In this document: piece after piece, positions 1 through 59,376 of the stretch | Layout of the letters: each line of letters opens with the position of its first letter | Position numbering within the stretch: the first letter of the stretch is position 1 | Source: an uncultured SAR86 cluster bacterium | GTDB lineage: Bacteria; Pseudomonadota; Gammaproteobacteria; Magnimaribacterales; Magnimaribacteraceae | Assembly (NCBI GenBank): GCA_902630715.1 | Contig: CACOVO010000007.1 | Location: 1 to 59,376, forward strand | DNA length: 59,376 nt | Direction of reading: 5' to 3' | Notes under the pieces: model-generated | Databases searched by the model: none | Seen by the model: the letters and a program-made list of their open reading frames with translations, nothing else | Told to the model about the DNA's origin: nothing | Program-made: the position numbers and the translations under genes

Positions 1-257
1 GTATTAAGATTAAAAAATTTTTTACACTTTGAGACACATAAACCACTTTCATTCATATAAGTGGCGGGTATAACAAAAATTAATTTTGATTCACCCACAG
101 CATGCGAGCTACAGTACCCAGATATTTGGTTTTCTTTTTTTAAAGTAAGTGAGTACCTTTTGCAAAGTAGGTTGATGTAATCAGAGCCAGCATTATGACG
201 AGTGCGTTCATATTCTTCACCAGGATTGCCCAATCCCACAATCAGAAGCGGTTTCAT
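1..257 (-). CDS. pth: Peptidyl-tRNA hydrolase, partial (C-terminus beyond window)
   Basis: Pth cleaves the ester bond of peptidyl-tRNAs that fall off the ribosome, recycling tRNA in the cytoplasm. The first 85 codons are present. They show the family opening VGLGNPG (residues 7-13), the RHNAG segment with the catalytic His at residue 21, and TYMN at 66-69, whose Asn contacts substrate. The rest of the roughly 190-residue protein lies left of position 1. It follows rplY on the same strand after an 18-base gap, the usual prs-rplY-pth order, so it is probably the last gene of that operon seen here. Identification is secure; only completeness is unknown. Confidence 0.93.
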   Translation of the reverse strand, partial: MKPLLIVGLGNPGEEYERTRHNAGSDYINLLCKRYSLTLKKENQISGYCSSHAVGESKLIFVIPATYMNESGLCVSKCKKFFNLN

Positions 258-275
258 AAATTTTTAGTTAAAAGG

Positions 276-968
276 TTATTCTGTACTTGCTTCTTCCTGA
301 TCGCTAGAAGATTCTTCAGCACCACCTTCTTCTTGAGTATCACCTTCTTCAATGTCAGACTCAACAACTTCAGGCTCTACATCAAGAACTTTGGCTTCTG
401 TTATAGACACTACTGCCTGATCTCTATCTTCTCCTAAAGCTAAAGAGGGTATCTCTACACCTTCAGGAAGAGAAAGACCAGACAAAAATATTGAGTCACC
501 AACATCTAAGTCTGTAATATCAACTTCAAGATATTCAGGTAAGTTGGAAGCGAGACATGTTATGTCTATATCATTAATTAAACGGGAAATTGACCCACCA
601 TGCGTTTTTACTCCTACGCAGCTATCCTCTCCTAAAAATCTTACTGGTACGGATATATTAATCTTCGTATCTGGATTAACTCTTTGTAGATCTGCATGAA
701 GAACTCGTTGTGTTGCGGGATGCCTTTGTAATTCCTTGACAATCACATTTTGCTCTTTACCAGATAAGTTAATACTTAAGATTTGAGTTGCAAAACCTGG
801 TATCTCAGAGGCCTTAGAGATATCTTTTTCAAGAATGGATATTTTTATTGGATCCTCTTCTCCTCCATATATCACTGCCGGAATTGATCCCTCTCTTCTA
901 AGTTTTCTACTGGTTGACTTTCCTTCAGTACCTCTGTCTACAGCATTTAAATTTACTTGTTCTGACAT
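276..968 (-). CDS. rplY: 50S ribosomal protein bL25, long CTC form
   Basis: bL25 binds 5S rRNA in the large ribosomal subunit. This is the two-domain CTC version: an N-terminal 5S-binding beta-barrel (about residues 1-95, with NAVDRGTEGKSTSRKLRREG near the start) and a C-terminal beta domain. It ends in a Glu/Asp/Ser-rich tail of about 40 residues. At 230 residues it is far longer than the 94-residue E. coli L25 and near the usual length of the CTC form. The ATG at 968 is preceded by AGGAG on the minus strand. It lies 12 bases after prs, in the common prs-rplY-pth order. Confidence 0.95.
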   Translation of the reverse strand: MSEQVNLNAVDRGTEGKSTSRKLRREGSIPAVIYGGEEDPIKISILEKDISKASEIPGFATQILSINLSGKEQNVIVKELQRHPATQRVLHADLQRVNPDTKINISVPVRFLGEDSCVGVKTHGGSISRLINDIDITCLASNLPEYLEVDITDLDVGDSIFLSGLSLPEGVEIPSLALGEDRDQAVVSITEAKVLDVEPEVVESDIEEGDTQEEGGAEESSSDQEEASTE

Positions 969-980
969 TATTTTTCTCCT

Positions 981-1940
981 CTATAAGAACATGGCGCTTA
1001 TAGATTCTTCATTATTCACACGCCTAATGGCCTCTGCTAAAGTTGGTGCCATAGTCATAATTCTTATCTTTTTACAACTTAGCGCATCTTGAGAGAGCGG
1101 TATAGTATCTGTTACCACCAATTGATCAAGCTTTGATTGAGATATTTTTTCTATTGCATTTCCAGATAAAACCGGATGAACTATATATGCATATACTTTT
1201 TTGGCACCCTGTTCCTTTAAAGCCTCTGCAGCATTACACAAGGTACCAGCAGTGTCGGCTATATCGTCAACTATAATGCAATTCTTGTTTTGCACATCAC
1301 CTATGACATTCATTACTTCAGATTGATTAGCTTCATCTCTTCTTTTGTCGATAATCGCAAGATCAGATAAACCCAAGACCTTAGCCAAAGCTCTTGATCT
1401 TACTACGCCGCCTACATCCGGAGATACAATCAGATTGTCTTTAGAGTTATTTCTAACAATATCATCTCGCATGACTTTTGTTCCATAGACGTTATCCACA
1501 GGTATATCAAAGAAGCCCTGAATTTGCTCGGAATGTAACTCGACGGTTAGTACTCGGTCTATTCCAGATCTTTCTAGGATATCAGCCATCACCTTTGCGC
1601 TTATTGGAACTCTTCCAGATCTAACTCTTCTATCTTGTCGCGCATATCCATAATATGGTATTACTGCCGTAATTCTTCCAGCAGAAGATCTACGTAAGGC
1701 ATCAACCATTATGATTAACTCAAGTAAATTATCTCCTGCAGGAGCGCATGTAGGTTGAATTAAAAACACATCCTTACCCCTTACGTTTTCGTCTATGCTT
1801 ATACTTATCTCACCATCACTGAAGGTAGTTACGTCAGCTTGACCAAGCTTAACTCCTAGATGCTTAGCAATATCATTTGATAGATTTAAATTTCCATTCC
1901 CTGAAAAAAGAACTAATCCAGAACGAGATGAATTCATCAT
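981..1940 (-). CDS. prs: Ribose-phosphate pyrophosphokinase (PRPP synthetase)
   Basis: Prs transfers pyrophosphate from ATP to ribose 5-phosphate, making PRPP for purine, pyrimidine, histidine (hisG also lies in this window), NAD and tryptophan synthesis. At 319 residues it is close to the usual length (E. coli 315). Visible motifs are the ATP-binding RQDR at 101-104, [10 protein letters not shown] at 135-144 and the PRPP loop DDIADTAGT at 225-233. Two in-frame ATGs (1940 and 1937) follow a GAGGG ribosome binding site at 1946-1950 on the minus strand; the first is used here. tRNA-Gln lies just upstream, and rplY and pth follow. Confidence 0.96.
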
Positions 1941-1956
1941 TTTGACCCTCTAAGGC

Positions 1957-2031
1957 TGGCTGGGGTGGCTGGATTCGAACCAGCGCATGGCGGCATCAAA
2001 AGCCGCTGCCTTACCGCTTGGCCACACCCCA
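1957..2031 (-). tRNA. tRNA-Gln (anticodon UUG), CCA encoded
   Basis: A complete 75-base cloverleaf reads on the minus strand. The acceptor arms are TGGGGTG (2031-2025) and CACCCCA (1967-1961), the discriminator is G at 1960, and a genomic CCA follows at 1959-1957. The anticodon stem GCGGC/GCCGC closes the loop TTTTGAT, giving anticodon TTG (Gln, CAA codons). The T arm contains GGTTCGAATCC. The discriminator G and the 5' U match tRNA-Gln identity. It sits between ispE and prs, where Pseudomonas also keeps a tRNA-Gln. The window encodes GatCAB, so this tRNA could be charged by transamidation of Glu-tRNA(Gln). Confidence 0.96.
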
Positions 2032-2050
2032 AATACATAATGGGCGTATT

Positions 2051-2863
2051 TTATTCTATTATTTGCATTAAAGGGGAACGATCTAAACTTTTTACTAAAA
2101 CTAATTCAGGAAATTTCTCTTTTCCAATCAGTGCCTCTTCTAAGGAATCGCATTCAATAAAAATAGTGGAACCTGTTCCTGATAGTCTTGGTAAACCTAA
2201 TTTTGAGAGATTTTCGAAAATGCGATTTATCTCCGGATAGGCGTGCCTTATCCAACCTTCAAAACTATTAAATGCTTTTTCGTTGCTGAAATTCTCTTTT
2301 GATAACTCAGCTCTTTTATCGATCTTAAATTCCTCAAAAGCTTTTGATGTGCTTATTCCTATTTTAGGAAACGATAATAGGAAATTTTTTTCAGGCAAAG
2401 GATATGTTTCAAGAATCTCACCTCTGCCTTTTGCCCAGGCCGTTTCTCCAAAAAGAAAAAATGGAACATCAGAACCCAATTGGATGGCTAGATTAAATAA
2501 ATCTTTTTTGCTTATATTTAATTTCCAAAGTTTATTCAATCCTATCAATGTTGCTGCAGCATCTGAACTGCCGCCACCTAATCCTTTTTGAACGGGTATA
2601 GATTTTTTTAATTCAATGGTTGCTCCTTTATCAGTGCCAGAATAATCTTTAAGGAGTTCTGCTGCCGATATAACTAAATTATTTTCAATCGGAGAAGTTT
2701 CTAAAAGATTTATGCCTCCCTTTTTTTCTCTTATCGTTAATGTATCGAATAAATTAATCAGAGTGAATAATGAAGACAAATCATGATAACCATCGTTTCT
2801 TTTGTTTAGCACTTGGAGGTGCAGATTCAACTTTGCTGGTGCTTTTAATGTCAACTTTTCCAT
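2051..2863 (-). CDS. ispE: 4-diphosphocytidyl-2-C-methyl-D-erythritol kinase
   Basis: IspE phosphorylates CDP-methylerythritol at the 2-hydroxyl, the ATP-dependent step of the MEP isoprenoid pathway. It is a GHMP kinase of 270 residues, slightly shorter than E. coli's 283. APAKLNL (8-14) carries the conserved Lys at 11, the phosphate loop QKGLGGGSSDAAA spans 92-104, and LGSDVPFFLFG (129-139) carries the catalytic Asp at 132. Its start overlaps the lolB stop by 13 bases, so the two are probably translationally coupled in the order lolB-ispE-tRNA-prs. Its products feed lipid carriers such as undecaprenyl phosphate used by the mra/mur genes further along. Confidence 0.95.
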   Translation of the reverse strand: MEKLTLKAPAKLNLHLQVLNKRNDGYHDLSSLFTLINLFDTLTIREKKGGINLLETSPIENNLVISAAELLKDYSGTDKGATIELKKSIPVQKGLGGGSSDAAATLIGLNKLWKLNISKKDLFNLAIQLGSDVPFFLFGETAWAKGRGEILETYPLPEKNFLLSFPKIGISTSKAFEEFKIDKRAELSKENFSNEKAFNSFEGWIRHAYPEINRIFENLSKLGLPRLSGTGSTIFIECDSLEEALIGKEKFPELVLVKSLDRSPLMQIIE

Positions 2864-3390
2864 ATTTTTCTTACTAATAAGGAAAGTTCGAAATCTTTGC
2901 CATAAATATCCACTCTAGATGGTTTTTTATTCAGGTTTTTATATTCAAGATTTATTTTTAGTGTCCCATATTGAAAGTCTAAGGTTTTTAATCCAAGACA
3001 TAATTCCAATAAATATTTCACAGGGATTTCTTGTATTTCGTTTTGGTAGTTCTTTACAGATAAGAAGCGATCAAGATCTAATTTGTCCCTTATATCAAAA
3101 ATAAGCACCTCTTCAGGCAAAAGGTAGTTTTTTCCAACAGTAAGGGATACTGTATTGAGATTCTTATCTAATTCAAAATAACCTGTTTCCTTGCTATCCA
3201 TGAATGAAAGCTTAAACTTACCTTCAATTTTGAAATTTTGATCTATGTTGACCATGTTATTTGGATTTCGCTCTTGGTATTGGCTAATAGAAGAGCAACC
3301 GAAAATAAATAGAATAACTATTGATAGTGAGGAATGTTTGAAAATAAAACTTTTTAGGTATTGCACTTTTTCTATTATCAATAAAGGCAT
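2851..3390 (-). CDS. lolB: LolB-like outer-membrane lipoprotein receptor
   Basis: LolB accepts lipoproteins from periplasmic LolA and inserts them in the outer membrane. The call rests on location (divergent from prfA, before ispE) and architecture: a hydrophobic N-terminus, a lipobox FIFGC with Cys at 32, then a beta-rich domain of about 145 residues with the FKIEGKFKL opening typical of the family. Sequence conservation is weak, as is common for LolB. The ATG at 3390 has no clear ribosome binding site and lies only 6 bases from the divergent prfA start. An in-frame GTG at codon 9 is an alternative start that would shorten the signal peptide. hemA, usually found between lolB and prfA, is missing. 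Confidence 0.75.
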   Translation of the reverse strand: MPLLIIEKVQYLKSFIFKHSSLSIVILFIFGCSSISQYQERNPNNMVNIDQNFKIEGKFKLSFMDSKETGYFELDKNLNTVSLTVGKNYLLPEEVLIFDIRDKLDLDRFLSVKNYQNEIQEIPVKYLLELCLGLKTLDFQYGTLKINLEYKNLNKKPSRVDIYGKDFELSLLVRKIWKS

Positions 3391-3396
3391 GAATAA

Positions 3397-4485
3397 ATGA
3401 TAGAGAGTATTTTAATTAAATTGGGAGATGTTTCTTCTCGATATGATGAAATAGAATCCCTACTCAGCAAGCCAGATATAACTTCCAATCAAGAAGAATA
3501 TATAAGGTTATCCAAAGAATACGCTGATTTATCTCCTTTGATAAATACTTTTAATAGTTATAAAAAAGCTGATGGGGATATTGAAGAGGCTAAACTTCTA
3601 ATCAAAGATTCAGATCCTGAAATAAGACAGATGGCAGAATTAGAGCTTGAAGATCTTAAAGTCAAGATTGATGAGCTTGAGACAGAATTAAAAAGACTGC
3701 TGCTTCCTAAAGATCCAGATGATTCAAAAGATGTATTTCTTGAGATCAGAGCTGGCACAGGCGGAGATGAGGCAGCTTTATTTTCTGGTGACCTCTTCAG
3801 AATGTATTCCAGGCTTTCTGAAAGAAATAATTGGAAAATGGAGATCGTGAGTGTGAGAGAAGGTGATCATGGAGGATTTAAAGAGCTTGTAACTAGAATT
3901 GAGGGCTCAAACGTTTATAAACAATTAAAATTCGAAGCTGGCGTCCATAGAGTTCAAAGAGTTCCGACCACTGAGTCACAAGGCAGAGTTCATACTTCCG
4001 CTTGTTCAGTGGCTGTTTTAGCTGAACAAGACGATCTTGCCGAAGTGAATATAGATAAGAATGATCTAAGAGTAGATACCTTTAGAGCTTCCGGAGCAGG
4101 AGGACAGCACGTAAATAAAACTGATTCGGCCGTTAGATTAACTCATATCCCTACGGGAATAGTGGTTGAGTGTCAGGACGGTCGATCACAACATAAAAAT
4201 AAAGAAAAGGCTTTGTCTTTGCTCCAATCAAAACTGCAGAATGCTGAAAAAGAGAAAGCAGAGTCTGAGCAAGCTGAGAATAGAAGAGTTATGGTTGGGT
4301 CCGGAGATAGATCAGAGAAAATTAGGACTTATAATTTTCCTCAGAACAGAATTACTGACCATCGTATTGAATTTTCTGTACATAACCTTCCGGCTTTCTT
4401 AGATGGTGACATGGAGGTAATGATCACTGCTTTGCTCGAAGAAAATCAAGCAAGAGCATTAGCAAATCTTGAATCCTCAAGCTGA
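3397..4485 (+). CDS. prfA: Peptide chain release factor 1
   Basis: RF1 recognises UAA and UAG stop codons and triggers hydrolysis of the finished peptide on the ribosome. The 362-residue protein has the normal family length. Stop-codon recognition uses the PxT tripeptide, here PTT at 190-192 inside RVPTTESQGRVHTSA. The peptidyl-transferase GGQ is at 235-237 in SGAGGQHVN; its Gln is the target of PrmC, encoded immediately downstream. It starts 6 bases from the divergent lolB start, so its promoter must lie in lolB coding sequence or be minimal. It overlaps prmC by one base (TGATG). Confidence 0.97.
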   Translation: MIESILIKLGDVSSRYDEIESLLSKPDITSNQEEYIRLSKEYADLSPLINTFNSYKKADGDIEEAKLLIKDSDPEIRQMAELELEDLKVKIDELETELKRLLLPKDPDDSKDVFLEIRAGTGGDEAALFSGDLFRMYSRLSERNNWKMEIVSVREGDHGGFKELVTRIEGSNVYKQLKFEAGVHRVQRVPTTESQGRVHTSACSVAVLAEQDDLAEVNIDKNDLRVDTFRASGAGGQHVNKTDSAVRLTHIPTGIVVECQDGRSQHKNKEKALSLLQSKLQNAEKEKAESEQAENRRVMVGSGDRSEKIRTYNFPQNRITDHRIEFSVHNLPAFLDGDMEVMITALLEENQARALANLESSS

Positions 4486-5318
4486 TGGATCAATACTCTG
4501 CGTTAAACCAAATAAAAATTTTAAAAAAATCATGCAAAGTTTGCTCTCAACTTGATATCGAGCTTTTAGTTTTGCACATTCTCAAAATTGATAGGAATAT
4601 CTTATTCAGAGACAACCCATTACTGACCGAGGAAAATTATAACAAAATCGTAAAACTCATAGACAGAAGAGAAATGGGTGAACCTATTGCTTATTTGACG
4701 AACAATATTGGTTTTTGGAATCTAAGCCTTTATGTAGATGACAGAGTTTTAATACCCCGACCCGAAACAGAAACATTGATAAAAGAGGTTTTATGCTTGT
4801 TCGATTCTCGCGAGAGATGGGTTTTGGATCTCGGAACTGGTTCAGGCGCAATCGGCCTAACTTTGGCAAAAGAAAGACCAAATTGGAATGTAATTTGTTC
4901 GGATGTAAGTTTAGATGCCCTTGAAGTTGCGTCAAAAAATATGAAGCAAAATTCTTTGCATGTAACATTTATTAATTCAGACTGGCTAAGTTCTTTTAGG
5001 AATAGGCATTTCGACATTATCATTTCAAATCCGCCTTATATCAGCCCTACTGATTCAAGAATTTTATCCGATGGTATAAAATTTGAGCCTTTAAAGGCTT
5101 TGGTTTCTGAATTAGATGGATTAAAAGATTTGGAAAACATTATAGAAGCCAGCTCACAAATCCTTGCCGACGATGGTTATTTATTCGTAGAACATGGATA
5201 TGACCAATCTGATAGAGTCGTTTCCTTTTTTAACAAATTTAACTTCTCTGACGTGAGACAGTATAAAGATCTAAATGACGATGATAGAGTTTGCTCTGGA
5301 AAACTAAAAAGATGCTAA
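4485..5318 (+). CDS. prmC: Release factor glutamine N5-methyltransferase
   Basis: PrmC (HemK) methylates the Gln of the GGQ motif in RF1 and RF2 using S-adenosylmethionine, which improves termination. It has 277 residues, as in E. coli. The SAM-binding loop DLGTGSGAIG lies at 115-124 and the Gln-binding NPPY at 182-185, in SNPPYISP. The N-terminal helical substrate-recognition domain takes up about the first 75 residues. It is translationally coupled to prfA through a one-base overlap, and the next gene starts inside its last codons. Confidence 0.95.
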   Translation: MDQYSALNQIKILKKSCKVCSQLDIELLVLHILKIDRNILFRDNPLLTEENYNKIVKLIDRREMGEPIAYLTNNIGFWNLSLYVDDRVLIPRPETETLIKEVLCLFDSRERWVLDLGTGSGAIGLTLAKERPNWNVICSDVSLDALEVASKNMKQNSLHVTFINSDWLSSFRNRHFDIIISNPPYISPTDSRILSDGIKFEPLKALVSELDGLKDLENIIEASSQILADDGYLFVEHGYDQSDRVVSFFNKFNFSDVRQYKDLNDDDRVCSGKLKRC

Positions 5319-6424
5319 AAGGTTATATAGAGGGATATTACGGTCGCTTATTCTCTAAAGATGAGAGAGAAAAAGTTGTTAAACATATGAGCAGGCTCGG
5401 TATGGATTTTTACTTATACGGCCCAAAGGAAGATTTATACCATAGAATAGAATGGGACAAGGCTTACCCAGTTAAAGAACAGAAAATTCTGAGAGATTTA
5501 ACTATCATCTGTAAAAAAAATAAAATTAGACCAATTTTTGCCATTTCTCCTGGATTGAAATCTTCGAATGTTTCAATCAGTGATAAAAAGAATCTTATTC
5601 TTAAGATAAAACAGGCTCAAAAACTAGGATTTAAAGAATTTGCAATTTTTTTTGATGATATAAACCATGAAAGAAATAGGACTCTTGCAGAGTCACATCT
5701 AGAGATGATAGAGATTGTGTCTTCAATAGATAAGGTTGAATACGAAGATTTATTCATCTGTCCGACAGTTTATTGCACAAGTTTCGCACAAGGAGATTTA
5801 GAAAATAATACTTACTTAAGGGTTCTCGCCAGTGAAATAGATCCTAGGGTGTCTATATTGTGGACAGGGGATGAGGTTGTAAGTGAAACAATACCTCAAA
5901 AGGGACTTAAGGATATCCGAGGCCTTTTTTCTAATCCTTTGATTATTTGGGATAACTTTTATGCAAATGATTATTGTCCGTCCAGATTCTATATCGGTCC
6001 TTATAAAGGGCGAAAATCTATATATAAATTTGCTTCAGGTGTAGGCATCAATCCTACTGGTTTACCCATTACTGACACGATTTGCCTTTCAAGGTTTATG
6101 TCGGATTTAACAGATAGACAAATCTTGGACGAATATAAAATTCCAAAAGAATTTTCAAAAATTTTACCTTATTTTACAAATCCATTCAGGGATCTGCCGT
6201 CTCTTAATTTGAGCAAAATCGACAAACTCATCCAAACTCAATATAAATTATGCATAGAATGGAAAGGCGATTTACAACTGGAATGGGCTCCTTTTTTATG
6301 GAAATTCTATCTGGACCTGACTTTGTTAAAAAAAATTAAAATCGGAGATAGTAAATTTAATCTTGAAGAGTGGTTGAAGCGAAGATATTCTGATCCACTC
6401 AAAGAAACAATTCTTAGAAATTAG
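5312..6424 (+). CDS. GH84 beta-N-acetylglucosaminidase, O-GlcNAcase-like, cytoplasmic
   Basis: The 370-residue product matches the catalytic domain of glycoside hydrolase family 84, which removes N-acetylglucosamine by substrate-assisted catalysis. Seen in order: YIEGYYGR (5-12), YLYGPKEDLYHR (34-45), ISPGL (78-82), the catalytic pair in FFDDI (Asp115 and Asp116), CPTVYC (150-155), ILWTG (182-186), IIWDN (211-215), ANDY (218-221) and GPYKGR (229-234). Several of these blocks resemble human OGA closely. There is no signal peptide and no acetyltransferase-like domain, so it should act in the cytosol; the last 100 residues are helical-looking and unassigned. ATG 5312 is preferred over an upstream TTG (5291) because the family motif begins a few residues later. 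It overlaps prmC by 7 bases. The substrate is unknown. Confidence 0.85.
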   Translation: MLKGYIEGYYGRLFSKDEREKVVKHMSRLGMDFYLYGPKEDLYHRIEWDKAYPVKEQKILRDLTIICKKNKIRPIFAISPGLKSSNVSISDKKNLILKIKQAQKLGFKEFAIFFDDINHERNRTLAESHLEMIEIVSSIDKVEYEDLFICPTVYCTSFAQGDLENNTYLRVLASEIDPRVSILWTGDEVVSETIPQKGLKDIRGLFSNPLIIWDNFYANDYCPSRFYIGPYKGRKSIYKFASGVGINPTGLPITDTICLSRFMSDLTDRQILDEYKIPKEFSKILPYFTNPFRDLPSLNLSKIDKLIQTQYKLCIEWKGDLQLEWAPFLWKFYLDLTLLKKIKIGDSKFNLEEWLKRRYSDPLKETILRN

Positions 6425-6432
6425 GAGAGAGA

Positions 6433-8055
6433 ATGTTAGGAAATATGATGAGTGGTCAGCTATTAATATCTGGCCTTATTGAGCATGCTGAAAAGTACCA
6501 TAGTGATGCGGAAATAGTTTCAAGGACGGTCGAAGGGCCCATACATAAATATACTTATGCCGATGCTGCTAGGAGATCGAGACAATTAGCGAATGCTCTT
6601 GAAAGGCTAGGCCTAAAACATGGAGACACTGTCGGCACTCTTGCGTGGAATACTTTTAGACATTTTGAATTATATTTTGGTGTATCAGGCATAGGATGTG
6701 TAGTGAATACCGTTAATCCAAGACTTTTTCCTGAGCAATTAACTTACATTATCAACCACGCTGAAAATAAGTATTTATTTATTGATTTATCCTTTGTTGA
6801 ATTAGTTGAATCGCTTGAGAATGAACTTAAAAGTGTGAAAGGATATGTGATACTTACAGATAAACAGAATATGCCTCAAACCAAGTTGAATAATGCCATG
6901 TGTTATGAGGATCTTATAGCCGAAGAGCCTGAAGAATTTGACTGGCCTGAGTTTGATGAAAATACCGCTTCAAGTCTTTGCTATACATCAGGAACAACAG
7001 GAAATCCTAAGGGAGTCTTATATTCTCACAGATCTACTATTCTACATGCTTGGATAGTGAGCTCAGGTAACGTTGCAAAAGTTTCTAGCTCTACTTGCAT
7101 TTTACCGGTCGTACCTATGTTTCACGTAAATGCTTGGGGTATACCATATGCTGGAGCTATGTTTGGCGCTAAGTTGGTATTTCCTGGACCTGCTCTAGAT
7201 GGCGCTTCTGTTTTTGAGCTTATTGACACAGAGAAACCAGATCTTTTGATGGGAGTGCCAACGGTATGGCTTGGCCTATTGCAACATCTTAATGAAACAA
7301 ACCAAACTTTAGATTGTGTAGATACAGCTTTAGTTGGTGGATCGGCTGCTCCTAGAGCAATGATTCAAGAATTTGAAGAAAAACATGACGTATTCCTAAT
7401 GCATGGGTGGGGTATGACCGAAATGAGCCCTCTGGGTACTGCAACAAGCAGAACAAAAGACATGGAGGGAATGGATATCGAAGCAAGGTATGACTTACAA
7501 CAAAAACAAGGCAAAGCCTTTTTTGGTGTAGATATGACTATAGCAGACGATGATGGTAATGAACTTCCACACGATGGTATTGCTTTTGGCCGATTGCTAG
7601 TTAAGGGCCCAACTATTGTTGAGCGTTACTATAAAGCCGAGGAGAGCGCTATGGATGAAAATGGATGGTTTGATACTGGTGATGTGGCAAAAATTCATCC
7701 AGAGGGTTATATGGAGATCGTTGATAGAAGCAAAGATGTTATAAAGTCTGGAGGAGAATGGATAAGTTCAATAGATCTAGAGAATGCTGCTGTGGGTCAT
7801 CCTGGAATAGCTGAGGCTTGTGTCATAGGAGTCCTTCATGCGAAGTGGGATGAGAGGCCTTTATTACTTGTTGTAAAAGCTCCTGAACAGGAACCTACTA
7901 AAGAAGATATAAATTCTTTTCTAGAAGATAAAGTGGCTAAGTGGTGGTTACCCGATGATATAGTGTTTGTTGAGCAACTTCCTCATACTGCAACAGGAAA
8001 GCTTTTAAAAACTGGATTGAGAGAAGATTTTAAGAATCACTTACTGGATAAATAG
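6433..8055 (+). CDS. Acyl-CoA ligase, AMP-forming (AlkK/DmdB-type)
   Basis: An ANL-superfamily ligase of 540 residues that would activate a carboxylic acid to its CoA thioester via an acyl-adenylate. The phosphate loop YTSGTTGNPKG is at 184-194, the adenylate-binding HGWGMTE and the WFDTGDVA hinge follow, and the C-terminal ATGK carries the adenylation Lys at 523. The opening (MLGNMMSGQLLISGLI) and overall course match the group containing medium-chain ligase AlkK and methylmercaptopropionate-CoA ligase DmdB, so the substrate may be a medium-chain fatty acid or methylmercaptopropionate; sequence alone does not decide. A strong AGGAG precedes the ATG. It forms an operon with the MaoC gene 9 bases downstream and two regulator-like genes. 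Confidence 0.9.
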   Translation: MLGNMMSGQLLISGLIEHAEKYHSDAEIVSRTVEGPIHKYTYADAARRSRQLANALERLGLKHGDTVGTLAWNTFRHFELYFGVSGIGCVVNTVNPRLFPEQLTYIINHAENKYLFIDLSFVELVESLENELKSVKGYVILTDKQNMPQTKLNNAMCYEDLIAEEPEEFDWPEFDENTASSLCYTSGTTGNPKGVLYSHRSTILHAWIVSSGNVAKVSSSTCILPVVPMFHVNAWGIPYAGAMFGAKLVFPGPALDGASVFELIDTEKPDLLMGVPTVWLGLLQHLNETNQTLDCVDTALVGGSAAPRAMIQEFEEKHDVFLMHGWGMTEMSPLGTATSRTKDMEGMDIEARYDLQQKQGKAFFGVDMTIADDDGNELPHDGIAFGRLLVKGPTIVERYYKAEESAMDENGWFDTGDVAKIHPEGYMEIVDRSKDVIKSGGEWISSIDLENAAVGHPGIAEACVIGVLHAKWDERPLLLVVKAPEQEPTKEDINSFLEDKVAKWWLPDDIVFVEQLPHTATGKLLKTGLREDFKNHLLDK

Positions 8056-8064
8056 GAGAAAATT

Positions 8065-8520
8065 ATGATTGGATTAGTCCCAGCAGAGAAATTAGTAGAA
8101 TATGTCGGCCAAGACATAGGTTCATCTGATTGGTTTGAAGTTGATCAGGATAGAATTGACATGTTTGCAGATGCAACTTTGGATCATCAGTTTATTCATG
8201 TAGATACAGAAAAGGCTACACCTTTATTTGGCTCTACAATAGCACATGGATTTCTTTCTCTTTCTTTGGTACCTCATTTAACGTCCCAAGCAGTACTAGC
8301 TCCAGAAAACCTAAAAATGGTGTTTAACTATGGACTAGATAAAGTGAGATTCATCAATCCTGTAAATGTTGGAGCAAAAGTTAGGACACATAGTAAGTGC
8401 GTTTCAGTTGATGACAAAGGAGACGGGCGTTACTTAATGAAGACCGAAGTTACCATGGAAATTGAAGGAGTTGATAAGCCAGCTTATGTAGCTGAAACAT
8501 TATCTATGTTTGTGACCTAA
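8065..8520 (+). CDS. MaoC-family (R)-specific enoyl-CoA hydratase
   Basis: A 151-residue single hot-dog domain of the MaoC/NodN type. These enzymes hydrate trans-2-enoyl-CoA to (R)-3-hydroxyacyl-CoA. The hydratase-2 motif is intact: ATLDHQFIHVD (37-47) holds the catalytic pair Asp40 and His45, followed by IAHGFLSLSL (59-68). A GGAG site precedes the ATG. It lies directly after the acyl-CoA ligase, so the two probably handle the same acyl-CoA in a short catabolic or lipid-modifying route. No dehydrogenase or thiolase accompanies them in this window. Confidence 0.88.
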   Translation: MIGLVPAEKLVEYVGQDIGSSDWFEVDQDRIDMFADATLDHQFIHVDTEKATPLFGSTIAHGFLSLSLVPHLTSQAVLAPENLKMVFNYGLDKVRFINPVNVGAKVRTHSKCVSVDDKGDGRYLMKTEVTMEIEGVDKPAYVAETLSMFVT

Positions 8521-8524
8521 AGTA

Positions 8525-9109
8525 ATGAACATAGCTTCTAACAATCTTAAAGACAAGGTAGTTAATAAAGCTATAAGTTCTCTCAGGAAAAATAAGAGAA
8601 TAGAACAAGTCAGTATTCCAGCAATAGCCGCTGAGTTAGACGTAAGCATTGAAGAAATAAGCTCTTTCTATACAACTACTGAGGATATATTCCTTGAAGC
8701 CCAAAAGAAGGATTGGGAATCCTTACACCGATTCTGGGATAGACATATAAAAAAATCAAAGACACCTGGGGACTTCAAAAACTCTTTTGAAATATTCTTT
8801 GAAAAGTTTGTGGATAGTTTAAGTAAAGACGCCGACTTACGACTAGAGTTATCTTGCTACTTGCCTAAATGTATAAAATATCGAGACAAAAATAGAAAAA
8901 GAGTAAAGCAGAAGTTCAAAAAACTTATAAATAAAGGTTGGCCTGGAAAAGATGAAAAAGTTTTAGAAAGGCAATCAGAACTTGTAACGATACTTTTTTA
9001 CGGATTTATTGACCATATAGTTCATATACCCAAAAATGAAAGAACAAAGATACTAAGAGATTTTAGAAATATGCTTAATCTCCACCTTCAAGACAGAAAA
9101 TTTTTTTAG
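8525..9109 (+). CDS. TetR-like helix-turn-helix protein, first tandem copy
   Basis: No named family is certain. The 194-residue protein has the outline of a TetR regulator: a short N-terminal bundle with a helix-turn-helix-like segment (SIPAIAAELDVSIEEISSFY, about 30-49) followed by an all-helical ligand or dimer domain. It is a paralogue of the next gene. Both share YLPKCI, KGWPGK or RGWPGK, VLERQ and a C-terminal INLHLQDR or LNLHLQDR ending in FF, at matching positions and with identical length. It begins 4 bases after the MaoC gene, so it likely responds to an acyl-CoA ligand made by that operon (inference). No strong ribosome binding site is visible, suggesting translational coupling. Confidence 0.65.
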   Translation: MNIASNNLKDKVVNKAISSLRKNKRIEQVSIPAIAAELDVSIEEISSFYTTTEDIFLEAQKKDWESLHRFWDRHIKKSKTPGDFKNSFEIFFEKFVDSLSKDADLRLELSCYLPKCIKYRDKNRKRVKQKFKKLINKGWPGKDEKVLERQSELVTILFYGFIDHIVHIPKNERTKILRDFRNMLNLHLQDRKFF

Positions 9110-9110
9110 T

Positions 9111-9695
9111 ATGAAAGTTGATGTCAAAAAGAAAGTAAGAATCATCCATAAGGCAATGGACTCTATTCGTAAATCTGAGAAAACACTTCACACCATATCC
9201 TTTTACAGAATAGCAGATGAATTAAATATGCCTTTTGGAGAACTAACTGAATTCTTTTTGAATATTGAGGATATTTTTCTTAATGAACAAAAAAGAGTAA
9301 ATCAAAAGTTAGAAATATTTATAGAGGAGGGATTAGATGCGGCCAAGACAGCCAATGATTACAAAGAACTCTTAGAGAATTTAACCACCGAATTCATTAA
9401 TCATCTTCCTGATCATGCTGATTTAGTCCTATCAGCCGCGTTCTATCTACCTAAATGTATCGAGGAACGGCAAAGAGCAAAAAAATACTACAGAACAGTT
9501 TTCAGAAAAATTATAAAAAGAGGATGGCCTGGCAAAATTGATACGGTACTCGAGAGGCAAACAGATCTATTATTATTATCTGCATATGGTTTATACGAAT
9601 ATTGTGCTAAGTCCGGGAAGAGAGAAAGAAAAGCGATACAAAAAGACTTTGTAAATATGATTAACTTGCATCTACAAGACAGATTATTTTTCTAA
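9111..9695 (+). CDS. TetR-like helix-turn-helix protein, second tandem copy
   Basis: Also 194 residues and co-linear with the preceding gene, with the same blocks YLPKCI, RGWPGK, VLERQ and NLHLQDR followed by LFF. The HTH-like segment ([20 protein letters not shown], about 28-47) has diverged from its neighbour's, while the C-terminal half is better conserved. This is the pattern expected if the two proteins heterodimerise or read different sites. The start is one base after the upstream stop. The end overlaps the convergent gatB by 12 bases. A DNA-binding role is inferred from fold outline only. Confidence 0.65.
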
Positions 9696-11126
9696 TTTGA
9701 CTTTTAAGATGTCATTTACTTGTTGAGGATTTGCTTTTCCTTTGGACACTTTCATAACTTGCCCAACAAAAAAACCAAATAACCTATCCTTACCTGATTG
9801 ATATTGCTTTAGTTGCTCAGGATTGTTTTGAATTACCTCATCGATTAGTGACTCAATCTCTTTGTCATCTGTAACTTGCTTGAGACCCTCTTCTTCAATA
9901 ATTGTGTCAACGTCTTTTCCAGTAGACCACATCTTCGTAAAAACATCTTTAGCAATTTTTCCTGAAATGGTGCTGTCCTCAATTCTTGATATCAATTGTC
10001 CAAGCATCTTTGATGATACTTTGGTGTCTTTAATATTGAGATTTTCTTTATTTAGCTCAGCCGATAGTTCTCCCATTATCCAATTTGCTGCAATTTTTGG
10101 TGAAACAGAAAATTTTAAAACTTCTTCAAAGAAATCTGCAAAATCCTTGTCTGCTGATAAAAGATCTGCATCGTATTCATTGAGATTAAATTGTGTTGAG
10201 AATCTTTCTTTTTTTTGGGTCGGCATCTCCGGCATTGATGTTAAAACTTCTTCAATAAACTCTTTTTCTAATTTAACAGGCAAAAGATCAGGTTCTGGGA
10301 AGTATCTATAATCATTTGCGAACTCCTTTGATCTCATTGGTCTTGTCGTATTATTTTGAGAATCATAAAGTCTCGTTTCTTGTGTAATTGTATTTCCAGA
10401 CTCCAACTGATGTATTTGTCTTTTAATCTCGTACTCAATTGCTTTTTCCACAAAACGAAAAGAGTTTACATTTTTTGTTTCTGTTCTTGTCCCGAGAATT
10501 TCTTCACCTTTTTTTCTGACTGATACATTAGCATCACATCTCATAGATCCCTCAGCCATATTTCCGTCAGAGATATCAAGATATCGAATTATTGAATGTA
10601 TCGATTTTAGGTATGCAACAGCTTCTTCAGGAGAGGCGATATCAGGTTCTGATACTATCTCCAAAAGGGGAGTTCCAGCTCTATTTAAGTCAATTCCTGA
10701 GAAACCTTCAAAATCTTCATGCAAAGATTTTCCAGCATCTTCTTCGAGATGTGCCCTTGTGACCCCAATCCTTTTTTTTCCTTTGCTAGTTTCTATATCA
10801 AGGTAACCATCTTCAACTATTGGTTTATCCATTTGGCTAATTTGATAACCTTTTGGAGAATCAGGATAGAAGTAGTTTTTTCTAGCAAAAGCTGTAGGAC
10901 TATTAATATTGGCATTTAGAGCTTTACCGAGCATGATTGCCATTCTTAATACTTCTTCGTTGAGCACGGGCAAAACCCCTGGTAAAGCAAGATCAATATT
11001 ACAGGCTTGAGTATTGGGTAGTGCTCCGAAATCGGTGCTCGCACCAGAGAATAATTTAGATTTTGTCGAAAGCTGAACGTGTATCTCTAATCCTATTACA
11101 GGTTCCCAAATGTCTTTGTTATTCAT
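9684..11126 (-). CDS. gatB: Asp/Glu-tRNA amidotransferase subunit B
   Basis: GatB is the kinase and tRNA-binding subunit of GatCAB, which converts Glu-tRNA(Gln), and in some species Asp-tRNA(Asn), to the amide form using ammonia channelled from GatA. The 480-residue length is normal. Diagnostic segments are [10 protein letters not shown] near the N-terminus, the [18 protein letters not shown] stretch (104-121) and the LLEIVSEPD block. The C-terminal YqeY-like tail closes with the [10 protein letters not shown] block. It is the last gene of a gatC-gatA-gatB operon and ends in a 12-base convergent overlap with the TetR-like gene. Confidence 0.96.
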
Positions 11127-11127
11127 T

Positions 11128-12582
11128 CTATAAATTTGGCATATTTTTATGCCAGTCTGTATTTAATTGATAAGAGTGTGCAAATTGAAGTAATTTTGCT
11201 TCTTCAAGCGAATTACCTATGAGTTGCATACCTAAGGGAAGTCCTTCATGTTCTCCGCAGGGTATCGATAGTCCAGGTAAGCCAACAAGATTTGCGGGTA
11301 TTGTGAAAATATCTTGAAGATACATTTCTAAAGGATTATTTGTTTTTTCACCTGCTTTAAAAGACGTCCCAGGTGTTGTCGGAGACAAAATTACATCCAC
11401 CTTTTCGAAGGCTTCCAAAAAATCATTCGCAACAAGTCGTCTGCATTTTTGAGCTTTCAAATAATAAGCATCATAGTATCCGGCAGACAATACATATGTA
11501 CCAATCAAGATCCTTCTTTTTACTTCAGCTCCAAAACCTTCTTCCCTTGTTCGCATGAATAGGTCATCTATATCTTTCGGATCATTACACCTATAGCCAT
11601 ATCTTACCCCATCGTATCTTGATAAATTAGCTGAGCATTCAGCCGGGGCTATTATGTAATATATGGGAAGGGATAGATTTATGTTTCTCAGTGAAATTTC
11701 TACAAACTCTGCACCCAGATTTTTATAAACCTCTATGGCTTGCTGAATAGATTTTTGAGAGTATTCAGGCATTTCTTTTTCAAAAAACTCCTTTGGAAGT
11801 CCAATTTTCATTCCTTTTATTGGTTTATTAATGTCACTTATTAAATCAGGAGCTTCATAATTTAAACTTGTCGAATCCTTTGGATCATGCCCCGACATTG
11901 CTTCTAATACCAATGCAGCATCTTCAGCTGACCTAGATAGAACGCCTCCTTGATCTAAGCTTGACGCAAAAGCGATCATTCCAAATCTTGATACTCTTCC
12001 ATAGGTCGGCTTAATTCCAGTTAGACCGCACAGCGAAGCTGGTTGCCTGATAGAACCTCCGGTATCAGTCGCTGTAGCTACGGGTGCTAATTCCGCCGAA
12101 ACACAAGCAGCCGAACCTCCTGATGAACCACCAGGAACATTTCTTAAATTCCAAGGATTTTTAACAGGACCGAAATAACTAGTCTCATTTGATGAACCCA
12201 TGGCAAATTCATCCATATTTGTTTTTCCCAGCATCACCATCCCTTTACTATTTAACCTTTCATAGACAGTTGAAGAATAAGGCGCCTCAAAATTTGCAAG
12301 CATCTTAGACCCACATGTCGTAAGAACTCCTTTAGTGCAAAAAATATCCTTATGTGCCAGCGGTATTCCATCCAACGGCAAAGCTTTATCATCATGGTAT
12401 CTTTTGTCTGCAGCATCAGCTTGCTTCAAAGCTAAATCCTCTGTTACGGAAATATAAGAATTTAAATCATCATCATGTTTAGAGATTCTTTTTAGATAAT
12501 GTTTTGTAAGCTCTGTAGAAGAAAACTGCTTATTCTTAAGTCCGTCAAGAAGCTGACTGATGGAAAATTTATGTAAATCCAT
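11128..12582 (-). CDS. gatA: Asp/Glu-tRNA amidotransferase subunit A
   Basis: GatA is the glutaminase of the GatCAB complex, an amidase-signature enzyme that releases ammonia from glutamine. With the start chosen here (ATG 12582, 484 residues) the catalytic triad is Lys78 in LAHKDIF, Ser153 in GGSSGGS and the nucleophile Ser177 in [13 protein letters not shown] one codon upstream (12585) is possible, but the ATG sits at proper distance from GGAGAAG (12593-12587) and shares one base with the gatC stop (TGATG). gatB follows after one base. Confidence 0.96.
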
Positions 12583-12878
12583 CAATCTTCTCCATCAATT
12601 ACTTTGGGAACAAGAAATAACCCAGATTTAACTAAAGGGGCATTTTTTTGTAACTTTTCTCGTTCGTTAACCTCCGTAACTTGGTCTTCCCTTGTTGGTT
12701 GAGATAAATCCAGTGGGTGAGACATAGCTTCAATATCAGAGGTATCGGCATTATTTAGTTCATCAAAAAGAGCCAAGATATCTTGCAATTCTTTTTTCAA
12801 GGAAGGAAAAATATTTTGATTAACATTTATCCTAGCTAAGTAGGCTATTTCTTTTAATTCTTTATCTGTTAAAGCCAT
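12582..12878 (-). CDS. gatC: Asp/Glu-tRNA amidotransferase subunit C
   Basis: The small 98-residue GatC wraps around GatA and GatB and stabilises the amidotransferase. Its N-terminal helix ([12 protein letters not shown], 8-19) and the later segment with [19 protein letters not shown] and [14 protein letters not shown] are typical of the family. It is the first gene of the operon and is divergent from mreB across 118 bases, so the operon promoter should lie in that gap. Together with the tRNA-Gln(UUG) in this window, this is consistent with the indirect route to Gln-tRNA. Whether a GlnRS also exists cannot be told here. Confidence 0.94.
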
Positions 12879-12925
12879 ATTTTAGTGAATTATCGTAAAA
12901 GATGCGTAATGTAGCATATTGTAGC

Positions 12926-12954
12926 TTGCTCAAAAACATTGCTGTTGCTAGAGT
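12926..12954 (+). promoter_or_regulatory. Weak candidate promoter for mreBCD
   Basis: In the divergent gatC/mreB gap, TTGCTC (12926-12931) and TAGAGT (12949-12954) are separated by 17 bases, a sigma-70-like spacing, about 40 bases upstream of the mreB ATG. The -10 is a poor match and nothing else supports it. The rest of the 118-base gap shows no clear terminator or operator. Confidence 0.28.
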
Positions 12955-12996
12955 TACGTTTTTGCTTTAACAAAAGAAATTTCAAAGAGTAAATAA

Positions 12997-14034
12997 ATGT
13001 TAAAAAGATTAAGAGGCTTGTTTTCTAATGACCTGTCCATTGACCTGGGAACAGCCAATACTCTTGTATATGTTAAAGAAAAGGGCATAATCCTTGACGA
13101 GCCGTCTGTTGTGGCCATAAGGAATAACGCAGGACAAAGAACTGTGGTAGCCGTAGGAGCTGAAGCAAAAAAAATGTTGGGACGGACACCTGGTAATATT
13201 ACTGCAATCAGACCTTTGAAAGATGGTGTAATAGCTGATTTTCAGGTAACTGAGGAAATGTTAAAGCACTTTGTACAAAGGGTCCATGAGGATAGTTTTG
13301 TCAGACCAAGTCCTAGAATACTAGTGTGTGTTCCTTGTGAGTCTACCCAAGTGGAGAGAAGAGCTATAAGGGAATCTGTATTGAAAGCCGGAGCCCGAGA
13401 AGTAAGATTAATTGAGGAGCCAATGGCCGCTGCAATAGGGGCAGGTCTACCCGTTGAGGAAGCAAGCGGGTCAATGGTAGTTGATATTGGTGGAGGAACT
13501 ACAGAGGTTGCAATTCTTGCTCTTAACGGCGTAGTTTATGCTAATTCCTTAAAAGTAGGTGGAGATAAACTTGACGAATCGATCATTTCTTACGTAAGAA
13601 GGAATCAAGGAGTTCTTTTGGGAGATGCTACAGCTGAAAAAGTAAAACACATTATTGGTACAGCTTCACCAGACTCAGAAGTTATTGAAATGGAAGTAAG
13701 AGGAAGAAATTTAGCTGAAGGTATACCTATTACATTTACAATGAACAGTAAACAAGCATATGACGCAATGCTTGAGCCATTATCGGCAATAATACAAGCT
13801 ATTAGAACTGCATTAGAGTCCTCTCCACCCGAGTTAAGTGCTGATATAAGCGAAAGGGGAATTGTTTTGACCGGTGGGGGCGCTATGCTTAGAGATCTCG
13901 ATGTTTTAATATCAAGCCAAACGGGCCTTCCTGTCATTGTAGCTGAAGATCCATTAACGTGTGTTGCTAAGGGCGGCGGAAGCGCATTAGAGATAATGGA
14001 CAAATATGATATTGATCTTCTATCGACTGAATAA
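12997..14034 (+). CDS. mreB: Rod-shape actin homologue MreB
   Basis: MreB polymerises on the inner face of the cytoplasmic membrane and steers the elongasome. The 345-residue protein is almost collinear with E. coli MreB (347). [19 protein letters not shown] (phosphate 1, about 9-27), the [13 protein letters not shown] phosphate-2 loop and the [15 protein letters not shown] adenosine motif are intact, as is the N-terminal amphipathic MLKRLRGLF that anchors it to membrane. It leads an mreBCD operon, implying a rod-shaped cell. Confidence 0.97.
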
Positions 14035-14079
14035 AACTCAAAGATATCTTTCTTAACCCTCACTGGGTATCATCTATAT

Positions 14080-14934
14080 ATGCTCAAGCGAGAACATAAG
14101 GTTTCTAATATAAGTAGTGAGGCTATTTTTGCAATTCCTGCTATGAAACCTGCCAGAGTCGTCTCTGCTATTATCTTTTGCCTTTGTTTGATTATCTCCG
14201 ACATAAGATATGATGCAGCCTCTTATTTAAGATCCTACAGTAAGGATATTCTTACCCCGATTTCTTTCATGATTGGACTTCCGCAAGAATTTTTTAGCTA
14301 TGCAACCAATATCTTTTCTTCTAAAACCAAGCTTGATGAACGAATTGATAGATTAGAGGAAGAAAATCTAAAGCTTAAGACCGCCAATCAATATACTCAA
14401 ATGCTTTCTTCCGAATTAAGTAAGCTGAATAAACTTTGGTCTAGTACAGATATAGATCACCAAGATTTAATAATATCTAAGAAGACTTTCTTATCTTCGA
14501 ATTTTTATCAGCCTCTTCTAGCACTAGATATGGAATTAGGGAAAACGATAAAAAAAAATAATGCTGTCCTCTCCGATGAAGGTTTAGTGGGCAGAGTGGA
14601 AAATGTAGGAATTGCATCTGTCGATGTAATGCTCATTCAAGATATAAGATCCTCAATTCCAGTTGTTTCTGAGGAATCATCGTTGCACGCAGTTCTCCAA
14701 GGGAAAGGGCTTGACAGAAAAGGGGAACTAAAATTCATAAAAAAAACAGCTAGCTTTTCTGAAGGTGAACTTTTGTTTACTTCAGGTCTAGGAGATATAT
14801 TTCCAGAAGGACTGCAGGTAGGCAGGATATCCTCTATCCAAGATTTAACAGACAGCGAATTTTTAAAGATTGAAGTTTCACTATTTTCAAGCCCGATTGA
14901 TAATGATTATTTCTTAATAACAACCAATGAATAA
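14080..14934 (+). CDS. mreC: Rod shape-determining protein MreC
   Basis: MreC is a bitopic inner-membrane protein linking MreB to periplasmic wall synthases such as PBP2. This 284-residue version has one transmembrane segment (about 27-46), a coiled coil (about 85-120, LDERIDRLEEENLKLKTANQ) and the two-lobed beta domain with DEGLVGRVENVG and a FTSGLGDIFPEGLQVGRI segment characteristic of MreC. It lies 45 bases after mreB and overlaps mreD by 8 bases. Confidence 0.93.
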   Translation: MLKREHKVSNISSEAIFAIPAMKPARVVSAIIFCLCLIISDIRYDAASYLRSYSKDILTPISFMIGLPQEFFSYATNIFSSKTKLDERIDRLEEENLKLKTANQYTQMLSSELSKLNKLWSSTDIDHQDLIISKKTFLSSNFYQPLLALDMELGKTIKKNNAVLSDEGLVGRVENVGIASVDVMLIQDIRSSIPVVSEESSLHAVLQGKGLDRKGELKFIKKTASFSEGELLFTSGLGDIFPEGLQVGRISSIQDLTDSEFLKIEVSLFSSPIDNDYFLITTNE

Positions 14935-15430
14935 ATCTTTAAAAAATCAATTTTGGATTTATCTTTCTTTATCAATTGCTACGGTAATTGATACTTTCTT
15001 CTTTTCAGAATATTTACTGCTATGGAAACCATTACTTACTTTATTGGCATTAATATATTGGAATATGGCCTTACCTGACAAAGTTGGAATAAAAGAAGCA
15101 TTACTATTTGGTTTGATTATGGATTTGTTAAGTGGCTCAGTATTCGGATTGCACGGATTACTTTTTGTTTTGATAACTTACATTTGCCAAAGGTTTTTCT
15201 ATCAGTTTAGGGTTTCACCATTGCTTCAACAATCCGCTATTCTTTTTGTACTTTTCTTTTTATTCAAAATGTCATTTTCATTTGATTTCTATGATGTTGC
15301 TGAAGGCATGAATGTTTCGGATGGTTTTTTTGTAATCAATGCTTTAATCTTTTCTATGACTTCCTCTTTGTGCTGGACACCTTCTTATTATCTTTTAAGA
15401 GAGTTTAGGAGAAGAAAAATAAAATTATAA
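14927..15430 (+). CDS. mreD: Rod shape-determining protein MreD
   Basis: MreD is a small polytopic inner-membrane partner of MreC. The 167 residues are mostly hydrophobic, with about five predicted membrane helices and the conserved FGLIMDLLSGSVFGLHGLLF stretch (about 62-81), in which D and the G-rich turn are the family signature. Position directly after mreC, with an 8-base overlap, settles the identity. maf and rng, which often follow mreD, are not present; a large YhdP-like gene comes next. Confidence 0.9.
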   Translation: MNKSLKNQFWIYLSLSIATVIDTFFFSEYLLLWKPLLTLLALIYWNMALPDKVGIKEALLFGLIMDLLSGSVFGLHGLLFVLITYICQRFFYQFRVSPLLQQSAILFVLFFLFKMSFSFDFYDVAEGMNVSDGFFVINALIFSMTSSLCWTPSYYLLREFRRRKIKL

Positions 15431-15437
15431 GTTTACG

Positions 15438-18400
15438 GTGAAAAAATATTTATATCTTGTCTATTATTCTTTGACTGGGGCGGTCATATTACTACTATCA
15501 CTTTCTTTCATCCTGACGCAAAAAACATTCTATAACTTTTTACTACAGTCTTATTCTGATGAAAGCAACTCTCTAAAAATTCTTGAGTCTAATTGGCATC
15601 CAATACGACCCTCAATTTCTTTTGATGAAATTTATTTAAAAAACGATTTTTATGAAATTTCCTCTAAAGAAGTTTTTCTGCAATTCTCTTTAGCATCAAT
15701 ATTTAAAGGAAAACCTATTTCTTACTTAGATGTACGAGATGTATTAATACTTAATACTGAAAAGTCAAATTCGGCTTCTTCATCGCAAAATATATCCAAT
15801 ATCTTGAGCAGTGTAGAAAATCTTTATATCCAAAATTTGAGAGTGATATCAGCCGAAAATATTAATTTGGTAAGACTTAATTTAAGAAGTTTCTCGTCGG
15901 AAGATGGACCAAATGTCCAAATAAGCATTAAGGATAAAAATGATCAACATTTGGATATCAATATATCTTCTAGTCAAAATTCTGACGGCTTTCTTACAGG
16001 TTTCTTGGAAACCTCAGGATTTACCATTGAAGAAGATCTAATCAAGCTTCTTTGTAAGATTTGTGATTTCGAGACAGTTCTTAGTTCAGATATAAAATTT
16101 ACACTATATGATAATAAGCTACTTAACCTCCTAGGGAACATTGATTTAAATTTGGACAAAAAATTGTTTGGTTTTAGCTCAATGTCGTCAAGCTTAAAAC
16201 TGAAAGATTCAAAAATACCAATGATTCAATTTAGTGCCTTACTTGATACATTTGAGGTACCAAATTTTCTGATTAAATTTTCTCCAGATGAGCCTGTTCT
16301 TATTTTTCCAAAGATTAACCTTTCTCAAAACGAAGCATTAAAAAAATTATTTGATTATCTTAATCCCGAATCTGAATTGGATGGCGTTTTAACAAATACA
16401 ACGATTAATCTTGATATTGACAATTTTTCAGCTGAAACGCATGCGAACGAACTGTCCATAGAGTACAAAGAGAACACTATTGACGGTATAAAAGGAAAAA
16501 TTTTGCTTTCTGATGATGGTGGAAATATAGAGATTATATCGCCGGTTGTGAAATTAAATTCAGCTGACCTCCTCAATGAACCAATATTGGTTAATGATTT
16601 TAATTCTGAATTAGAATTTAGATATACAGCAGGTAATATAGAAGTATTTCCTTCTTACTTTTCTGCCATTTTGAATGATAACCAATTAGAAGGTTCATTC
16701 TCATTTCATCCAATTCCTTCAAGCGGTTTTGGAGACCTTGACCTTCGTATCATTAGTGATCGCATGGACAGTGTATCTGCATTAAGACTTTTTCCAGAGA
16801 CTCCTTACTTATCAAGTACTAAAGAGATTATTGATAAGTTGATTGATTCAGCACGTTTAGAGAATATTAATCTTCTTTATAGAGGCCCTATTGACGGAAT
16901 CTTTTTGGATAATTCTGGATCTTTCTCAATGTTAGCTAATGGAAAAGATGTCTTTCTGAATATAAATGATTATAAAATCGAGGGTGTAAATACTTCATTC
17001 TCTGTAAATAATTTTTCTCTAAACGGTGACTTTAAAGAAGGTAAATTTTTAGGCTCTGACATTCTTGGGGCATTTAAAATTTACTCTAAAAATTCTTTAT
17101 CTTTTTTAGATATTAAAGGAAATTCCAAGGGACCCTTTGCTACATATTTAAAGTTGCTTGATAGCTCTTTTTTTGAAGGCTTAAAAAGTAGTGGATTTCA
17201 TGATACAAATTTTAGTTACTCGACCCGTTTAAAGAAGGAAATCTCTCTTCTTGATGCAGATGCTCTCTTGGAAATAGACTCTAACTTAGAGCAAGGCGAG
17301 GTCATATTAGGAAAATTGGGCATTGACCTTTCGAATATATTTTCCTCTATTAATTATAATAGTGAGGATGGTTTGCTGGGAGACTTCATCTCCTTTAAGG
17401 TTAATTCTGTTCCACTTCTGCTTGAGTTTGATAAAGAGGCCTCCTCAGAGAGGTATTCTCTTTTCAGCACCAAGGAATCAATTCCTATAAGGAATTTACT
17501 GCCAGAAAATATAAATTATTTTTTCGATGGATCATCTAAAACCTCTTTAGAAATTGGTATTCCATCACTTGTCAGAGGAAAAGTAATAAAAAAACCTTAC
17601 TTAAACTTAAATACTAATCTTATGGGAACCGCCATAAACCTTCCACTGCCTTTCAAAAAAGCTAAAAATGAACAAAAAGAGTTAGAGTTTAATTTCTACC
17701 CTTCATTTAAAAAACAAACCTCCAAATTTGAATTTAGGTATGGAAATTTATTAAGAGGAAAATTCAATTATCCTCAAAATCAATTAGAGGGTTTCTTAAT
17801 CGCAGGAAAGGATAAACAAACAATATCTATAGAAAGAGGAAAAATCTCCATCATAGGGAAGTTAAAAAACCTTGATCTAGCACTATTTTCTTTGCCATCA
17901 GATCTAAGAAAGAGAGTTTATCCGGAATTTGAAATAAAAAAATTAGAGGTAGATGAAATATTGTTTTCTAATTTTATTTTTCCCAAAACTTTTATAAGTT
18001 CCGAAAATTCGGAACAATATTTCGGCTTGAATATATCAAACGATAATATTTCGGGAAAATTCTTCATTCCGAAAAACAATGATTTGGCAACTAGAGTTGA
18101 TTTAGAGTATTTAGATTTCGAGTTCTCGGGAGGAGATTCTAATCAAGCTTTTTTGGATTTGTATGATAATTTCAAAACTAAATTGATTTTTGAAACTGAA
18201 TCTATAGTTTTAAACAACATAGATTATGGAAATTGGGCTTTTAATTTCAATCCCTCCAATGACTCCTTCGACCTTAGTAATCTCATAGGAACGTATGGTA
18301 AATGGGGATTGACTACAAATAAAAACGGAATATCGACCTTATCAATCACAAAATCAGATTTGGGATGGAAAACTTATCTATATTCAAAGATCTATTCTGG

Positions 18401-19040
18401 CTCTCCAGAAAAGGGATTTAAGCAGATTGGTGTAGAGCCTAATTTTGAAATGGACGTTATCTCCATAGAAACAGACATTTCATGGTCCTCATTACCTTGG
18501 GATTTCTCTTATAAAGATTTTGAAGGTGAGCTTTCTCTGCGAGTAGATGGACTATTGATAGAAGATAGAGACGAGCTTCAAGCTCAAAATAATATCCTTA
18601 GATTGGTAAACATCTTTAATGTTACCGATTCTTTCGAAAAGGTGACTAATTTAGACTTTAGAAAACTATATAAGTCAGGATTCGGTGCTGATTCTGTCGT
18701 TGGAATGCTGAGAGTATCACCCAATTCAATTAAGTTAGAGTCACCATTAACATTTAAAAGTGGGTCAAGTGAATTCAAATGGACAGGAGAGATAGGAAGA
18801 GATGATAAAGGAATTCCTGATGAGCTTGATCTAGAGGTTGTAATGACTCTTCCTCTTCGTGAATACCTTCCAGCTTATGCATTTCTTTTAGGGGGCCCTG
18901 TGACCGCGGGTATAGTGTATATAGCTGGAAAGGCTTTTGAAAAGAATTTAGATCAACTTAGTTCTGGATCTTGGAGCGTCAATGGAACTTTGAAAGAGCC
19001 AAAAACTGATTTTAATGGATGGTTTGAAGATTCGGATTAA
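15438..19040 (+). CDS. yhdP: YhdP/AsmA-like inner-membrane protein (1200 residues)
   Basis: An AsmA-superfamily protein of the YhdP group. E. coli YhdP (1266 residues) is one of three large bridge-like proteins that carry phospholipid from inner to outer membrane. Seen here: one N-terminal membrane segment (about 7-27), then more than 1100 residues of alternating short beta strands, and a C-terminal block with LPLREYLPAYAFLLGGPVTA, AGIVYIAGKAFEK and the closing SGSWSVNGTLKEP that mark the family. The start is a GTG 7 bases after mreD. It ends 4 bases from the convergent rpoN stop. The mreBCD-yhdP linkage fits E. coli order with maf and rng removed. Confidence 0.85.
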   Translation: MKKYLYLVYYSLTGAVILLLSLSFILTQKTFYNFLLQSYSDESNSLKILESNWHPIRPSISFDEIYLKNDFYEISSKEVFLQFSLASIFKGKPISYLDVRDVLILNTEKSNSASSSQNISNILSSVENLYIQNLRVISAENINLVRLNLRSFSSEDGPNVQISIKDKNDQHLDINISSSQNSDGFLTGFLETSGFTIEEDLIKLLCKICDFETVLSSDIKFTLYDNKLLNLLGNIDLNLDKKLFGFSSMSSSLKLKDSKIPMIQFSALLDTFEVPNFLIKFSPDEPVLIFPKINLSQNEALKKLFDYLNPESELDGVLTNTTINLDIDNFSAETHANELSIEYKENTIDGIKGKILLSDDGGNIEIISPVVKLNSADLLNEPILVNDFNSELEFRYTAGNIEVFPSYFSAILNDNQLEGSFSFHPIPSSGFGDLDLRIISDRMDSVSALRLFPETPYLSSTKEIIDKLIDSARLENINLLYRGPIDGIFLDNSGSFSMLANGKDVFLNINDYKIEGVNTSFSVNNFSLNGDFKEGKFLGSDILGAFKIYSKNSLSFLDIKGNSKGPFATYLKLLDSSFFEGLKSSGFHDTNFSYSTRLKKEISLLDADALLEIDSNLEQGEVILGKLGIDLSNIFSSINYNSEDGLLGDFISFKVNSVPLLLEFDKEASSERYSLFSTKESIPIRNLLPENINYFFDGSSKTSLEIGIPSLVRGKVIKKPYLNLNTNLMGTAINLPLPFKKAKNEQKELEFNFYPSFKKQTSKFEFRYGNLLRGKFNYPQNQLEGFLIAGKDKQTISIERGKISIIGKLKNLDLALFSLPSDLRKRVYPEFEIKKLEVDEILFSNFIFPKTFISSENSEQYFGLNISNDNISGKFFIPKNNDLATRVDLEYLDFEFSGGDSNQAFLDLYDNFKTKLIFETESIVLNNIDYGNWAFNFNPSNDSFDLSNLIGTYGKWGLTTNKNGISTLSITKSDLGWKTYLYSKIYSGSPEKGFKQIGVEPNFEMDVISIETDISWSSLPWDFSYKDFEGELSLRVDGLLIEDRDELQAQNNILRLVNIFNVTDSFEKVTNLDFRKLYKSGFGADSVVGMLRVSPNSIKLESPLTFKSGSSEFKWTGEIGRDDKGIPDELDLEVVMTLPLREYLPAYAFLLGGPVTAGIVYIAGKAFEKNLDQLSSGSWSVNGTLKEPKTDFNGWFEDSD

Positions 19041-19044
19041 TAAA

Positions 19045-20328
19045 TCAATTCAAGCGTCTCATTTTTGATGAAGGGATATTTAGGTCTAGTCTATATTTTG
19101 CTACCGTCCTTCTAGACAAATTAACCTTAAAATGAATTTTTAAAGCTTCCCTAAGACGCTCATCACTAAAAGGATCAGATTTTTCTTCATTTTTTACTAA
19201 TTCCTCAATGAGAAACTTGAGATCCTTGCTAGTGACATCAGCACCATCTTCATACCTATTTACTCTTTTTTCTATTAGATCCTTTAGAAGTAATACTTTT
19301 CCAGGTAGTTGAAGATATTTATTTCTAACAATCCTTGAAACTGTAGATTGACTAATATTTAGTTTACTAGCTACTTCTTTATTTGAAATTGCTCTTTTTT
19401 CAGAAATATCCAATAAATATCCACTTTGTGCTTCAATCAAATATTCAGATACTAACAGGAGGGTTTGTTGCCTTCTTTCTAAGCCCTTAATAAAAGATTT
19501 TGAATCCTCATTATTTTCACTCTCAGTTGTATCAATTTTGTTTTTTAGGGCATCAATCAATTCTTTTGACATAAAATCATCGTTAATTGACACGTGCCAA
19601 TTTTTATTTTCATAAATAGCTAATAAATCTGGTCTGATATAGTTTTGAATAATATCTCCAAATTTTGCAGCTGGATTAAGAGAGAGCTTACTAAGATTTA
19701 TTCTTTCTTTTTCTGGAACTTGCTCAATGTTTATTTTCTCTTCTTTGATAGCTTGTAAATTTTTTTTTAGATTTTCTTTTTCAAAGACGGTTATATCTAG
19801 ATTTTCAATTTGTATTTTCAAAGACTCATTTATATCTCTATATGCACAACCCACGGGTTCAAAGTTCTGGATCATATGTAAGGTTTCTTCAATTCTTTTA
19901 TCGGTTACAAGAATATCAAAATCTTCATGTATCATATCTTTTAAATCTTCGTAATCTATTTGAGGATCTAATCTCCCATTACTTTCAACGGAATCTATGA
20001 GATATTCACCTATTAGACTTTGAATGTCGTCCGATACTGAAATGTAAAGCTGCTCAAGGAGATCTTTTTGAAGATTAGATTCAGTCTCTTTGGGAAATGT
20101 CGTTACAAAGTCATTACCTTGATAAATAAAGTTTCTGTATTTGTCGGTTAAGTATTCATCTCTAAAGTAAGCAACTTTTTTATCTTCTTCATCAAAGTAT
20201 TCATCAATCAAATTATTGAGTTTTGTGCTAATTTCAAATCCACTTAATGAAAGTAATTTGATTTGATTTCCAAGAGAATTAGTAACTCTAAGAGAAAACT
20301 TTTGCTTCTGCTGCAAGCTTTGCTTCAT
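19045..20328 (-). CDS. rpoN: RNA polymerase sigma-54 factor
   Basis: RpoN directs polymerase to -24/-12 promoters that need ATP-driven activators. The 427-residue protein is shorter than E. coli's 477. Region I is recognisable but diverged (MKQSLQQKQKFSLRV, then IKLLSLSGFEI). The core-binding domain follows, then a helix-turn-helix (ISNKEVASKLNISQSTVSRI), and the RpoN box at 405-414 reads SRRTVAKYRL, two changes from ARRTVAKYRE. It shares one base with the lptB stop (TAATG), the usual lptB-rpoN coupling. hpf, ptsN and rapZ, which normally follow, are absent. No enhancer-binding activator is seen in the window. Confidence 0.9.
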   Translation of the reverse strand: MKQSLQQKQKFSLRVTNSLGNQIKLLSLSGFEISTKLNNLIDEYFDEEDKKVAYFRDEYLTDKYRNFIYQGNDFVTTFPKETESNLQKDLLEQLYISVSDDIQSLIGEYLIDSVESNGRLDPQIDYEDLKDMIHEDFDILVTDKRIEETLHMIQNFEPVGCAYRDINESLKIQIENLDITVFEKENLKKNLQAIKEEKINIEQVPEKERINLSKLSLNPAAKFGDIIQNYIRPDLLAIYENKNWHVSINDDFMSKELIDALKNKIDTTESENNEDSKSFIKGLERRQQTLLLVSEYLIEAQSGYLLDISEKRAISNKEVASKLNISQSTVSRIVRNKYLQLPGKVLLLKDLIEKRVNRYEDGADVTSKDLKFLIEELVKNEEKSDPFSDERLREALKIHFKVNLSRRTVAKYRLDLNIPSSKMRRLN

Positions 20329-21053
20329 TATTCAACCGAGAAGTTTTTTCCTAGGTATACCTCTTTGACAAGGTTGTCATTTGCAATTTCTTTGGGTTTA
20401 CCATTTGCTATTATTTTACCTTGGTCAACAACGATGACATTGGTGCAAATATTCATTGTATCTCTGACATTGTGATCGCTTATTAAGACGCCAATATTTT
20501 TTCTATTTAAGTTATCTATAGTTTTTTTTAAATCCGATACGGCTAATGGATCTATACCAGCAAAAGGCTCATCGAGAAGAATGAACTCAGGATCAGATGC
20601 TAAAGATCTCGCGATTTCTGTTCTTCTTCTTTCTCCGCCCGATAACTTAATTCCCAAGGTCTTGGAAAATTTCAATAGGCTAAACTCTTCGAGCAACTCC
20701 TCGAGTTTTTTATATCTCTCATTTTTACTAAGATCTTTCCTTTGTTCTAGTGCCGAATATATATTCTGCTCAACAGTTAAACCTTTAAATATTGACGACT
20801 CTTGAGGTAAGTATGACAAACCCAAGGATGTCCTCTCAGATATAGACTTATGATTTATTTCTTTTCCAGATATATGAACACTACCAGAGTCGCTTTTTAT
20901 CAAACCAGCTATTATGTAAAAAAGAGTAGTTTTTCCAGCCCCGTTTGGTCCTAGTATTCCAACTGTCTCCCCGTTTTTTAATTTGAAAGAAACATCATCT
21001 AGAGCTATCTTGCCATCGTAAGATTTTCTAAGTTTTTCTACTGAAAGACTCAT
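20328..21053 (-). CDS. lptB: LPS export ABC transporter ATPase LptB
   Basis: LptB powers extraction of LPS from the inner membrane together with LptF, LptG and LptC. The 241-residue ATPase has Walker A GPNGAGKTT (35-43), the Q-loop at YLPQESSIF, signature LSGGERRRTEIARSLA (137-152) and Walker B FILLDEP with the catalytic Glu at 162; the extra RRR after LSGGE is typical of LptB. The ATG overlaps the upstream LptC/A-like gene by 4 bases (ATGA) and its stop overlaps rpoN by 1, so this is a tightly coupled operon. lptF and lptG are not in the window. Confidence 0.96.
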   Translation of the reverse strand: MSLSVEKLRKSYDGKIALDDVSFKLKNGETVGILGPNGAGKTTLFYIIAGLIKSDSGSVHISGKEINHKSISERTSLGLSYLPQESSIFKGLTVEQNIYSALEQRKDLSKNERYKKLEELLEEFSLLKFSKTLGIKLSGGERRRTEIARSLASDPEFILLDEPFAGIDPLAVSDLKKTIDNLNRKNIGVLISDHNVRDTMNICTNVIVVDQGKIIANGKPKEIANDNLVKEVYLGKNFSVE

Positions 21054-21739
21054 ATTTCTTTTCTGATAACAGAGTTTACGGATTTGACTATCTTATTCTC
21101 TTTGTAGTTAAAACGTATTAAGTCTGCTTTAATTTCGAAACCTTCTTGAATGAAATTTGCATCTCCTTTCATTAGAAGTTCTTTTGTTTTTGGCATGAGA
21201 ATAAGCTCATTTGCAAATCCAGAATGAGAGATGTTATTTTCAGATATATTTATCTCAGCGTTTTTAAATAGTGCTTCACTTCCTGACTTTCTTTGAGTTA
21301 CTTCCAATCCACTGGCTTTTACTTTCATGTTATCAAGAGAAAAAATAACTGACTTGGTACTGACTAGCTCATCTTTATTCAAATCAAATATGAGCATTTC
21401 CGACTTGATATTAATTTCATTATTATCTAACGTATAGAAGCTAGTAGAGTTTTTAAAATCGATGATTTTTGTGTCGTGATTTAAGATAGCTTCTGACGCT
21501 GTAATTGAAGAAGAAATTTCTTCTGAATGTATATTGATCTTTGGTTCATCTATCAAATACTCAGATTTATTCTTAGGGATAATACTTATACCTTCAATGG
21601 TGATATTATTTTTTGAATCTGCGAATACTAATATGGGTTTTGTAAATATTTCAGAAGGTACGAAGTCAAGATTCTTGTCCGATGCAAAGCTCAATGTAAA
21701 GAACGACAAAGCTAGGCAAATTAGAATTATTTTAACCAT
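21050..21739 (-). CDS. LptC/LptA-like LPS transport protein (apparent hybrid)
   Basis: One 229-residue gene fills the slot that normally holds lptC and lptA. A signal-like hydrophobic N-terminus ends in SFA at 17-19 and looks cleavable. Residues of roughly 30-150 read as an LptC domain (EPKINIHSEEISSSITASEA, then ASGLEV). Roughly 160-229 read as the later strands of an LptA/OstA domain (ELILMPKTKELLMKGDANFI, then KADLIRFNYKENKIV). LptC (about 190 residues, anchored) and LptA (about 185, periplasmic) normally form the bridge from LptB2FG to LptD. Here either one protein does both jobs, or a separate lptA or lptC lies elsewhere. It overlaps lptB by 4 bases. Confidence 0.75.
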   Translation of the reverse strand: MVKIILICLALSFFTLSFASDKNLDFVPSEIFTKPILVFADSKNNITIEGISIIPKNKSEYLIDEPKINIHSEEISSSITASEAILNHDTKIIDFKNSTSFYTLDNNEINIKSEMLIFDLNKDELVSTKSVIFSLDNMKVKASGLEVTQRKSGSEALFKNAEINISENNISHSGFANELILMPKTKELLMKGDANFIQEGFEIKADLIRFNYKENKIVKSVNSVIRKEI

Positions 21740-21746
21740 TACAAAA

Positions 21747-22715
21747 TTAAACTAATCCTGCTTCTATTAAATCATGCATTCGAATTACACCTATAGGTAC
21801 TTTTTTATTATCAAGAACCGCTAGTGAGTATATTTTGTTAGTTTGCATGACTTCCAAAGCTTCAACTGCAAGCTGATTTAATTGGATGGTTTTGGTTTTT
21901 CTAGTCATAAAGTTTTCGATGCTTTTATGTAATGGGTCTTTCACTTTTGTTAGAGTCCTACGCAGATCTCCATCTGTGAATATCCCCTTCAAAGTTTTAT
22001 TTTCAATCACCAATGCAACACCGAGTCCTTTGGAGCTAATTTCAATGAGGGTATCAGATAATGTTGTTTCTCCAGAGACGACAGGCAAATCATTCCCCTG
22101 AGTCATCAAGTCATCTACTTTAGTTATTAAAGTTTTACCAAGCTTTCCTCCAGGATGAGATTTTGCAAAATCAGAGGTTTTAAAATTTCTTGCCTCTAAA
22201 AGTGCCACAGCAATTGCATCTCCTAAAGCCATTGAAGCGGTAGTGCTAGTCGTTGGTGCGAGATCAAGCGGACAAGCCTCTTCCGAGATGCCAGTATTCA
22301 AGTTGATTGTTGAATTTTTAGCAATGAAAGAGTCTTCTGAACCTGTTATTGAGAAAAACTCACATTTTAGAGACTTCAAAAAAGGTATTAGATTTATGAT
22401 TTCTTCGCTTTGACCTGAGTGAGAAAAAATAATTACTTTATCTTTTTCATTTATACCGCCTATGTCTCCGTGTAAAGCCTCAGCTGCGTTAATAAAACTT
22501 GAGGGTGAGCCTGTGCTGGATAAAGTTGCAGAAATCTTTTTTGCTACATGCCCAGATTTCCCCACACCGAGAGTTATTATTTTTCCTTTTGTAGTAAGAA
22601 GTTTCTCACAAACTTTACTGAAGTCACTTGTTAAGGTATCAGCAAGGTTTTCCAAGCCTTTGGACTCAATTCTTATTGTTCTTTTACCAGATTTGAGGAG
22701 ATTAATTTTTTTCAT
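21747..22715 (-). CDS. kdsD: D-arabinose 5-phosphate isomerase (SIS plus CBS)
   Basis: KdsD converts ribulose 5-phosphate to arabinose 5-phosphate, the first committed step to KDO, the sugar that joins lipid A to core. The 322-residue protein has an N-terminal SIS domain (about 40-175) with GVGKSGHVAKKISATLSSTG and the HGDIG and SHSGQSEE segments, followed by two CBS domains (about 205-320). Position before the lpt genes matches the standard kdsD-kdsC-lptC-lptA-lptB order, except that kdsC (KDO-8-phosphate phosphatase) is missing. kdsA, the next enzyme after KdsD, is at the other end of this window. Confidence 0.95.
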   Translation of the reverse strand: MKKINLLKSGKRTIRIESKGLENLADTLTSDFSKVCEKLLTTKGKIITLGVGKSGHVAKKISATLSSTGSPSSFINAAEALHGDIGGINEKDKVIIFSHSGQSEEIINLIPFLKSLKCEFFSITGSEDSFIAKNSTINLNTGISEEACPLDLAPTTSTTASMALGDAIAVALLEARNFKTSDFAKSHPGGKLGKTLITKVDDLMTQGNDLPVVSGETTLSDTLIEISSKGLGVALVIENKTLKGIFTDGDLRRTLTKVKDPLHKSIENFMTRKTKTIQLNQLAVEALEVMQTNKIYSLAVLDNKKVPIGVIRMHDLIEAGLV

Positions 22716-22729
22716 ATGTATAAATTTAT

Positions 22730-23677
22730 CTAATATGCAAAATAAAGTGAAATAAAGTATGAACTTAAGAATAGCAGGCTTAATAAAAGGCTAACTTTTC
22801 TTTCTTTTTTTGAGATAGAAAAAATATAAGCAGCAAAGATAAATGTAATTATGAAAAGAATAAATAATAAAGGTACCCAGTCATAATAAAACCAATCCTT
22901 AGACATCTCAGAACTCATAAATAGACCTGGTATAGCAAGAACACATAATCCATTGAAAATGTTCGATCCTATAAGAGTCCCCGAGACAGTCTCATATCTT
23001 CCTTTGAGGGCCAAAGAGACTGAAGCAGCTATCTCTGGTAGGCTTGTTCCAATTGCTAAGATTGTATAACCAATAAATAGTTGCCCTAAATTAAATTGAT
23101 AAAGAACCTTATTTGCTCCAAAAGTGATTAACCATGCTGCGAAAACAAGACACATTAGGGACAGCATAAGTTTAAGCGATATACTTTTTTCACTTGTCAT
23201 ATATTCATTCTGCTCTTCTTCAACACCATTCTTGTACCAAAATATTATTACAAATAAGAGGGATATTAGAAGTAAAAGCGAAGCCTTGAAATCAAAAGGA
23301 TCGATGGCAATTACTAACCAGACTAGAATACTTGATGCAATTAAAATCTTTAGATTTTTTCTGACGTCACTATTTTGAGAAATTTTCAATTTCCTCATAG
23401 AAAGTACAAGTAACATAGATCCAAAAACGAGCGATAAATTGGCAACATTCGAGCCAATTACATTGCCAATTACCATTGAACCTTTATTCTCATAAGAAAC
23501 GAAAAAAGTTGTAAGCATCTCTGGTGCAGAGGTTCCAAAAGCTATTACAGTTGATCCTATGAAAAAAGGTGACAAACCAAATTCTTTTGCTGTTAAAACA
23601 GAATATTTTTCCAATTTCTCGGCACTGACCCATATTAGGGCTATTCCGATAGCTATTGATAGCGATGCAATAATCAT
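22730..23677 (-). CDS. yrbG: YrbG-like calcium/sodium antiporter
   Basis: A 315-residue CaCA-family exchanger with about ten membrane helices in two inverted repeats. The alpha-repeats read IGSTVIAFGTSAPEMLTTF (41-59) with GNVIGSNVANLS, and GYTILAIGTSLPEIAASV with GTLIGSNIFNGL; the paired acidic residues in TSxPE are the ion ligands. A more polar loop in the middle (about 155-170, EEEQNEYMTSEKS) divides the halves. It heads the operon upstream of kdsD, as in E. coli yrbG-kdsD, and is divergent from the mlaC-like gene over 74 bases. Confidence 0.92.
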   Translation of the reverse strand: MIIASLSIAIGIALIWVSAEKLEKYSVLTAKEFGLSPFFIGSTVIAFGTSAPEMLTTFFVSYENKGSMVIGNVIGSNVANLSLVFGSMLLVLSMRKLKISQNSDVRKNLKILIASSILVWLVIAIDPFDFKASLLLLISLLFVIIFWYKNGVEEEQNEYMTSEKSISLKLMLSLMCLVFAAWLITFGANKVLYQFNLGQLFIGYTILAIGTSLPEIAASVSLALKGRYETVSGTLIGSNIFNGLCVLAIPGLFMSSEMSKDWFYYDWVPLLFILFIITFIFAAYIFSISKKERKVSLLLSLLFLSSYFISLYFAY

Positions 23678-23692
23678 AAAAAGTTCTTAGTC

Positions 23693-23721
23693 TTAAGATA
23701 GACCTATCCTGATGGTATAAT
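23693..23721 (+). promoter_or_regulatory. Candidate sigma-70 promoter for mlaC-murA-hisGD
   Basis: In the 74-base gap between yrbG and the mlaC-like gene, TTAAGA (23693-23698) and a perfect TATAAT (23716-23721) are separated by 17 bases. Transcription would start near 23729, leaving about 22 bases before the GTG start, which fits the lack of a clear Shine-Dalgarno sequence there. Confidence 0.6.
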
Positions 23722-23751
23722 AGAACCTTAACTAATCAAATCATATTTATC

Positions 23752-24357
23752 GTGAAATTTTCTATAAAAAATAGTCTATTTATTTGTATTGGATTACTCT
23801 CATCGCAGTTTATTCTTTCTCAAGTTTCAGCCCATGAATACGCAGAAAGGATCCACAATAATATTATCGAGATTATCCAAACAAAAAATCAATTATTTTT
23901 GGAAGATCCTGATCTTTTTACTAAAGAAATAAGCAATGCATTTGCTCCAATTGTCGATTTCGAAAGAATATCACGGAACGTCATGGGCAAGTACTCAAAA
24001 TTGGCAACAGATCTTCAACAAGAAGAATTTTCAAGAGCATTTGAAAACAGTCTTCTCGATACTTATGCAAGCACATTAGTCGAATTTAAAGATGAGAAAA
24101 TAAACGTAATTCCACCAAAAAAGCCTTCGAAGATTTCAGATAAAGCTAGAGTCAATATTGAAATAGTTACTTCCTCAGATACATATACTGGAAGATACAC
24201 TATGTATCTTGATGCAGCAGGAAAATGGAAAATAATTAACATTGAGATTAATGGAATGAATTTAGGGAAAATCTTTAGAAATCAATTTTACTCCCTCATG
24301 GAAAAAAATGATGAAGACATAAACCTAGTTATACAGAAATGGGTCTCTTCATTTTAA
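23752..24357 (+). CDS. mlaC: MlaC-like periplasmic phospholipid-binding protein
   Basis: MlaC shuttles phospholipid between the outer membrane MlaA complex and the inner membrane MlaFEDB transporter. The 201-residue protein has a signal peptide (about 1-27, ending VSA) and the family features: FAPIVDFERISRNVMGKYS with a conserved basic/aromatic pattern, then DTYTGRYTMYLDAAGKWKIINIEINGMNLGKIFRNQF near the end (given as separate blocks, 144-163 and 164-180). The start is GTG. It abuts murA with no gap. Gammaproteobacterial mlaFEDCB operons end next to murA, and here only mlaC remains. Confidence 0.85.
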   Translation: MKFSIKNSLFICIGLLSSQFILSQVSAHEYAERIHNNIIEIIQTKNQLFLEDPDLFTKEISNAFAPIVDFERISRNVMGKYSKLATDLQQEEFSRAFENSLLDTYASTLVEFKDEKINVIPPKKPSKISDKARVNIEIVTSSDTYTGRYTMYLDAAGKWKIINIEINGMNLGKIFRNQFYSLMEKNDEDINLVIQKWVSSF

Positions 24358-25617
<1,260 letters not shown>

Positions 25618-25622
25618 ACTTT

Positions 25623-26249
25623 ATGAAAAAAAACAAACCATTCATAATTGCAATTCCAAAAGGCAGAGTTTATGAGGACTTTATACCCTTGTTGCAAGAT
25701 ACGGTGTATGCAATCAAGGATGATCAAAAGAAATCAAGAAAGATGCTTTTGGATACAAAAAGTCCCGACGTTAAAGTTTTAGTCATTAGGGGTTGGGATA
25801 TCCCTACTTACATAACAACTGGAGCGGCTGATCTAGGAATTGTTGGGAAAGATATTTTACTAGAGAAGGACGAAGAAGAATTCGTCGAATTATTAGATTT
25901 AAAGCTTGGTAAATGCAGACTTTCATTAGCTGGATCATCAGAGCTTATTCGTAGCTCTGGAAAACTGAGGATAGCTACGAAATATCCTAAAAGTTCTATA
26001 AGTTTCATGAACTCAATAGGTATTCAGGCTGAAATTATTTATTTAAATGGCTCTCAAGAAATTGCTCCTAAATTGGGACTATCTGATGCGATAATTGATC
26101 TAGTGGATTCAGGCAAAACACTTAAAGACAATGGCTTAAAGGAAATTGAGCAAATAGCGGAAATTTCTACTAGATTAATAGCCAACAAGGCTTCAATAAA
26201 AACCAGATCTGAACTAGTAACTCATATAATTAAAGAAATTAGTCCATGA
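25623..26249 (+). CDS. hisG: ATP phosphoribosyltransferase, short form
   Basis: HisG joins ATP and PRPP to make phosphoribosyl-ATP, opening histidine biosynthesis. At 208 residues it is the short HisGS form, lacking the C-terminal regulatory domain of E. coli HisG (299). Such forms need HisZ as partner; hisZ is not in the window. AIPKGRVYEDF (13-23), RGWDIPTYITTGAADLGIVG and the PRPP-binding DAIIDLVDSGKTLKDNGL block are clear. The murA-hisG-hisD order is the Pseudomonas arrangement. It overlaps hisD by 4 bases. Confidence 0.94.
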   Translation: MKKNKPFIIAIPKGRVYEDFIPLLQDTVYAIKDDQKKSRKMLLDTKSPDVKVLVIRGWDIPTYITTGAADLGIVGKDILLEKDEEEFVELLDLKLGKCRLSLAGSSELIRSSGKLRIATKYPKSSISFMNSIGIQAEIIYLNGSQEIAPKLGLSDAIIDLVDSGKTLKDNGLKEIEQIAEISTRLIANKASIKTRSELVTHIIKEISP

Positions 26250-27541
26250 TTAAATTTAATGAAATGAATGTCGACGAAGCTTCATTTGATAAATGTTTCG
26301 TAGATTTTTTAAAAAAAAGAAATCCGATAACAAATGATATCAGCTCTCAAGTTTCTGAAATTATCAGAAATGTAAGGGAAAATGGGGACTTCGCCTTGAA
26401 AGAATATTCTATGAAATTTGATGGATTTGATGGCGATGAGTTTTTAGTATCAAAAAAAGAAATTGATCAAGCCTTGAAGGATATAAATTCAGATTTAATG
26501 GATTCTCTAGAATTTGCCTTCGATAAAATACTTAACTATCAATCTCAATGTTTTAAAACACTTGTATTAGGGAGCTTTGATGAGCATATCTCAAGGAAAT
26601 TCAGGGTCATTGATTCCCTTGGCATTTACATACCAGGTGGGAAGGCATCCTATCCGTCAACGGTTCTCATGGGTGCAGCTCCAGCAATAGCTTGTGGAGT
26701 TGAGAATATATTTATTTCCTCGCCAACCCAAAATGGATTGCTTAACTCTTTGACAATTGCAGCTGCTAAAGTCGCTGGAATAGATAAAATTTATAAGATA
26801 GGAGGCGCTCAGGCGATTGCTGCTTTAGCTATTGGTACTGAACAAATTGTTAAGGTCGATAAAATAATCGGACCAGGAAATGTTTATGTTGCTGAAGCTA
26901 AAAAACAACTTTTTGGAGAAGTAGGAATTGACTCCATAGCAGGCCCTTCAGAAATAGTTGTTTTTGCCGATAAAACGTCTGATCCTGAAACAATTGCTTG
27001 GGATCTGATGGCTCAATCTGAACATGATTCAGACGCTTCTGGAGTATTGGTGTGTAGTTGTGAGAAAGTAATAGAGAAAGTTAAAGAAATCATAAACAAA
27101 GAAATAAATTCTCTTGAGAGATGCTCAATTATAAAAAGTTCTATTGAGTCTAATGGAATGATTTTTAGAATAAAGGACAACTCACAAGCAAAAAGAATAA
27201 TCAACTCTATCGCACCAGAGCATTTGCACATTGCTTTCGATCACGAGAACTGTGATGATGAAAATAAATTAGTTGCTGGCCTTGTATTAAAAGGAACTGT
27301 TTCTGCAAATTCTCTTTCAGACTATGTTCTTGGCCCCAGTCATATATTACCGACGAATACGTCCTCTAGATTCAGTTCACCATTATCGGTTGAAGACTTT
27401 TTAGTAAGTTACAGTTTTATTTCACTAGATAAAGATAATACAGAAGAACTTGAGGACTACATAAAGCATACTTCCAGAATAGCAAATTCTGAAGGTCTTA
27501 CTGCACACGCAATCTCAGCAGAAAAAAGATTGAAAGATTAA
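26246..27541 (+). CDS. hisD: Histidinol dehydrogenase
   Basis: HisD performs the last two NAD-dependent oxidations from histidinol to histidine. It has 431 residues, near the usual 430-435. YIPGGKASYPSTVLMG, the GPGNVYVAEAKK segment, AGPSEIVVFAD and the zinc-site blocks QSEHD and VLGPSHILPT are all present. The stop codon overlaps the convergent degS stop by 4 bases. hisC, next in the Pseudomonas operon, is missing here. Confidence 0.96.
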   Translation: MIKFNEMNVDEASFDKCFVDFLKKRNPITNDISSQVSEIIRNVRENGDFALKEYSMKFDGFDGDEFLVSKKEIDQALKDINSDLMDSLEFAFDKILNYQSQCFKTLVLGSFDEHISRKFRVIDSLGIYIPGGKASYPSTVLMGAAPAIACGVENIFISSPTQNGLLNSLTIAAAKVAGIDKIYKIGGAQAIAALAIGTEQIVKVDKIIGPGNVYVAEAKKQLFGEVGIDSIAGPSEIVVFADKTSDPETIAWDLMAQSEHDSDASGVLVCSCEKVIEKVKEIINKEINSLERCSIIKSSIESNGMIFRIKDNSQAKRIINSIAPEHLHIAFDHENCDDENKLVAGLVLKGTVSANSLSDYVLGPSHILPTNTSSRFSSPLSVEDFLVSYSFISLDKDNTEELEDYIKHTSRIANSEGLTAHAISAEKRLKD

Positions 27542-28599
27542 TTGGCTTCTCCTGCAATAATTAAAAACTCAATTTCTTCAGACCCTCTAACTACTCCAAG
27601 AGTTATTTCTTCATTTGGTTTTGATCTAGCAAAAGTTTTATATAAGTTCTCATATGTCGGCGCCTCTGAGTTTATAGAAGTTAATATATCATTCACTCGT
27701 AAACCTCCCTTATAAGCAGGACCATTTTCAATAACTTCACTGATTAAGAGCATTCCGGTTCTAATAAGAGAAAGTCTGTCTATACTGAATCCAAGCCATC
27801 CGCGCCTCACTTCACCAAACTGTATTAAGTCTCCTATTATTTGAAGAGCGTTTGTTGATGGAATTGCTAGGCCAACTCCTTCAGATCCTCCACTTGAAGA
27901 CCTAATAAGAGTATTTATACCTACTAGTCTACCTTTCGTATCAATTAAGGCTCCACCTGAATTTCCTCTGTTAATCGAAGCATCCGTTTGAAGATAATTC
28001 GAATACGGATTATCAAACTCTCTCCCTGTTGCACTTATTATGCCCATGCTGACAGATTGCCCTAGACCATATGGATTACCGATTGCTAGAACTATATCTC
28101 CAATCCTCACCTCATCTGAATCTGCAATTTCAATCGATGGGAACAATACCTCTTCATCTAGAATTTTTAAGACAGCGAGATCTGTGCCCTTATCAATTCC
28201 TATAAGTTGAGCTTTATATTTGCTAGCGTTTGACAATTCAATTGTCACTCGCAGCGCTTGCTCACCAATAACATGTTGATTGGTTAAAATATACCCTTCA
28301 GGACTCAATATTACTCCAGAACCTAGACTTGTTTTGATATTACTGCCTAATCTACTAAAAATTGAGCTAGATCTTGTTGAACTTAGTGGACTCTTACTTA
28401 CGATCTGATCACTATAGATATTTACAACTGCAGGAGCAGCCTTTTCAACTGCAGAGTTATAAGAAGCTTCAGCAAAGTTTGCATTCCCTTCAATGTAAAT
28501 AGCTTCTTTATTCAAGAATAAAAAAGATACCAAAAAACCCAAGAAAACGCCCAGAAGGCTGTAAACAGCATATTTAGATAGTGAACTAATTTTTCTCAT
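27538..28599 (-). CDS. degS: DegS/AlgW-type periplasmic serine protease
   Basis: A 353-residue HtrA-family protease with an N-terminal membrane anchor (about 11-29), a trypsin-like domain and one C-terminal PDZ domain (about 260-350): the DegS/AlgW layout, as opposed to the two-PDZ DegP layout. The triad is His109 (LTNQHVI), Asp140 (GTDLAVL) and Ser214 (GNSGGAL). DegS cleaves anti-sigma factor RseA when misfolded porins bind its PDZ domain, switching on the sigma-E envelope response. The position next to hisD mirrors algW in Pseudomonas. RseA and sigma-E are not in this window. Confidence 0.9.
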   Translation of the reverse strand: MRKISSLSKYAVYSLLGVFLGFLVSFLFLNKEAIYIEGNANFAEASYNSAVEKAAPAVVNIYSDQIVSKSPLSSTRSSSIFSRLGSNIKTSLGSGVILSPEGYILTNQHVIGEQALRVTIELSNASKYKAQLIGIDKGTDLAVLKILDEEVLFPSIEIADSDEVRIGDIVLAIGNPYGLGQSVSMGIISATGREFDNPYSNYLQTDASINRGNSGGALIDTKGRLVGINTLIRSSSGGSEGVGLAIPSTNALQIIGDLIQFGEVRRGWLGFSIDRLSLIRTGMLLISEVIENGPAYKGGLRVNDILTSINSEAPTYENLYKTFARSKPNEEITLGVVRGSEEIEFLIIAGEAN

Positions 28600-28673
28600 A
28601 TCAAATATTTCAATATATTCAATTTATATACTCAACTAAAGGTCTTTGACAACATAAATTAATAAAGTTCTAG

Positions 28674-28702
28674 TTGAATATGAGTGTTCAAGGCATTAAA
28701 AT
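28674..28702 (+). promoter_or_regulatory. Candidate sigma-70 promoter for rplM-rpsI-petABC
   Basis: TTGAAT (28674-28679) and TAAAAT (28697-28702) are separated by exactly 17 bases, placing a transcription start near 28709 and a leader of about 30 bases before rplM. A TTGACA at 28646-28651 upstream has no fitting -10. The 7-mer TCAACTA occurs at 28632-28638 and 28723-28729 and inverted (TAGTTGA) at 28671-28677, overlapping the -35. Confidence 0.55.
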
Positions 28703-28738
28703 GCACCCGCCTGCGTATAACTTCAACTAAAAACCTTT

Positions 28739-29167
28739 ATGAGAACAGAAAGTTACAAAAGATCTGACATTGCCGATTCATGGTTTTTGCTAGATGCAAA
28801 AGAGCAGACACTCGGCAGATTTGCTACAAAAGTTGCAAATATCTTATCTGGTAAAAATAAACCTGAATATACCCCAAATGCAGATATGGGCGATTATGTA
28901 GTCGTAATTAATGCGAAGAAAATGCATGTTACTGGAAAAAAACTAGACCAAAAAATCTACTATAGACATTCCGGTTATCCCGGGGGAATAAAGTCAAAAC
29001 CCCTAAAGGACGTTATGAATAATTCAGCTAGTGAAGCATTAAAAAGCGCTGTGAAAGGTATGTTGCCAAAGAATAAATTAGGAAAACAGATGCTTACTAA
29101 ATTGAAGGTTTATGATGACGAAAACCACCCACATTCTGCTCAAAAACCTTTATCAATAGAATTATAG
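28739..29167 (+). CDS. rplM: 50S ribosomal protein uL13
   Basis: uL13 binds 23S rRNA early in large-subunit assembly. It has 142 residues, the same as E. coli. WFLLDAKEQTLGRFATKVAN (16-35), YYRHSGYPGG and the GMLPKNKLGKQMLTKLKVY block are diagnostic. It is the first gene after the degS divergence and is followed 9 bases later by rpsI, the universal rplM-rpsI pair. Confidence 0.98.
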   Translation: MRTESYKRSDIADSWFLLDAKEQTLGRFATKVANILSGKNKPEYTPNADMGDYVVVINAKKMHVTGKKLDQKIYYRHSGYPGGIKSKPLKDVMNNSASEALKSAVKGMLPKNKLGKQMLTKLKVYDDENHPHSAQKPLSIEL

Positions 29168-29176
29168 GAAAGAAAA

Positions 29177-29563
29177 TTGGAACAAATAATCACAGTAGGA
29201 AGACGTAAAACATCAACTGCAAGAGTTTTTCTCCAAAAGGGCACTGGAGAGATAACGGTTAATAAAAAGAAACTAGAAACCTATTTTGGAAGAGAAGTGG
29301 CACAAATGGTTGTTAAACAACCATTAGTTTCAACAGACCTGTCTAGTGGTGTGGATATAAAAGCTACTGTATCAGGTGGTGGAAGCTTTGGACAAGCAGG
29401 CGCCATAAGGCTAGGAATTGCAAGAGCATTGGTTGAGTATGATGAAACTCTCAAGCCTGTCTTAAAAAAGGAAGGTTTTTTAACCAGAGACTCACGTAAA
29501 GTTGAGAGGAAGAAAGTTGGTCTAAGGAAGGCTAGAAAAAGACCACAATATTCGAAAAGGTAA
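29177..29563 (+). CDS. rpsI: 30S ribosomal protein uS9
   Basis: uS9 sits in the head of the small subunit; its C-terminal tail reaches the P-site tRNA. It has 128 residues, with [17 protein letters not shown] (6-22), [20 protein letters not shown] and the basic tail ending [11 protein letters not shown], whose last Arg contacts tRNA. The start is TTG at 29177, chosen because the family begins a few residues before GRRK, an AGGAAAG site lies just upstream, and no ATG is available. Confidence 0.97.
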
Positions 29564-29564
29564 T

Positions 29565-30161
29565 ATGCAGCCAAAATCTCCTCCTAATCCGGGAAGAAGA
29601 AAATTTCTAATAGGCGCTACCTCAGCAGTTGGAGCTTTAGGTATTGCCGGAGCCGCCGTACCATTTATCAGCGCTTTCAATCCCAGTGCTGCTGCAGAAG
29701 CTGCAGGTGCTCCTGCCATGGCAGACATCAGTAAACTTGGGCCAGGTGAAATGATCATAGTTGAGTGGAGAGGAACTCCTATCTACGTAGTTAAACATTC
29801 TGAAGAATCGATCATAGAAATTGATAAAAATTTAGATAGACTTGCAGATCCAGACTCAGAGACGGAAGTTCAGCCTCAATATGCAAAAAATAAATATAGA
29901 TCAAGAAAACCCGGAATATCTGTTTTAGCCGCCGTTTGTACTCATCTTGGTTGTGCCCCTAAATATTATCCAGAGTTGGGGGTTGTCGACTTCGATTCAG
30001 ATTGGCAAGGTGGCTTTTTTTGTCCTTGTCATGGTTCAAAATTCGATTTAGCTGGCAGAGTTTACGCAGGGGTTCCTGCCCCGGATAATTTAACTGTACC
30101 CCCTCACTATTTTAAAACAGATGATATTTTAGTCATCGGCGAAGATGGAGATTTAGTCTAA
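29565..30161 (+). CDS. petA: Ubiquinol-cytochrome c reductase Rieske subunit
   Basis: The Rieske [2Fe-2S] protein takes the first electron from ubiquinol at the Qo site of the bc1 complex and passes it to cytochrome c1. The 198-residue protein has a twin-arginine signal/anchor (RRKFLIGA, 11-18) with one hydrophobic helix, and both cluster boxes: CTHLGC (125-130) and CPCHGS (143-148). Ligands are Cys125, His127, Cys143 and His146, with a Cys130-Cys145 disulfide expected. It starts 1 base after rpsI and shares one base with petB. This coupling of ribosomal genes to petABC is common in gammaproteobacteria. Confidence 0.96.
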   Translation: MQPKSPPNPGRRKFLIGATSAVGALGIAGAAVPFISAFNPSAAAEAAGAPAMADISKLGPGEMIIVEWRGTPIYVVKHSEESIIEIDKNLDRLADPDSETEVQPQYAKNKYRSRKPGISVLAAVCTHLGCAPKYYPELGVVDFDSDWQGGFFCPCHGSKFDLAGRVYAGVPAPDNLTVPPHYFKTDDILVIGEDGDLV

Positions 30162-31399
30162 TGGTTACAAAAGTCATGAATTGGTTTGATGATAGATTGC
30201 CTCTGACAGCAACTATTGAGCGTCACTTAACAAAATACCCAGCACCTATTAACATGAATATTTGGTATCTTGCTGGAGTTCTTCTTGTGGTGGTACTGGT
30301 TATTCAACTTGCGTCAGGAATATGGTTGTTAATGAACTACGAACCAACAGCTGATGGTGCATTCGCTTCGATCCAATACATAATGAGAGACGTTGAGTAT
30401 GGATATATCATTCGTTATATGCATACCACCGGAGCATCTGCTTTTTTTGCTTTGATTTATCTTCATATGTTTAGAGGAATGATGTATGGGTCCTACCAAA
30501 AACCTAGAGAACTTTTATGGGTGTTGGGTTGGATAACATATGTTTTACTCTGTGCTTTAGGTTTTACAGGTTATGTCCTTCCTTGGGGACAAATGTCCTT
30601 TTGGGCTGCCCAAGTTATTTTGTCTTTACTTGGCTCAATTCCCATAATCGGCGAAGATCTTCTTACTTGGATAAGAGGTGATTATCTAATCTCTGGAATA
30701 ACATTAAATAGACTTTTTGCTTTTCACGTAGTTCTTTTGCCTTTAGCGCTAATAGCCGTTGTTTTTGTCCATATACTTGCCCTTCATGAAGTCGGCTCTA
30801 ATAATCCAGATGGAGTCGATGTTAAGAAATTTAAAGATGAAGACGGCATTCCTCTAGATACAAAACCTTTCTTCCCATACGATGTTATGCATGATCTTTA
30901 TGCAATAGGAGTTTTTCTTATTTTCTTTGTAACAATTATGTTTTTCTATCCAGATGGAGGAGGGTACGTAATCGAGTATGTAAATTACGAAGCTGCCGAT
31001 AACCTTAAAACACCGGAGCATATAGTCCCTTCTTGGTACTACACGCCATTCTACGCAATGCTAAGAGCAGTGACCTTTCCTCTTTTTGGCCTTTCCGCCA
31101 AATTTCTTGGATTTGTAGTAATGGCTGCAGGAATAGCTATATTTGTTGCACTTCCCTGGTTAGATAGAAGTCCTGTTAAGTCAATTAAATATAAAGGCAT
31201 TTATAGCAAATTCTTCTTATCGTTGTTTGTTATAAGCTTTTTTGTCTTGGGTTATCTTGGCTCTGTAACATCAACACCCGGAAGAACTCTAGCCGCACAA
31301 TTCTTTACTCTAACTTACTTTGCTTATTTCTTTCTAATGCCTATTTATTCGAAATACGAAAAATGTAAGCCTGTTCCAGAGAGGGTCCAGTTAGGATGA
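30161..31399 (+). CDS. petB: Cytochrome b of the bc1 complex
   Basis: Cytochrome b carries two b hemes and the Qo and Qi quinol sites. The 412-residue protein has at least eight membrane helices. Heme ligands are His88/His102 and His189/His204. GYVLPWGQMSFWA (137-149) is the classic Qo helix. The Qo-site motif usually written PEWY reads PSWY here (290-293), so the Glu is replaced by Ser. It is overlapped by petC through ATGA. A bc1 complex implies aerobic respiration with cytochrome c. Confidence 0.96.
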   Translation: MVTKVMNWFDDRLPLTATIERHLTKYPAPINMNIWYLAGVLLVVVLVIQLASGIWLLMNYEPTADGAFASIQYIMRDVEYGYIIRYMHTTGASAFFALIYLHMFRGMMYGSYQKPRELLWVLGWITYVLLCALGFTGYVLPWGQMSFWAAQVILSLLGSIPIIGEDLLTWIRGDYLISGITLNRLFAFHVVLLPLALIAVVFVHILALHEVGSNNPDGVDVKKFKDEDGIPLDTKPFFPYDVMHDLYAIGVFLIFFVTIMFFYPDGGGYVIEYVNYEAADNLKTPEHIVPSWYYTPFYAMLRAVTFPLFGLSAKFLGFVVMAAGIAIFVALPWLDRSPVKSIKYKGIYSKFFLSLFVISFFVLGYLGSVTSTPGRTLAAQFFTLTYFAYFFLMPIYSKYEKCKPVPERVQLG

Positions 31400-32232
31400 C
31401 AAAAAGCTTTTTCAGCTTTTTACTGAGTTCAACAATCATTTATTTGTTCTCAATGAACCTACACGCAGCAGGTGGAGCAGCTTGTGGAAGCTTTTTGTCT
31501 GAAGATGGACTGACAAAAGGGGAGTGCAAACAAGCATATATTGATGCTAAGGATAAGGCTTCCCTTCAAAGGGGAGCACAGATTTACATGAATTATTGTT
31601 TAGGGTGCCATTCTTTGAAATACGCTAGATACAAGAGAGTTTCTGAAGATCTCGAAATTCCCCTTGACCTTTTTCAAGAAAATCTCATCTTTGGAGATCA
31701 GAAAATGGGCGATTTAATCCAAGTAGGAATGGATACAAAAGAAGCGAAAGAATGGTTTGGAAATGCACCACCTGATTTAACCTTAGAAGCTGGCTTAAGA
31801 GGTGCCGATTGGGTTTATACTTATTTGACAAGCTTTTATATTGATGACTCCAGACCATTGGGTGTTAATAACAAAGTTTATGAAAACGTAGGAATGCCAC
31901 ATGTGCTTATTGACATGCAAGGAACGGCTAGATCTGTTTGTAAGGACATGCCCTTGATAGCAGAAAACGGAGGAATAAAACAAGATCCGTTGACTGGTGA
32001 GCAACTCTCTTTCAAGCAATGCGGTTTTTTAGAGGTTGATGAAGGAACAGGCGACTTGAGTGCCCAAGAGTTCGATAAAGCAATGCTTGATCTGACCAAC
32101 TTTCTGGCTTACATGACTGATCCTCTCAAAGTTGAACGGGAAACAATAGGCACATATGTACTTTTGTACCTTTTCATTTTTACAATGCTTAGTTATCTTC
32201 TCTATAGAGAATTTAAAAAAGATCTTCACTAA
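31396..32232 (+). CDS. petC: Cytochrome c1 of the bc1 complex
   Basis: Cytochrome c1 accepts electrons from the Rieske centre and reduces soluble cytochrome c. The 278-residue protein has a signal peptide (about 1-25), the heme-binding CLGCH at 68-72 within YMNYCLGCHSLKYAR, a GMPHVLIDMQG segment with the candidate axial Met, and a C-terminal anchor helix (about 246-270). An extra stretch between signal and heme domain (about 26-48) contains Cys30 and Cys44, not typical of the family, and two further cysteines lie in the middle of the domain. Confidence 0.95.
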   Translation: MTKSFFSFLLSSTIIYLFSMNLHAAGGAACGSFLSEDGLTKGECKQAYIDAKDKASLQRGAQIYMNYCLGCHSLKYARYKRVSEDLEIPLDLFQENLIFGDQKMGDLIQVGMDTKEAKEWFGNAPPDLTLEAGLRGADWVYTYLTSFYIDDSRPLGVNNKVYENVGMPHVLIDMQGTARSVCKDMPLIAENGGIKQDPLTGEQLSFKQCGFLEVDEGTGDLSAQEFDKAMLDLTNFLAYMTDPLKVERETIGTYVLLYLFIFTMLSYLLYREFKKDLH

Positions 32233-32252
32233 TCTTCCAAATAGGAGTACTT

Positions 32253-32891
32253 ATGGTTTCCCTCAGCAATAGAACATCAATGGCCCTTTTTTCCGATCCC
32301 ATGGATCACTACAGTCATAGAGTAAGGATTGTAATGCAGGAGAAAGGAGTTACGAGTGAAATAATAGATTCCGACTCTGATAATTTGAGTTCGGAGATAT
32401 TGGAGGTAAGCCCCTACGCAGAACTTCCCGTGCTCGTTGATCGGGATGTTTGTTTACACGATTCTTTAATACTGATGGAGTATTTAGACGAGAGATTTCC
32501 TCATCCGCCTCTTTTACCAGTCTATCCGGTATCGAGAGCACATATTCGATTGTTCATTAAAAGGATAGAGAAAGATTGGTGCGGGATCTTTGATGAGTTG
32601 ATTTGTGAAAACCCTACAGAGGCAAAAGCTAAAAAATTGAGAGCTAATTTGAAATCTCAGATATTAGGAATGGCTCAGATACTCAAGGAAAAACCTTATT
32701 TTATGTCTGATGAGTTCAGCTTAGTAGATTGTTGCATTGCGCCAATATTGTGGAGGCTTCCACTTATCGATATTGAGTTGCCGAAAGATACAAAAACAAA
32801 ACCTGTTTACGAGTACATGCAAAGGATATTTACTAAACCTTGTTTCATTAATAGCCTTTCTGAGCTTGAGAGAGAAATTAGATCTACTTAG
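32253..32891 (+). CDS. sspA: Stringent starvation protein A (GST-like)
   Basis: SspA is a glutathione-S-transferase-fold protein that binds RNA polymerase and modulates stress and acid-tolerance transcription. The 212 residues show the thioredoxin-like N-terminus (TSMALFSDPMDHYSHRVRIV, 8-27), the YAELPVLVDRD segment and an all-helical C-terminal domain with FSLVDCCIAPILWRL. It lacks a catalytic Cys/Ser at the usual GST position, as expected for SspA. TAGGAG precedes the ATG at good distance. sspB, its usual partner, does not follow; the convergent lpoA-like gene ends 2 bases away. Confidence 0.92.
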   Translation: MVSLSNRTSMALFSDPMDHYSHRVRIVMQEKGVTSEIIDSDSDNLSSEILEVSPYAELPVLVDRDVCLHDSLILMEYLDERFPHPPLLPVYPVSRAHIRLFIKRIEKDWCGIFDELICENPTEAKAKKLRANLKSQILGMAQILKEKPYFMSDEFSLVDCCIAPILWRLPLIDIELPKDTKTKPVYEYMQRIFTKPCFINSLSELEREIRST

Positions 32892-32893
32892 AC

Positions 32894-34027
32894 TTAGAAG
32901 AGATCAGTACCTAAACCAGAAATTTTTAGTAAAGGCGCCTTTCTGGTCATTTTATTATTTGTGAATTCAATTTTTCCTGATAAGCCATCATAGGAATATC
33001 CTCTCAAATTGACAGCTCCAAATTTGAGAAGCAATATCTCATAGGTATCATAACCTATTGCAAATTCTCTAGTTCTATAATCACCAGCCTCAATTTTAGG
33101 AATGTTTGAAGGGATCATGATCGGAAAACCGGTAGTTAATATGCCTTCAAGATCTTTCTCAAATTTTCCGAAGGTCGAGTTGCTTGTCCAGTCATTTAGG
33201 AAGTAAACACTGAAATCTTTCTCAGCAATATAATCTAGTGCGGGTTTAAGATTTCTTGCTTCTTCTAAGTTGCCTATTAACAAAAAGGCATCAATATCAT
33301 TTCTAATCCTTGCCTTCCCTTCAATAGTTTTAGAGATTCTTCTAGATAATTTCCTTTTTCTTTCGTTACTTCTATTAGCAAGGAGGATTTGAGAGAAAAG
33401 ATCTTGACTACTAATTTGCTGATCGAATTCTATAATTTCAACAATTTCCTTTTCATATGATTGCAATAAATTTACATATCTTTGTAAGTCTGGATTATTT
33501 TTGCTTTTTACAATAGCAACACGACTAATATCGCTTGGTATTGCTTGAATTAAAGTAATATAGTCAGCAACTTTTGAAGCATTAAAGACATTTTTATATC
33601 CAAGATCTTGTTGATTGAGGGTTACGTAAATAGACTTCGATTTATTCAGGCTTGAAATACATTTTTCAAATAAGTTATTTTTTGTCCGTTGGCTTAGATT
33701 GAAAATAATTATTAAGTCAGGTTCTTTAGATTCTTTACATTCGTTTTCTTGCATCGGGTATAGAGAAATCTGCGGAGTAAAATCTATATTAGAATTGTAA
33801 AAAAAGGAATTTGCTAAAAAACCTCTTACTTCATCCGGAAGATTTGCTGCTTCATTTCCTTGGTAGAAATATACGGCTATGGATTTAGGTAACGAATTTA
33901 TTTTATAGTTAAAAGCTGGCTTTTGAATTAGAGTGTCCAGTGTTTTATTTTCATCATATTTAGGTATGGATGTACAAGCGCTTAAAAGAGTGATTGATAA
34001 AATCAGTATTTTTTTTGGATAACTCAT
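32894..34027 (-). CDS. lpoA: LpoA-like penicillin-binding protein activator, short form
   Basis: LpoA is an outer-membrane lipoprotein that reaches through the periplasm to activate PBP1A. This 377-residue protein has a lipoprotein signal (LLSAC, Cys18) and a periplasmic-binding-protein-like fold: a DAFLLIGNLEEARNLKPALDY-type core (quoted as DAFLLIGNLEEA), WTSNSTFGKF and a final YSYDGLSGKIEF block matching the family's C-terminus. E. coli LpoA has 678 residues, so the N-terminal TPR domain is missing. Divergence from rsmI matches E. coli yraM/yraL. The two start codons overlap (CATG). The assignment rests partly on this context. Confidence 0.75.
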   Translation of the reverse strand: MSYPKKILILSITLLSACTSIPKYDENKTLDTLIQKPAFNYKINSLPKSIAVYFYQGNEAANLPDEVRGFLANSFFYNSNIDFTPQISLYPMQENECKESKEPDLIIIFNLSQRTKNNLFEKCISSLNKSKSIYVTLNQQDLGYKNVFNASKVADYITLIQAIPSDISRVAIVKSKNNPDLQRYVNLLQSYEKEIVEIIEFDQQISSQDLFSQILLANRSNERKRKLSRRISKTIEGKARIRNDIDAFLLIGNLEEARNLKPALDYIAEKDFSVYFLNDWTSNSTFGKFEKDLEGILTTGFPIMIPSNIPKIEAGDYRTREFAIGYDTYEILLLKFGAVNLRGYSYDGLSGKIEFTNNKMTRKAPLLKISGLGTDLF

Positions 34028-34862
34028 GAAAAATAAAAAAGGCTCTCTCTATATTGTCTCAACTCCGATCGGCAATTTAGATGATATTACAATTAGAGCG
34101 ATAGAAGTACTTAAAAGTGTCGATATATGTGCATCGGAGGACACGAGGGTCTCTCGTTTTCTTTTTAAGCATTATGGCATTGAAACAAAACTTATCTCAT
34201 TTCATAAGTTCTCTGAAAAAAGTAAAACTAATTCAGTGATAACAATTCTAGAATCTGGAAAAGATGTCGCTTTGATAAGTGATGCTGGAACTCCTCTAAT
34301 ATCAGATCCTGGACAATATTTAGTAGAAAAGACAATAGAAAGAGGAATCCCTGTAGTACCAATACCTGGAGCAACCTCTATTATTTCAGCTTTAACTGTT
34401 TCCGGGTTTGATCTTAGAAATTTCAGTTTCTACGGTTTCTTTCCAAGAAAGTCCAAAGAAAAAAAAGAAATACTGAAGATCATTGCTTCTTCAGCATCTT
34501 CATCGGTGTTATTCGAATCAGGTAAACGCTTGGAAAGTTTGTTCACCATGATTTCAGATTTTCTTCCAGAAAGTTTAAGAGTTTTTGTTGCAAGAGAAAT
34601 GACCAAACTTCATGAAACTTTTTATAGGGGTACAATCAAAGATATTAAAGAAATTGTTTTAGGCTCCGAATTTGGACAAAAAGGTGAATTTGTAGTTGTA
34701 ATAGAGGGTCAAGGGATTAAATCCTATGAAACTTCTTTTGATGAAAAACGCTTGTTAGAAATTCTCATGAAAAAAGTAGACCGAAAATTAGCTTTGGAGT
34801 TGGCTTCGGAGATTCTTGATAAGAAACGAAATGAGCTTTATAAAATTAAATTGAAAAACTAA
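34026..34862 (+). CDS. rsmI: 16S rRNA (cytidine-1402 2'-O)-methyltransferase
   Basis: RsmI methylates the ribose of C1402 in 16S rRNA. RsmH, in the dcw cluster downstream, modifies the base of the same nucleotide. The 278-residue protein is a tetrapyrrole-methylase fold: LYIVSTPIGNLDDITIRA near the start, ASEDTR, ALISDAGTPLISDPG and VPIPGATSIISALTVSGF are all canonical. Its ATG overlaps the divergent lpoA ATG by two bases, so both promoters and ribosome binding sites must lie in the opposite gene. The rnpB transcript begins about 38 bases after its stop. Confidence 0.96.
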   Translation: MKNKKGSLYIVSTPIGNLDDITIRAIEVLKSVDICASEDTRVSRFLFKHYGIETKLISFHKFSEKSKTNSVITILESGKDVALISDAGTPLISDPGQYLVEKTIERGIPVVPIPGATSIISALTVSGFDLRNFSFYGFFPRKSKEKKEILKIIASSASSSVLFESGKRLESLFTMISDFLPESLRVFVAREMTKLHETFYRGTIKDIKEIVLGSEFGQKGEFVVVIEGQGIKSYETSFDEKRLLEILMKKVDRKLALELASEILDKKRNELYKIKLKN

Positions 34863-34885
34863 CCTTTTTTATTCTCAATTTTCTT

Positions 34886-34891
34886 TATAAT
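34886..34891 (+). promoter_or_regulatory. -10 element of rnpB promoter
   Basis: A perfect TATAAT lies 8 bases before the first paired base of the RNase P RNA (about 34900), the spacing expected for a transcription start there. No good -35 is seen at 15-19 bases upstream. Confidence 0.6.
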
Positions 34892-34899
34892 GTTTGCAT

Positions 34900-35226
34900 G
34901 AGTCAGCTGGATAATCGCTCTTAATTGAGAGGAAAGTCCGGGCTCCTTTGGACAAGACGCCAGATAACTTCTGGGAGATGTAAGTCTACGGAAAGTGCAA
35001 CAGAAAACAAACCGCCTCTTTGAGGTAAGGGTGAAAAGGTGAGGTAAGAGCTCACCGCATTTCAGGTAACTGAACATGGCTATGTAAACCCCGTCTGGAG
35101 CAAGACCAAATAGAGGCCCCATGTCCGTCCTGACAGGGCCAGGGTAGGTTGCTTGAATTTTGTGGTGACACAAAATCTAGATGAATGATTATCCTCGACA
35201 GAACCCGGCTTATAGGCTGACTCACT
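34900..35226 (+). ncRNA. rnpB: RNase P RNA, bacterial type A
   Basis: The catalytic RNA that matures tRNA 5' ends. Universally conserved elements are in order: the 5' strand of P1 GAGTCAGC (34900-34907) pairing with GCTGACTC (35216-35223); GAGGAAAGTCCGGGC (CR-I, near 34928-34942); GGTAAGGGTGAAAAGGTG; the CCCGTCTGGAGCAAGACCAAAT region; and ACAGAACCCGGCTTAT (35199-35214), which forms P4 with CR-I. Length of about 327 bases suits the ancestral type A form. Exact ends are inferred from P1 pairing. The position between rsmI and mraZ matches other gammaproteobacteria. Confidence 0.96.
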
Positions 35227-35240
35227 CTCTTAATTATAAT

Positions 35241-35263
35241 AATTTTATCGAAAATTCTTTTTT
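35241..35263 (+). terminator. Weak candidate terminator after rnpB
   Basis: AATTTT (35241-35246) and AAAATT (35251-35256) can form a six-pair A/T stem with a four-base loop, followed by CTTTTTT to 35263. The T-run is convincing but the stem is weak. It is the only such structure between rnpB and mraZ. Confidence 0.35.
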
Positions 35264-35278
35264 ACACATTTCTCTTTG

Positions 35279-35347
35279 AAAGTGGAGATTCAGCTATATT
35301 TTTACTAGCAATTTTTCGTAAAGTGTGTAAAAGTGTGCAAAAGTGCA
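35279..35347 (+). promoter_or_regulatory. MraZ-box-like repeat ladder upstream of mraZ
   Basis: AAAGTG occurs at 35320, 35330 and 35340, exactly one helical turn apart (AAAGTGTGTA, AAAGTGTGCA, AAAGTGCAAT), and once more at 35279. The array ends about 40 bases before the mraZ ATG, next to a possible -10 (TAATAT, 35366-35371), so a bound protein would cover the -35 region. MraZ is known to autorepress the dcw cluster by binding direct repeats of 10-base period in its own promoter. AAAGTG-type boxes are described in Mollicutes, and TGGG-centred ones in E. coli. The remainder of the 159-base gap shows no gene. Confidence 0.75.
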
Positions 35348-35385
35348 ATAAAATGTACGACATATTAATATTTGTCTTAATTTAA

Positions 35386-35865
35386 ATGACTTTAGGAATA
35401 TACGGATCCAGCGCACTTACTCTTGATACTAAGGGTAGAATTGTTATACCAGCGAGATATAGAGAGCTCCTAAGAAAGAGTTGCGAAGGAGAAATGGCAA
35501 TTACAAGAGATCCTCAATATCCTGCACTAATAATCTATCCCGGTAAGGTATGGCGACAAATATCGCAAAAATTTGAAGCCTTGGGCGGCTTGAATCATAA
35601 GGTCAGATCCATGCAGCGTAAGATTTTAGGAAATGCATCTGTTATTGAATTTGCAGTTGGCGAGAGGATGACATTACTTATTCCTCAAATACTAAGAGAT
35701 TTTGCAAATTTGGCTCCTAAAGAGCATGTAGCCCTTGTAGGAATGGGATCAAAATTTGAACTATGGAACTTGGATAATTGGGAAAAAATCCAATTAGGTC
35801 TTCAACTGCCAGGTGAGGAATTGATTGATGATCTGCCCGCAGCACTAGAGGAGATACCATTTTGA
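35386..35865 (+). CDS. mraZ: Transcriptional regulator MraZ
   Basis: MraZ is a ring-forming DNA-binding protein with two AbrB-like half domains that regulates the dcw cluster. The 159 residues contain the first motif LDTKGRIVIPARYRELL (13-29) clearly and a degenerate second one around MTLLIPQILRDFANL. The length is normal (E. coli 152). It is the first gene of the cluster and overlaps rsmH. The AAAGTG ladder upstream is its likely operator. Confidence 0.95.
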   Translation: MTLGIYGSSALTLDTKGRIVIPARYRELLRKSCEGEMAITRDPQYPALIIYPGKVWRQISQKFEALGGLNHKVRSMQRKILGNASVIEFAVGERMTLLIPQILRDFANLAPKEHVALVGMGSKFELWNLDNWEKIQLGLQLPGEELIDDLPAALEEIPF

Positions 35866-36746
35866 TTAAGGCTGTTCATGAGGCCGTTATGGTAGATGAA
35901 GTGCTAGAAAATCTTGTCTTTAAAGAAAACGGAAAATATGTCGATTGCACATTTGGTGCAGGTGGTCATTCACGAGAAATTTTAAAAAGAATTAACGCAT
36001 CCGGAACTTTGATTTCAATTGAAAAAGACAAAGAAGCCGTCAAAAATATCCCTTCAGAATTAGATCAAGATCCTAGATTTAACTTAATAAATGATACTTT
36101 TTCCAACTTAAATAATTTTTTTAAGGAACGAGAGGTTGATGGCATTTTGATAGACCTTGGGATTTCTTCAACTCAACTCGATGATCCAGATAGAGGCTTT
36201 AGTTTCCAGTCAAATGGTCCTTTAGATATGAGATTAGATAAAACTCAGGGACAGACAGCTGCGGATTGGATTAATAATGCAAGTAAGAAAGAAATAGAAG
36301 ACGTCCTTTGGATACTTGGTCAAGAAAGAGCCTCGAGGAAAATAGCTAAAAAGATCTGTGAAATCAGAGAAAGAAAACAAATTGACTCTACGAAAGAACT
36401 GTCTGATTTGATTCTTTCCATCGTATATAAGAAAACAAAAAAACATCCTGCTACTAACACTTTTAGAGCTATAAGAATGTACATTAATGATGAGCTCGGC
36501 GAGCTTCAAAAGGTCTTAGAGGCAGCAAGTTATGTTTTGTGCTGTGGAGGAAGACTAGCCGTGATTAGCTTTCACTCAATTGAGGATCGAGTAGTTAAAA
36601 GATTTTTTCAAGGAAAGGATAGAGCAGCATCAAATGTGAAGTTTCGTTACTTGAAAGATAAATTTTTGAAACCAACATTAGAAGAGATATCCGCTAACCC
36701 AAGAAGTAGGAGTGCAATTCTGAGAGTTGCTGAGAAGATATGTTGA
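35862..36746 (+). CDS. rsmH: 16S rRNA (cytosine-1402 N4)-methyltransferase
   Basis: RsmH (MraW) methylates N4 of C1402 in 16S rRNA. The 294-residue protein has KYVDCTFGAGGHSREIL (SAM motif I, about 27-43), DGILIDLGISSTQLDDPDRGFS (key DLGISS) and the C-terminal RSAILRVAEK. The start is a TTG at 35862: a GAGGAG site (35847-35852) is correctly placed, and the family's conserved N-terminal His (His6 in VHEAVMVDEVL) lies before the first ATG. It overlaps mraZ by 4 bases and ftsL by 7. Confidence 0.95.
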   Translation: MIKAVHEAVMVDEVLENLVFKENGKYVDCTFGAGGHSREILKRINASGTLISIEKDKEAVKNIPSELDQDPRFNLINDTFSNLNNFFKEREVDGILIDLGISSTQLDDPDRGFSFQSNGPLDMRLDKTQGQTAADWINNASKKEIEDVLWILGQERASRKIAKKICEIRERKQIDSTKELSDLILSIVYKKTKKHPATNTFRAIRMYINDELGELQKVLEAASYVLCCGGRLAVISFHSIEDRVVKRFFQGKDRAASNVKFRYLKDKFLKPTLEEISANPRSRSAILRVAEKIC

Positions 36747-37030
36747 AAATGAGAAACCAATTTATTTCTGTCTTGCTTCTAATTACTTTATCTTTTTTCA
36801 GCGCATATCATTTAGTTCTTCAAACTTACGAACATAGAAATGCCTTTGCTCAATTAGAACATCTTAAATTAGAGAAGGAAGAATTGAACTTTCAATCAAA
36901 CATTCTTATTGAGGAAGTTCAATTTTCAAAAAATCAGATTTCTCTTAGGAAATTCGCAGTAGAAAATTTGGGTATGAAAATTCCAAATTTAAATGAAAGA
37001 ATTTATATCTTAAGGAGTATTACAAAATGA
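36740..37030 (+). CDS. ftsL: Cell division protein FtsL
   Basis: FtsL is a small bitopic protein that forms a coiled coil with FtsB (start of that gene at the far end of this window) and activates FtsWI at the septum. The 96 residues comprise one membrane helix (about 8-27) and a heptad-rich periplasmic segment (AQLEHLKLEKEELNFQSNIL, about 37-56), then the ENLGMKIPN turn. An alternative ATG is three codons in. In the standard dcw order ftsI would follow; here ftsQ does, overlapping by ATGA. Confidence 0.88.
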   Translation: MLKMRNQFISVLLLITLSFFSAYHLVLQTYEHRNAFAQLEHLKLEKEELNFQSNILIEEVQFSKNQISLRKFAVENLGMKIPNLNERIYILRSITK

Positions 37031-37686
37031 AAGTAATACTATTATTCATTCTTTGTTTGTTGTTAAGTTGCTCAGGCACAAATATCAATGAATCGGATAA
37101 TGTTATATTTGAAGATACAAAAGCATCAATATCAAGTAATCCTTACTTAAAATCTGAAATAAAAGATCTACTTGCTAAAAATATTTACATTGATGATAAA
37201 TTCTTTTCAGAATCATGGATTTCATCGATAAAAACAACCAAATCCTTTAATAAAAATTTCATAGTCGAAGTCGAGGAACATCAGCCAGTTGCATCCCTGG
37301 GGAAGGGTAAATTCTTTACGCAAGATGGAAAAATAATTTTTCCGAAAGATAGAAATAAACAGTTAGATTTGATTTCAATTACTGGAGATGATCTAAAGAT
37401 TCTAAATCTTTTAAATCAAGCATCATCGCTGCAAACTGTTTTAAATTCGAAAGGATGTGTTTTGACTAGCTTTGCAGATGAGGGATCGGGCATCTTAGAG
37501 GCGACTGACAGTAATGGAGTTAAATACAGGTTTAATGAAGAGAATTTCCGGGTTCAGCTCGAGCGTCTCGAGGAATTTATATTGTTCGAGCTGAACTCAG
37601 GAAGTAATGATCATATCAGATATATCGATTTGAGGTATAAAAATGCTATTGCCGTTGGGCGAGAGAAAATGGAGAAATCAATATGA
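37027..37686 (+). CDS. ftsQ: FtsQ-like division protein with lipoprotein-type signal
   Basis: FtsQ bridges early (FtsA/Z) and late (FtsL/B/W/I) division proteins. Identity rests on position before ftsA, a beta-domain stretch with IVEVEEHQPVASLGKGKFF (about 78-96) and the C-terminal HIRYIDLRYKNAIAVG, the FtsQ signature. It is short (219 residues; E. coli 276). The N-terminus is unusual: there is almost no cytoplasmic tail and a hydrophobic run ends in LLSC with Cys15 followed by Ser, a lipobox-like pattern. The start is firm, since AAGGAG lies 9 bases upstream of ATG 37027. The POTRA domain is diverged. It overlaps ftsA by ATGA. Confidence 0.82.
   Translation: MKVILLFILCLLLSCSGTNINESDNVIFEDTKASISSNPYLKSEIKDLLAKNIYIDDKFFSESWISSIKTTKSFNKNFIVEVEEHQPVASLGKGKFFTQDGKIIFPKDRNKQLDLISITGDDLKILNLLNQASSLQTVLNSKGCVLTSFADEGSGILEATDSNGVKYRFNEENFRVQLERLEEFILFELNSGSNDHIRYIDLRYKNAIAVGREKMEKSI
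37550..37598 (+). repeat. Long inverted repeat / RNA hairpin inside ftsQ
   Basis: GTTCAGCTCGA (37552-37562) is the exact reverse complement of TCGAGCTGAAC (37586-37596), separated by 23 bases. Allowing G-U pairs, the stem extends on both sides to about 16 pairs (37550-37565 with 37583-37598), leaving a 17-base loop. It lies about 85 bases before the ftsA start. It could be an RNA processing or ribosome-queueing element, or a coding coincidence. Confidence 0.6.
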
Positions 37687-38909
37687 GTAATGTGAGCAGG
37701 AATGAAATGTTAGTTGGTGTTGATATAGGAACTTCAAAAGTTGTTGCAATCGTTGCTGAGGCAAGAGGGGAGCAACTTGAAATTATTGGCCTAGGGACAC
37801 ATTCTTCTAAAGGTTTGAAGAACGGGGTTGTAGTTGATATCGAGTCTACAACCTTTGCTATTAAAAAATCTATAGAGGAGGCAGAATCTATGGCTGGCTG
37901 TCACATAGGTTCATGTTACGTAGGAATTTCTGGTAGTCACATTAGGGGTCTTAATTCCGAGGGTGTAGTCCCCATTAAAGACGGTGAGGTCAAGTTTTCT
38001 GATGTAGACAGAGTAATAGAGACCGCTCAAGCAATGGCTATTCCCGCAGATCAAAGACTCCTTCATGTTCTTCCTAGAGATTATATTATTGATAAGCAAG
38101 ACGGAATCAAAGAACCTTTAGGCATGGCTGGCTCAAGATTAGAGGCAAAAGTTCATCTTGTGACATGTAGTGAAAACTCATCTCAAAATATTCATAAATG
38201 CATTAATGCCTCAGGTCTAGATGTAGAGGCATTTGTTTTAGAGCAGCTAGCTTCAAGCTACTCGGTTTTAACAGAGGATGAAAGAAATTTAGGTGTTTGC
38301 CTAATAGACATAGGTGGTGGAACAACAGATATAGCTGTTTTTGTAAATGGTTCTATTTGTTTTACTGATGTGATTCCTATCGCAGGAGATCATGTCACAA
38401 ATGATATTGCACAAGCTTTAAGGACACCGCCCACTCAAGCTGAAACAATTAAACAAAGATATGGATGTGCAGTGAGCTCAATGACAAGACCAGAAGAAGT
38501 AATGATGGTTCCAGGAATGGGTGGAAGAGAAGAAAGAGAGCTTTCAAGACAGTCCCTAGCAGATGTGCTAGAAAGACGGTACGTTGAAATATTCAGTATG
38601 GCACAACAGAAACTTAGTATGAGCGGATTTGATGAAGTTATTCCAGCGGGCATAGTTCTTACAGGAGGTGCATCGAAGATTGAAGGAGCTCCAGAATTGG
38701 CCGAGGAAATATTTCATTCTCCAGTTCGTATGGGGTCTCCCCATTCCATTGAAGGATTTGCTGAAATCATCAATAACCCAATCTACGCAACATCAGTAGG
38801 TCTTCTACTATACGGACAAAAGCAGATGCAAGAGGATCATCTAAATTACATTCATAGAGATAAAAATATCCTTAATAGGATATCAAGATGGTTTGGTGGG
38901 AATCTTTAA
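37683..38909 (+). CDS. ftsA: Cell division protein FtsA
   Basis: FtsA is the actin-like membrane tether of the Z ring. The 408 residues include the phosphate-1 loop VGVDIGTSKVVAIVAEARGE (11-30), LGVCLIDIGGGTTDIAVF (phosphate 2), the GIVLTGGASKIEG adenosine motif and the C-terminal amphipathic helix KNILNRISRWFGGNL that binds membrane. Its start overlaps the ftsQ stop and ftsZ follows after 23 bases, the standard ftsQ-ftsA-ftsZ block, here displaced within the dcw cluster. Confidence 0.97.
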   Translation: MSNVSRNEMLVGVDIGTSKVVAIVAEARGEQLEIIGLGTHSSKGLKNGVVVDIESTTFAIKKSIEEAESMAGCHIGSCYVGISGSHIRGLNSEGVVPIKDGEVKFSDVDRVIETAQAMAIPADQRLLHVLPRDYIIDKQDGIKEPLGMAGSRLEAKVHLVTCSENSSQNIHKCINASGLDVEAFVLEQLASSYSVLTEDERNLGVCLIDIGGGTTDIAVFVNGSICFTDVIPIAGDHVTNDIAQALRTPPTQAETIKQRYGCAVSSMTRPEEVMMVPGMGGREERELSRQSLADVLERRYVEIFSMAQQKLSMSGFDEVIPAGIVLTGGASKIEGAPELAEEIFHSPVRMGSPHSIEGFAEIINNPIYATSVGLLLYGQKQMQEDHLNYIHRDKNILNRISRWFGGNL

Positions 38910-38932
38910 TTAATTAGAAAGAGAGGCTAGTT

Positions 38933-40078
38933 ATGAGTGATTGGAAAATGATAGAGGAAGTCAAAGAAAACGCATCAATTAAGGTTATAGGAGTTGGTGG
39001 TGGTGGAGGTAATGCTGTGCAGCACATGGTAGATTCGGGAATAAAAGGAGCAGAATTTATTTCAGTTAATACTGATAAACAAGCGCTTGATAAGAATGAT
39101 GCCGGCACTAAATTAATTTTAGGTAAAGAGATTACTGATGGGTTAGGTGCTGGTGCGAATCCTTCTATTGGAAGGGAGGCAGCCCTTGAAGATAGAGATA
39201 AGTTGAGAGAAATGTTGAAGGGCACAGACATGGTTTTCGTCACTGCAGGAATGGGAGGCGGAACTGGTACGGGCGCAGCACCTATTGTTGCACAAGTTGC
39301 GAAAGAGTTAGGCATATTAACGGTCGCTGTAGTAACTAAACCGTTCGAACTTGAAGGAGCAAAAAGAATGAAAATTGCTCAAGAAGGAATCAAAGAACTT
39401 GTTGAGGAAGTTGATTCCTTGATAACAATTCCTAATCAGAAGCTACTTGAAGTACTTGGCAAGGACTGCAGTATGTTGGAAGCTTTTAAGCAGGCTAATG
39501 ATGTACTCGGTGGAGCTGTAAGAGGTATTTCAGATATTATAATAAGACCTGGACTCATAAATGTTGACTTCGCGGATGTAAAAACAGTCATGTCTGAAAA
39601 GGGAACTGCAATGATGGGGACTGGAACTTCAACTGGTCCTGACAGAGCTAGGATCGCTGCGGAGCAGGCCATTGCTAGTAAACTTCTAGAGGATATCAGC
39701 TTAAAAGATGCTAAAGGTGTTCTTGTAAATATAACTGCTGGTCCAGACTTATCTTTGGGCGAAATAGAATCAGTTGGTGATTGTATTAATGATTTTGCTT
39801 CTCCTGAAGCAATAATAGTTACAGGTACCGTATTAGATGAATCAGCTACCAATGATCTAACTGTAACGGTAATTGCAACAGGACTTAACTCCTCTGTTCA
39901 AACTGTATCTAACACAACTCAAAATGTTAGAGTTACAACTGAAAGAAAACCTTTGCCATTGAGCGATGCTGCGAAACAACTATTGGAAAATCCTCCTTCC
40001 GTAGAGAAAGTTACCAAAAAGACAGAGGATGAAGAGTATTTAGACATTCCTTCTTTTGTTAGAACCCAACTTGATTAG
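38933..40078 (+). CDS. ftsZ: Cell division GTPase FtsZ
   Basis: FtsZ is the tubulin homologue that forms the division ring. The 381-residue protein has the GTP-binding [13 protein letters not shown] (20-32), the tubulin signature GGGTGTG (108-114), the T7 loop with [11 protein letters not shown] and a C-terminal tail [11 protein letters not shown] that binds FtsA and ZipA. A ribosome binding site (GAGAGG) precedes the ATG. In the usual order ftsZ ends the cluster before lpxC; here ftsI follows after 10 bases. Confidence 0.98.
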
Positions 40079-40088
40079 TTAGAGGGTA

Positions 40089-41738
40089 ATGGCTAGCAAG
40101 ATTCTCTACTCTTCGGGAAGAATTATTTCTATCCAATTAATATTGCTCTTTGGTTTCCTTGCCTTGATAGGAAGATTGATTTATCTACAAATATATCAAG
40201 ATATATTTTTAGATGATCAAGTCTTTAATAGATTGGATTCGCAGTATTCCTTATTAGCACCTAGAGGAAAAATACTTGATAGAAATGATCGAGTTTTGGC
40301 CATGGACGTCAAAGGTTACAGTGTAGGAATAGATCTCGCAAAATTCAATTACCACAAGGACTCTATTTTTTTTCTAGCAAAGATCTTAGATAAAGATCCT
40401 AATGATTTAATGAGTAGGCTAAGAAATAAGTCCTCGGGTTACAAAGAAATAAAAAGAAATATCAACTACGCTACTAAAGAAGCACTTCAAGAGAAGAGGA
40501 TTAAGGGCGTCTATTTCAGAGAAAACTTAAGAAGGAGTTACCCGGAAAAAGATATTAGTTCTCATATTGTTGGATTAACAGATACAGACAGGAAAGGTAT
40601 CCAGGGAGTTGAACTTGTTTTTCATAATGAACTTCAAGGAGAAAAGGGTAGCTTCGTGGGCATCAAGGGATCTAAGAATACAAAACTCGAGGGAAATAGG
40701 ATCGAAGCAATTCCCGGAGAAGATATCAAGTTAACAGTTGACTTGAATATTCAATCTATTGCTTATCATGAGCTAAATAAACAAATAAAGGAAACCAATG
40801 CAGCGGCCGGATCAATAGTAGTTATCGAGCCAAAATCAGGAGATATACTAAGCTTAGTCAATTATCCTTCATTCGATCCCTCAGATAGAAGAAACCTTAA
40901 TGATATGGGTAATTTGAGAAACAGAGCTACTATCGATGTTTTTGAACCAGGCTCAGTTATGAAACCTCTTGCAATGTCAGCTATTATCGAATCAGGAAAA
41001 GTAGACATTTCAAAAAAGATAAATACTTCGCCTGGATGGATAGAGTTTGAAGGTTTCAAAACAAGCGATTTCAGAGATTATGGAATTTTGAATCCGTCAC
41101 AAATAATTTCTTTATCAAGTAATGTTGGCATGGTTAAGCTTTGTGAAAAGCAAGACACAAAACATTTAATTAACTATTATAAAAAATTTGGGATTGGAAA
41201 ATATCCAACTTCATTAATGATTCCAGCTAGAGAAGGCCATCTACCTCATGAATCACAATTCACTTTACGCGATAAAGTTAGTTCTTGTTACGGCTACGGA
41301 ATAACTTTATCTGCATTACAAATCGCACAGGCGTATTCAGTTTTCGCAAATGATGGAAATTTTATAGAGTTAAATTTGTTCAAGGATCAATATGTTGGGG
41401 AAATACACAAACATCGCGCCATTGACTCTGAAACCAATAGATTAATTGTAGATATGTTGGTTGAAACAGTAAATTCCTCAAATGGTACTGCTTCTAAAGC
41501 ACGTCTTAAGGATTTTGAGGTTGCAGGTAAAACAGGAACTGCGAAGGAAACTCTTGATGAAGTTAGTTCTTATACAAGCACCTTTGCAGGTTTTGTCCCA
41601 TCTGATAATCCTGAATATTTAGCTGTAATTGTTCTCAGTGGATTAACTGGAGAAGATTACTCTGGAGGGAGAGTTTCAGCCCCAGTATTCTCCAAAATAA
41701 TGAAGCAAATTTTTTTAATGAAGGATTTAGAAATCTGA
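40089..41738 (+). CDS. ftsI: Septal peptidoglycan transpeptidase FtsI (PBP3)
   Basis: FtsI crosslinks septal peptidoglycan together with FtsW. The 549-residue protein has a single N-terminal membrane helix (about 11-33), the pedestal domain with APRGKILDRNDRVLA (57-71) and the transpeptidase motifs SVMK (289-292, nucleophile Ser289), SSN (343-345) and KTG (481-483). AGAGGG lies just before the ATG. It follows ftsZ, not ftsL, and runs straight into murE with no gap. Confidence 0.96.
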   Translation: MASKILYSSGRIISIQLILLFGFLALIGRLIYLQIYQDIFLDDQVFNRLDSQYSLLAPRGKILDRNDRVLAMDVKGYSVGIDLAKFNYHKDSIFFLAKILDKDPNDLMSRLRNKSSGYKEIKRNINYATKEALQEKRIKGVYFRENLRRSYPEKDISSHIVGLTDTDRKGIQGVELVFHNELQGEKGSFVGIKGSKNTKLEGNRIEAIPGEDIKLTVDLNIQSIAYHELNKQIKETNAAAGSIVVIEPKSGDILSLVNYPSFDPSDRRNLNDMGNLRNRATIDVFEPGSVMKPLAMSAIIESGKVDISKKINTSPGWIEFEGFKTSDFRDYGILNPSQIISLSSNVGMVKLCEKQDTKHLINYYKKFGIGKYPTSLMIPAREGHLPHESQFTLRDKVSSCYGYGITLSALQIAQAYSVFANDGNFIELNLFKDQYVGEIHKHRAIDSETNRLIVDMLVETVNSSNGTASKARLKDFEVAGKTGTAKETLDEVSSYTSTFAGFVPSDNPEYLAVIVLSGLTGEDYSGGRVSAPVFSKIMKQIFLMKDLEI

Positions 41739-43175
41739 ATGAAGACCAGAGAATTCTTGAAGGAATCGATCCATCTCAAAAACTTTAGAGATATTGAGAT
41801 TAAGAGCTTACATTTAGACAGCAGAGAAGTTACTAAGGGAGGTTTATTTTTTGCTCTAAAAGGAAAAGAAAGTGACGGGAATAATTTTATTAAATCTGCT
41901 TTAGACCAAGGTGCGTCAATGGTGATTTCAGATACCAGTGATACAGGAATCGAAGATGTGATACATCAAAAGGAGTTAAAAAAAAATATAGGAATTTTTG
42001 CATCTCGATTCTATGGCAACCCAAGTTCGAGGTTGAAGACCATATGCGTCACAGGAACAAATGGAAAAACTACTTGCGTTGAGAGCTTTGCAGCTATGAG
42101 CAACTTATTGAACAGAAAATGTGCTTTCATGAGCACTATAAATTATTCCACTGATGGTATTAATCTTAAAACTTCTCAACTAACCACTCCTGACCCTATA
42201 AGAGTTCAAAAAAATCTAAAGAGCGCGCTTGATGATAATGCAATATATCTTTCTATGGAGGCATCATCTCATGGACTTGATCAAAATAGATTGAATGGAG
42301 TTGATATTGACTATGCAATTCTGACAAGTTTTTCTCATGATCACCTTGATTATCACCTAGATCTGGAAAATTATAAAAGTTCAAAAGAAAAATTATTTCT
42401 GGATTTAAATCCAAAACAAAATGTAATTTGTATAGACAGCTCTTTTGGGAAGGAACTGTACAGCAAAGTTAAAGAAATAAATCCTTACACTTATAGCGTC
42501 TCCATCAAACAAGAAGCGGATTTTCAAGCCTCCTTCGAGAATATAAAAGATGGGTTGAAGGTAACCTTATGTGGCTTAGATCATAAATTTAATTTTGATT
42601 TAACAACAGTCTCTAGATATCTTGCTTCTAATGTGATTTGTTCGATTGCTGTATTAATGCTGGAAAATTTTGACCCTGCTTCAATCAAGTCTCTAACAAG
42701 AAAGATCGATTTTCCTCTCGGCAGGCTTCAAAAAATCGAGAAAGGTAATATTTCAATTTACATTGACTATGCTCATACCCCTGAAGCCTTAAAAAATACT
42801 CTTAAAGAAATAAAAAGATTTCATAATAATGATTTATGGTGTCTTTTTGGTTGTGGAGGCGACAGAGACAAGGAAAAAAGACCTCTCATGGGTGGTGCAG
42901 CAGAAAAATATTCGGATAAAGTGATACTAACTAATGATAATCCTAGAACTGAAGACGAAAACCAAATAATCAAAGATATTCTTTCCGGTATAAATAATAA
43001 AGATAAAACAATAATACAATTTGATAGAAGACGGGCAATTGAAATTGCTTTTTCCGGATTACAAAATAAAAATGGCGGAATTTTATTAATAGCCGGCAAG
43101 GGTCATGAAACACATCAAGAAATTAATGGTCGTTTCTTTGAGTTTAGTGACATAGATATAGTCAAATCTTTGTAA
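41739..43175 (+). CDS. murE: UDP-MurNAc-tripeptide synthetase (meso-DAP adding)
   Basis: MurE adds the third amino acid to UDP-MurNAc-L-Ala-D-Glu. The 478-residue ligase shows the ATP loop TGTNGKTT (105-112), the SMEASSHGLDQ segment, SFSHDHLDYH and DNPR at 400-403. The Arg in DNPR marks meso-diaminopimelate specificity, so this cell should have ordinary gram-negative DAP-type peptidoglycan. It starts on the base after the ftsI stop. Confidence 0.97.
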   Translation: MKTREFLKESIHLKNFRDIEIKSLHLDSREVTKGGLFFALKGKESDGNNFIKSALDQGASMVISDTSDTGIEDVIHQKELKKNIGIFASRFYGNPSSRLKTICVTGTNGKTTCVESFAAMSNLLNRKCAFMSTINYSTDGINLKTSQLTTPDPIRVQKNLKSALDDNAIYLSMEASSHGLDQNRLNGVDIDYAILTSFSHDHLDYHLDLENYKSSKEKLFLDLNPKQNVICIDSSFGKELYSKVKEINPYTYSVSIKQEADFQASFENIKDGLKVTLCGLDHKFNFDLTTVSRYLASNVICSIAVLMLENFDPASIKSLTRKIDFPLGRLQKIEKGNISIYIDYAHTPEALKNTLKEIKRFHNNDLWCLFGCGGDRDKEKRPLMGGAAEKYSDKVILTNDNPRTEDENQIIKDILSGINNKDKTIIQFDRRRAIEIAFSGLQNKNGGILLIAGKGHETHQEINGRFFEFSDIDIVKSL

Positions 43176-43185
43176 ATCAGTAAAC

Positions 43186-44514
43186 ATGAACTTAATTGAC
43201 CTATCAGAAATTTCAAACGGAAAACTTTTCGGCGATTCGCTCGAAGTTAATAGTTTCAGTATAGATACCAGGACAATCCAATCAAATGATGTTTATATTG
43301 CTCTTAGAGGCGAAAACTTTGATGGACATGACTTTGTATTAGATGCAAAAGAAAAGGGAGCTTGCGCAGCTGTCCTCGAAAGACCCACTGAATTAAATAT
43401 CCCCCACCTAATTGTTCACGATACATATAAATTTTTAGAAAAAGTTGCGATACACAACCGAAGAAAATTTAATGGTAAATTAATTGGTATAACAGGAACA
43501 AACGGCAAAACTAGTACGAAGCAAATTGTTGCTAATCTTTTAAACAGAAAGGGACCATGTCATAAAACAATTGGCAACAAGAATAACCAGATAGGTGTCC
43601 CATTCACTTTACTGAATCTTCAACCAAAACATGATTTTTCAGTAGTTGAGATTGGTACGAGCGAGCCTGGGGAAATAGAGATTCTTAGAGAGATGGCGCA
43701 ACCTCATATGTCAGCTATAACTAATGTTTCAATGGGCCATCTTGAGGGATTGAAGGATACAGAGTCCATCGCGAAGGAGAAAGGGAATATACTCAATTTT
43801 AAGAATGATGAAGGTGTGGCCTTTCTGCCAAGAGATTCTGAATTCTATGAATACTGGTTGGAGAATACTAACGCCAGAGAAACATTTAGTTTCGGCTTTC
43901 ATTCTGAGTCAGATTTTAAAGTTTCAAATATCAAAATTGACATTGTGAAGAATAGTACTTGTTTTGATTTAAGCTACGAAAATAAGATAGGGAAATTTTC
44001 TATGAATGGTATCAGTCAATACAATTCACTAAATGCTGCTCTGTCTATTGCTGTAGCTCTAAAATGCGATGTCCCTATGACTGAAATTCGTCAATCTCTG
44101 TTGGAAATTGATTTACCAGAGAGAAGGTTAAACGTTTCTCCAGCGTTAAAAGGATCTATCCTAATTGATGATTCTTACAATTCGAATCCTGCATCGATGA
44201 AGAACGCTCTTGATTCGTTAGAAAATGCAGAGGGCCAAAAGATATGTGTTATGGGATCTATGAAAGAACTTGGATCAAAATCAAAGCAAATTCATAAGGA
44301 TGTATATAATTACGCCAAAAAAAAAGTAGATATGATCTTTTGTATGGGCGATGAGTGGTCAGGATGCAGTGAAGACAAAAATTTCAAAATTTATAAGAAT
44401 CATGAAGAGATATATAAACACTTAATAAATATATTAGATAAAAACACTATAATATTGGTCAAGGGATCACGATCTACCAAAATGGACAAATTAGCCGATA
44501 AACTAAAACCTTAA
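43186..44514 (+). CDS. murF: UDP-MurNAc-pentapeptide synthetase (D-Ala-D-Ala adding)
   Basis: MurF attaches D-Ala-D-Ala, produced by the ddl gene later in this cluster, to the UDP-MurNAc tripeptide. The 442 residues contain the ATP loop [15 protein letters not shown], the NKNNQIGVP segment typical of Mur[11 protein letters not shown] and [15 protein letters not shown]. It ends TAATG, sharing one base with mraY. Confidence 0.96.
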
Positions 44515-45596
44515 TGCTCTTACCTTTATTTGAATATCTATCTGAATTTTTTGGACCGTTTCGTGTCGTAGAATTCTTATCAACAAGAGCAATCTTGGCA
44601 ACATTAACATCACTCTTCTTTTCTTTGATATTAGGACCTAAATTTATCAACAAAATGAAGGATATTCAGGTTGGTCAAGTTGTAAGAGCTGAGGGTCCTG
44701 AAACTCACTTATCAAAACAAGGAACACCTACTATGGGTGGGACTTTAATTTTGAGCTCAATTTTTTTGAGCGTTATCTTATGGGGTGATCTGGAGAATAG
44801 GTATCTTTGGGTAGCCTTTTTAACTGCAATGTCTTTTGGAGTGTTAGGCTGGGTAGATGATCGATTGAAGATTAAACATAAGTCAAGCGATGGTTTATCA
44901 GCTTGGAGCAAAATATTTTGGCAATCATTGATAGCTATCATGGCTTGTTCTTTTCTTTATCTATCACAAGAAAATGTTGCCGAAACTAGCCTAATAGTCC
45001 CCTTTTTTAAGGAAATATCTATTCCCTTAGGTTTAGGTTTTATCCTTCTGTCTTATTTGGTAGTGATCGGAACCAGTAACGCAGTAAATTTGACTGATGG
45101 ATTGGATGGTCTAGCCATTTTGCCGTGTGTTATGGTTGCAGCTGGATTAGGGATTATTGGCTATTTAGCGGGTAATGCGATTTATTCTGATTTTTTAAAC
45201 ATTCCTTATTTGCCTGGAACAGGGGAGATGATTGTTTTTTGCGGAGCGCTTGTTGGATCTGGCATAGGCTTCTTGTGGTTTAATACTTATCCAGCTCAAG
45301 TCTTTATGGGTGATGTTGGTTCATTGTCTCTAGGTGCGGCTCTGGGAATTGTTACAGTTATCATACGGCATGAATATGTATTGTTGGTAATGGGTGGTTT
45401 ATTTGTCATAGAAGCATTATCAGTAATTGTTCAGGTTTCTTCATTCAAACTCACAGGAAAAAGGGTATTCAATATGGCGCCTTTGCATCATCATTATGAA
45501 CTTAAAGGATGGCCTGAACCCAGGGTTATTGTAAGATTTTGGATCATAACCTTTATGCTTGTTTTGCTTGGATTAGCTCTTTTGAGGCTCAGATAA
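44514..45596 (+). CDS. mraY: Phospho-MurNAc-pentapeptide transferase
   Basis: MraY transfers phospho-MurNAc-pentapeptide to undecaprenyl phosphate, making lipid I at the inner membrane. The 360-residue, ten-helix protein is the same length as E. coli's. [30 protein letters not shown] with its catalytic Asp pair, [18 protein letters not shown] and the [17 protein letters not shown] loop are all conserved. Confidence 0.97.
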
Positions 45597-45601
45597 ATTC
45601 C

Positions 45602-46912
45602 GTGCAAAAGAAAATACCATTGGTTGTCGGATTTGGTATAACAGGAAAATCCCTAATTAATCACCTTTCAAAGTCTCATAAAGAGTTATACCTCATTGAA
45701 GATTCGGCAGATAACTTTGATTTCGGTAAATCATTGAATGACAAACTAAATCTTATAGTTAACCCCGTTATTGATGAGAAACTTTTTAACAAGGTATCTG
45801 AAATTTATTCAAGCCCTGGTATACCCGAAGATCATATAGTTTTAAGCATGGCTAATGAAAACAAAATAAATGTTTTGTCTGACATAGAAATATTCTTGAA
45901 GAAAACTCAATGTGTAAAGATCTTAGTAACAGGCACCAATGGAAAAACATCAACGTGTTTAATTTTAAAAACTCTTCTTCAATCTCTTTTCCCTAATTTA
46001 AATATAGAAGCTTTGGGGAATATTGGCTTCCCTGTTCTTGACTACATGGATAAAAATCTGGATATCGCAATAATTGAAATTTCTAGCTTTCAATTAAAAC
46101 TCATAAAAGAAATTGAATATGATTTTGGCATTTTGCTAAATATCGCAGAGGATCACTTGGACCGACATGCAAATTTTGAGGAATATAAAGAATTGAAATA
46201 CTCTGTATTGAAAAATGCTGTTTACGGGGTTTCTTTTGAATCTAAAAATCCATTTAAGAATGATCATAGAAACTTCAAAGATAAACAGTTAAGTTCAGAT
46301 ATATTAGAAATGCCTTGCTTTAGGTATTGGCCATCACACGATTTAGAAAATTTGAAAGCCGCCTTAGAGGTCGTGAGCATATATTGTGAGAAATATTCTG
46401 ACTTTTCTTTCCTAGAAGTTGAATTGAAATCCTTTTTAGAAAAAGCATTTTCAGATTTTAATAGGCCATCTCATAGGTTCGAGCTATTGGAAAAGATTAA
46501 CGGAATCAATTTCATAAATGATTCAAAGGCGACTAATTTGAGTTCGATGTTAATGGCTATTGATGCCACATCAAGTATTTCAAAAGAGGGTAACATCTAT
46601 TTGGTATGTGGTGGAGATTTGAAAAACCAGAATCTGACGACGATCGATCTTGACCCATTAAGAAAAGTAAATAAGGCAATAATTTATGGAAAAGACAAGC
46701 ATAAAATGAGTCAATCATTTGCCAGTTATACAGATTCTTTGACGGCCGACGACCTAATACAAGCTACAAAGCTCGCTATAGAGCACTCGAGTTGCGAGGA
46801 TTATGTGTTACTTTCTCCAGCATGCTCAAGCTTAGATATGTTTAAAGACTATGCAGAGAGAGGAGACATTTTTAAAAATTATGTAAGAAACTTAAAAAGC
46901 AATGAATCTTAA
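45602..46912 (+). CDS. murD: UDP-MurNAc-L-Ala-D-Glu ligase
   Basis: MurD adds D-glutamate to UDP-MurNAc-L-alanine. From the GTG at 45602 the protein has 436 residues, near E. coli's 438, and opens directly into the nucleotide-binding strand IPLVVGFGITGKSLI. Longer in-frame starts lie inside mraY and would add residues with no family counterpart. The ATP loop [10 protein letters not shown], the NIAEDHLDRH segment, NDSKATNLSS and LLSPACSSLDMFKDYAERG are diagnostic. It overlaps ftsW by 11 bases. Confidence 0.95.
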   Translation: MQKKIPLVVGFGITGKSLINHLSKSHKELYLIEDSADNFDFGKSLNDKLNLIVNPVIDEKLFNKVSEIYSSPGIPEDHIVLSMANENKINVLSDIEIFLKKTQCVKILVTGTNGKTSTCLILKTLLQSLFPNLNIEALGNIGFPVLDYMDKNLDIAIIEISSFQLKLIKEIEYDFGILLNIAEDHLDRHANFEEYKELKYSVLKNAVYGVSFESKNPFKNDHRNFKDKQLSSDILEMPCFRYWPSHDLENLKAALEVVSIYCEKYSDFSFLEVELKSFLEKAFSDFNRPSHRFELLEKINGINFINDSKATNLSSMLMAIDATSSISKEGNIYLVCGGDLKNQNLTTIDLDPLRKVNKAIIYGKDKHKMSQSFASYTDSLTADDLIQATKLAIEHSSCEDYVLLSPACSSLDMFKDYAERGDIFKNYVRNLKSNES

Positions 46913-48068
46913 ACTTTTCGAAAATTTTGATTATTTAAAAATTGACTTCTTCTTATTGGCTTTATTTGCTTCATTAAGCCTTTTTGGCCTGATCATATTG
47001 GCTTCAGCCTCAGTTAATTTCTCAGATTCAATATACGGTAATCCATCAGCGATCTTTAACAGGCAATTAATTTATTATCTTTTAGGTTTAATGGGCTTAT
47101 TTATTTTTTTTGTATTACCTTTAACCTTTTGGACAACATATGATCGTTTATTTATAACGCTTGGCTTCTTTTTACTTCTTTTAGTTTTTATACCAGGAGT
47201 TGGACTTGAGGTTAACGGAGCAAACCGATGGATAAGGGTTGCAGGATTTGGATTGCAACCATCGGAAGTTATGAAATTTTTGAGCATCCTTTATGTAGCT
47301 TCATACTCTGTCAGGAGAATAAAAGAAATTCAGTCTCATTGGTTAGGGTTTTTCCGACCAGCATTGATTATAGTTAGTATTATCTCTGTAATTCTTATTC
47401 AGCCTGATCTAGGTTCATCGGCCGTAATATTTGCCTCCGTTCTTGGTGTTTTATATGTTGCTGGAGTGAAAATGAGACAGTTTTTTATAGTCGCAATGCT
47501 TGGTTTACTTGCGGTTGCATTAATGATTTTTTTTGTGCCTTGGAGGTGGGAAAGAATCATTTCTTTCATTGATCCATGGAGTGATCCTTGGGGAAGTGGT
47601 TATCAGCTTACTCTATCTCTTATGTCTATGGGGCGAGGAGATTGGTTTGGCGTGGGACTTGGTCAAGGTCTTATGAAGATGGGATATCTACCGGATGCGC
47701 ATACAGACTTTATATTTTCTGTGATTGTAGAAGAGTTAGGAATACTAGGAGGCTTTGCAATTATCTCTTTATTATTTGGCTTATCCTTTAGAATTTTTTT
47801 TATTGGAAGAGAGTCTCTTGTTAGAAAAAATTTTTTCGGGTTTTATTTTTCTTATGGAGTTGCTCTGCTTCTTGGTTTGCATACTTTTATCAATGTTGGA
47901 GTGGCATGTGGTCTCTTGCCCACTAAAGGTCTAACTTTACCGCTGATAAGTGCCGGCGGAACTAATCTGATTATCGTATGTCTTATGATCGGACTTATAC
48001 TAAGAATAGACTACGAAAATAAAATTTCTATGCCAGTTCCAATTATCAAAAGGACTGCGAAACTCTAA
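46902..48068 (+). CDS. ftsW: Septal peptidoglycan glycosyltransferase FtsW
   Basis: FtsW is the SEDS-family polymerase that works with FtsI at the septum. The 388-residue protein has about ten membrane helices. Key blocks are LEVNGANRWIRVAGFGLQPS (the catalytic-pocket loop), IQPDLGSSAVIF, the YQLTLSLMSMGRGDWFGVGLG segment (key residues in the GRGDWFGVGLG turn), LPDAHTDFIFSVIVEELG and the C-terminal GLTLPLISAGGTNLI. It shares one base with murG. Confidence 0.97.
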   Translation: MNLKLFENFDYLKIDFFLLALFASLSLFGLIILASASVNFSDSIYGNPSAIFNRQLIYYLLGLMGLFIFFVLPLTFWTTYDRLFITLGFFLLLLVFIPGVGLEVNGANRWIRVAGFGLQPSEVMKFLSILYVASYSVRRIKEIQSHWLGFFRPALIIVSIISVILIQPDLGSSAVIFASVLGVLYVAGVKMRQFFIVAMLGLLAVALMIFFVPWRWERIISFIDPWSDPWGSGYQLTLSLMSMGRGDWFGVGLGQGLMKMGYLPDAHTDFIFSVIVEELGILGGFAIISLLFGLSFRIFFIGRESLVRKNFFGFYFSYGVALLLGLHTFINVGVACGLLPTKGLTLPLISAGGTNLIIVCLMIGLILRIDYENKISMPVPIIKRTAKL

Positions 48069-49141
48069 TGAATATTTTGATCGTTGCAGGCGGAACCGGT
48101 GGTCATGTTTATCCTGCACTGAGCATAGCGAAAGAATTCAATCAAAAGGGTTACAAAATTTCATGGATAGGAAAAAAAGATAGTCTTGAGGAGAGTATTT
48201 GTATTGAAGAACAATTTTCATTTAATGCTCTAAAATCAAAAGGCTTTCAAGGTAAGAGCTTTTTAAAAAAAATTAACTCGCTTTATTTTTTTATTCTGAG
48301 TCTATTCGCAAGTTTTTTTATCATTCGCAAAATAAGGCCAGATTTCATAGTATCTACTGGGGGTTATACCTCCTTGGCCCCGAGTATTATCGGCTCTCTA
48401 TTTTGTCCATTATTTATCCATGAACAGAATAGTGTCGCTGGGTTAACGAACAAAATATTGCACAGATTCTCAAAATTAACTTTTGAAGCATTTCCTAATA
48501 CATTTAATACTCTCAAACCTAAGCTTAGGTTTGTCGGAAATCCTGTAAGAGAAGAAATTTTAGGAAATTTAAAAAACACAGATACGAACGAATCAATATT
48601 TAAAATTCTTGTCCTGGGTGGTAGTCAAGGATCGAAGCAAATCAATGATATTCAAAAAGAAATTTTAACTAATGAAAAAATTCCTCCTCATTGGTCATTT
48701 ATACATCAAGTAGGAAAGCTAGAATCTACTGAGCTTCGTTTAGCATATGAGTGTTCAGGGATAAAATTTGAAATCAAAGAATATATCGATGACATGGGAG
48801 AGGCATATAATAATTGCGATATTGTTATTTCTCGATCTGGTGCAATGACAATAAGCGAAATATGCGCTTCCGGAAGGCCGTCAATACTTTTACCTTTGCC
48901 TTGGTCATCAAATAATCATCAATATCATAATGCAAAGTTTCTAAAAGATAGAGGAGCTGCAGAGTTAACTGACCTTAGCGTTTCCAGTTATAAAGACCTT
49001 TTTGAGCTATTAATTGAGATCGAAAGAGATCATAATAAAAGATTAAAAATGGCTGATAATGCCACAGCGGTTTTTCCAAAAGGCACTTCAAAAAAAATCT
49101 TCAAATCAATAAATGAATCTCTCTCAATACAGACTCAATAA
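48068..49141 (+). CDS. murG: MurG glycosyltransferase (lipid II synthase)
   Basis: MurG adds GlcNAc to lipid I on the cytoplasmic face of the membrane. The 357-residue GT28 enzyme has GGTGGHVYPALSIA (8-21), STGGYTSLAPSI, HEQNSVAGLTNK, VLGGSQGSKQIN and the donor-site SRSGAMTISEICASGRPSIL. The order ftsW-murG-murC is standard. Its last 29 bases overlap the murC start. Confidence 0.96.
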   Translation: MNILIVAGGTGGHVYPALSIAKEFNQKGYKISWIGKKDSLEESICIEEQFSFNALKSKGFQGKSFLKKINSLYFFILSLFASFFIIRKIRPDFIVSTGGYTSLAPSIIGSLFCPLFIHEQNSVAGLTNKILHRFSKLTFEAFPNTFNTLKPKLRFVGNPVREEILGNLKNTDTNESIFKILVLGGSQGSKQINDIQKEILTNEKIPPHWSFIHQVGKLESTELRLAYECSGIKFEIKEYIDDMGEAYNNCDIVISRSGAMTISEICASGRPSILLPLPWSSNNHQYHNAKFLKDRGAAELTDLSVSSYKDLFELLIEIERDHNKRLKMADNATAVFPKGTSKKIFKSINESLSIQTQ

Positions 49142-50504
49142 AATCCATTTTATAGGTATTGGAGGTAGTGGTATGAGCGGTATCGCCGAAGTATTAAATA
49201 ATCTTGGCTATGTAGTCTCGGGTTCAGATACTAATTCATCAGAAAACACCGCTAGACTCGAAAAGATGGGTATTGATATTTCTTATGATCATAAAGCGAA
49301 AAATTTAGATTCAGTAGATATGGTTGTGAAGTCGACAGCTATTGCTGAAGATAATCCTGAATTAATAGAAGCTCGAAGAAAATTTATACCCATCCTTGCA
49401 CGCGCGGAGATGCTTTCCAGTCTTATGAATAATAAGAGAGGTGTAGCAATTGCTGGTACTCACGGCAAAACCACTACCACTAGCCTCGTTGCTTCAATAA
49501 TGAGTGATGCTAATCTCGATCCAACTTTCATTAATGGTGGAATAATTAAAAGCATAAACTCTAACGCGCAGCTAGGCCAAGGAGAGTATTTGATTGCTGA
49601 GGCTGATGAAAGCGATAAGTCATTTTTACTTTTGCAACCTTCTATATCGATAATTACAAATATTGAACCTGATCATTTGATCAATTACGACAATGATTTT
49701 GGTAATCTGAAAGAGGCCTTTTTAGGCTTTATAAAGAATCTTCCTTTTAATGGAGTTTCAATCGTTTGTGGAGACGACAAAGTAGTAAATGAAATTAAAA
49801 ATCAATTTCAACGAAATCACATAAGTTATGGCTTTGATTTATCCAATGATTTCGTCATCTCTGATTATGAGACTGATGGTTTAAAGTCTACTTTCAAGAT
49901 TAAATGGGGTTCAGAAGTTCTTGAATTAACTTTAAACATGTTGGGTAGGCATAATGTTCTGAATGCTTCTGCTGCAGCTATATTGTGTATGCAAGAGGGT
50001 ATTAGCACAGAAATTATCAGGGAATCACTAGAAAACTTCATGGGAATTGATAGAAGAATGCAAATTTTGGGAGAAAAACAATCAAGAAAATTTCGTTCTC
50101 TATATATCGATGATTACGGCCATCATCCCACCGAGATAAAAAATACTATCAAAGCAGTTAGGGAATCTTATCCAGATTTTAGATTAAAGATGATTTTTCA
50201 GCCCCACAGGTTCACGAGAACTAATGACTTATATAAGGAATTTGTTGAGGTTCTCAAAGAGGTTGATGAACTAACTCTTTTGGATATTTACTCGGCAGGA
50301 GAAAATGAAATTGAAGGCATTAGCAGTTCCAATATAAAGAAATCACTTGAGGAACAGGGTTATTTAAGCGCTGAGCTATTATCTGATAAAGAATTGGTTA
50401 TTAAAAAATTACATGAGGATACCGATTCTAATGATGTTTTTATTTTTCAAGGTGCTGGTGATATTTCTTCAATTAGTCAGTATGTAGCAAAAAATTTTTT
50501 TTAG
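49113..50504 (+). CDS. murC: UDP-MurNAc-L-alanine ligase
   Basis: MurC attaches L-alanine to UDP-MurNAc, the first peptide-stem step. The 463-residue protein has the N-terminal IHFIGIGGSGMSGIAEVL (11-28), the ATP loop AGTHGKTTTTSL, EADESDKSFLLL and the DDYGHHPTEI segment. The ATG lies inside murG. Its stop is one base from ddl. murB, between murC and ddl in E. coli, is absent, as in several other gammaproteobacteria. Confidence 0.96.
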   Translation: MNLSQYRLNKIHFIGIGGSGMSGIAEVLNNLGYVVSGSDTNSSENTARLEKMGIDISYDHKAKNLDSVDMVVKSTAIAEDNPELIEARRKFIPILARAEMLSSLMNNKRGVAIAGTHGKTTTTSLVASIMSDANLDPTFINGGIIKSINSNAQLGQGEYLIAEADESDKSFLLLQPSISIITNIEPDHLINYDNDFGNLKEAFLGFIKNLPFNGVSIVCGDDKVVNEIKNQFQRNHISYGFDLSNDFVISDYETDGLKSTFKIKWGSEVLELTLNMLGRHNVLNASAAAILCMQEGISTEIIRESLENFMGIDRRMQILGEKQSRKFRSLYIDDYGHHPTEIKNTIKAVRESYPDFRLKMIFQPHRFTRTNDLYKEFVEVLKEVDELTLLDIYSAGENEIEGISSSNIKKSLEEQGYLSAELLSDKELVIKKLHEDTDSNDVFIFQGAGDISSISQYVAKNFF

Positions 50505-50505
50505 T

Positions 50506-51471
50506 ATGAGCGATGTTGAAATTCTCAAACAAAAAAGAATATTAGTTTTGTATGGCGGGTGGTCAGCAGAGAGAGAAATTTCTTTGAAGTCTGGTTCTGC
50601 TGTTTCACATTCTCTGCAAAGTCAGGGTATAGAGCATACGCAATTGGATTTAAAATCAGAGGATGATGCTAAGCGCATATCGGAAGATTATGACATTGCT
50701 TTCATTGCTTTACATGGGAGAGGTGGAGAAGATGGTTTTATTCAAAAGGTTCTGAGTTCAAAGAATATCCTATTCACTGGGAGTGATTCTGAATCGTGCA
50801 AAACCTCTCTTAACAAAATTGAGAGTAAAAAGATTTGGAGAGACTTATTACTTCCAACTCCAGATTTTGTTGAAATCGTAAATGCTCGCCAGACAAATAT
50901 GAAATTAACACCTCATTTATCAGGCGAAGAGGATATTACTGCGCTCGATAAAACATTTGTGGTTAAACCTGCAAACGAAGGCTCTAGCTTCGGTATATCA
51001 ATCGTCAGACCGGGCGAAGGCAGTTTAGAGAGTGCAATGCTTCATGCTTCTGAATTCGATTCCTCTGTAATTGTGGAAGCGTATGTTGAAGGAAGAGAAT
51101 TAACAGTTTCTATTTTAGGCAATGATGTTTTCCATCCAATACTCATAAATCCAGCAGGAGACTTCTATGATTACGATTCAAAGTACTCCAACTCCGGAAC
51201 TCAATATGTAAAAGCAGATATTAAAGGAGATAAGCTAAAAGAAATAAAAGATTATGCATGGCACGCATTCAGCTCATTAGGATGCTCAAATTGGGGAAGA
51301 GTTGATTTTATTGAAGACGAAAATGGAAACTTTCAAATAATTGAAGTGAATACCGTCCCTGGGTTAACCGAAACAAGCTTATTTCCAAAAGCAGCTGCTT
51401 ACGCGGGCTTGTCATTTGATGAGGTTATTACTAAAGTTCTTCTTTTATCTTGCAAACAAGATAACTTGTAA
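50506..51471 (+). CDS. ddl: D-alanine--D-alanine ligase
   Basis: Ddl makes D-Ala-D-Ala for MurF. The 321-residue ATP-grasp enzyme shows LYGGWSAEREISLKSG (17-32), ALHGRGGEDGFIQ, FVVKPANEGSSFGIS, GRELTVSILG and NTVPGLTETSLFPKAA. This is the last gene of the dcw cluster here. In most relatives ftsQ-ftsA-ftsZ would follow, but rpsF comes next after a promoter-like gap. Confidence 0.96.
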   Translation: MSDVEILKQKRILVLYGGWSAEREISLKSGSAVSHSLQSQGIEHTQLDLKSEDDAKRISEDYDIAFIALHGRGGEDGFIQKVLSSKNILFTGSDSESCKTSLNKIESKKIWRDLLLPTPDFVEIVNARQTNMKLTPHLSGEEDITALDKTFVVKPANEGSSFGISIVRPGEGSLESAMLHASEFDSSVIVEAYVEGRELTVSILGNDVFHPILINPAGDFYDYDSKYSNSGTQYVKADIKGDKLKEIKDYAWHAFSSLGCSNWGRVDFIEDENGNFQIIEVNTVPGLTETSLFPKAAAYAGLSFDEVITKVLLLSCKQDNL

Positions 51472-51478
51472 ATAAAAT
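51450..51478 (+). promoter_or_regulatory. Candidate sigma-70 promoter for rpsF-rpsR-rplI
   Basis: TTGCAA (51450-51455) and TAAAAT (51473-51478) are 17 bases apart, straddling the end of ddl, and would start transcription near 51485, about 50 bases before rpsF. No clear terminator separates ddl from this promoter. The leader has no obvious S6:S18-type CCG bulge. Confidence 0.55.
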
Positions 51479-51533
51479 GCCAGCCTCCTTGCTCTACATC
51501 AATGGATGAGAGCTTATATTCACGAGGATAAAT

Positions 51534-52025
51534 ATGAGAAATTACGAAATAGTATTCTTAGTTCACCCCGATCAAGCTGATCAAACTTCTTCCATTATTT
51601 CTAAATTAGATAAGATCGTTAAAGATTCAGGTGGTAATGTTCACCGTTCTGAAAATATTGGAAATAGAAAATTAGCTTATCCCATACAAGATCAATTCAA
51701 AGCTAGTTATGGACTTCTCAATGTAGAATGCAATCAATCTGCCATAGACGAAATTAAAAGTTCCTTTAGATTCAATGATTCTATAATCAGAAATTTAGTT
51801 TTGAGTGTAAAAAAAGTACATAAAGACACATCAGCACTGCTTACTCAAACTAAAGAGGAAAATGAAAAAGATTCCTACCAAGAAGCTAGAGAGGCAGCCA
51901 ACAAAGAAGTGGAACAAGAAGCACAGGATGCAGCTAAGACCTCTTCAAAAGACGTTTCTACTGATACTTCTGAAGAAAAGGTAGTTGATGATGTCAAAGA
52001 AAGTCCGTCTGAGGAGATAAACTAA
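51534..52025 (+). CDS. rpsF: 30S ribosomal protein bS6
   Basis: bS6 binds 16S rRNA with bS18 in the platform of the small subunit. The 163 residues open [18 protein letters not shown] and contain [20 protein letters not shown] (about 42-61). After residue 100 comes an acidic, Ala/Glu/Ser-rich tail of about 60 residues, longer than E. coli's and likely disordered. GAGGATAA precedes the ATG. Its stop overlaps the rpsR start by one base. Confidence 0.96.
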
Positions 52026-52288
52026 TGGCAAAGAAGCAAAAGAAAAATTTTAAGCGTAAAACTGATTTTGATAACAGACCAAAGTACTGTAAATTCTCCT
52101 CTCTTGGTATCGAAGAAATAGACTTCAAAGATATTAAATTACTCAAAGAATATATTACAGAGACTGGTAAAATAATTCCTGCAAGAATGACCGGTACTTC
52201 TGCAAAATATCAAAGGCAACTTAACAAGGCAGTAAAGAGGGCAAGACATCTTGCCTTGCTACCTTATACAGACTCTCATTACAATTAA
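52025..52288 (+). CDS. rpsR: 30S ribosomal protein bS18
   Basis: bS18 pairs with bS6 on the small subunit. The 87-residue protein has a basic N-terminal extension (about 16 residues, [10 protein letters not shown]) and then the family core: [38 protein letters not shown] and [16 protein letters not shown]. The order rpsF-rpsR-rplI is nearly universal in gammaproteobacteria; priB, inserted in enterics, is absent. Confidence 0.97.
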
Positions 52289-52291
52289 ACT

Positions 52292-52747
52292 ATGGAAGTA
52301 ATACTATTAGAGAAAGTCGCCCAACTTGGCGATCCAGGCGACTTGGTAAATGTAAAAGCCGGTTATGGAAGAAACTTTCTGATACCTTCCGGTAAAGCAG
52401 TTAGGGCCGATGAAAAAAACAAAGCAGAATATGAAAAAAGAAGGGAAGCTTTATTATCTGCCGAAGCTGACAGAAAAGAGTCTGCATTACTCGAAGCAGA
52501 AAAGATGCAATCATTATCAATAACTATTTCTGCCCAAGTTTCAGATGAAGGCACTCTCTACGGATCAATAGGTACCCGAGAGATAGCTGAATCTCTTGAA
52601 GAACAAGGCTTTGCGATTGAGAAAAGCTCAGTAAGATTACCTGAAGGTGTCCTCAAAGAGACGGGAGAATATAATGTTGATATAGAACTTCATCCTGAGG
52701 TTATATCTACAATTTCTGTCCAGATTATCTCTTCAGAGGAATCTTAA
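52292..52747 (+). CDS. rplI: 50S ribosomal protein bL9
   Basis: bL9 is a long dumbbell-shaped protein at the L1 stalk base that supports reading-frame accuracy. It has 151 residues (E. coli 149): the N-terminal domain with VILLEKVAQLGDPGDLVNVK (3-22) and GYGRNFLIPSGKA (24-36), a long connecting helix, and a C-terminal rRNA-binding domain with GTLYGSIGTREIAESL. It lies 3 bases after rpsR. Confidence 0.97.
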   Translation: MEVILLEKVAQLGDPGDLVNVKAGYGRNFLIPSGKAVRADEKNKAEYEKRREALLSAEADRKESALLEAEKMQSLSITISAQVSDEGTLYGSIGTREIAESLEEQGFAIEKSSVRLPEGVLKETGEYNVDIELHPEVISTISVQIISSEES

Positions 52748-52786
52748 AAAGTCACTTGTTTTAAACATCCAGCAATGGGAGAATTG

Positions 52787-52834
52787 ATGTCTTCACCTAA
52801 CAATAGTTATGGCATCAGAAAATTTATCAAATAG
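52787..52834 (+). CDS. Possible 15-residue leader ORF overlapping dnaB start
   Basis: ATG 52787 opens a 16-codon frame (MSSPNNSYGIRKFIK then TAG) preceded at ideal spacing by GGGAG (52778-52782), the only strong Shine-Dalgarno sequence between rplI and dnaB. It runs in a different frame and ends 26 bases inside dnaB, whose own ATG (52809) has no such site. Translation of this short frame may deliver ribosomes to the dnaB start. It may equally be fortuitous. Confidence 0.35.
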   Translation: MSSPNNSYGIRKFIK

Positions 52835-54215
52835 AGAACTACCTTACTCGACAGAGGCTGAGAAAGCTGTTTTGGGCGGTATTATGCTCAAAAACGAAAC
52901 TTGGGATGTAGTTTCTGATCTAGTTAAAGAGGATGACTTCCATAAAGAAGAGCATAGACTGATATTTAGAACTATTAATGATCTTCAAGATGCAGGAAAA
53001 CCAGTTGATGTAATCACTGTTCAGGAAGCAATCGAAGGTAATGGCGATCTTCCAAAGCTTATAAATTCAGGAGGCAAGGACTATTTGGCACTTCTTGCAA
53101 GAGAAACGCCTAGTGTAGCCAATATTCAAAGCTATGCCGATATCATCAAACAAAGGTCAAATTTGAGGCGTTTGATAGTAGCTGCAGACAATATCTCCAA
53201 AATTGCTAAAGAGTCTGATGCGTCTGGAAGTGATAGGATAATTGACGAAGCAGAAGAAAAAATTCTAAGTTTAAGAGATGATTTAAATAGGTCTGTAGGT
53301 CCTAAACAGGTGAAAGATCTCCTAGGTCAGGTTTATTACGATATTCAGGAATCTGCAGAGAGTGGCAATTCGCTAGTAGGGGTCAGCACTGGTTTTACAG
53401 AGATTGACGAAGTTACACTAGGATTTCAAAAATCGGATTTGATTATAATTGCCGGAAGACCATCCATGGGAAAAACAGCTTTTGCTTTCAATATTGCTGA
53501 AAATGTTGCTAGACAAACAGATCAAACAGTTCTGCTTTTCAGCATGGAAATGTCATCAGAACAAGTTGTAAGACGATTTATTTCGAGTATTTCAGGTATT
53601 GACCTGCAAAGATTGATGAGAGGCCAACTAGAGGAGAATGATTGGAAAGGTATAGATGACGCTTTATCACTACTAAACAAAAAAAATATCTTGCTTGATG
53701 ATACGCCAGCGCTCTCTCCCTCTGAGATAAGAGCTAGATCGAGAAGGGTAAAAAGAGAGAATGATGACTTGGCTATGATAGTTATCGATTATCTTCAACT
53801 TATGCAGGTTCCAGGAAGAGGAGATAATAGAGTTGCTGAAATAAGTGAAATAAGCCGCTCTCTAAAAGCCTTGGCAAAAGAACTTAATGTTCCAGTAATA
53901 GCTCTCTCTCAACTAAATAGAGCAGTAGAATCTAGACCTAACAAGAGACCAATACTAGCTGATTTAAGAGATTCCGGGGCAATTGAACAAGATGCTGACG
54001 TGATAGCTTTTTTGTATAGACATTCTTATTACGATGACACAGATCTTGAAAGCAAAGGTAAGGCTGAAGTTAATATAGCAAAACAAAGAAATGGACCAAC
54101 AAAGGCTGTTCCTGTTGCATTTATTGAAGACACAGCTACTTTTAAAAATCTTGCGCGAAATGATAGATTTCCTCCTCAATATTTCGAGGATAGTGATGAT
54201 CAATTCCCAACCTAA
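52809..54215 (+). CDS. dnaB: Replicative DNA helicase DnaB
   Basis: DnaB is the hexameric 5'-3' helicase that unwinds the replication fork. The 468 residues comprise the N-terminal primase-interacting domain (PYSTEAEKAVLGGIMLKNET, 12-31), a linker and the RecA-like motor with Walker A GRPSMGKT (216-223), LFSMEMSSEQVVRR, Walker B MIVIDYLQLM, and the arginine-finger region QLNRAVESRPNKRP and LRDSGAIEQDADVI. It follows rpsF-rpsR-rplI as usual. No intein is present. Confidence 0.97.
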   Translation: MASENLSNRELPYSTEAEKAVLGGIMLKNETWDVVSDLVKEDDFHKEEHRLIFRTINDLQDAGKPVDVITVQEAIEGNGDLPKLINSGGKDYLALLARETPSVANIQSYADIIKQRSNLRRLIVAADNISKIAKESDASGSDRIIDEAEEKILSLRDDLNRSVGPKQVKDLLGQVYYDIQESAESGNSLVGVSTGFTEIDEVTLGFQKSDLIIIAGRPSMGKTAFAFNIAENVARQTDQTVLLFSMEMSSEQVVRRFISSISGIDLQRLMRGQLEENDWKGIDDALSLLNKKNILLDDTPALSPSEIRARSRRVKRENDDLAMIVIDYLQLMQVPGRGDNRVAEISEISRSLKALAKELNVPVIALSQLNRAVESRPNKRPILADLRDSGAIEQDADVIAFLYRHSYYDDTDLESKGKAEVNIAKQRNGPTKAVPVAFIEDTATFKNLARNDRFPPQYFEDSDDQFPT

Positions 54216-54250
54216 TAAAATTTTAGAATGTTGCTAAATCAAACAAAAAA

Positions 54251-55327
54251 ATGAAAGTTAAATATACTGAAGATACGCCGAGAAAAATCCGAGACTACGA
54301 AGAGTCTGAGCCTGAGTTGACTGCTGAAGAAGTAGAGGATATTGCAGAAATTTTTAGAACACCATTAACAGGTACTTATAATTGGGATTATTCTGTTCAA
54401 GATAATAGGATCGCAAAATTATATGAACTAGGAAAAAAACTCAATTGGAATGTCTCAATGGATATTGATTGGGATAGGCCTCTAGTTGAATCGGAAGACA
54501 TTCCTCAAATGTTTTGGGACGAATATCCGCCTTATAAAAAACTTAGTATTGAGCAGAAAAGAGAGTTTCTGAGACATAGAGGGGCAAGTCAATTTAGTCA
54601 ATTTCTTCATGGAGAACAGGGTGCACTCTTAGTAGCATCACAACTAGTCTCATGTGCTCCTACTTATCAGGCAAAACTTTACGCAGCTTCTCAGGCTTTC
54701 GATGAAGCCAGACATGTTGAAGCTTTTACCAAGTATATTCAGAAAAGATCAAAGCTTATGTATCCAGTTGGGTCAGGACTTAAAAGTCTTTTAGATAAGA
54801 TACTTACTGATGAGAGGTGGGATCTTAAACTTATTGGTATGCAAATAATTATCGAAGGTTTAGCCCTAGCGGCTTTTAATACAGCAAAAGCTGTAACACC
54901 TGATCCTGTTTTGAGAGATATCCTGCACTTGATTATTAGAGATGAGGCGAGACATGTAACATTTGGAGTAAATTATCTTGAAGACTTTATAGAAAATCTT
55001 ACTGAAGAAGAAAGAGAAGATAGGGCTATGTTCGCATATGAGGCTTGTGTCATAAGTAAGGAGAGACTCTTTCCAACTGATGTCTTCAGGAAGTTTGGTT
55101 GGGATGAAGACGAAGCAAGACAATTTTCAAATAAGGCAGGATTTGCAACTGAATTCCAACGACTTCTTTTTTCAAGAGTTGTGCCAAATCTTTCAAGAAT
55201 TGGTCTTCTAACTGATAAAGTCAGACCTCTTTACGACAAATTGGGTGTTTTAGAGTTTGAATCGCATTCTCCGGACGGTGATATTTCTTGGGCTGAGTTA
55301 GAAAAACCACTCGATCTTTCTGCTTAA
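54251..55327 (+). CDS. Ferritin-like diiron protein of unknown function
   Basis: The 358-residue protein is a soluble four-helix-bundle diiron protein. Six carboxylate/His ligands can be read: Glu122 (HGEQGALL), Glu152 and His155 (FDEARHVEAF), Glu202 (IIEGLALAAF) and Glu232 and His235 (RDEARHVTFG). Two DEARH repeats are the hallmark of ribonucleotide-reductase-R2, fatty-acid desaturase and AurF-like N-oxygenase families. No radical Tyr or transmembrane segment could be assigned, so oxygenase, desaturase or oxidase chemistry all remain open. It stands alone between dnaB and pyrG. Function unknown. Confidence 0.8.
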   Translation: MKVKYTEDTPRKIRDYEESEPELTAEEVEDIAEIFRTPLTGTYNWDYSVQDNRIAKLYELGKKLNWNVSMDIDWDRPLVESEDIPQMFWDEYPPYKKLSIEQKREFLRHRGASQFSQFLHGEQGALLVASQLVSCAPTYQAKLYAASQAFDEARHVEAFTKYIQKRSKLMYPVGSGLKSLLDKILTDERWDLKLIGMQIIIEGLALAAFNTAKAVTPDPVLRDILHLIIRDEARHVTFGVNYLEDFIENLTEEEREDRAMFAYEACVISKERLFPTDVFRKFGWDEDEARQFSNKAGFATEFQRLLFSRVVPNLSRIGLLTDKVRPLYDKLGVLEFESHSPDGDISWAELEKPLDLSA

Positions 55328-55421
55328 ATTTATAATTATATTGTTCACTTGACTGGATTTTGTTAATCTGTAATCCCATCGTTAAGAAGTTATTTTTAAG
55401 CAAGCTTCAAATGATTATTAG

Positions 55422-57892
<2,471 letters not shown>

Positions 57893-57898
57893 AAGCCT

Positions 57899-59173
57899 AT
57901 GAAAATTAAGCATATAGAAGGTTTTGAGGTTATTGATTCAAGGGGCAATCCAACAGTCGGAGCAAGAGTAACTTTAGAAAATGATGTTCAAGGTTTAGCT
58001 CTGGTGCCTTCAGGTGCCTCTACGGGACAACATGAAGCAAATGAAAAAAGAGATGAAGAAGAGAATAGATATTTTGGTAAGGGAGTCTTAAAAGCTGTTG
58101 AATCCATTCAAAAAGAGATTTCTCCCCTTTTAAAAGGAAGGGATTCCGAAGACATATTATCTAATGATTTGTTGATGATTGAAAAAGACGGATCTTCCAA
58201 CAAAAGTAATTTCGGTGCCAATGCTATTCTTGCTGTTTCACTTGCTGCAACAAAAGCAGCGGCTCAATCAAAAAATTTATCGCTTTATAGATTTATAAAT
58301 GAAAAATATTCTGAATTTTGTAATGAAAAGATCGATACAAATCTACCTATTCCAATGATGAATATCCTTAACGGCGGAGCTCATGCAGATAACCCGATTG
58401 ATTTTCAGGAATTTATGGTTCAACCAAGAGGCTTTGAGTCCTTCTCTGAATCACTGAGGGCAGGCATAGAAATCTTTCATACACTCAAGAATATTTTACA
58501 ATCTAAAGGTCTAAATACTGCAGTTGGAGATGAAGGTGGTTTTGCACCAAATTTGAAATCTCCCGAAGAGGCACTAGATTTGATAATTCAATCTATTGAG
58601 AGAGCAGGATTCAGTCCTGGAGATCAAGTAGGATTATGTATTGATGTTGCTGCAACGGAATTCTACAAAGACTCAGTCTACAAACTTGATGGCATGAAAG
58701 AACAATTTTCTTCTTCCGAAATGATAGATTACTTAGTGGAGCTTTGCTCTAAATATCCGATAAGTTCTATTGAAGATGGGCTTGATGAGGATGACTGGGA
58801 TGGATGGGCACAACTTAATCAATCTATAGGCTCTAATGTACAACTAGTAGGTGATGACTTATTCGTAACTAATACTGAGAGAATTTTAAAGGGCGTACAA
58901 CTAGGATCGGCAAATTCGGTTTTAGTAAAAGTTAATCAGATTGGCACCCTTTATGAGACATTTAAGTCGATAAATACATCAGTAAAAAATAGTTACAAAA
59001 CTGTAATCTCGCATAGATCTGGAGAAACTGAAGATACATTTATTGCTGACCTAGCCGTAGGAGTAGGTTCAGGGCAAATAAAAACTGGTGCTCCATCACG
59101 TTCTGATAGAGTTGCTAAATATAATAGGTTGCTGATGATTGAGCTGGAGTCAGATATATGCATGAGCTCTTGA
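57899..59173 (+). CDS. eno: Enolase
   Basis: Enolase interconverts 2-phosphoglycerate and PEP, the latter also consumed by KdsA and MurA in this window. The 424 residues contain SRGNPTVGARV (14-24), PSGASTGQHEA, GGAHADNPIDFQEFM, GDEGGFAPN, SIEDGLDEDDWDGW, VLVKVNQIGT with the catalytic Lys, and SHRSGETEDTFIADLAVG. Its 3' end overlaps the ftsB start by 16 bases. Confidence 0.98.
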   Translation: MKIKHIEGFEVIDSRGNPTVGARVTLENDVQGLALVPSGASTGQHEANEKRDEEENRYFGKGVLKAVESIQKEISPLLKGRDSEDILSNDLLMIEKDGSSNKSNFGANAILAVSLAATKAAAQSKNLSLYRFINEKYSEFCNEKIDTNLPIPMMNILNGGAHADNPIDFQEFMVQPRGFESFSESLRAGIEIFHTLKNILQSKGLNTAVGDEGGFAPNLKSPEEALDLIIQSIERAGFSPGDQVGLCIDVAATEFYKDSVYKLDGMKEQFSSSEMIDYLVELCSKYPISSIEDGLDEDDWDGWAQLNQSIGSNVQLVGDDLFVTNTERILKGVQLGSANSVLVKVNQIGTLYETFKSINTSVKNSYKTVISHRSGETEDTFIADLAVGVGSGQIKTGAPSRSDRVAKYNRLLMIELESDICMSS

Positions 59174-59376
59174 AAAACAGTCTGAAATTTTTCAAAAATC
59201 ATACTTTGTATATTCTATGCATAATTCTTTTAGGTTCGATTATTTTTGCAACTCAATATCAGTATTGGTTCGGAGACTATAATAGAAGTGATTTAGAATC
59301 TTTAAAGAAACAAATATCTAAAGTAGAAATTGACATAGATGCTATCACTCGAAAAAACGAAGCATTAATTGCTGAG
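59158..59376 (+). CDS. ftsB: Cell division protein FtsB, partial (runs off window)
   Basis: FtsB forms a coiled-coil complex with FtsL and FtsQ at the septum. The 73 codons present encode a short cytoplasmic tail, one membrane helix (about 16-32, TLYILCIILLGSIIFAT), then YQYWFGDYNRSDLESLKKQI and a heptad-rich stretch, matching E. coli FtsB (QYSLWFG after its helix). The frame differs from eno and starts at ATG 59158 inside the last eno codons. The eno-ftsB linkage is conserved in gammaproteobacteria. Its C-terminus lies beyond the window. Confidence 0.9.
   Translation, partial: MHELLKNSLKFFKNHTLYILCIILLGSIIFATQYQYWFGDYNRSDLESLKKQISKVEIDIDAITRKNEALIAE

Follow-up and report, generated by a model that had tools for sequence, protein, structure and literature searches.

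An uncultured SAR86 bacterium encodes a signal-less GH84 protein that, judging from its sequence and from the genes that accompany it or are missing in other genomes, very probably acts as a cytosolic exo-beta-N-acetylglucosaminidase doing the job of NagZ in peptidoglycan recycling. The gene lies at positions 5312 to 6424 (+ strand) of the window, as the whole 59,376-nucleotide stretch analyzed here is called. This reading is built on the family of the protein, its conserved residues, the absence of a signal, the replacement of NagZ by GH84 among SAR86 genomes, and the clustering of related genes with recycling genes in SAR116.

The GH84 protein and its kin

The gene is an intact open frame of 370 codons' worth of protein, beginning with the ATG at 5312 and closing with a stop that ends at 6424, and the motifs CPTVYC, ILWTG, IIWDN, ANDY, GPYKGR, and FFDDI are all found in its translation, as the sequence-only reading of this DNA had claimed. 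In a Pfam profile search, the protein matched the GH84 domain PF07555 with 214 bits against a cutoff of 25 (E 3.7e-63), far outside chance. This was the sole domain that Pfam detected in the 370 residues, the remainder being helical in the structural model, and no GH3 match to the protein appeared in Pfam or NCBIfam searches. The window's assembly (63.7% complete) yielded no other GH84 copy. The catalytic domain begins at the first residues, leaving no room for a signal peptide, and in 32 SAR86 representatives no more than 17 residues of open frame precede the domain, which supports the earlier proposal of a cytosolic enzyme without an export signal. In some relatives outside SAR86 the frame extends up to 186 residues upstream, and the short N terminus there hinges on the start codon chosen by our script.

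Alignment places the catalytic Asp pair, D115-D116 (D174-D175 in human O-GlcNAcase, OGA), at codons 5654 to 5659 (+ strand). This pair, together with K39, Y154, W213, N215, D220, and N247, was invariant in all rows of a 45-row alignment of relatives. The pocket of human OGA is retained at 14 of the 15 positions checked, the exception being a T222-to-Ser change; residue roles and numbering are those of human OGA, anchored on D174-D175. An AlphaFold2 model of the protein (pLDDT 93.8, pTM 0.91) has the fold of a TIM barrel with a short helical bundle. In a Foldseek search with the model, human OGA (E 4.1e-25) and OgOGA from Oceanicola granulosus (E 3.0e-24) were about equal and best among the matches listed, and all 50 of these were titled GH84, OGA, or unspecific hydrolase, so the structural comparison proposed earlier bore out the likeness to the human enzyme. 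Sequence matches in the PDB were led by human OGA (158.5 to 154.8 bits), followed by 9qep (139.1; a Trichoplax protein according to the Foldseek listing), BtGH84 (127.5), OgOGA (126.4), NagJ (at most 122), and TtOGA from Thermobaculum terrenum (116.4). The statement that the protein is more like animal OGA than like known bacterial GH84 enzymes therefore holds for pairwise scores.

Descent tells a different story. A 69-row GH84 tree, with a single animal sequence and without protists, OgOGA, or TtOGA, placed the window protein in a 61-row clade (support 100/99) made up of SAR86, SAR116 and other alphaproteobacteria, Fibrobacteres, Spirochaetes, and four other gammaproteobacteria; SAR86 did not form one group within it (17 and 15 rows). 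Human OGA fell outside this clade and paired (99/93) with a protein from a Deinococcus plasmid; it shares 49.8% identity with that protein and 34.7% with the window protein. Kinship with animal OGA in particular was therefore not supported. Three plasmid-borne multidomain GH84 proteins, assumed to represent the secreted enzymes, also fell outside the clade. Of the phylogenetic placement proposed earlier, separation from this assumed-secreted set thus stood, while grouping with animal OGA did not. A secreted GH84 was ruled out as a candidate by the short N termini and by the position of the multidomain set.

Compared with known enzymes, the window protein shares with human and animal OGA the TIM-barrel GH84 domain, the helical bundle, the pocket, and 35% identity over 245 residues, but has no C-terminal acetyltransferase-like domain and no OGT partner and belongs to a separate clade. 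OgOGA and TtOGA are, like it, bacterial single chains of a GH84 domain and a helical bundle, yet both score lower against it than human OGA does. TtOGA, reported to be intracellular in passages of PMC4683255, is accompanied by an OGT, whereas no OGT was found in the window's order. BtGH84 and other multidomain bacterial GH84 proteins share the catalytic domain but carry extra domains first, with the catalytic domain starting at residue 130 to 152, and it is their plasmid-borne relatives that lie outside the clade. The search for an OGT-like transferase suggested in the sequence-only reading yielded no homologue (PF13844) in any of the 203 SAR86-order genomes, the window's own included; as a control, the profile matched in 2 of 14 well-known genomes. 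An animal-like OGA with an OGT partner was rejected on this ground.

GH84 and NagZ in the SAR86 order

In the window, GH84 belongs to a string of genes on the + strand that starts with prfA (3397 to 4485; named by eye) and continues with prmC (4485 to 5318; PrmC_N and methyltransferase domains), which GH84 overlaps by 7 bases, as noted earlier. An AMP-binding acyl-CoA ligase (6433 to 8055; PF00501, E 8.3e-73) starts 8 bases beyond GH84, and its closest NCBIfam model is 3-(methylthio)propionyl-CoA ligase (803 against a cutoff of 822). A MaoC-like dehydratase follows (8065 to 8520; PF01575, E 2.4e-23). Next come two adjacent 194-aa genes (8525 to 9109 and 9111 to 9695) with no Pfam or NCBIfam match at E 0.001, relatives of which hold the same place in loci L048 and L115. 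No carbohydrate-use genes adjoin this prfA-prmC operon, in agreement with the housekeeping neighborhood described before, and SAR86 GH84 genes adjoin no recycling genes. Synteny supports prmC and the MaoC-like gene as conserved context: in 48 of 50 GH84 loci, which represent all four families of the order, GH84 adjoins prmC, the ligase gene, or a moeB-like gene of the string prfA-prmC-(moeB)-GH84-ligase-MaoC. Only L031 and L046, two loci of genus g8, have GH84 outside the prfA operon; in the tree their proteins group with family f3, so that they were probably acquired by horizontal transfer inside SAR86.

Far from being a lone oddity, GH84 was present in 101 of the 203 genomes assigned to the SAR86 order (Magnimaribacterales) when presence was called by profile searches of these mostly incomplete genomes. 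Genus and family labels were tool assigned, and GH84 loci at 68 to 70% identity are labelled SAR86. NagZ (NF003740) scored above its cutoff in 75 genomes, and 77 were counted after adding partial genes in G117 (186 bits) and G131 (101 bits). The two enzymes were never found together: 101 genomes had only GH84, 77 only NagZ, and 25 neither. Among the 40 genomes at least 90% complete, 26 had only GH84, 13 only NagZ, none both, and 1 neither (G138, near-identical to NagZ-bearing G136 in a tree of neighboring proteins). NagZ profiles also weakly matched larger GH3 proteins in many genomes on both sides, far below the cutoff, and these were not counted; the KHFPGHG...DS motif was found in all four SAR86 NagZ proteins looked at.

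Alternation between the enzymes extends to single genera, with 2 GH84 versus 19 NagZ genomes in g15 and 2 versus 15 in g20. The Fisher value for the exclusion, 2.8e-34, ignores the relatedness of genomes; once relatedness is allowed for, the exclusion rests on five to six switches. A tree of four neighboring proteins (49 rows, quick method) needed six changes between GH84 and NagZ, and the independent pairs, five on well-supported branches or six on the best tree, were all opposite (sign test p 0.0625 for the five). In SAR86, GH84 and NagZ appear as alternatives that have been exchanged several times.

The locus itself gave the same picture. When it was read in 13 NagZ genomes, GH84 was present in none; in 8 the ligase gene directly abuts prmC or the moeB-like gene, and the remaining 5 genomes either have other genes in between or are read from a stretch that ends too soon. 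The NagZ gene sits away from the prfA-prmC locus in the four loci seen. A 361- to 365-aa gene behind prmC in L065 to L067 was considered as a hidden hexosaminidase and rejected, having no BLAST match to GH84 or NagZ and appearing dioxygenase-like by eye. Seven genomes with neither enzyme were checked using the window's prfA as the query for whether the locus is assembled. Four had no full prfA, and there the locus was probably not assembled; in G004, G069, and G138 the locus was assembled, GH84 was absent from it, and NagZ was not found. In G156, another genome with neither GH84 nor NagZ, a GH3 frame of 601 aa lies close to AnmK at the end of a contig (L075, 1 to 1806; 158-bit match). It could be a further replacement, a chimera, or a contaminant, and was not counted as NagZ.

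AnmK acts on anhydroMurNAc, which must first be freed from GlcNAc. AnmK was found in 179 of the 203 genomes (among them 90 of the 101 GH84 genomes and 68 of the 77 NagZ genomes), so the GH84 genomes have the next enzyme without the usual one for removing GlcNAc. The AmpG family (TIGR00901) gave a match of any kind in 184 genomes, above the cutoff in 143, and strongly (E < 1e-45, a limit set in this analysis) in 168, among them 82 of the GH84 and 67 of the NagZ genomes. At 90% completeness or more, both AnmK and AmpG were present in 23 of 26 GH84 genomes and 13 of 13 NagZ genomes. The window's own partial assembly contains AnmK (C1:157604-158686) and only weak AmpG matches (1.9e-25). Most GH84 genomes have AnmK and AmpG as well, and on this ground an explanation of the exclusion as an artefact of incomplete assemblies was rejected. 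NagZ, the usual enzyme, removes GlcNAc in the cytosol by way of a covalent GH3 intermediate, according to passages of PMC3920638; it belongs to an unrelated fold family, the window protein lying outside GH3.

The order falls into four families, as in the published Magnimaribacterales (PMC11582366), and genus counts and the nagZ distribution suggest that they are the same four. Independently of this analysis, the relevant passages of that SAR86 comparison restrict nagZ to the Suzuki family and a single RedeBAC7D11 genus, and GH84 goes unmentioned beside it there.

Recycling clusters in SAR116 and other relatives

SAR116 alphaproteobacteria are among the closest relatives outside SAR86. GH84 was found in 85 of 136 genomes of the SAR116 order, three of them with partial or broken genes (G624, G627, and G713), and NagZ matched in 2 of the 136 at any score and in none above the cutoff. 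Neighbors were identified by BLAST against the genes of stretch L124 in 22 stretches around SAR116-order GH84 genes (15 alphaproteobacterial relative loci and 7 genomes picked from the 85). AnmK was present in all 22, MurQ and AmpG in 19 each, Amidase_2 in 14, and NlpC/P60 in 13. Profile searches, which confirmed cluster gene identities in the one stretch L124, identified an N-acetylmuramoyl-L-alanine amidase, NlpC/P60, MurQ, AnmK, PIG-L, GH84, YkuD, and AmpG. The order of genes in the SAR116 clusters varies while their content stays, which speaks for function. Most SAR116 stretches also have a gene for a PIG-L family deacetylase between those for AnmK and GH84 (L124, 5228 to 5917, and the like), and its product may act on released GlcNAc or on the disaccharide.

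Similar arrangements occur beyond SAR116. The gammaproteobacterium G458 has AmpG, AnmK, and GH84 together, the latter two overlapping by 4 bases, and G553, from the same family, has the order AmpG-GH84-NlpC/P60. NagZ above the cutoff was found in none of 32 other genomes with relatives; long GH3 proteins of G595 and G598 gave NagZ-like matches below it (181.6 and 144 bits), which were left out of the count. Six GH84 genomes were taken from a 369-genome sample of the class, and two of them (G418 and G466) were the only GH84 genomes seen with NagZ; in the tree, their GH84 proteins fall in a different clade. Of the 32 genomes, the 17 from outside the alphaproteobacteria (mostly Fibrobacteres and Spirochaetes) showed no AnmK close to GH84, which weakens the recycling reading for them. 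When plasmids were searched with the SAR116 protein, only distant relatives turned up, with a best identity below 60% and none covering 80%.

Proposed function and alternatives

In the proposed pathway, AmpG would import GlcNAc-1,6-anhydroMurNAc(-peptide) into the cytosol, the GH84 enzyme would clip GlcNAc from the imported muropeptide sugar, and AnmK would then phosphorylate the anhydroMurNAc. The window protein would thus resemble NagZ in being cytosolic, in its predicted reaction, and in filling the same genomic slot with AmpG and AnmK. Its chemistry would be of the O-GlcNAcase kind, substrate assisted, with D115 aiding the acetamido group and D116 serving as acid/base, unlike the covalent route of NagZ. 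We infer this substrate and mechanism, as well as a function of the SAR86 enzyme equal to that of the clustered SAR116 enzymes. Counting against the proposal are the place of SAR86 GH84 in the prfA-prmC operon away from recycling genes, the weak AmpG match in the window's own assembly, and the three genomes that have the locus but neither enzyme. As a guide to chemistry the analogy with OGA is right; as a guide to function it misleads.

A true protein O-GlcNAcase, removing O-GlcNAc from cytosolic proteins, might be expected from a pocket that keeps 14 of the 15 human OGA positions checked and from human OGA chains being the best sequence and fold matches. This is very unlikely, since PF13844 was found in none of the 203 genomes (though a non-GT41 transferase might exist), GH84 tracks the absence of NagZ in a way that protein O-GlcNAc does not predict, the SAR116 relatives lie within a cell wall recycling cluster, and the protein stands apart from animal OGA in the tree. 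Somewhat less remote, and still improbable, is a general cytosolic hexosaminidase that feeds on imported GlcNAc oligosaccharides such as chitobiose, in which case NagZ and GH84 would exclude each other because either suffices. GH84 enzymes accept simple aryl-GlcNAc substrates, which counts for such breadth. Passages of the SAR86 comparison (PMC11582366) also list nagZ among sugar-degrading enzymes. Against it, the AnmK, MurQ, amidase, and AmpG genes adjoining GH84 in SAR116 are muropeptide specific, and GH84 in the window has no carbohydrate-use genes beside it.

The PIG-L gene between AnmK and GH84 raises another alternative, in which the enzyme works in recycling on a bond or substrate other than that of NagZ. 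It might, for instance, act ahead of import, or on a modified sugar that the deacetylase also handles. This is very unlikely: PIG-L is missing from clusters L122, L138, L186, L187, and L188, which keep GH84, and replacement by NagZ in SAR86 implies the same reaction. Among the three candidate substrates named in the sequence-only reading, recycled wall sugars are thus favored by the NagZ exclusion and the SAR116 recycling cluster.

To our knowledge, muropeptide activity is known for no GH84 enzyme. A search of the open-access literature found no paper assigning GH84 to peptidoglycan recycling, and such a role is likely absent from print. The NagZ-like role would give a concrete function to a group of bacterial "O-GlcNAcases" whose annotation follows that of the human enzyme by analogy and, if true, would fill a missing cell wall recycling step in two of the commonest bacterial groups of the surface ocean. 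It would also mean that thiamet-G-type OGA inhibitors, unlike NagZ-selective ones, block recycling in these bacteria.

It is possible, though on balance doubtful, that the whole signal-less bacterial clade (SAR86, SAR116, some other proteobacteria, and perhaps Fibrobacteres and Spirochaetes) consists of muropeptide hexosaminidases, a chemically distinct second solution to the NagZ step, and that a signal-less cell wall GH84 was the source of eukaryotic O-GlcNAcase. Among the proteins compared here, the closest bacterial relative of animal OGA is the one that pairs with human OGA in the tree, from Deinococcus psychrotolerans plasmid NZ_CP034185.1 (L177, 2498 to 3745), which begins directly with the catalytic domain and is encoded beside a site-specific integrase gene.

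Elsewhere in the window, about 34 kb from GH84, peptidoglycan synthesis genes recognized by Pfam lie at 40089 to 50504 (a penicillin-binding transpeptidase, a Mur ligase, and MraY-like and MurG-like proteins). This streamlined marine genome also encodes a sigma-54 factor (19048 to 20328) and an AurF-like N-oxygenase (54251 to 55324).
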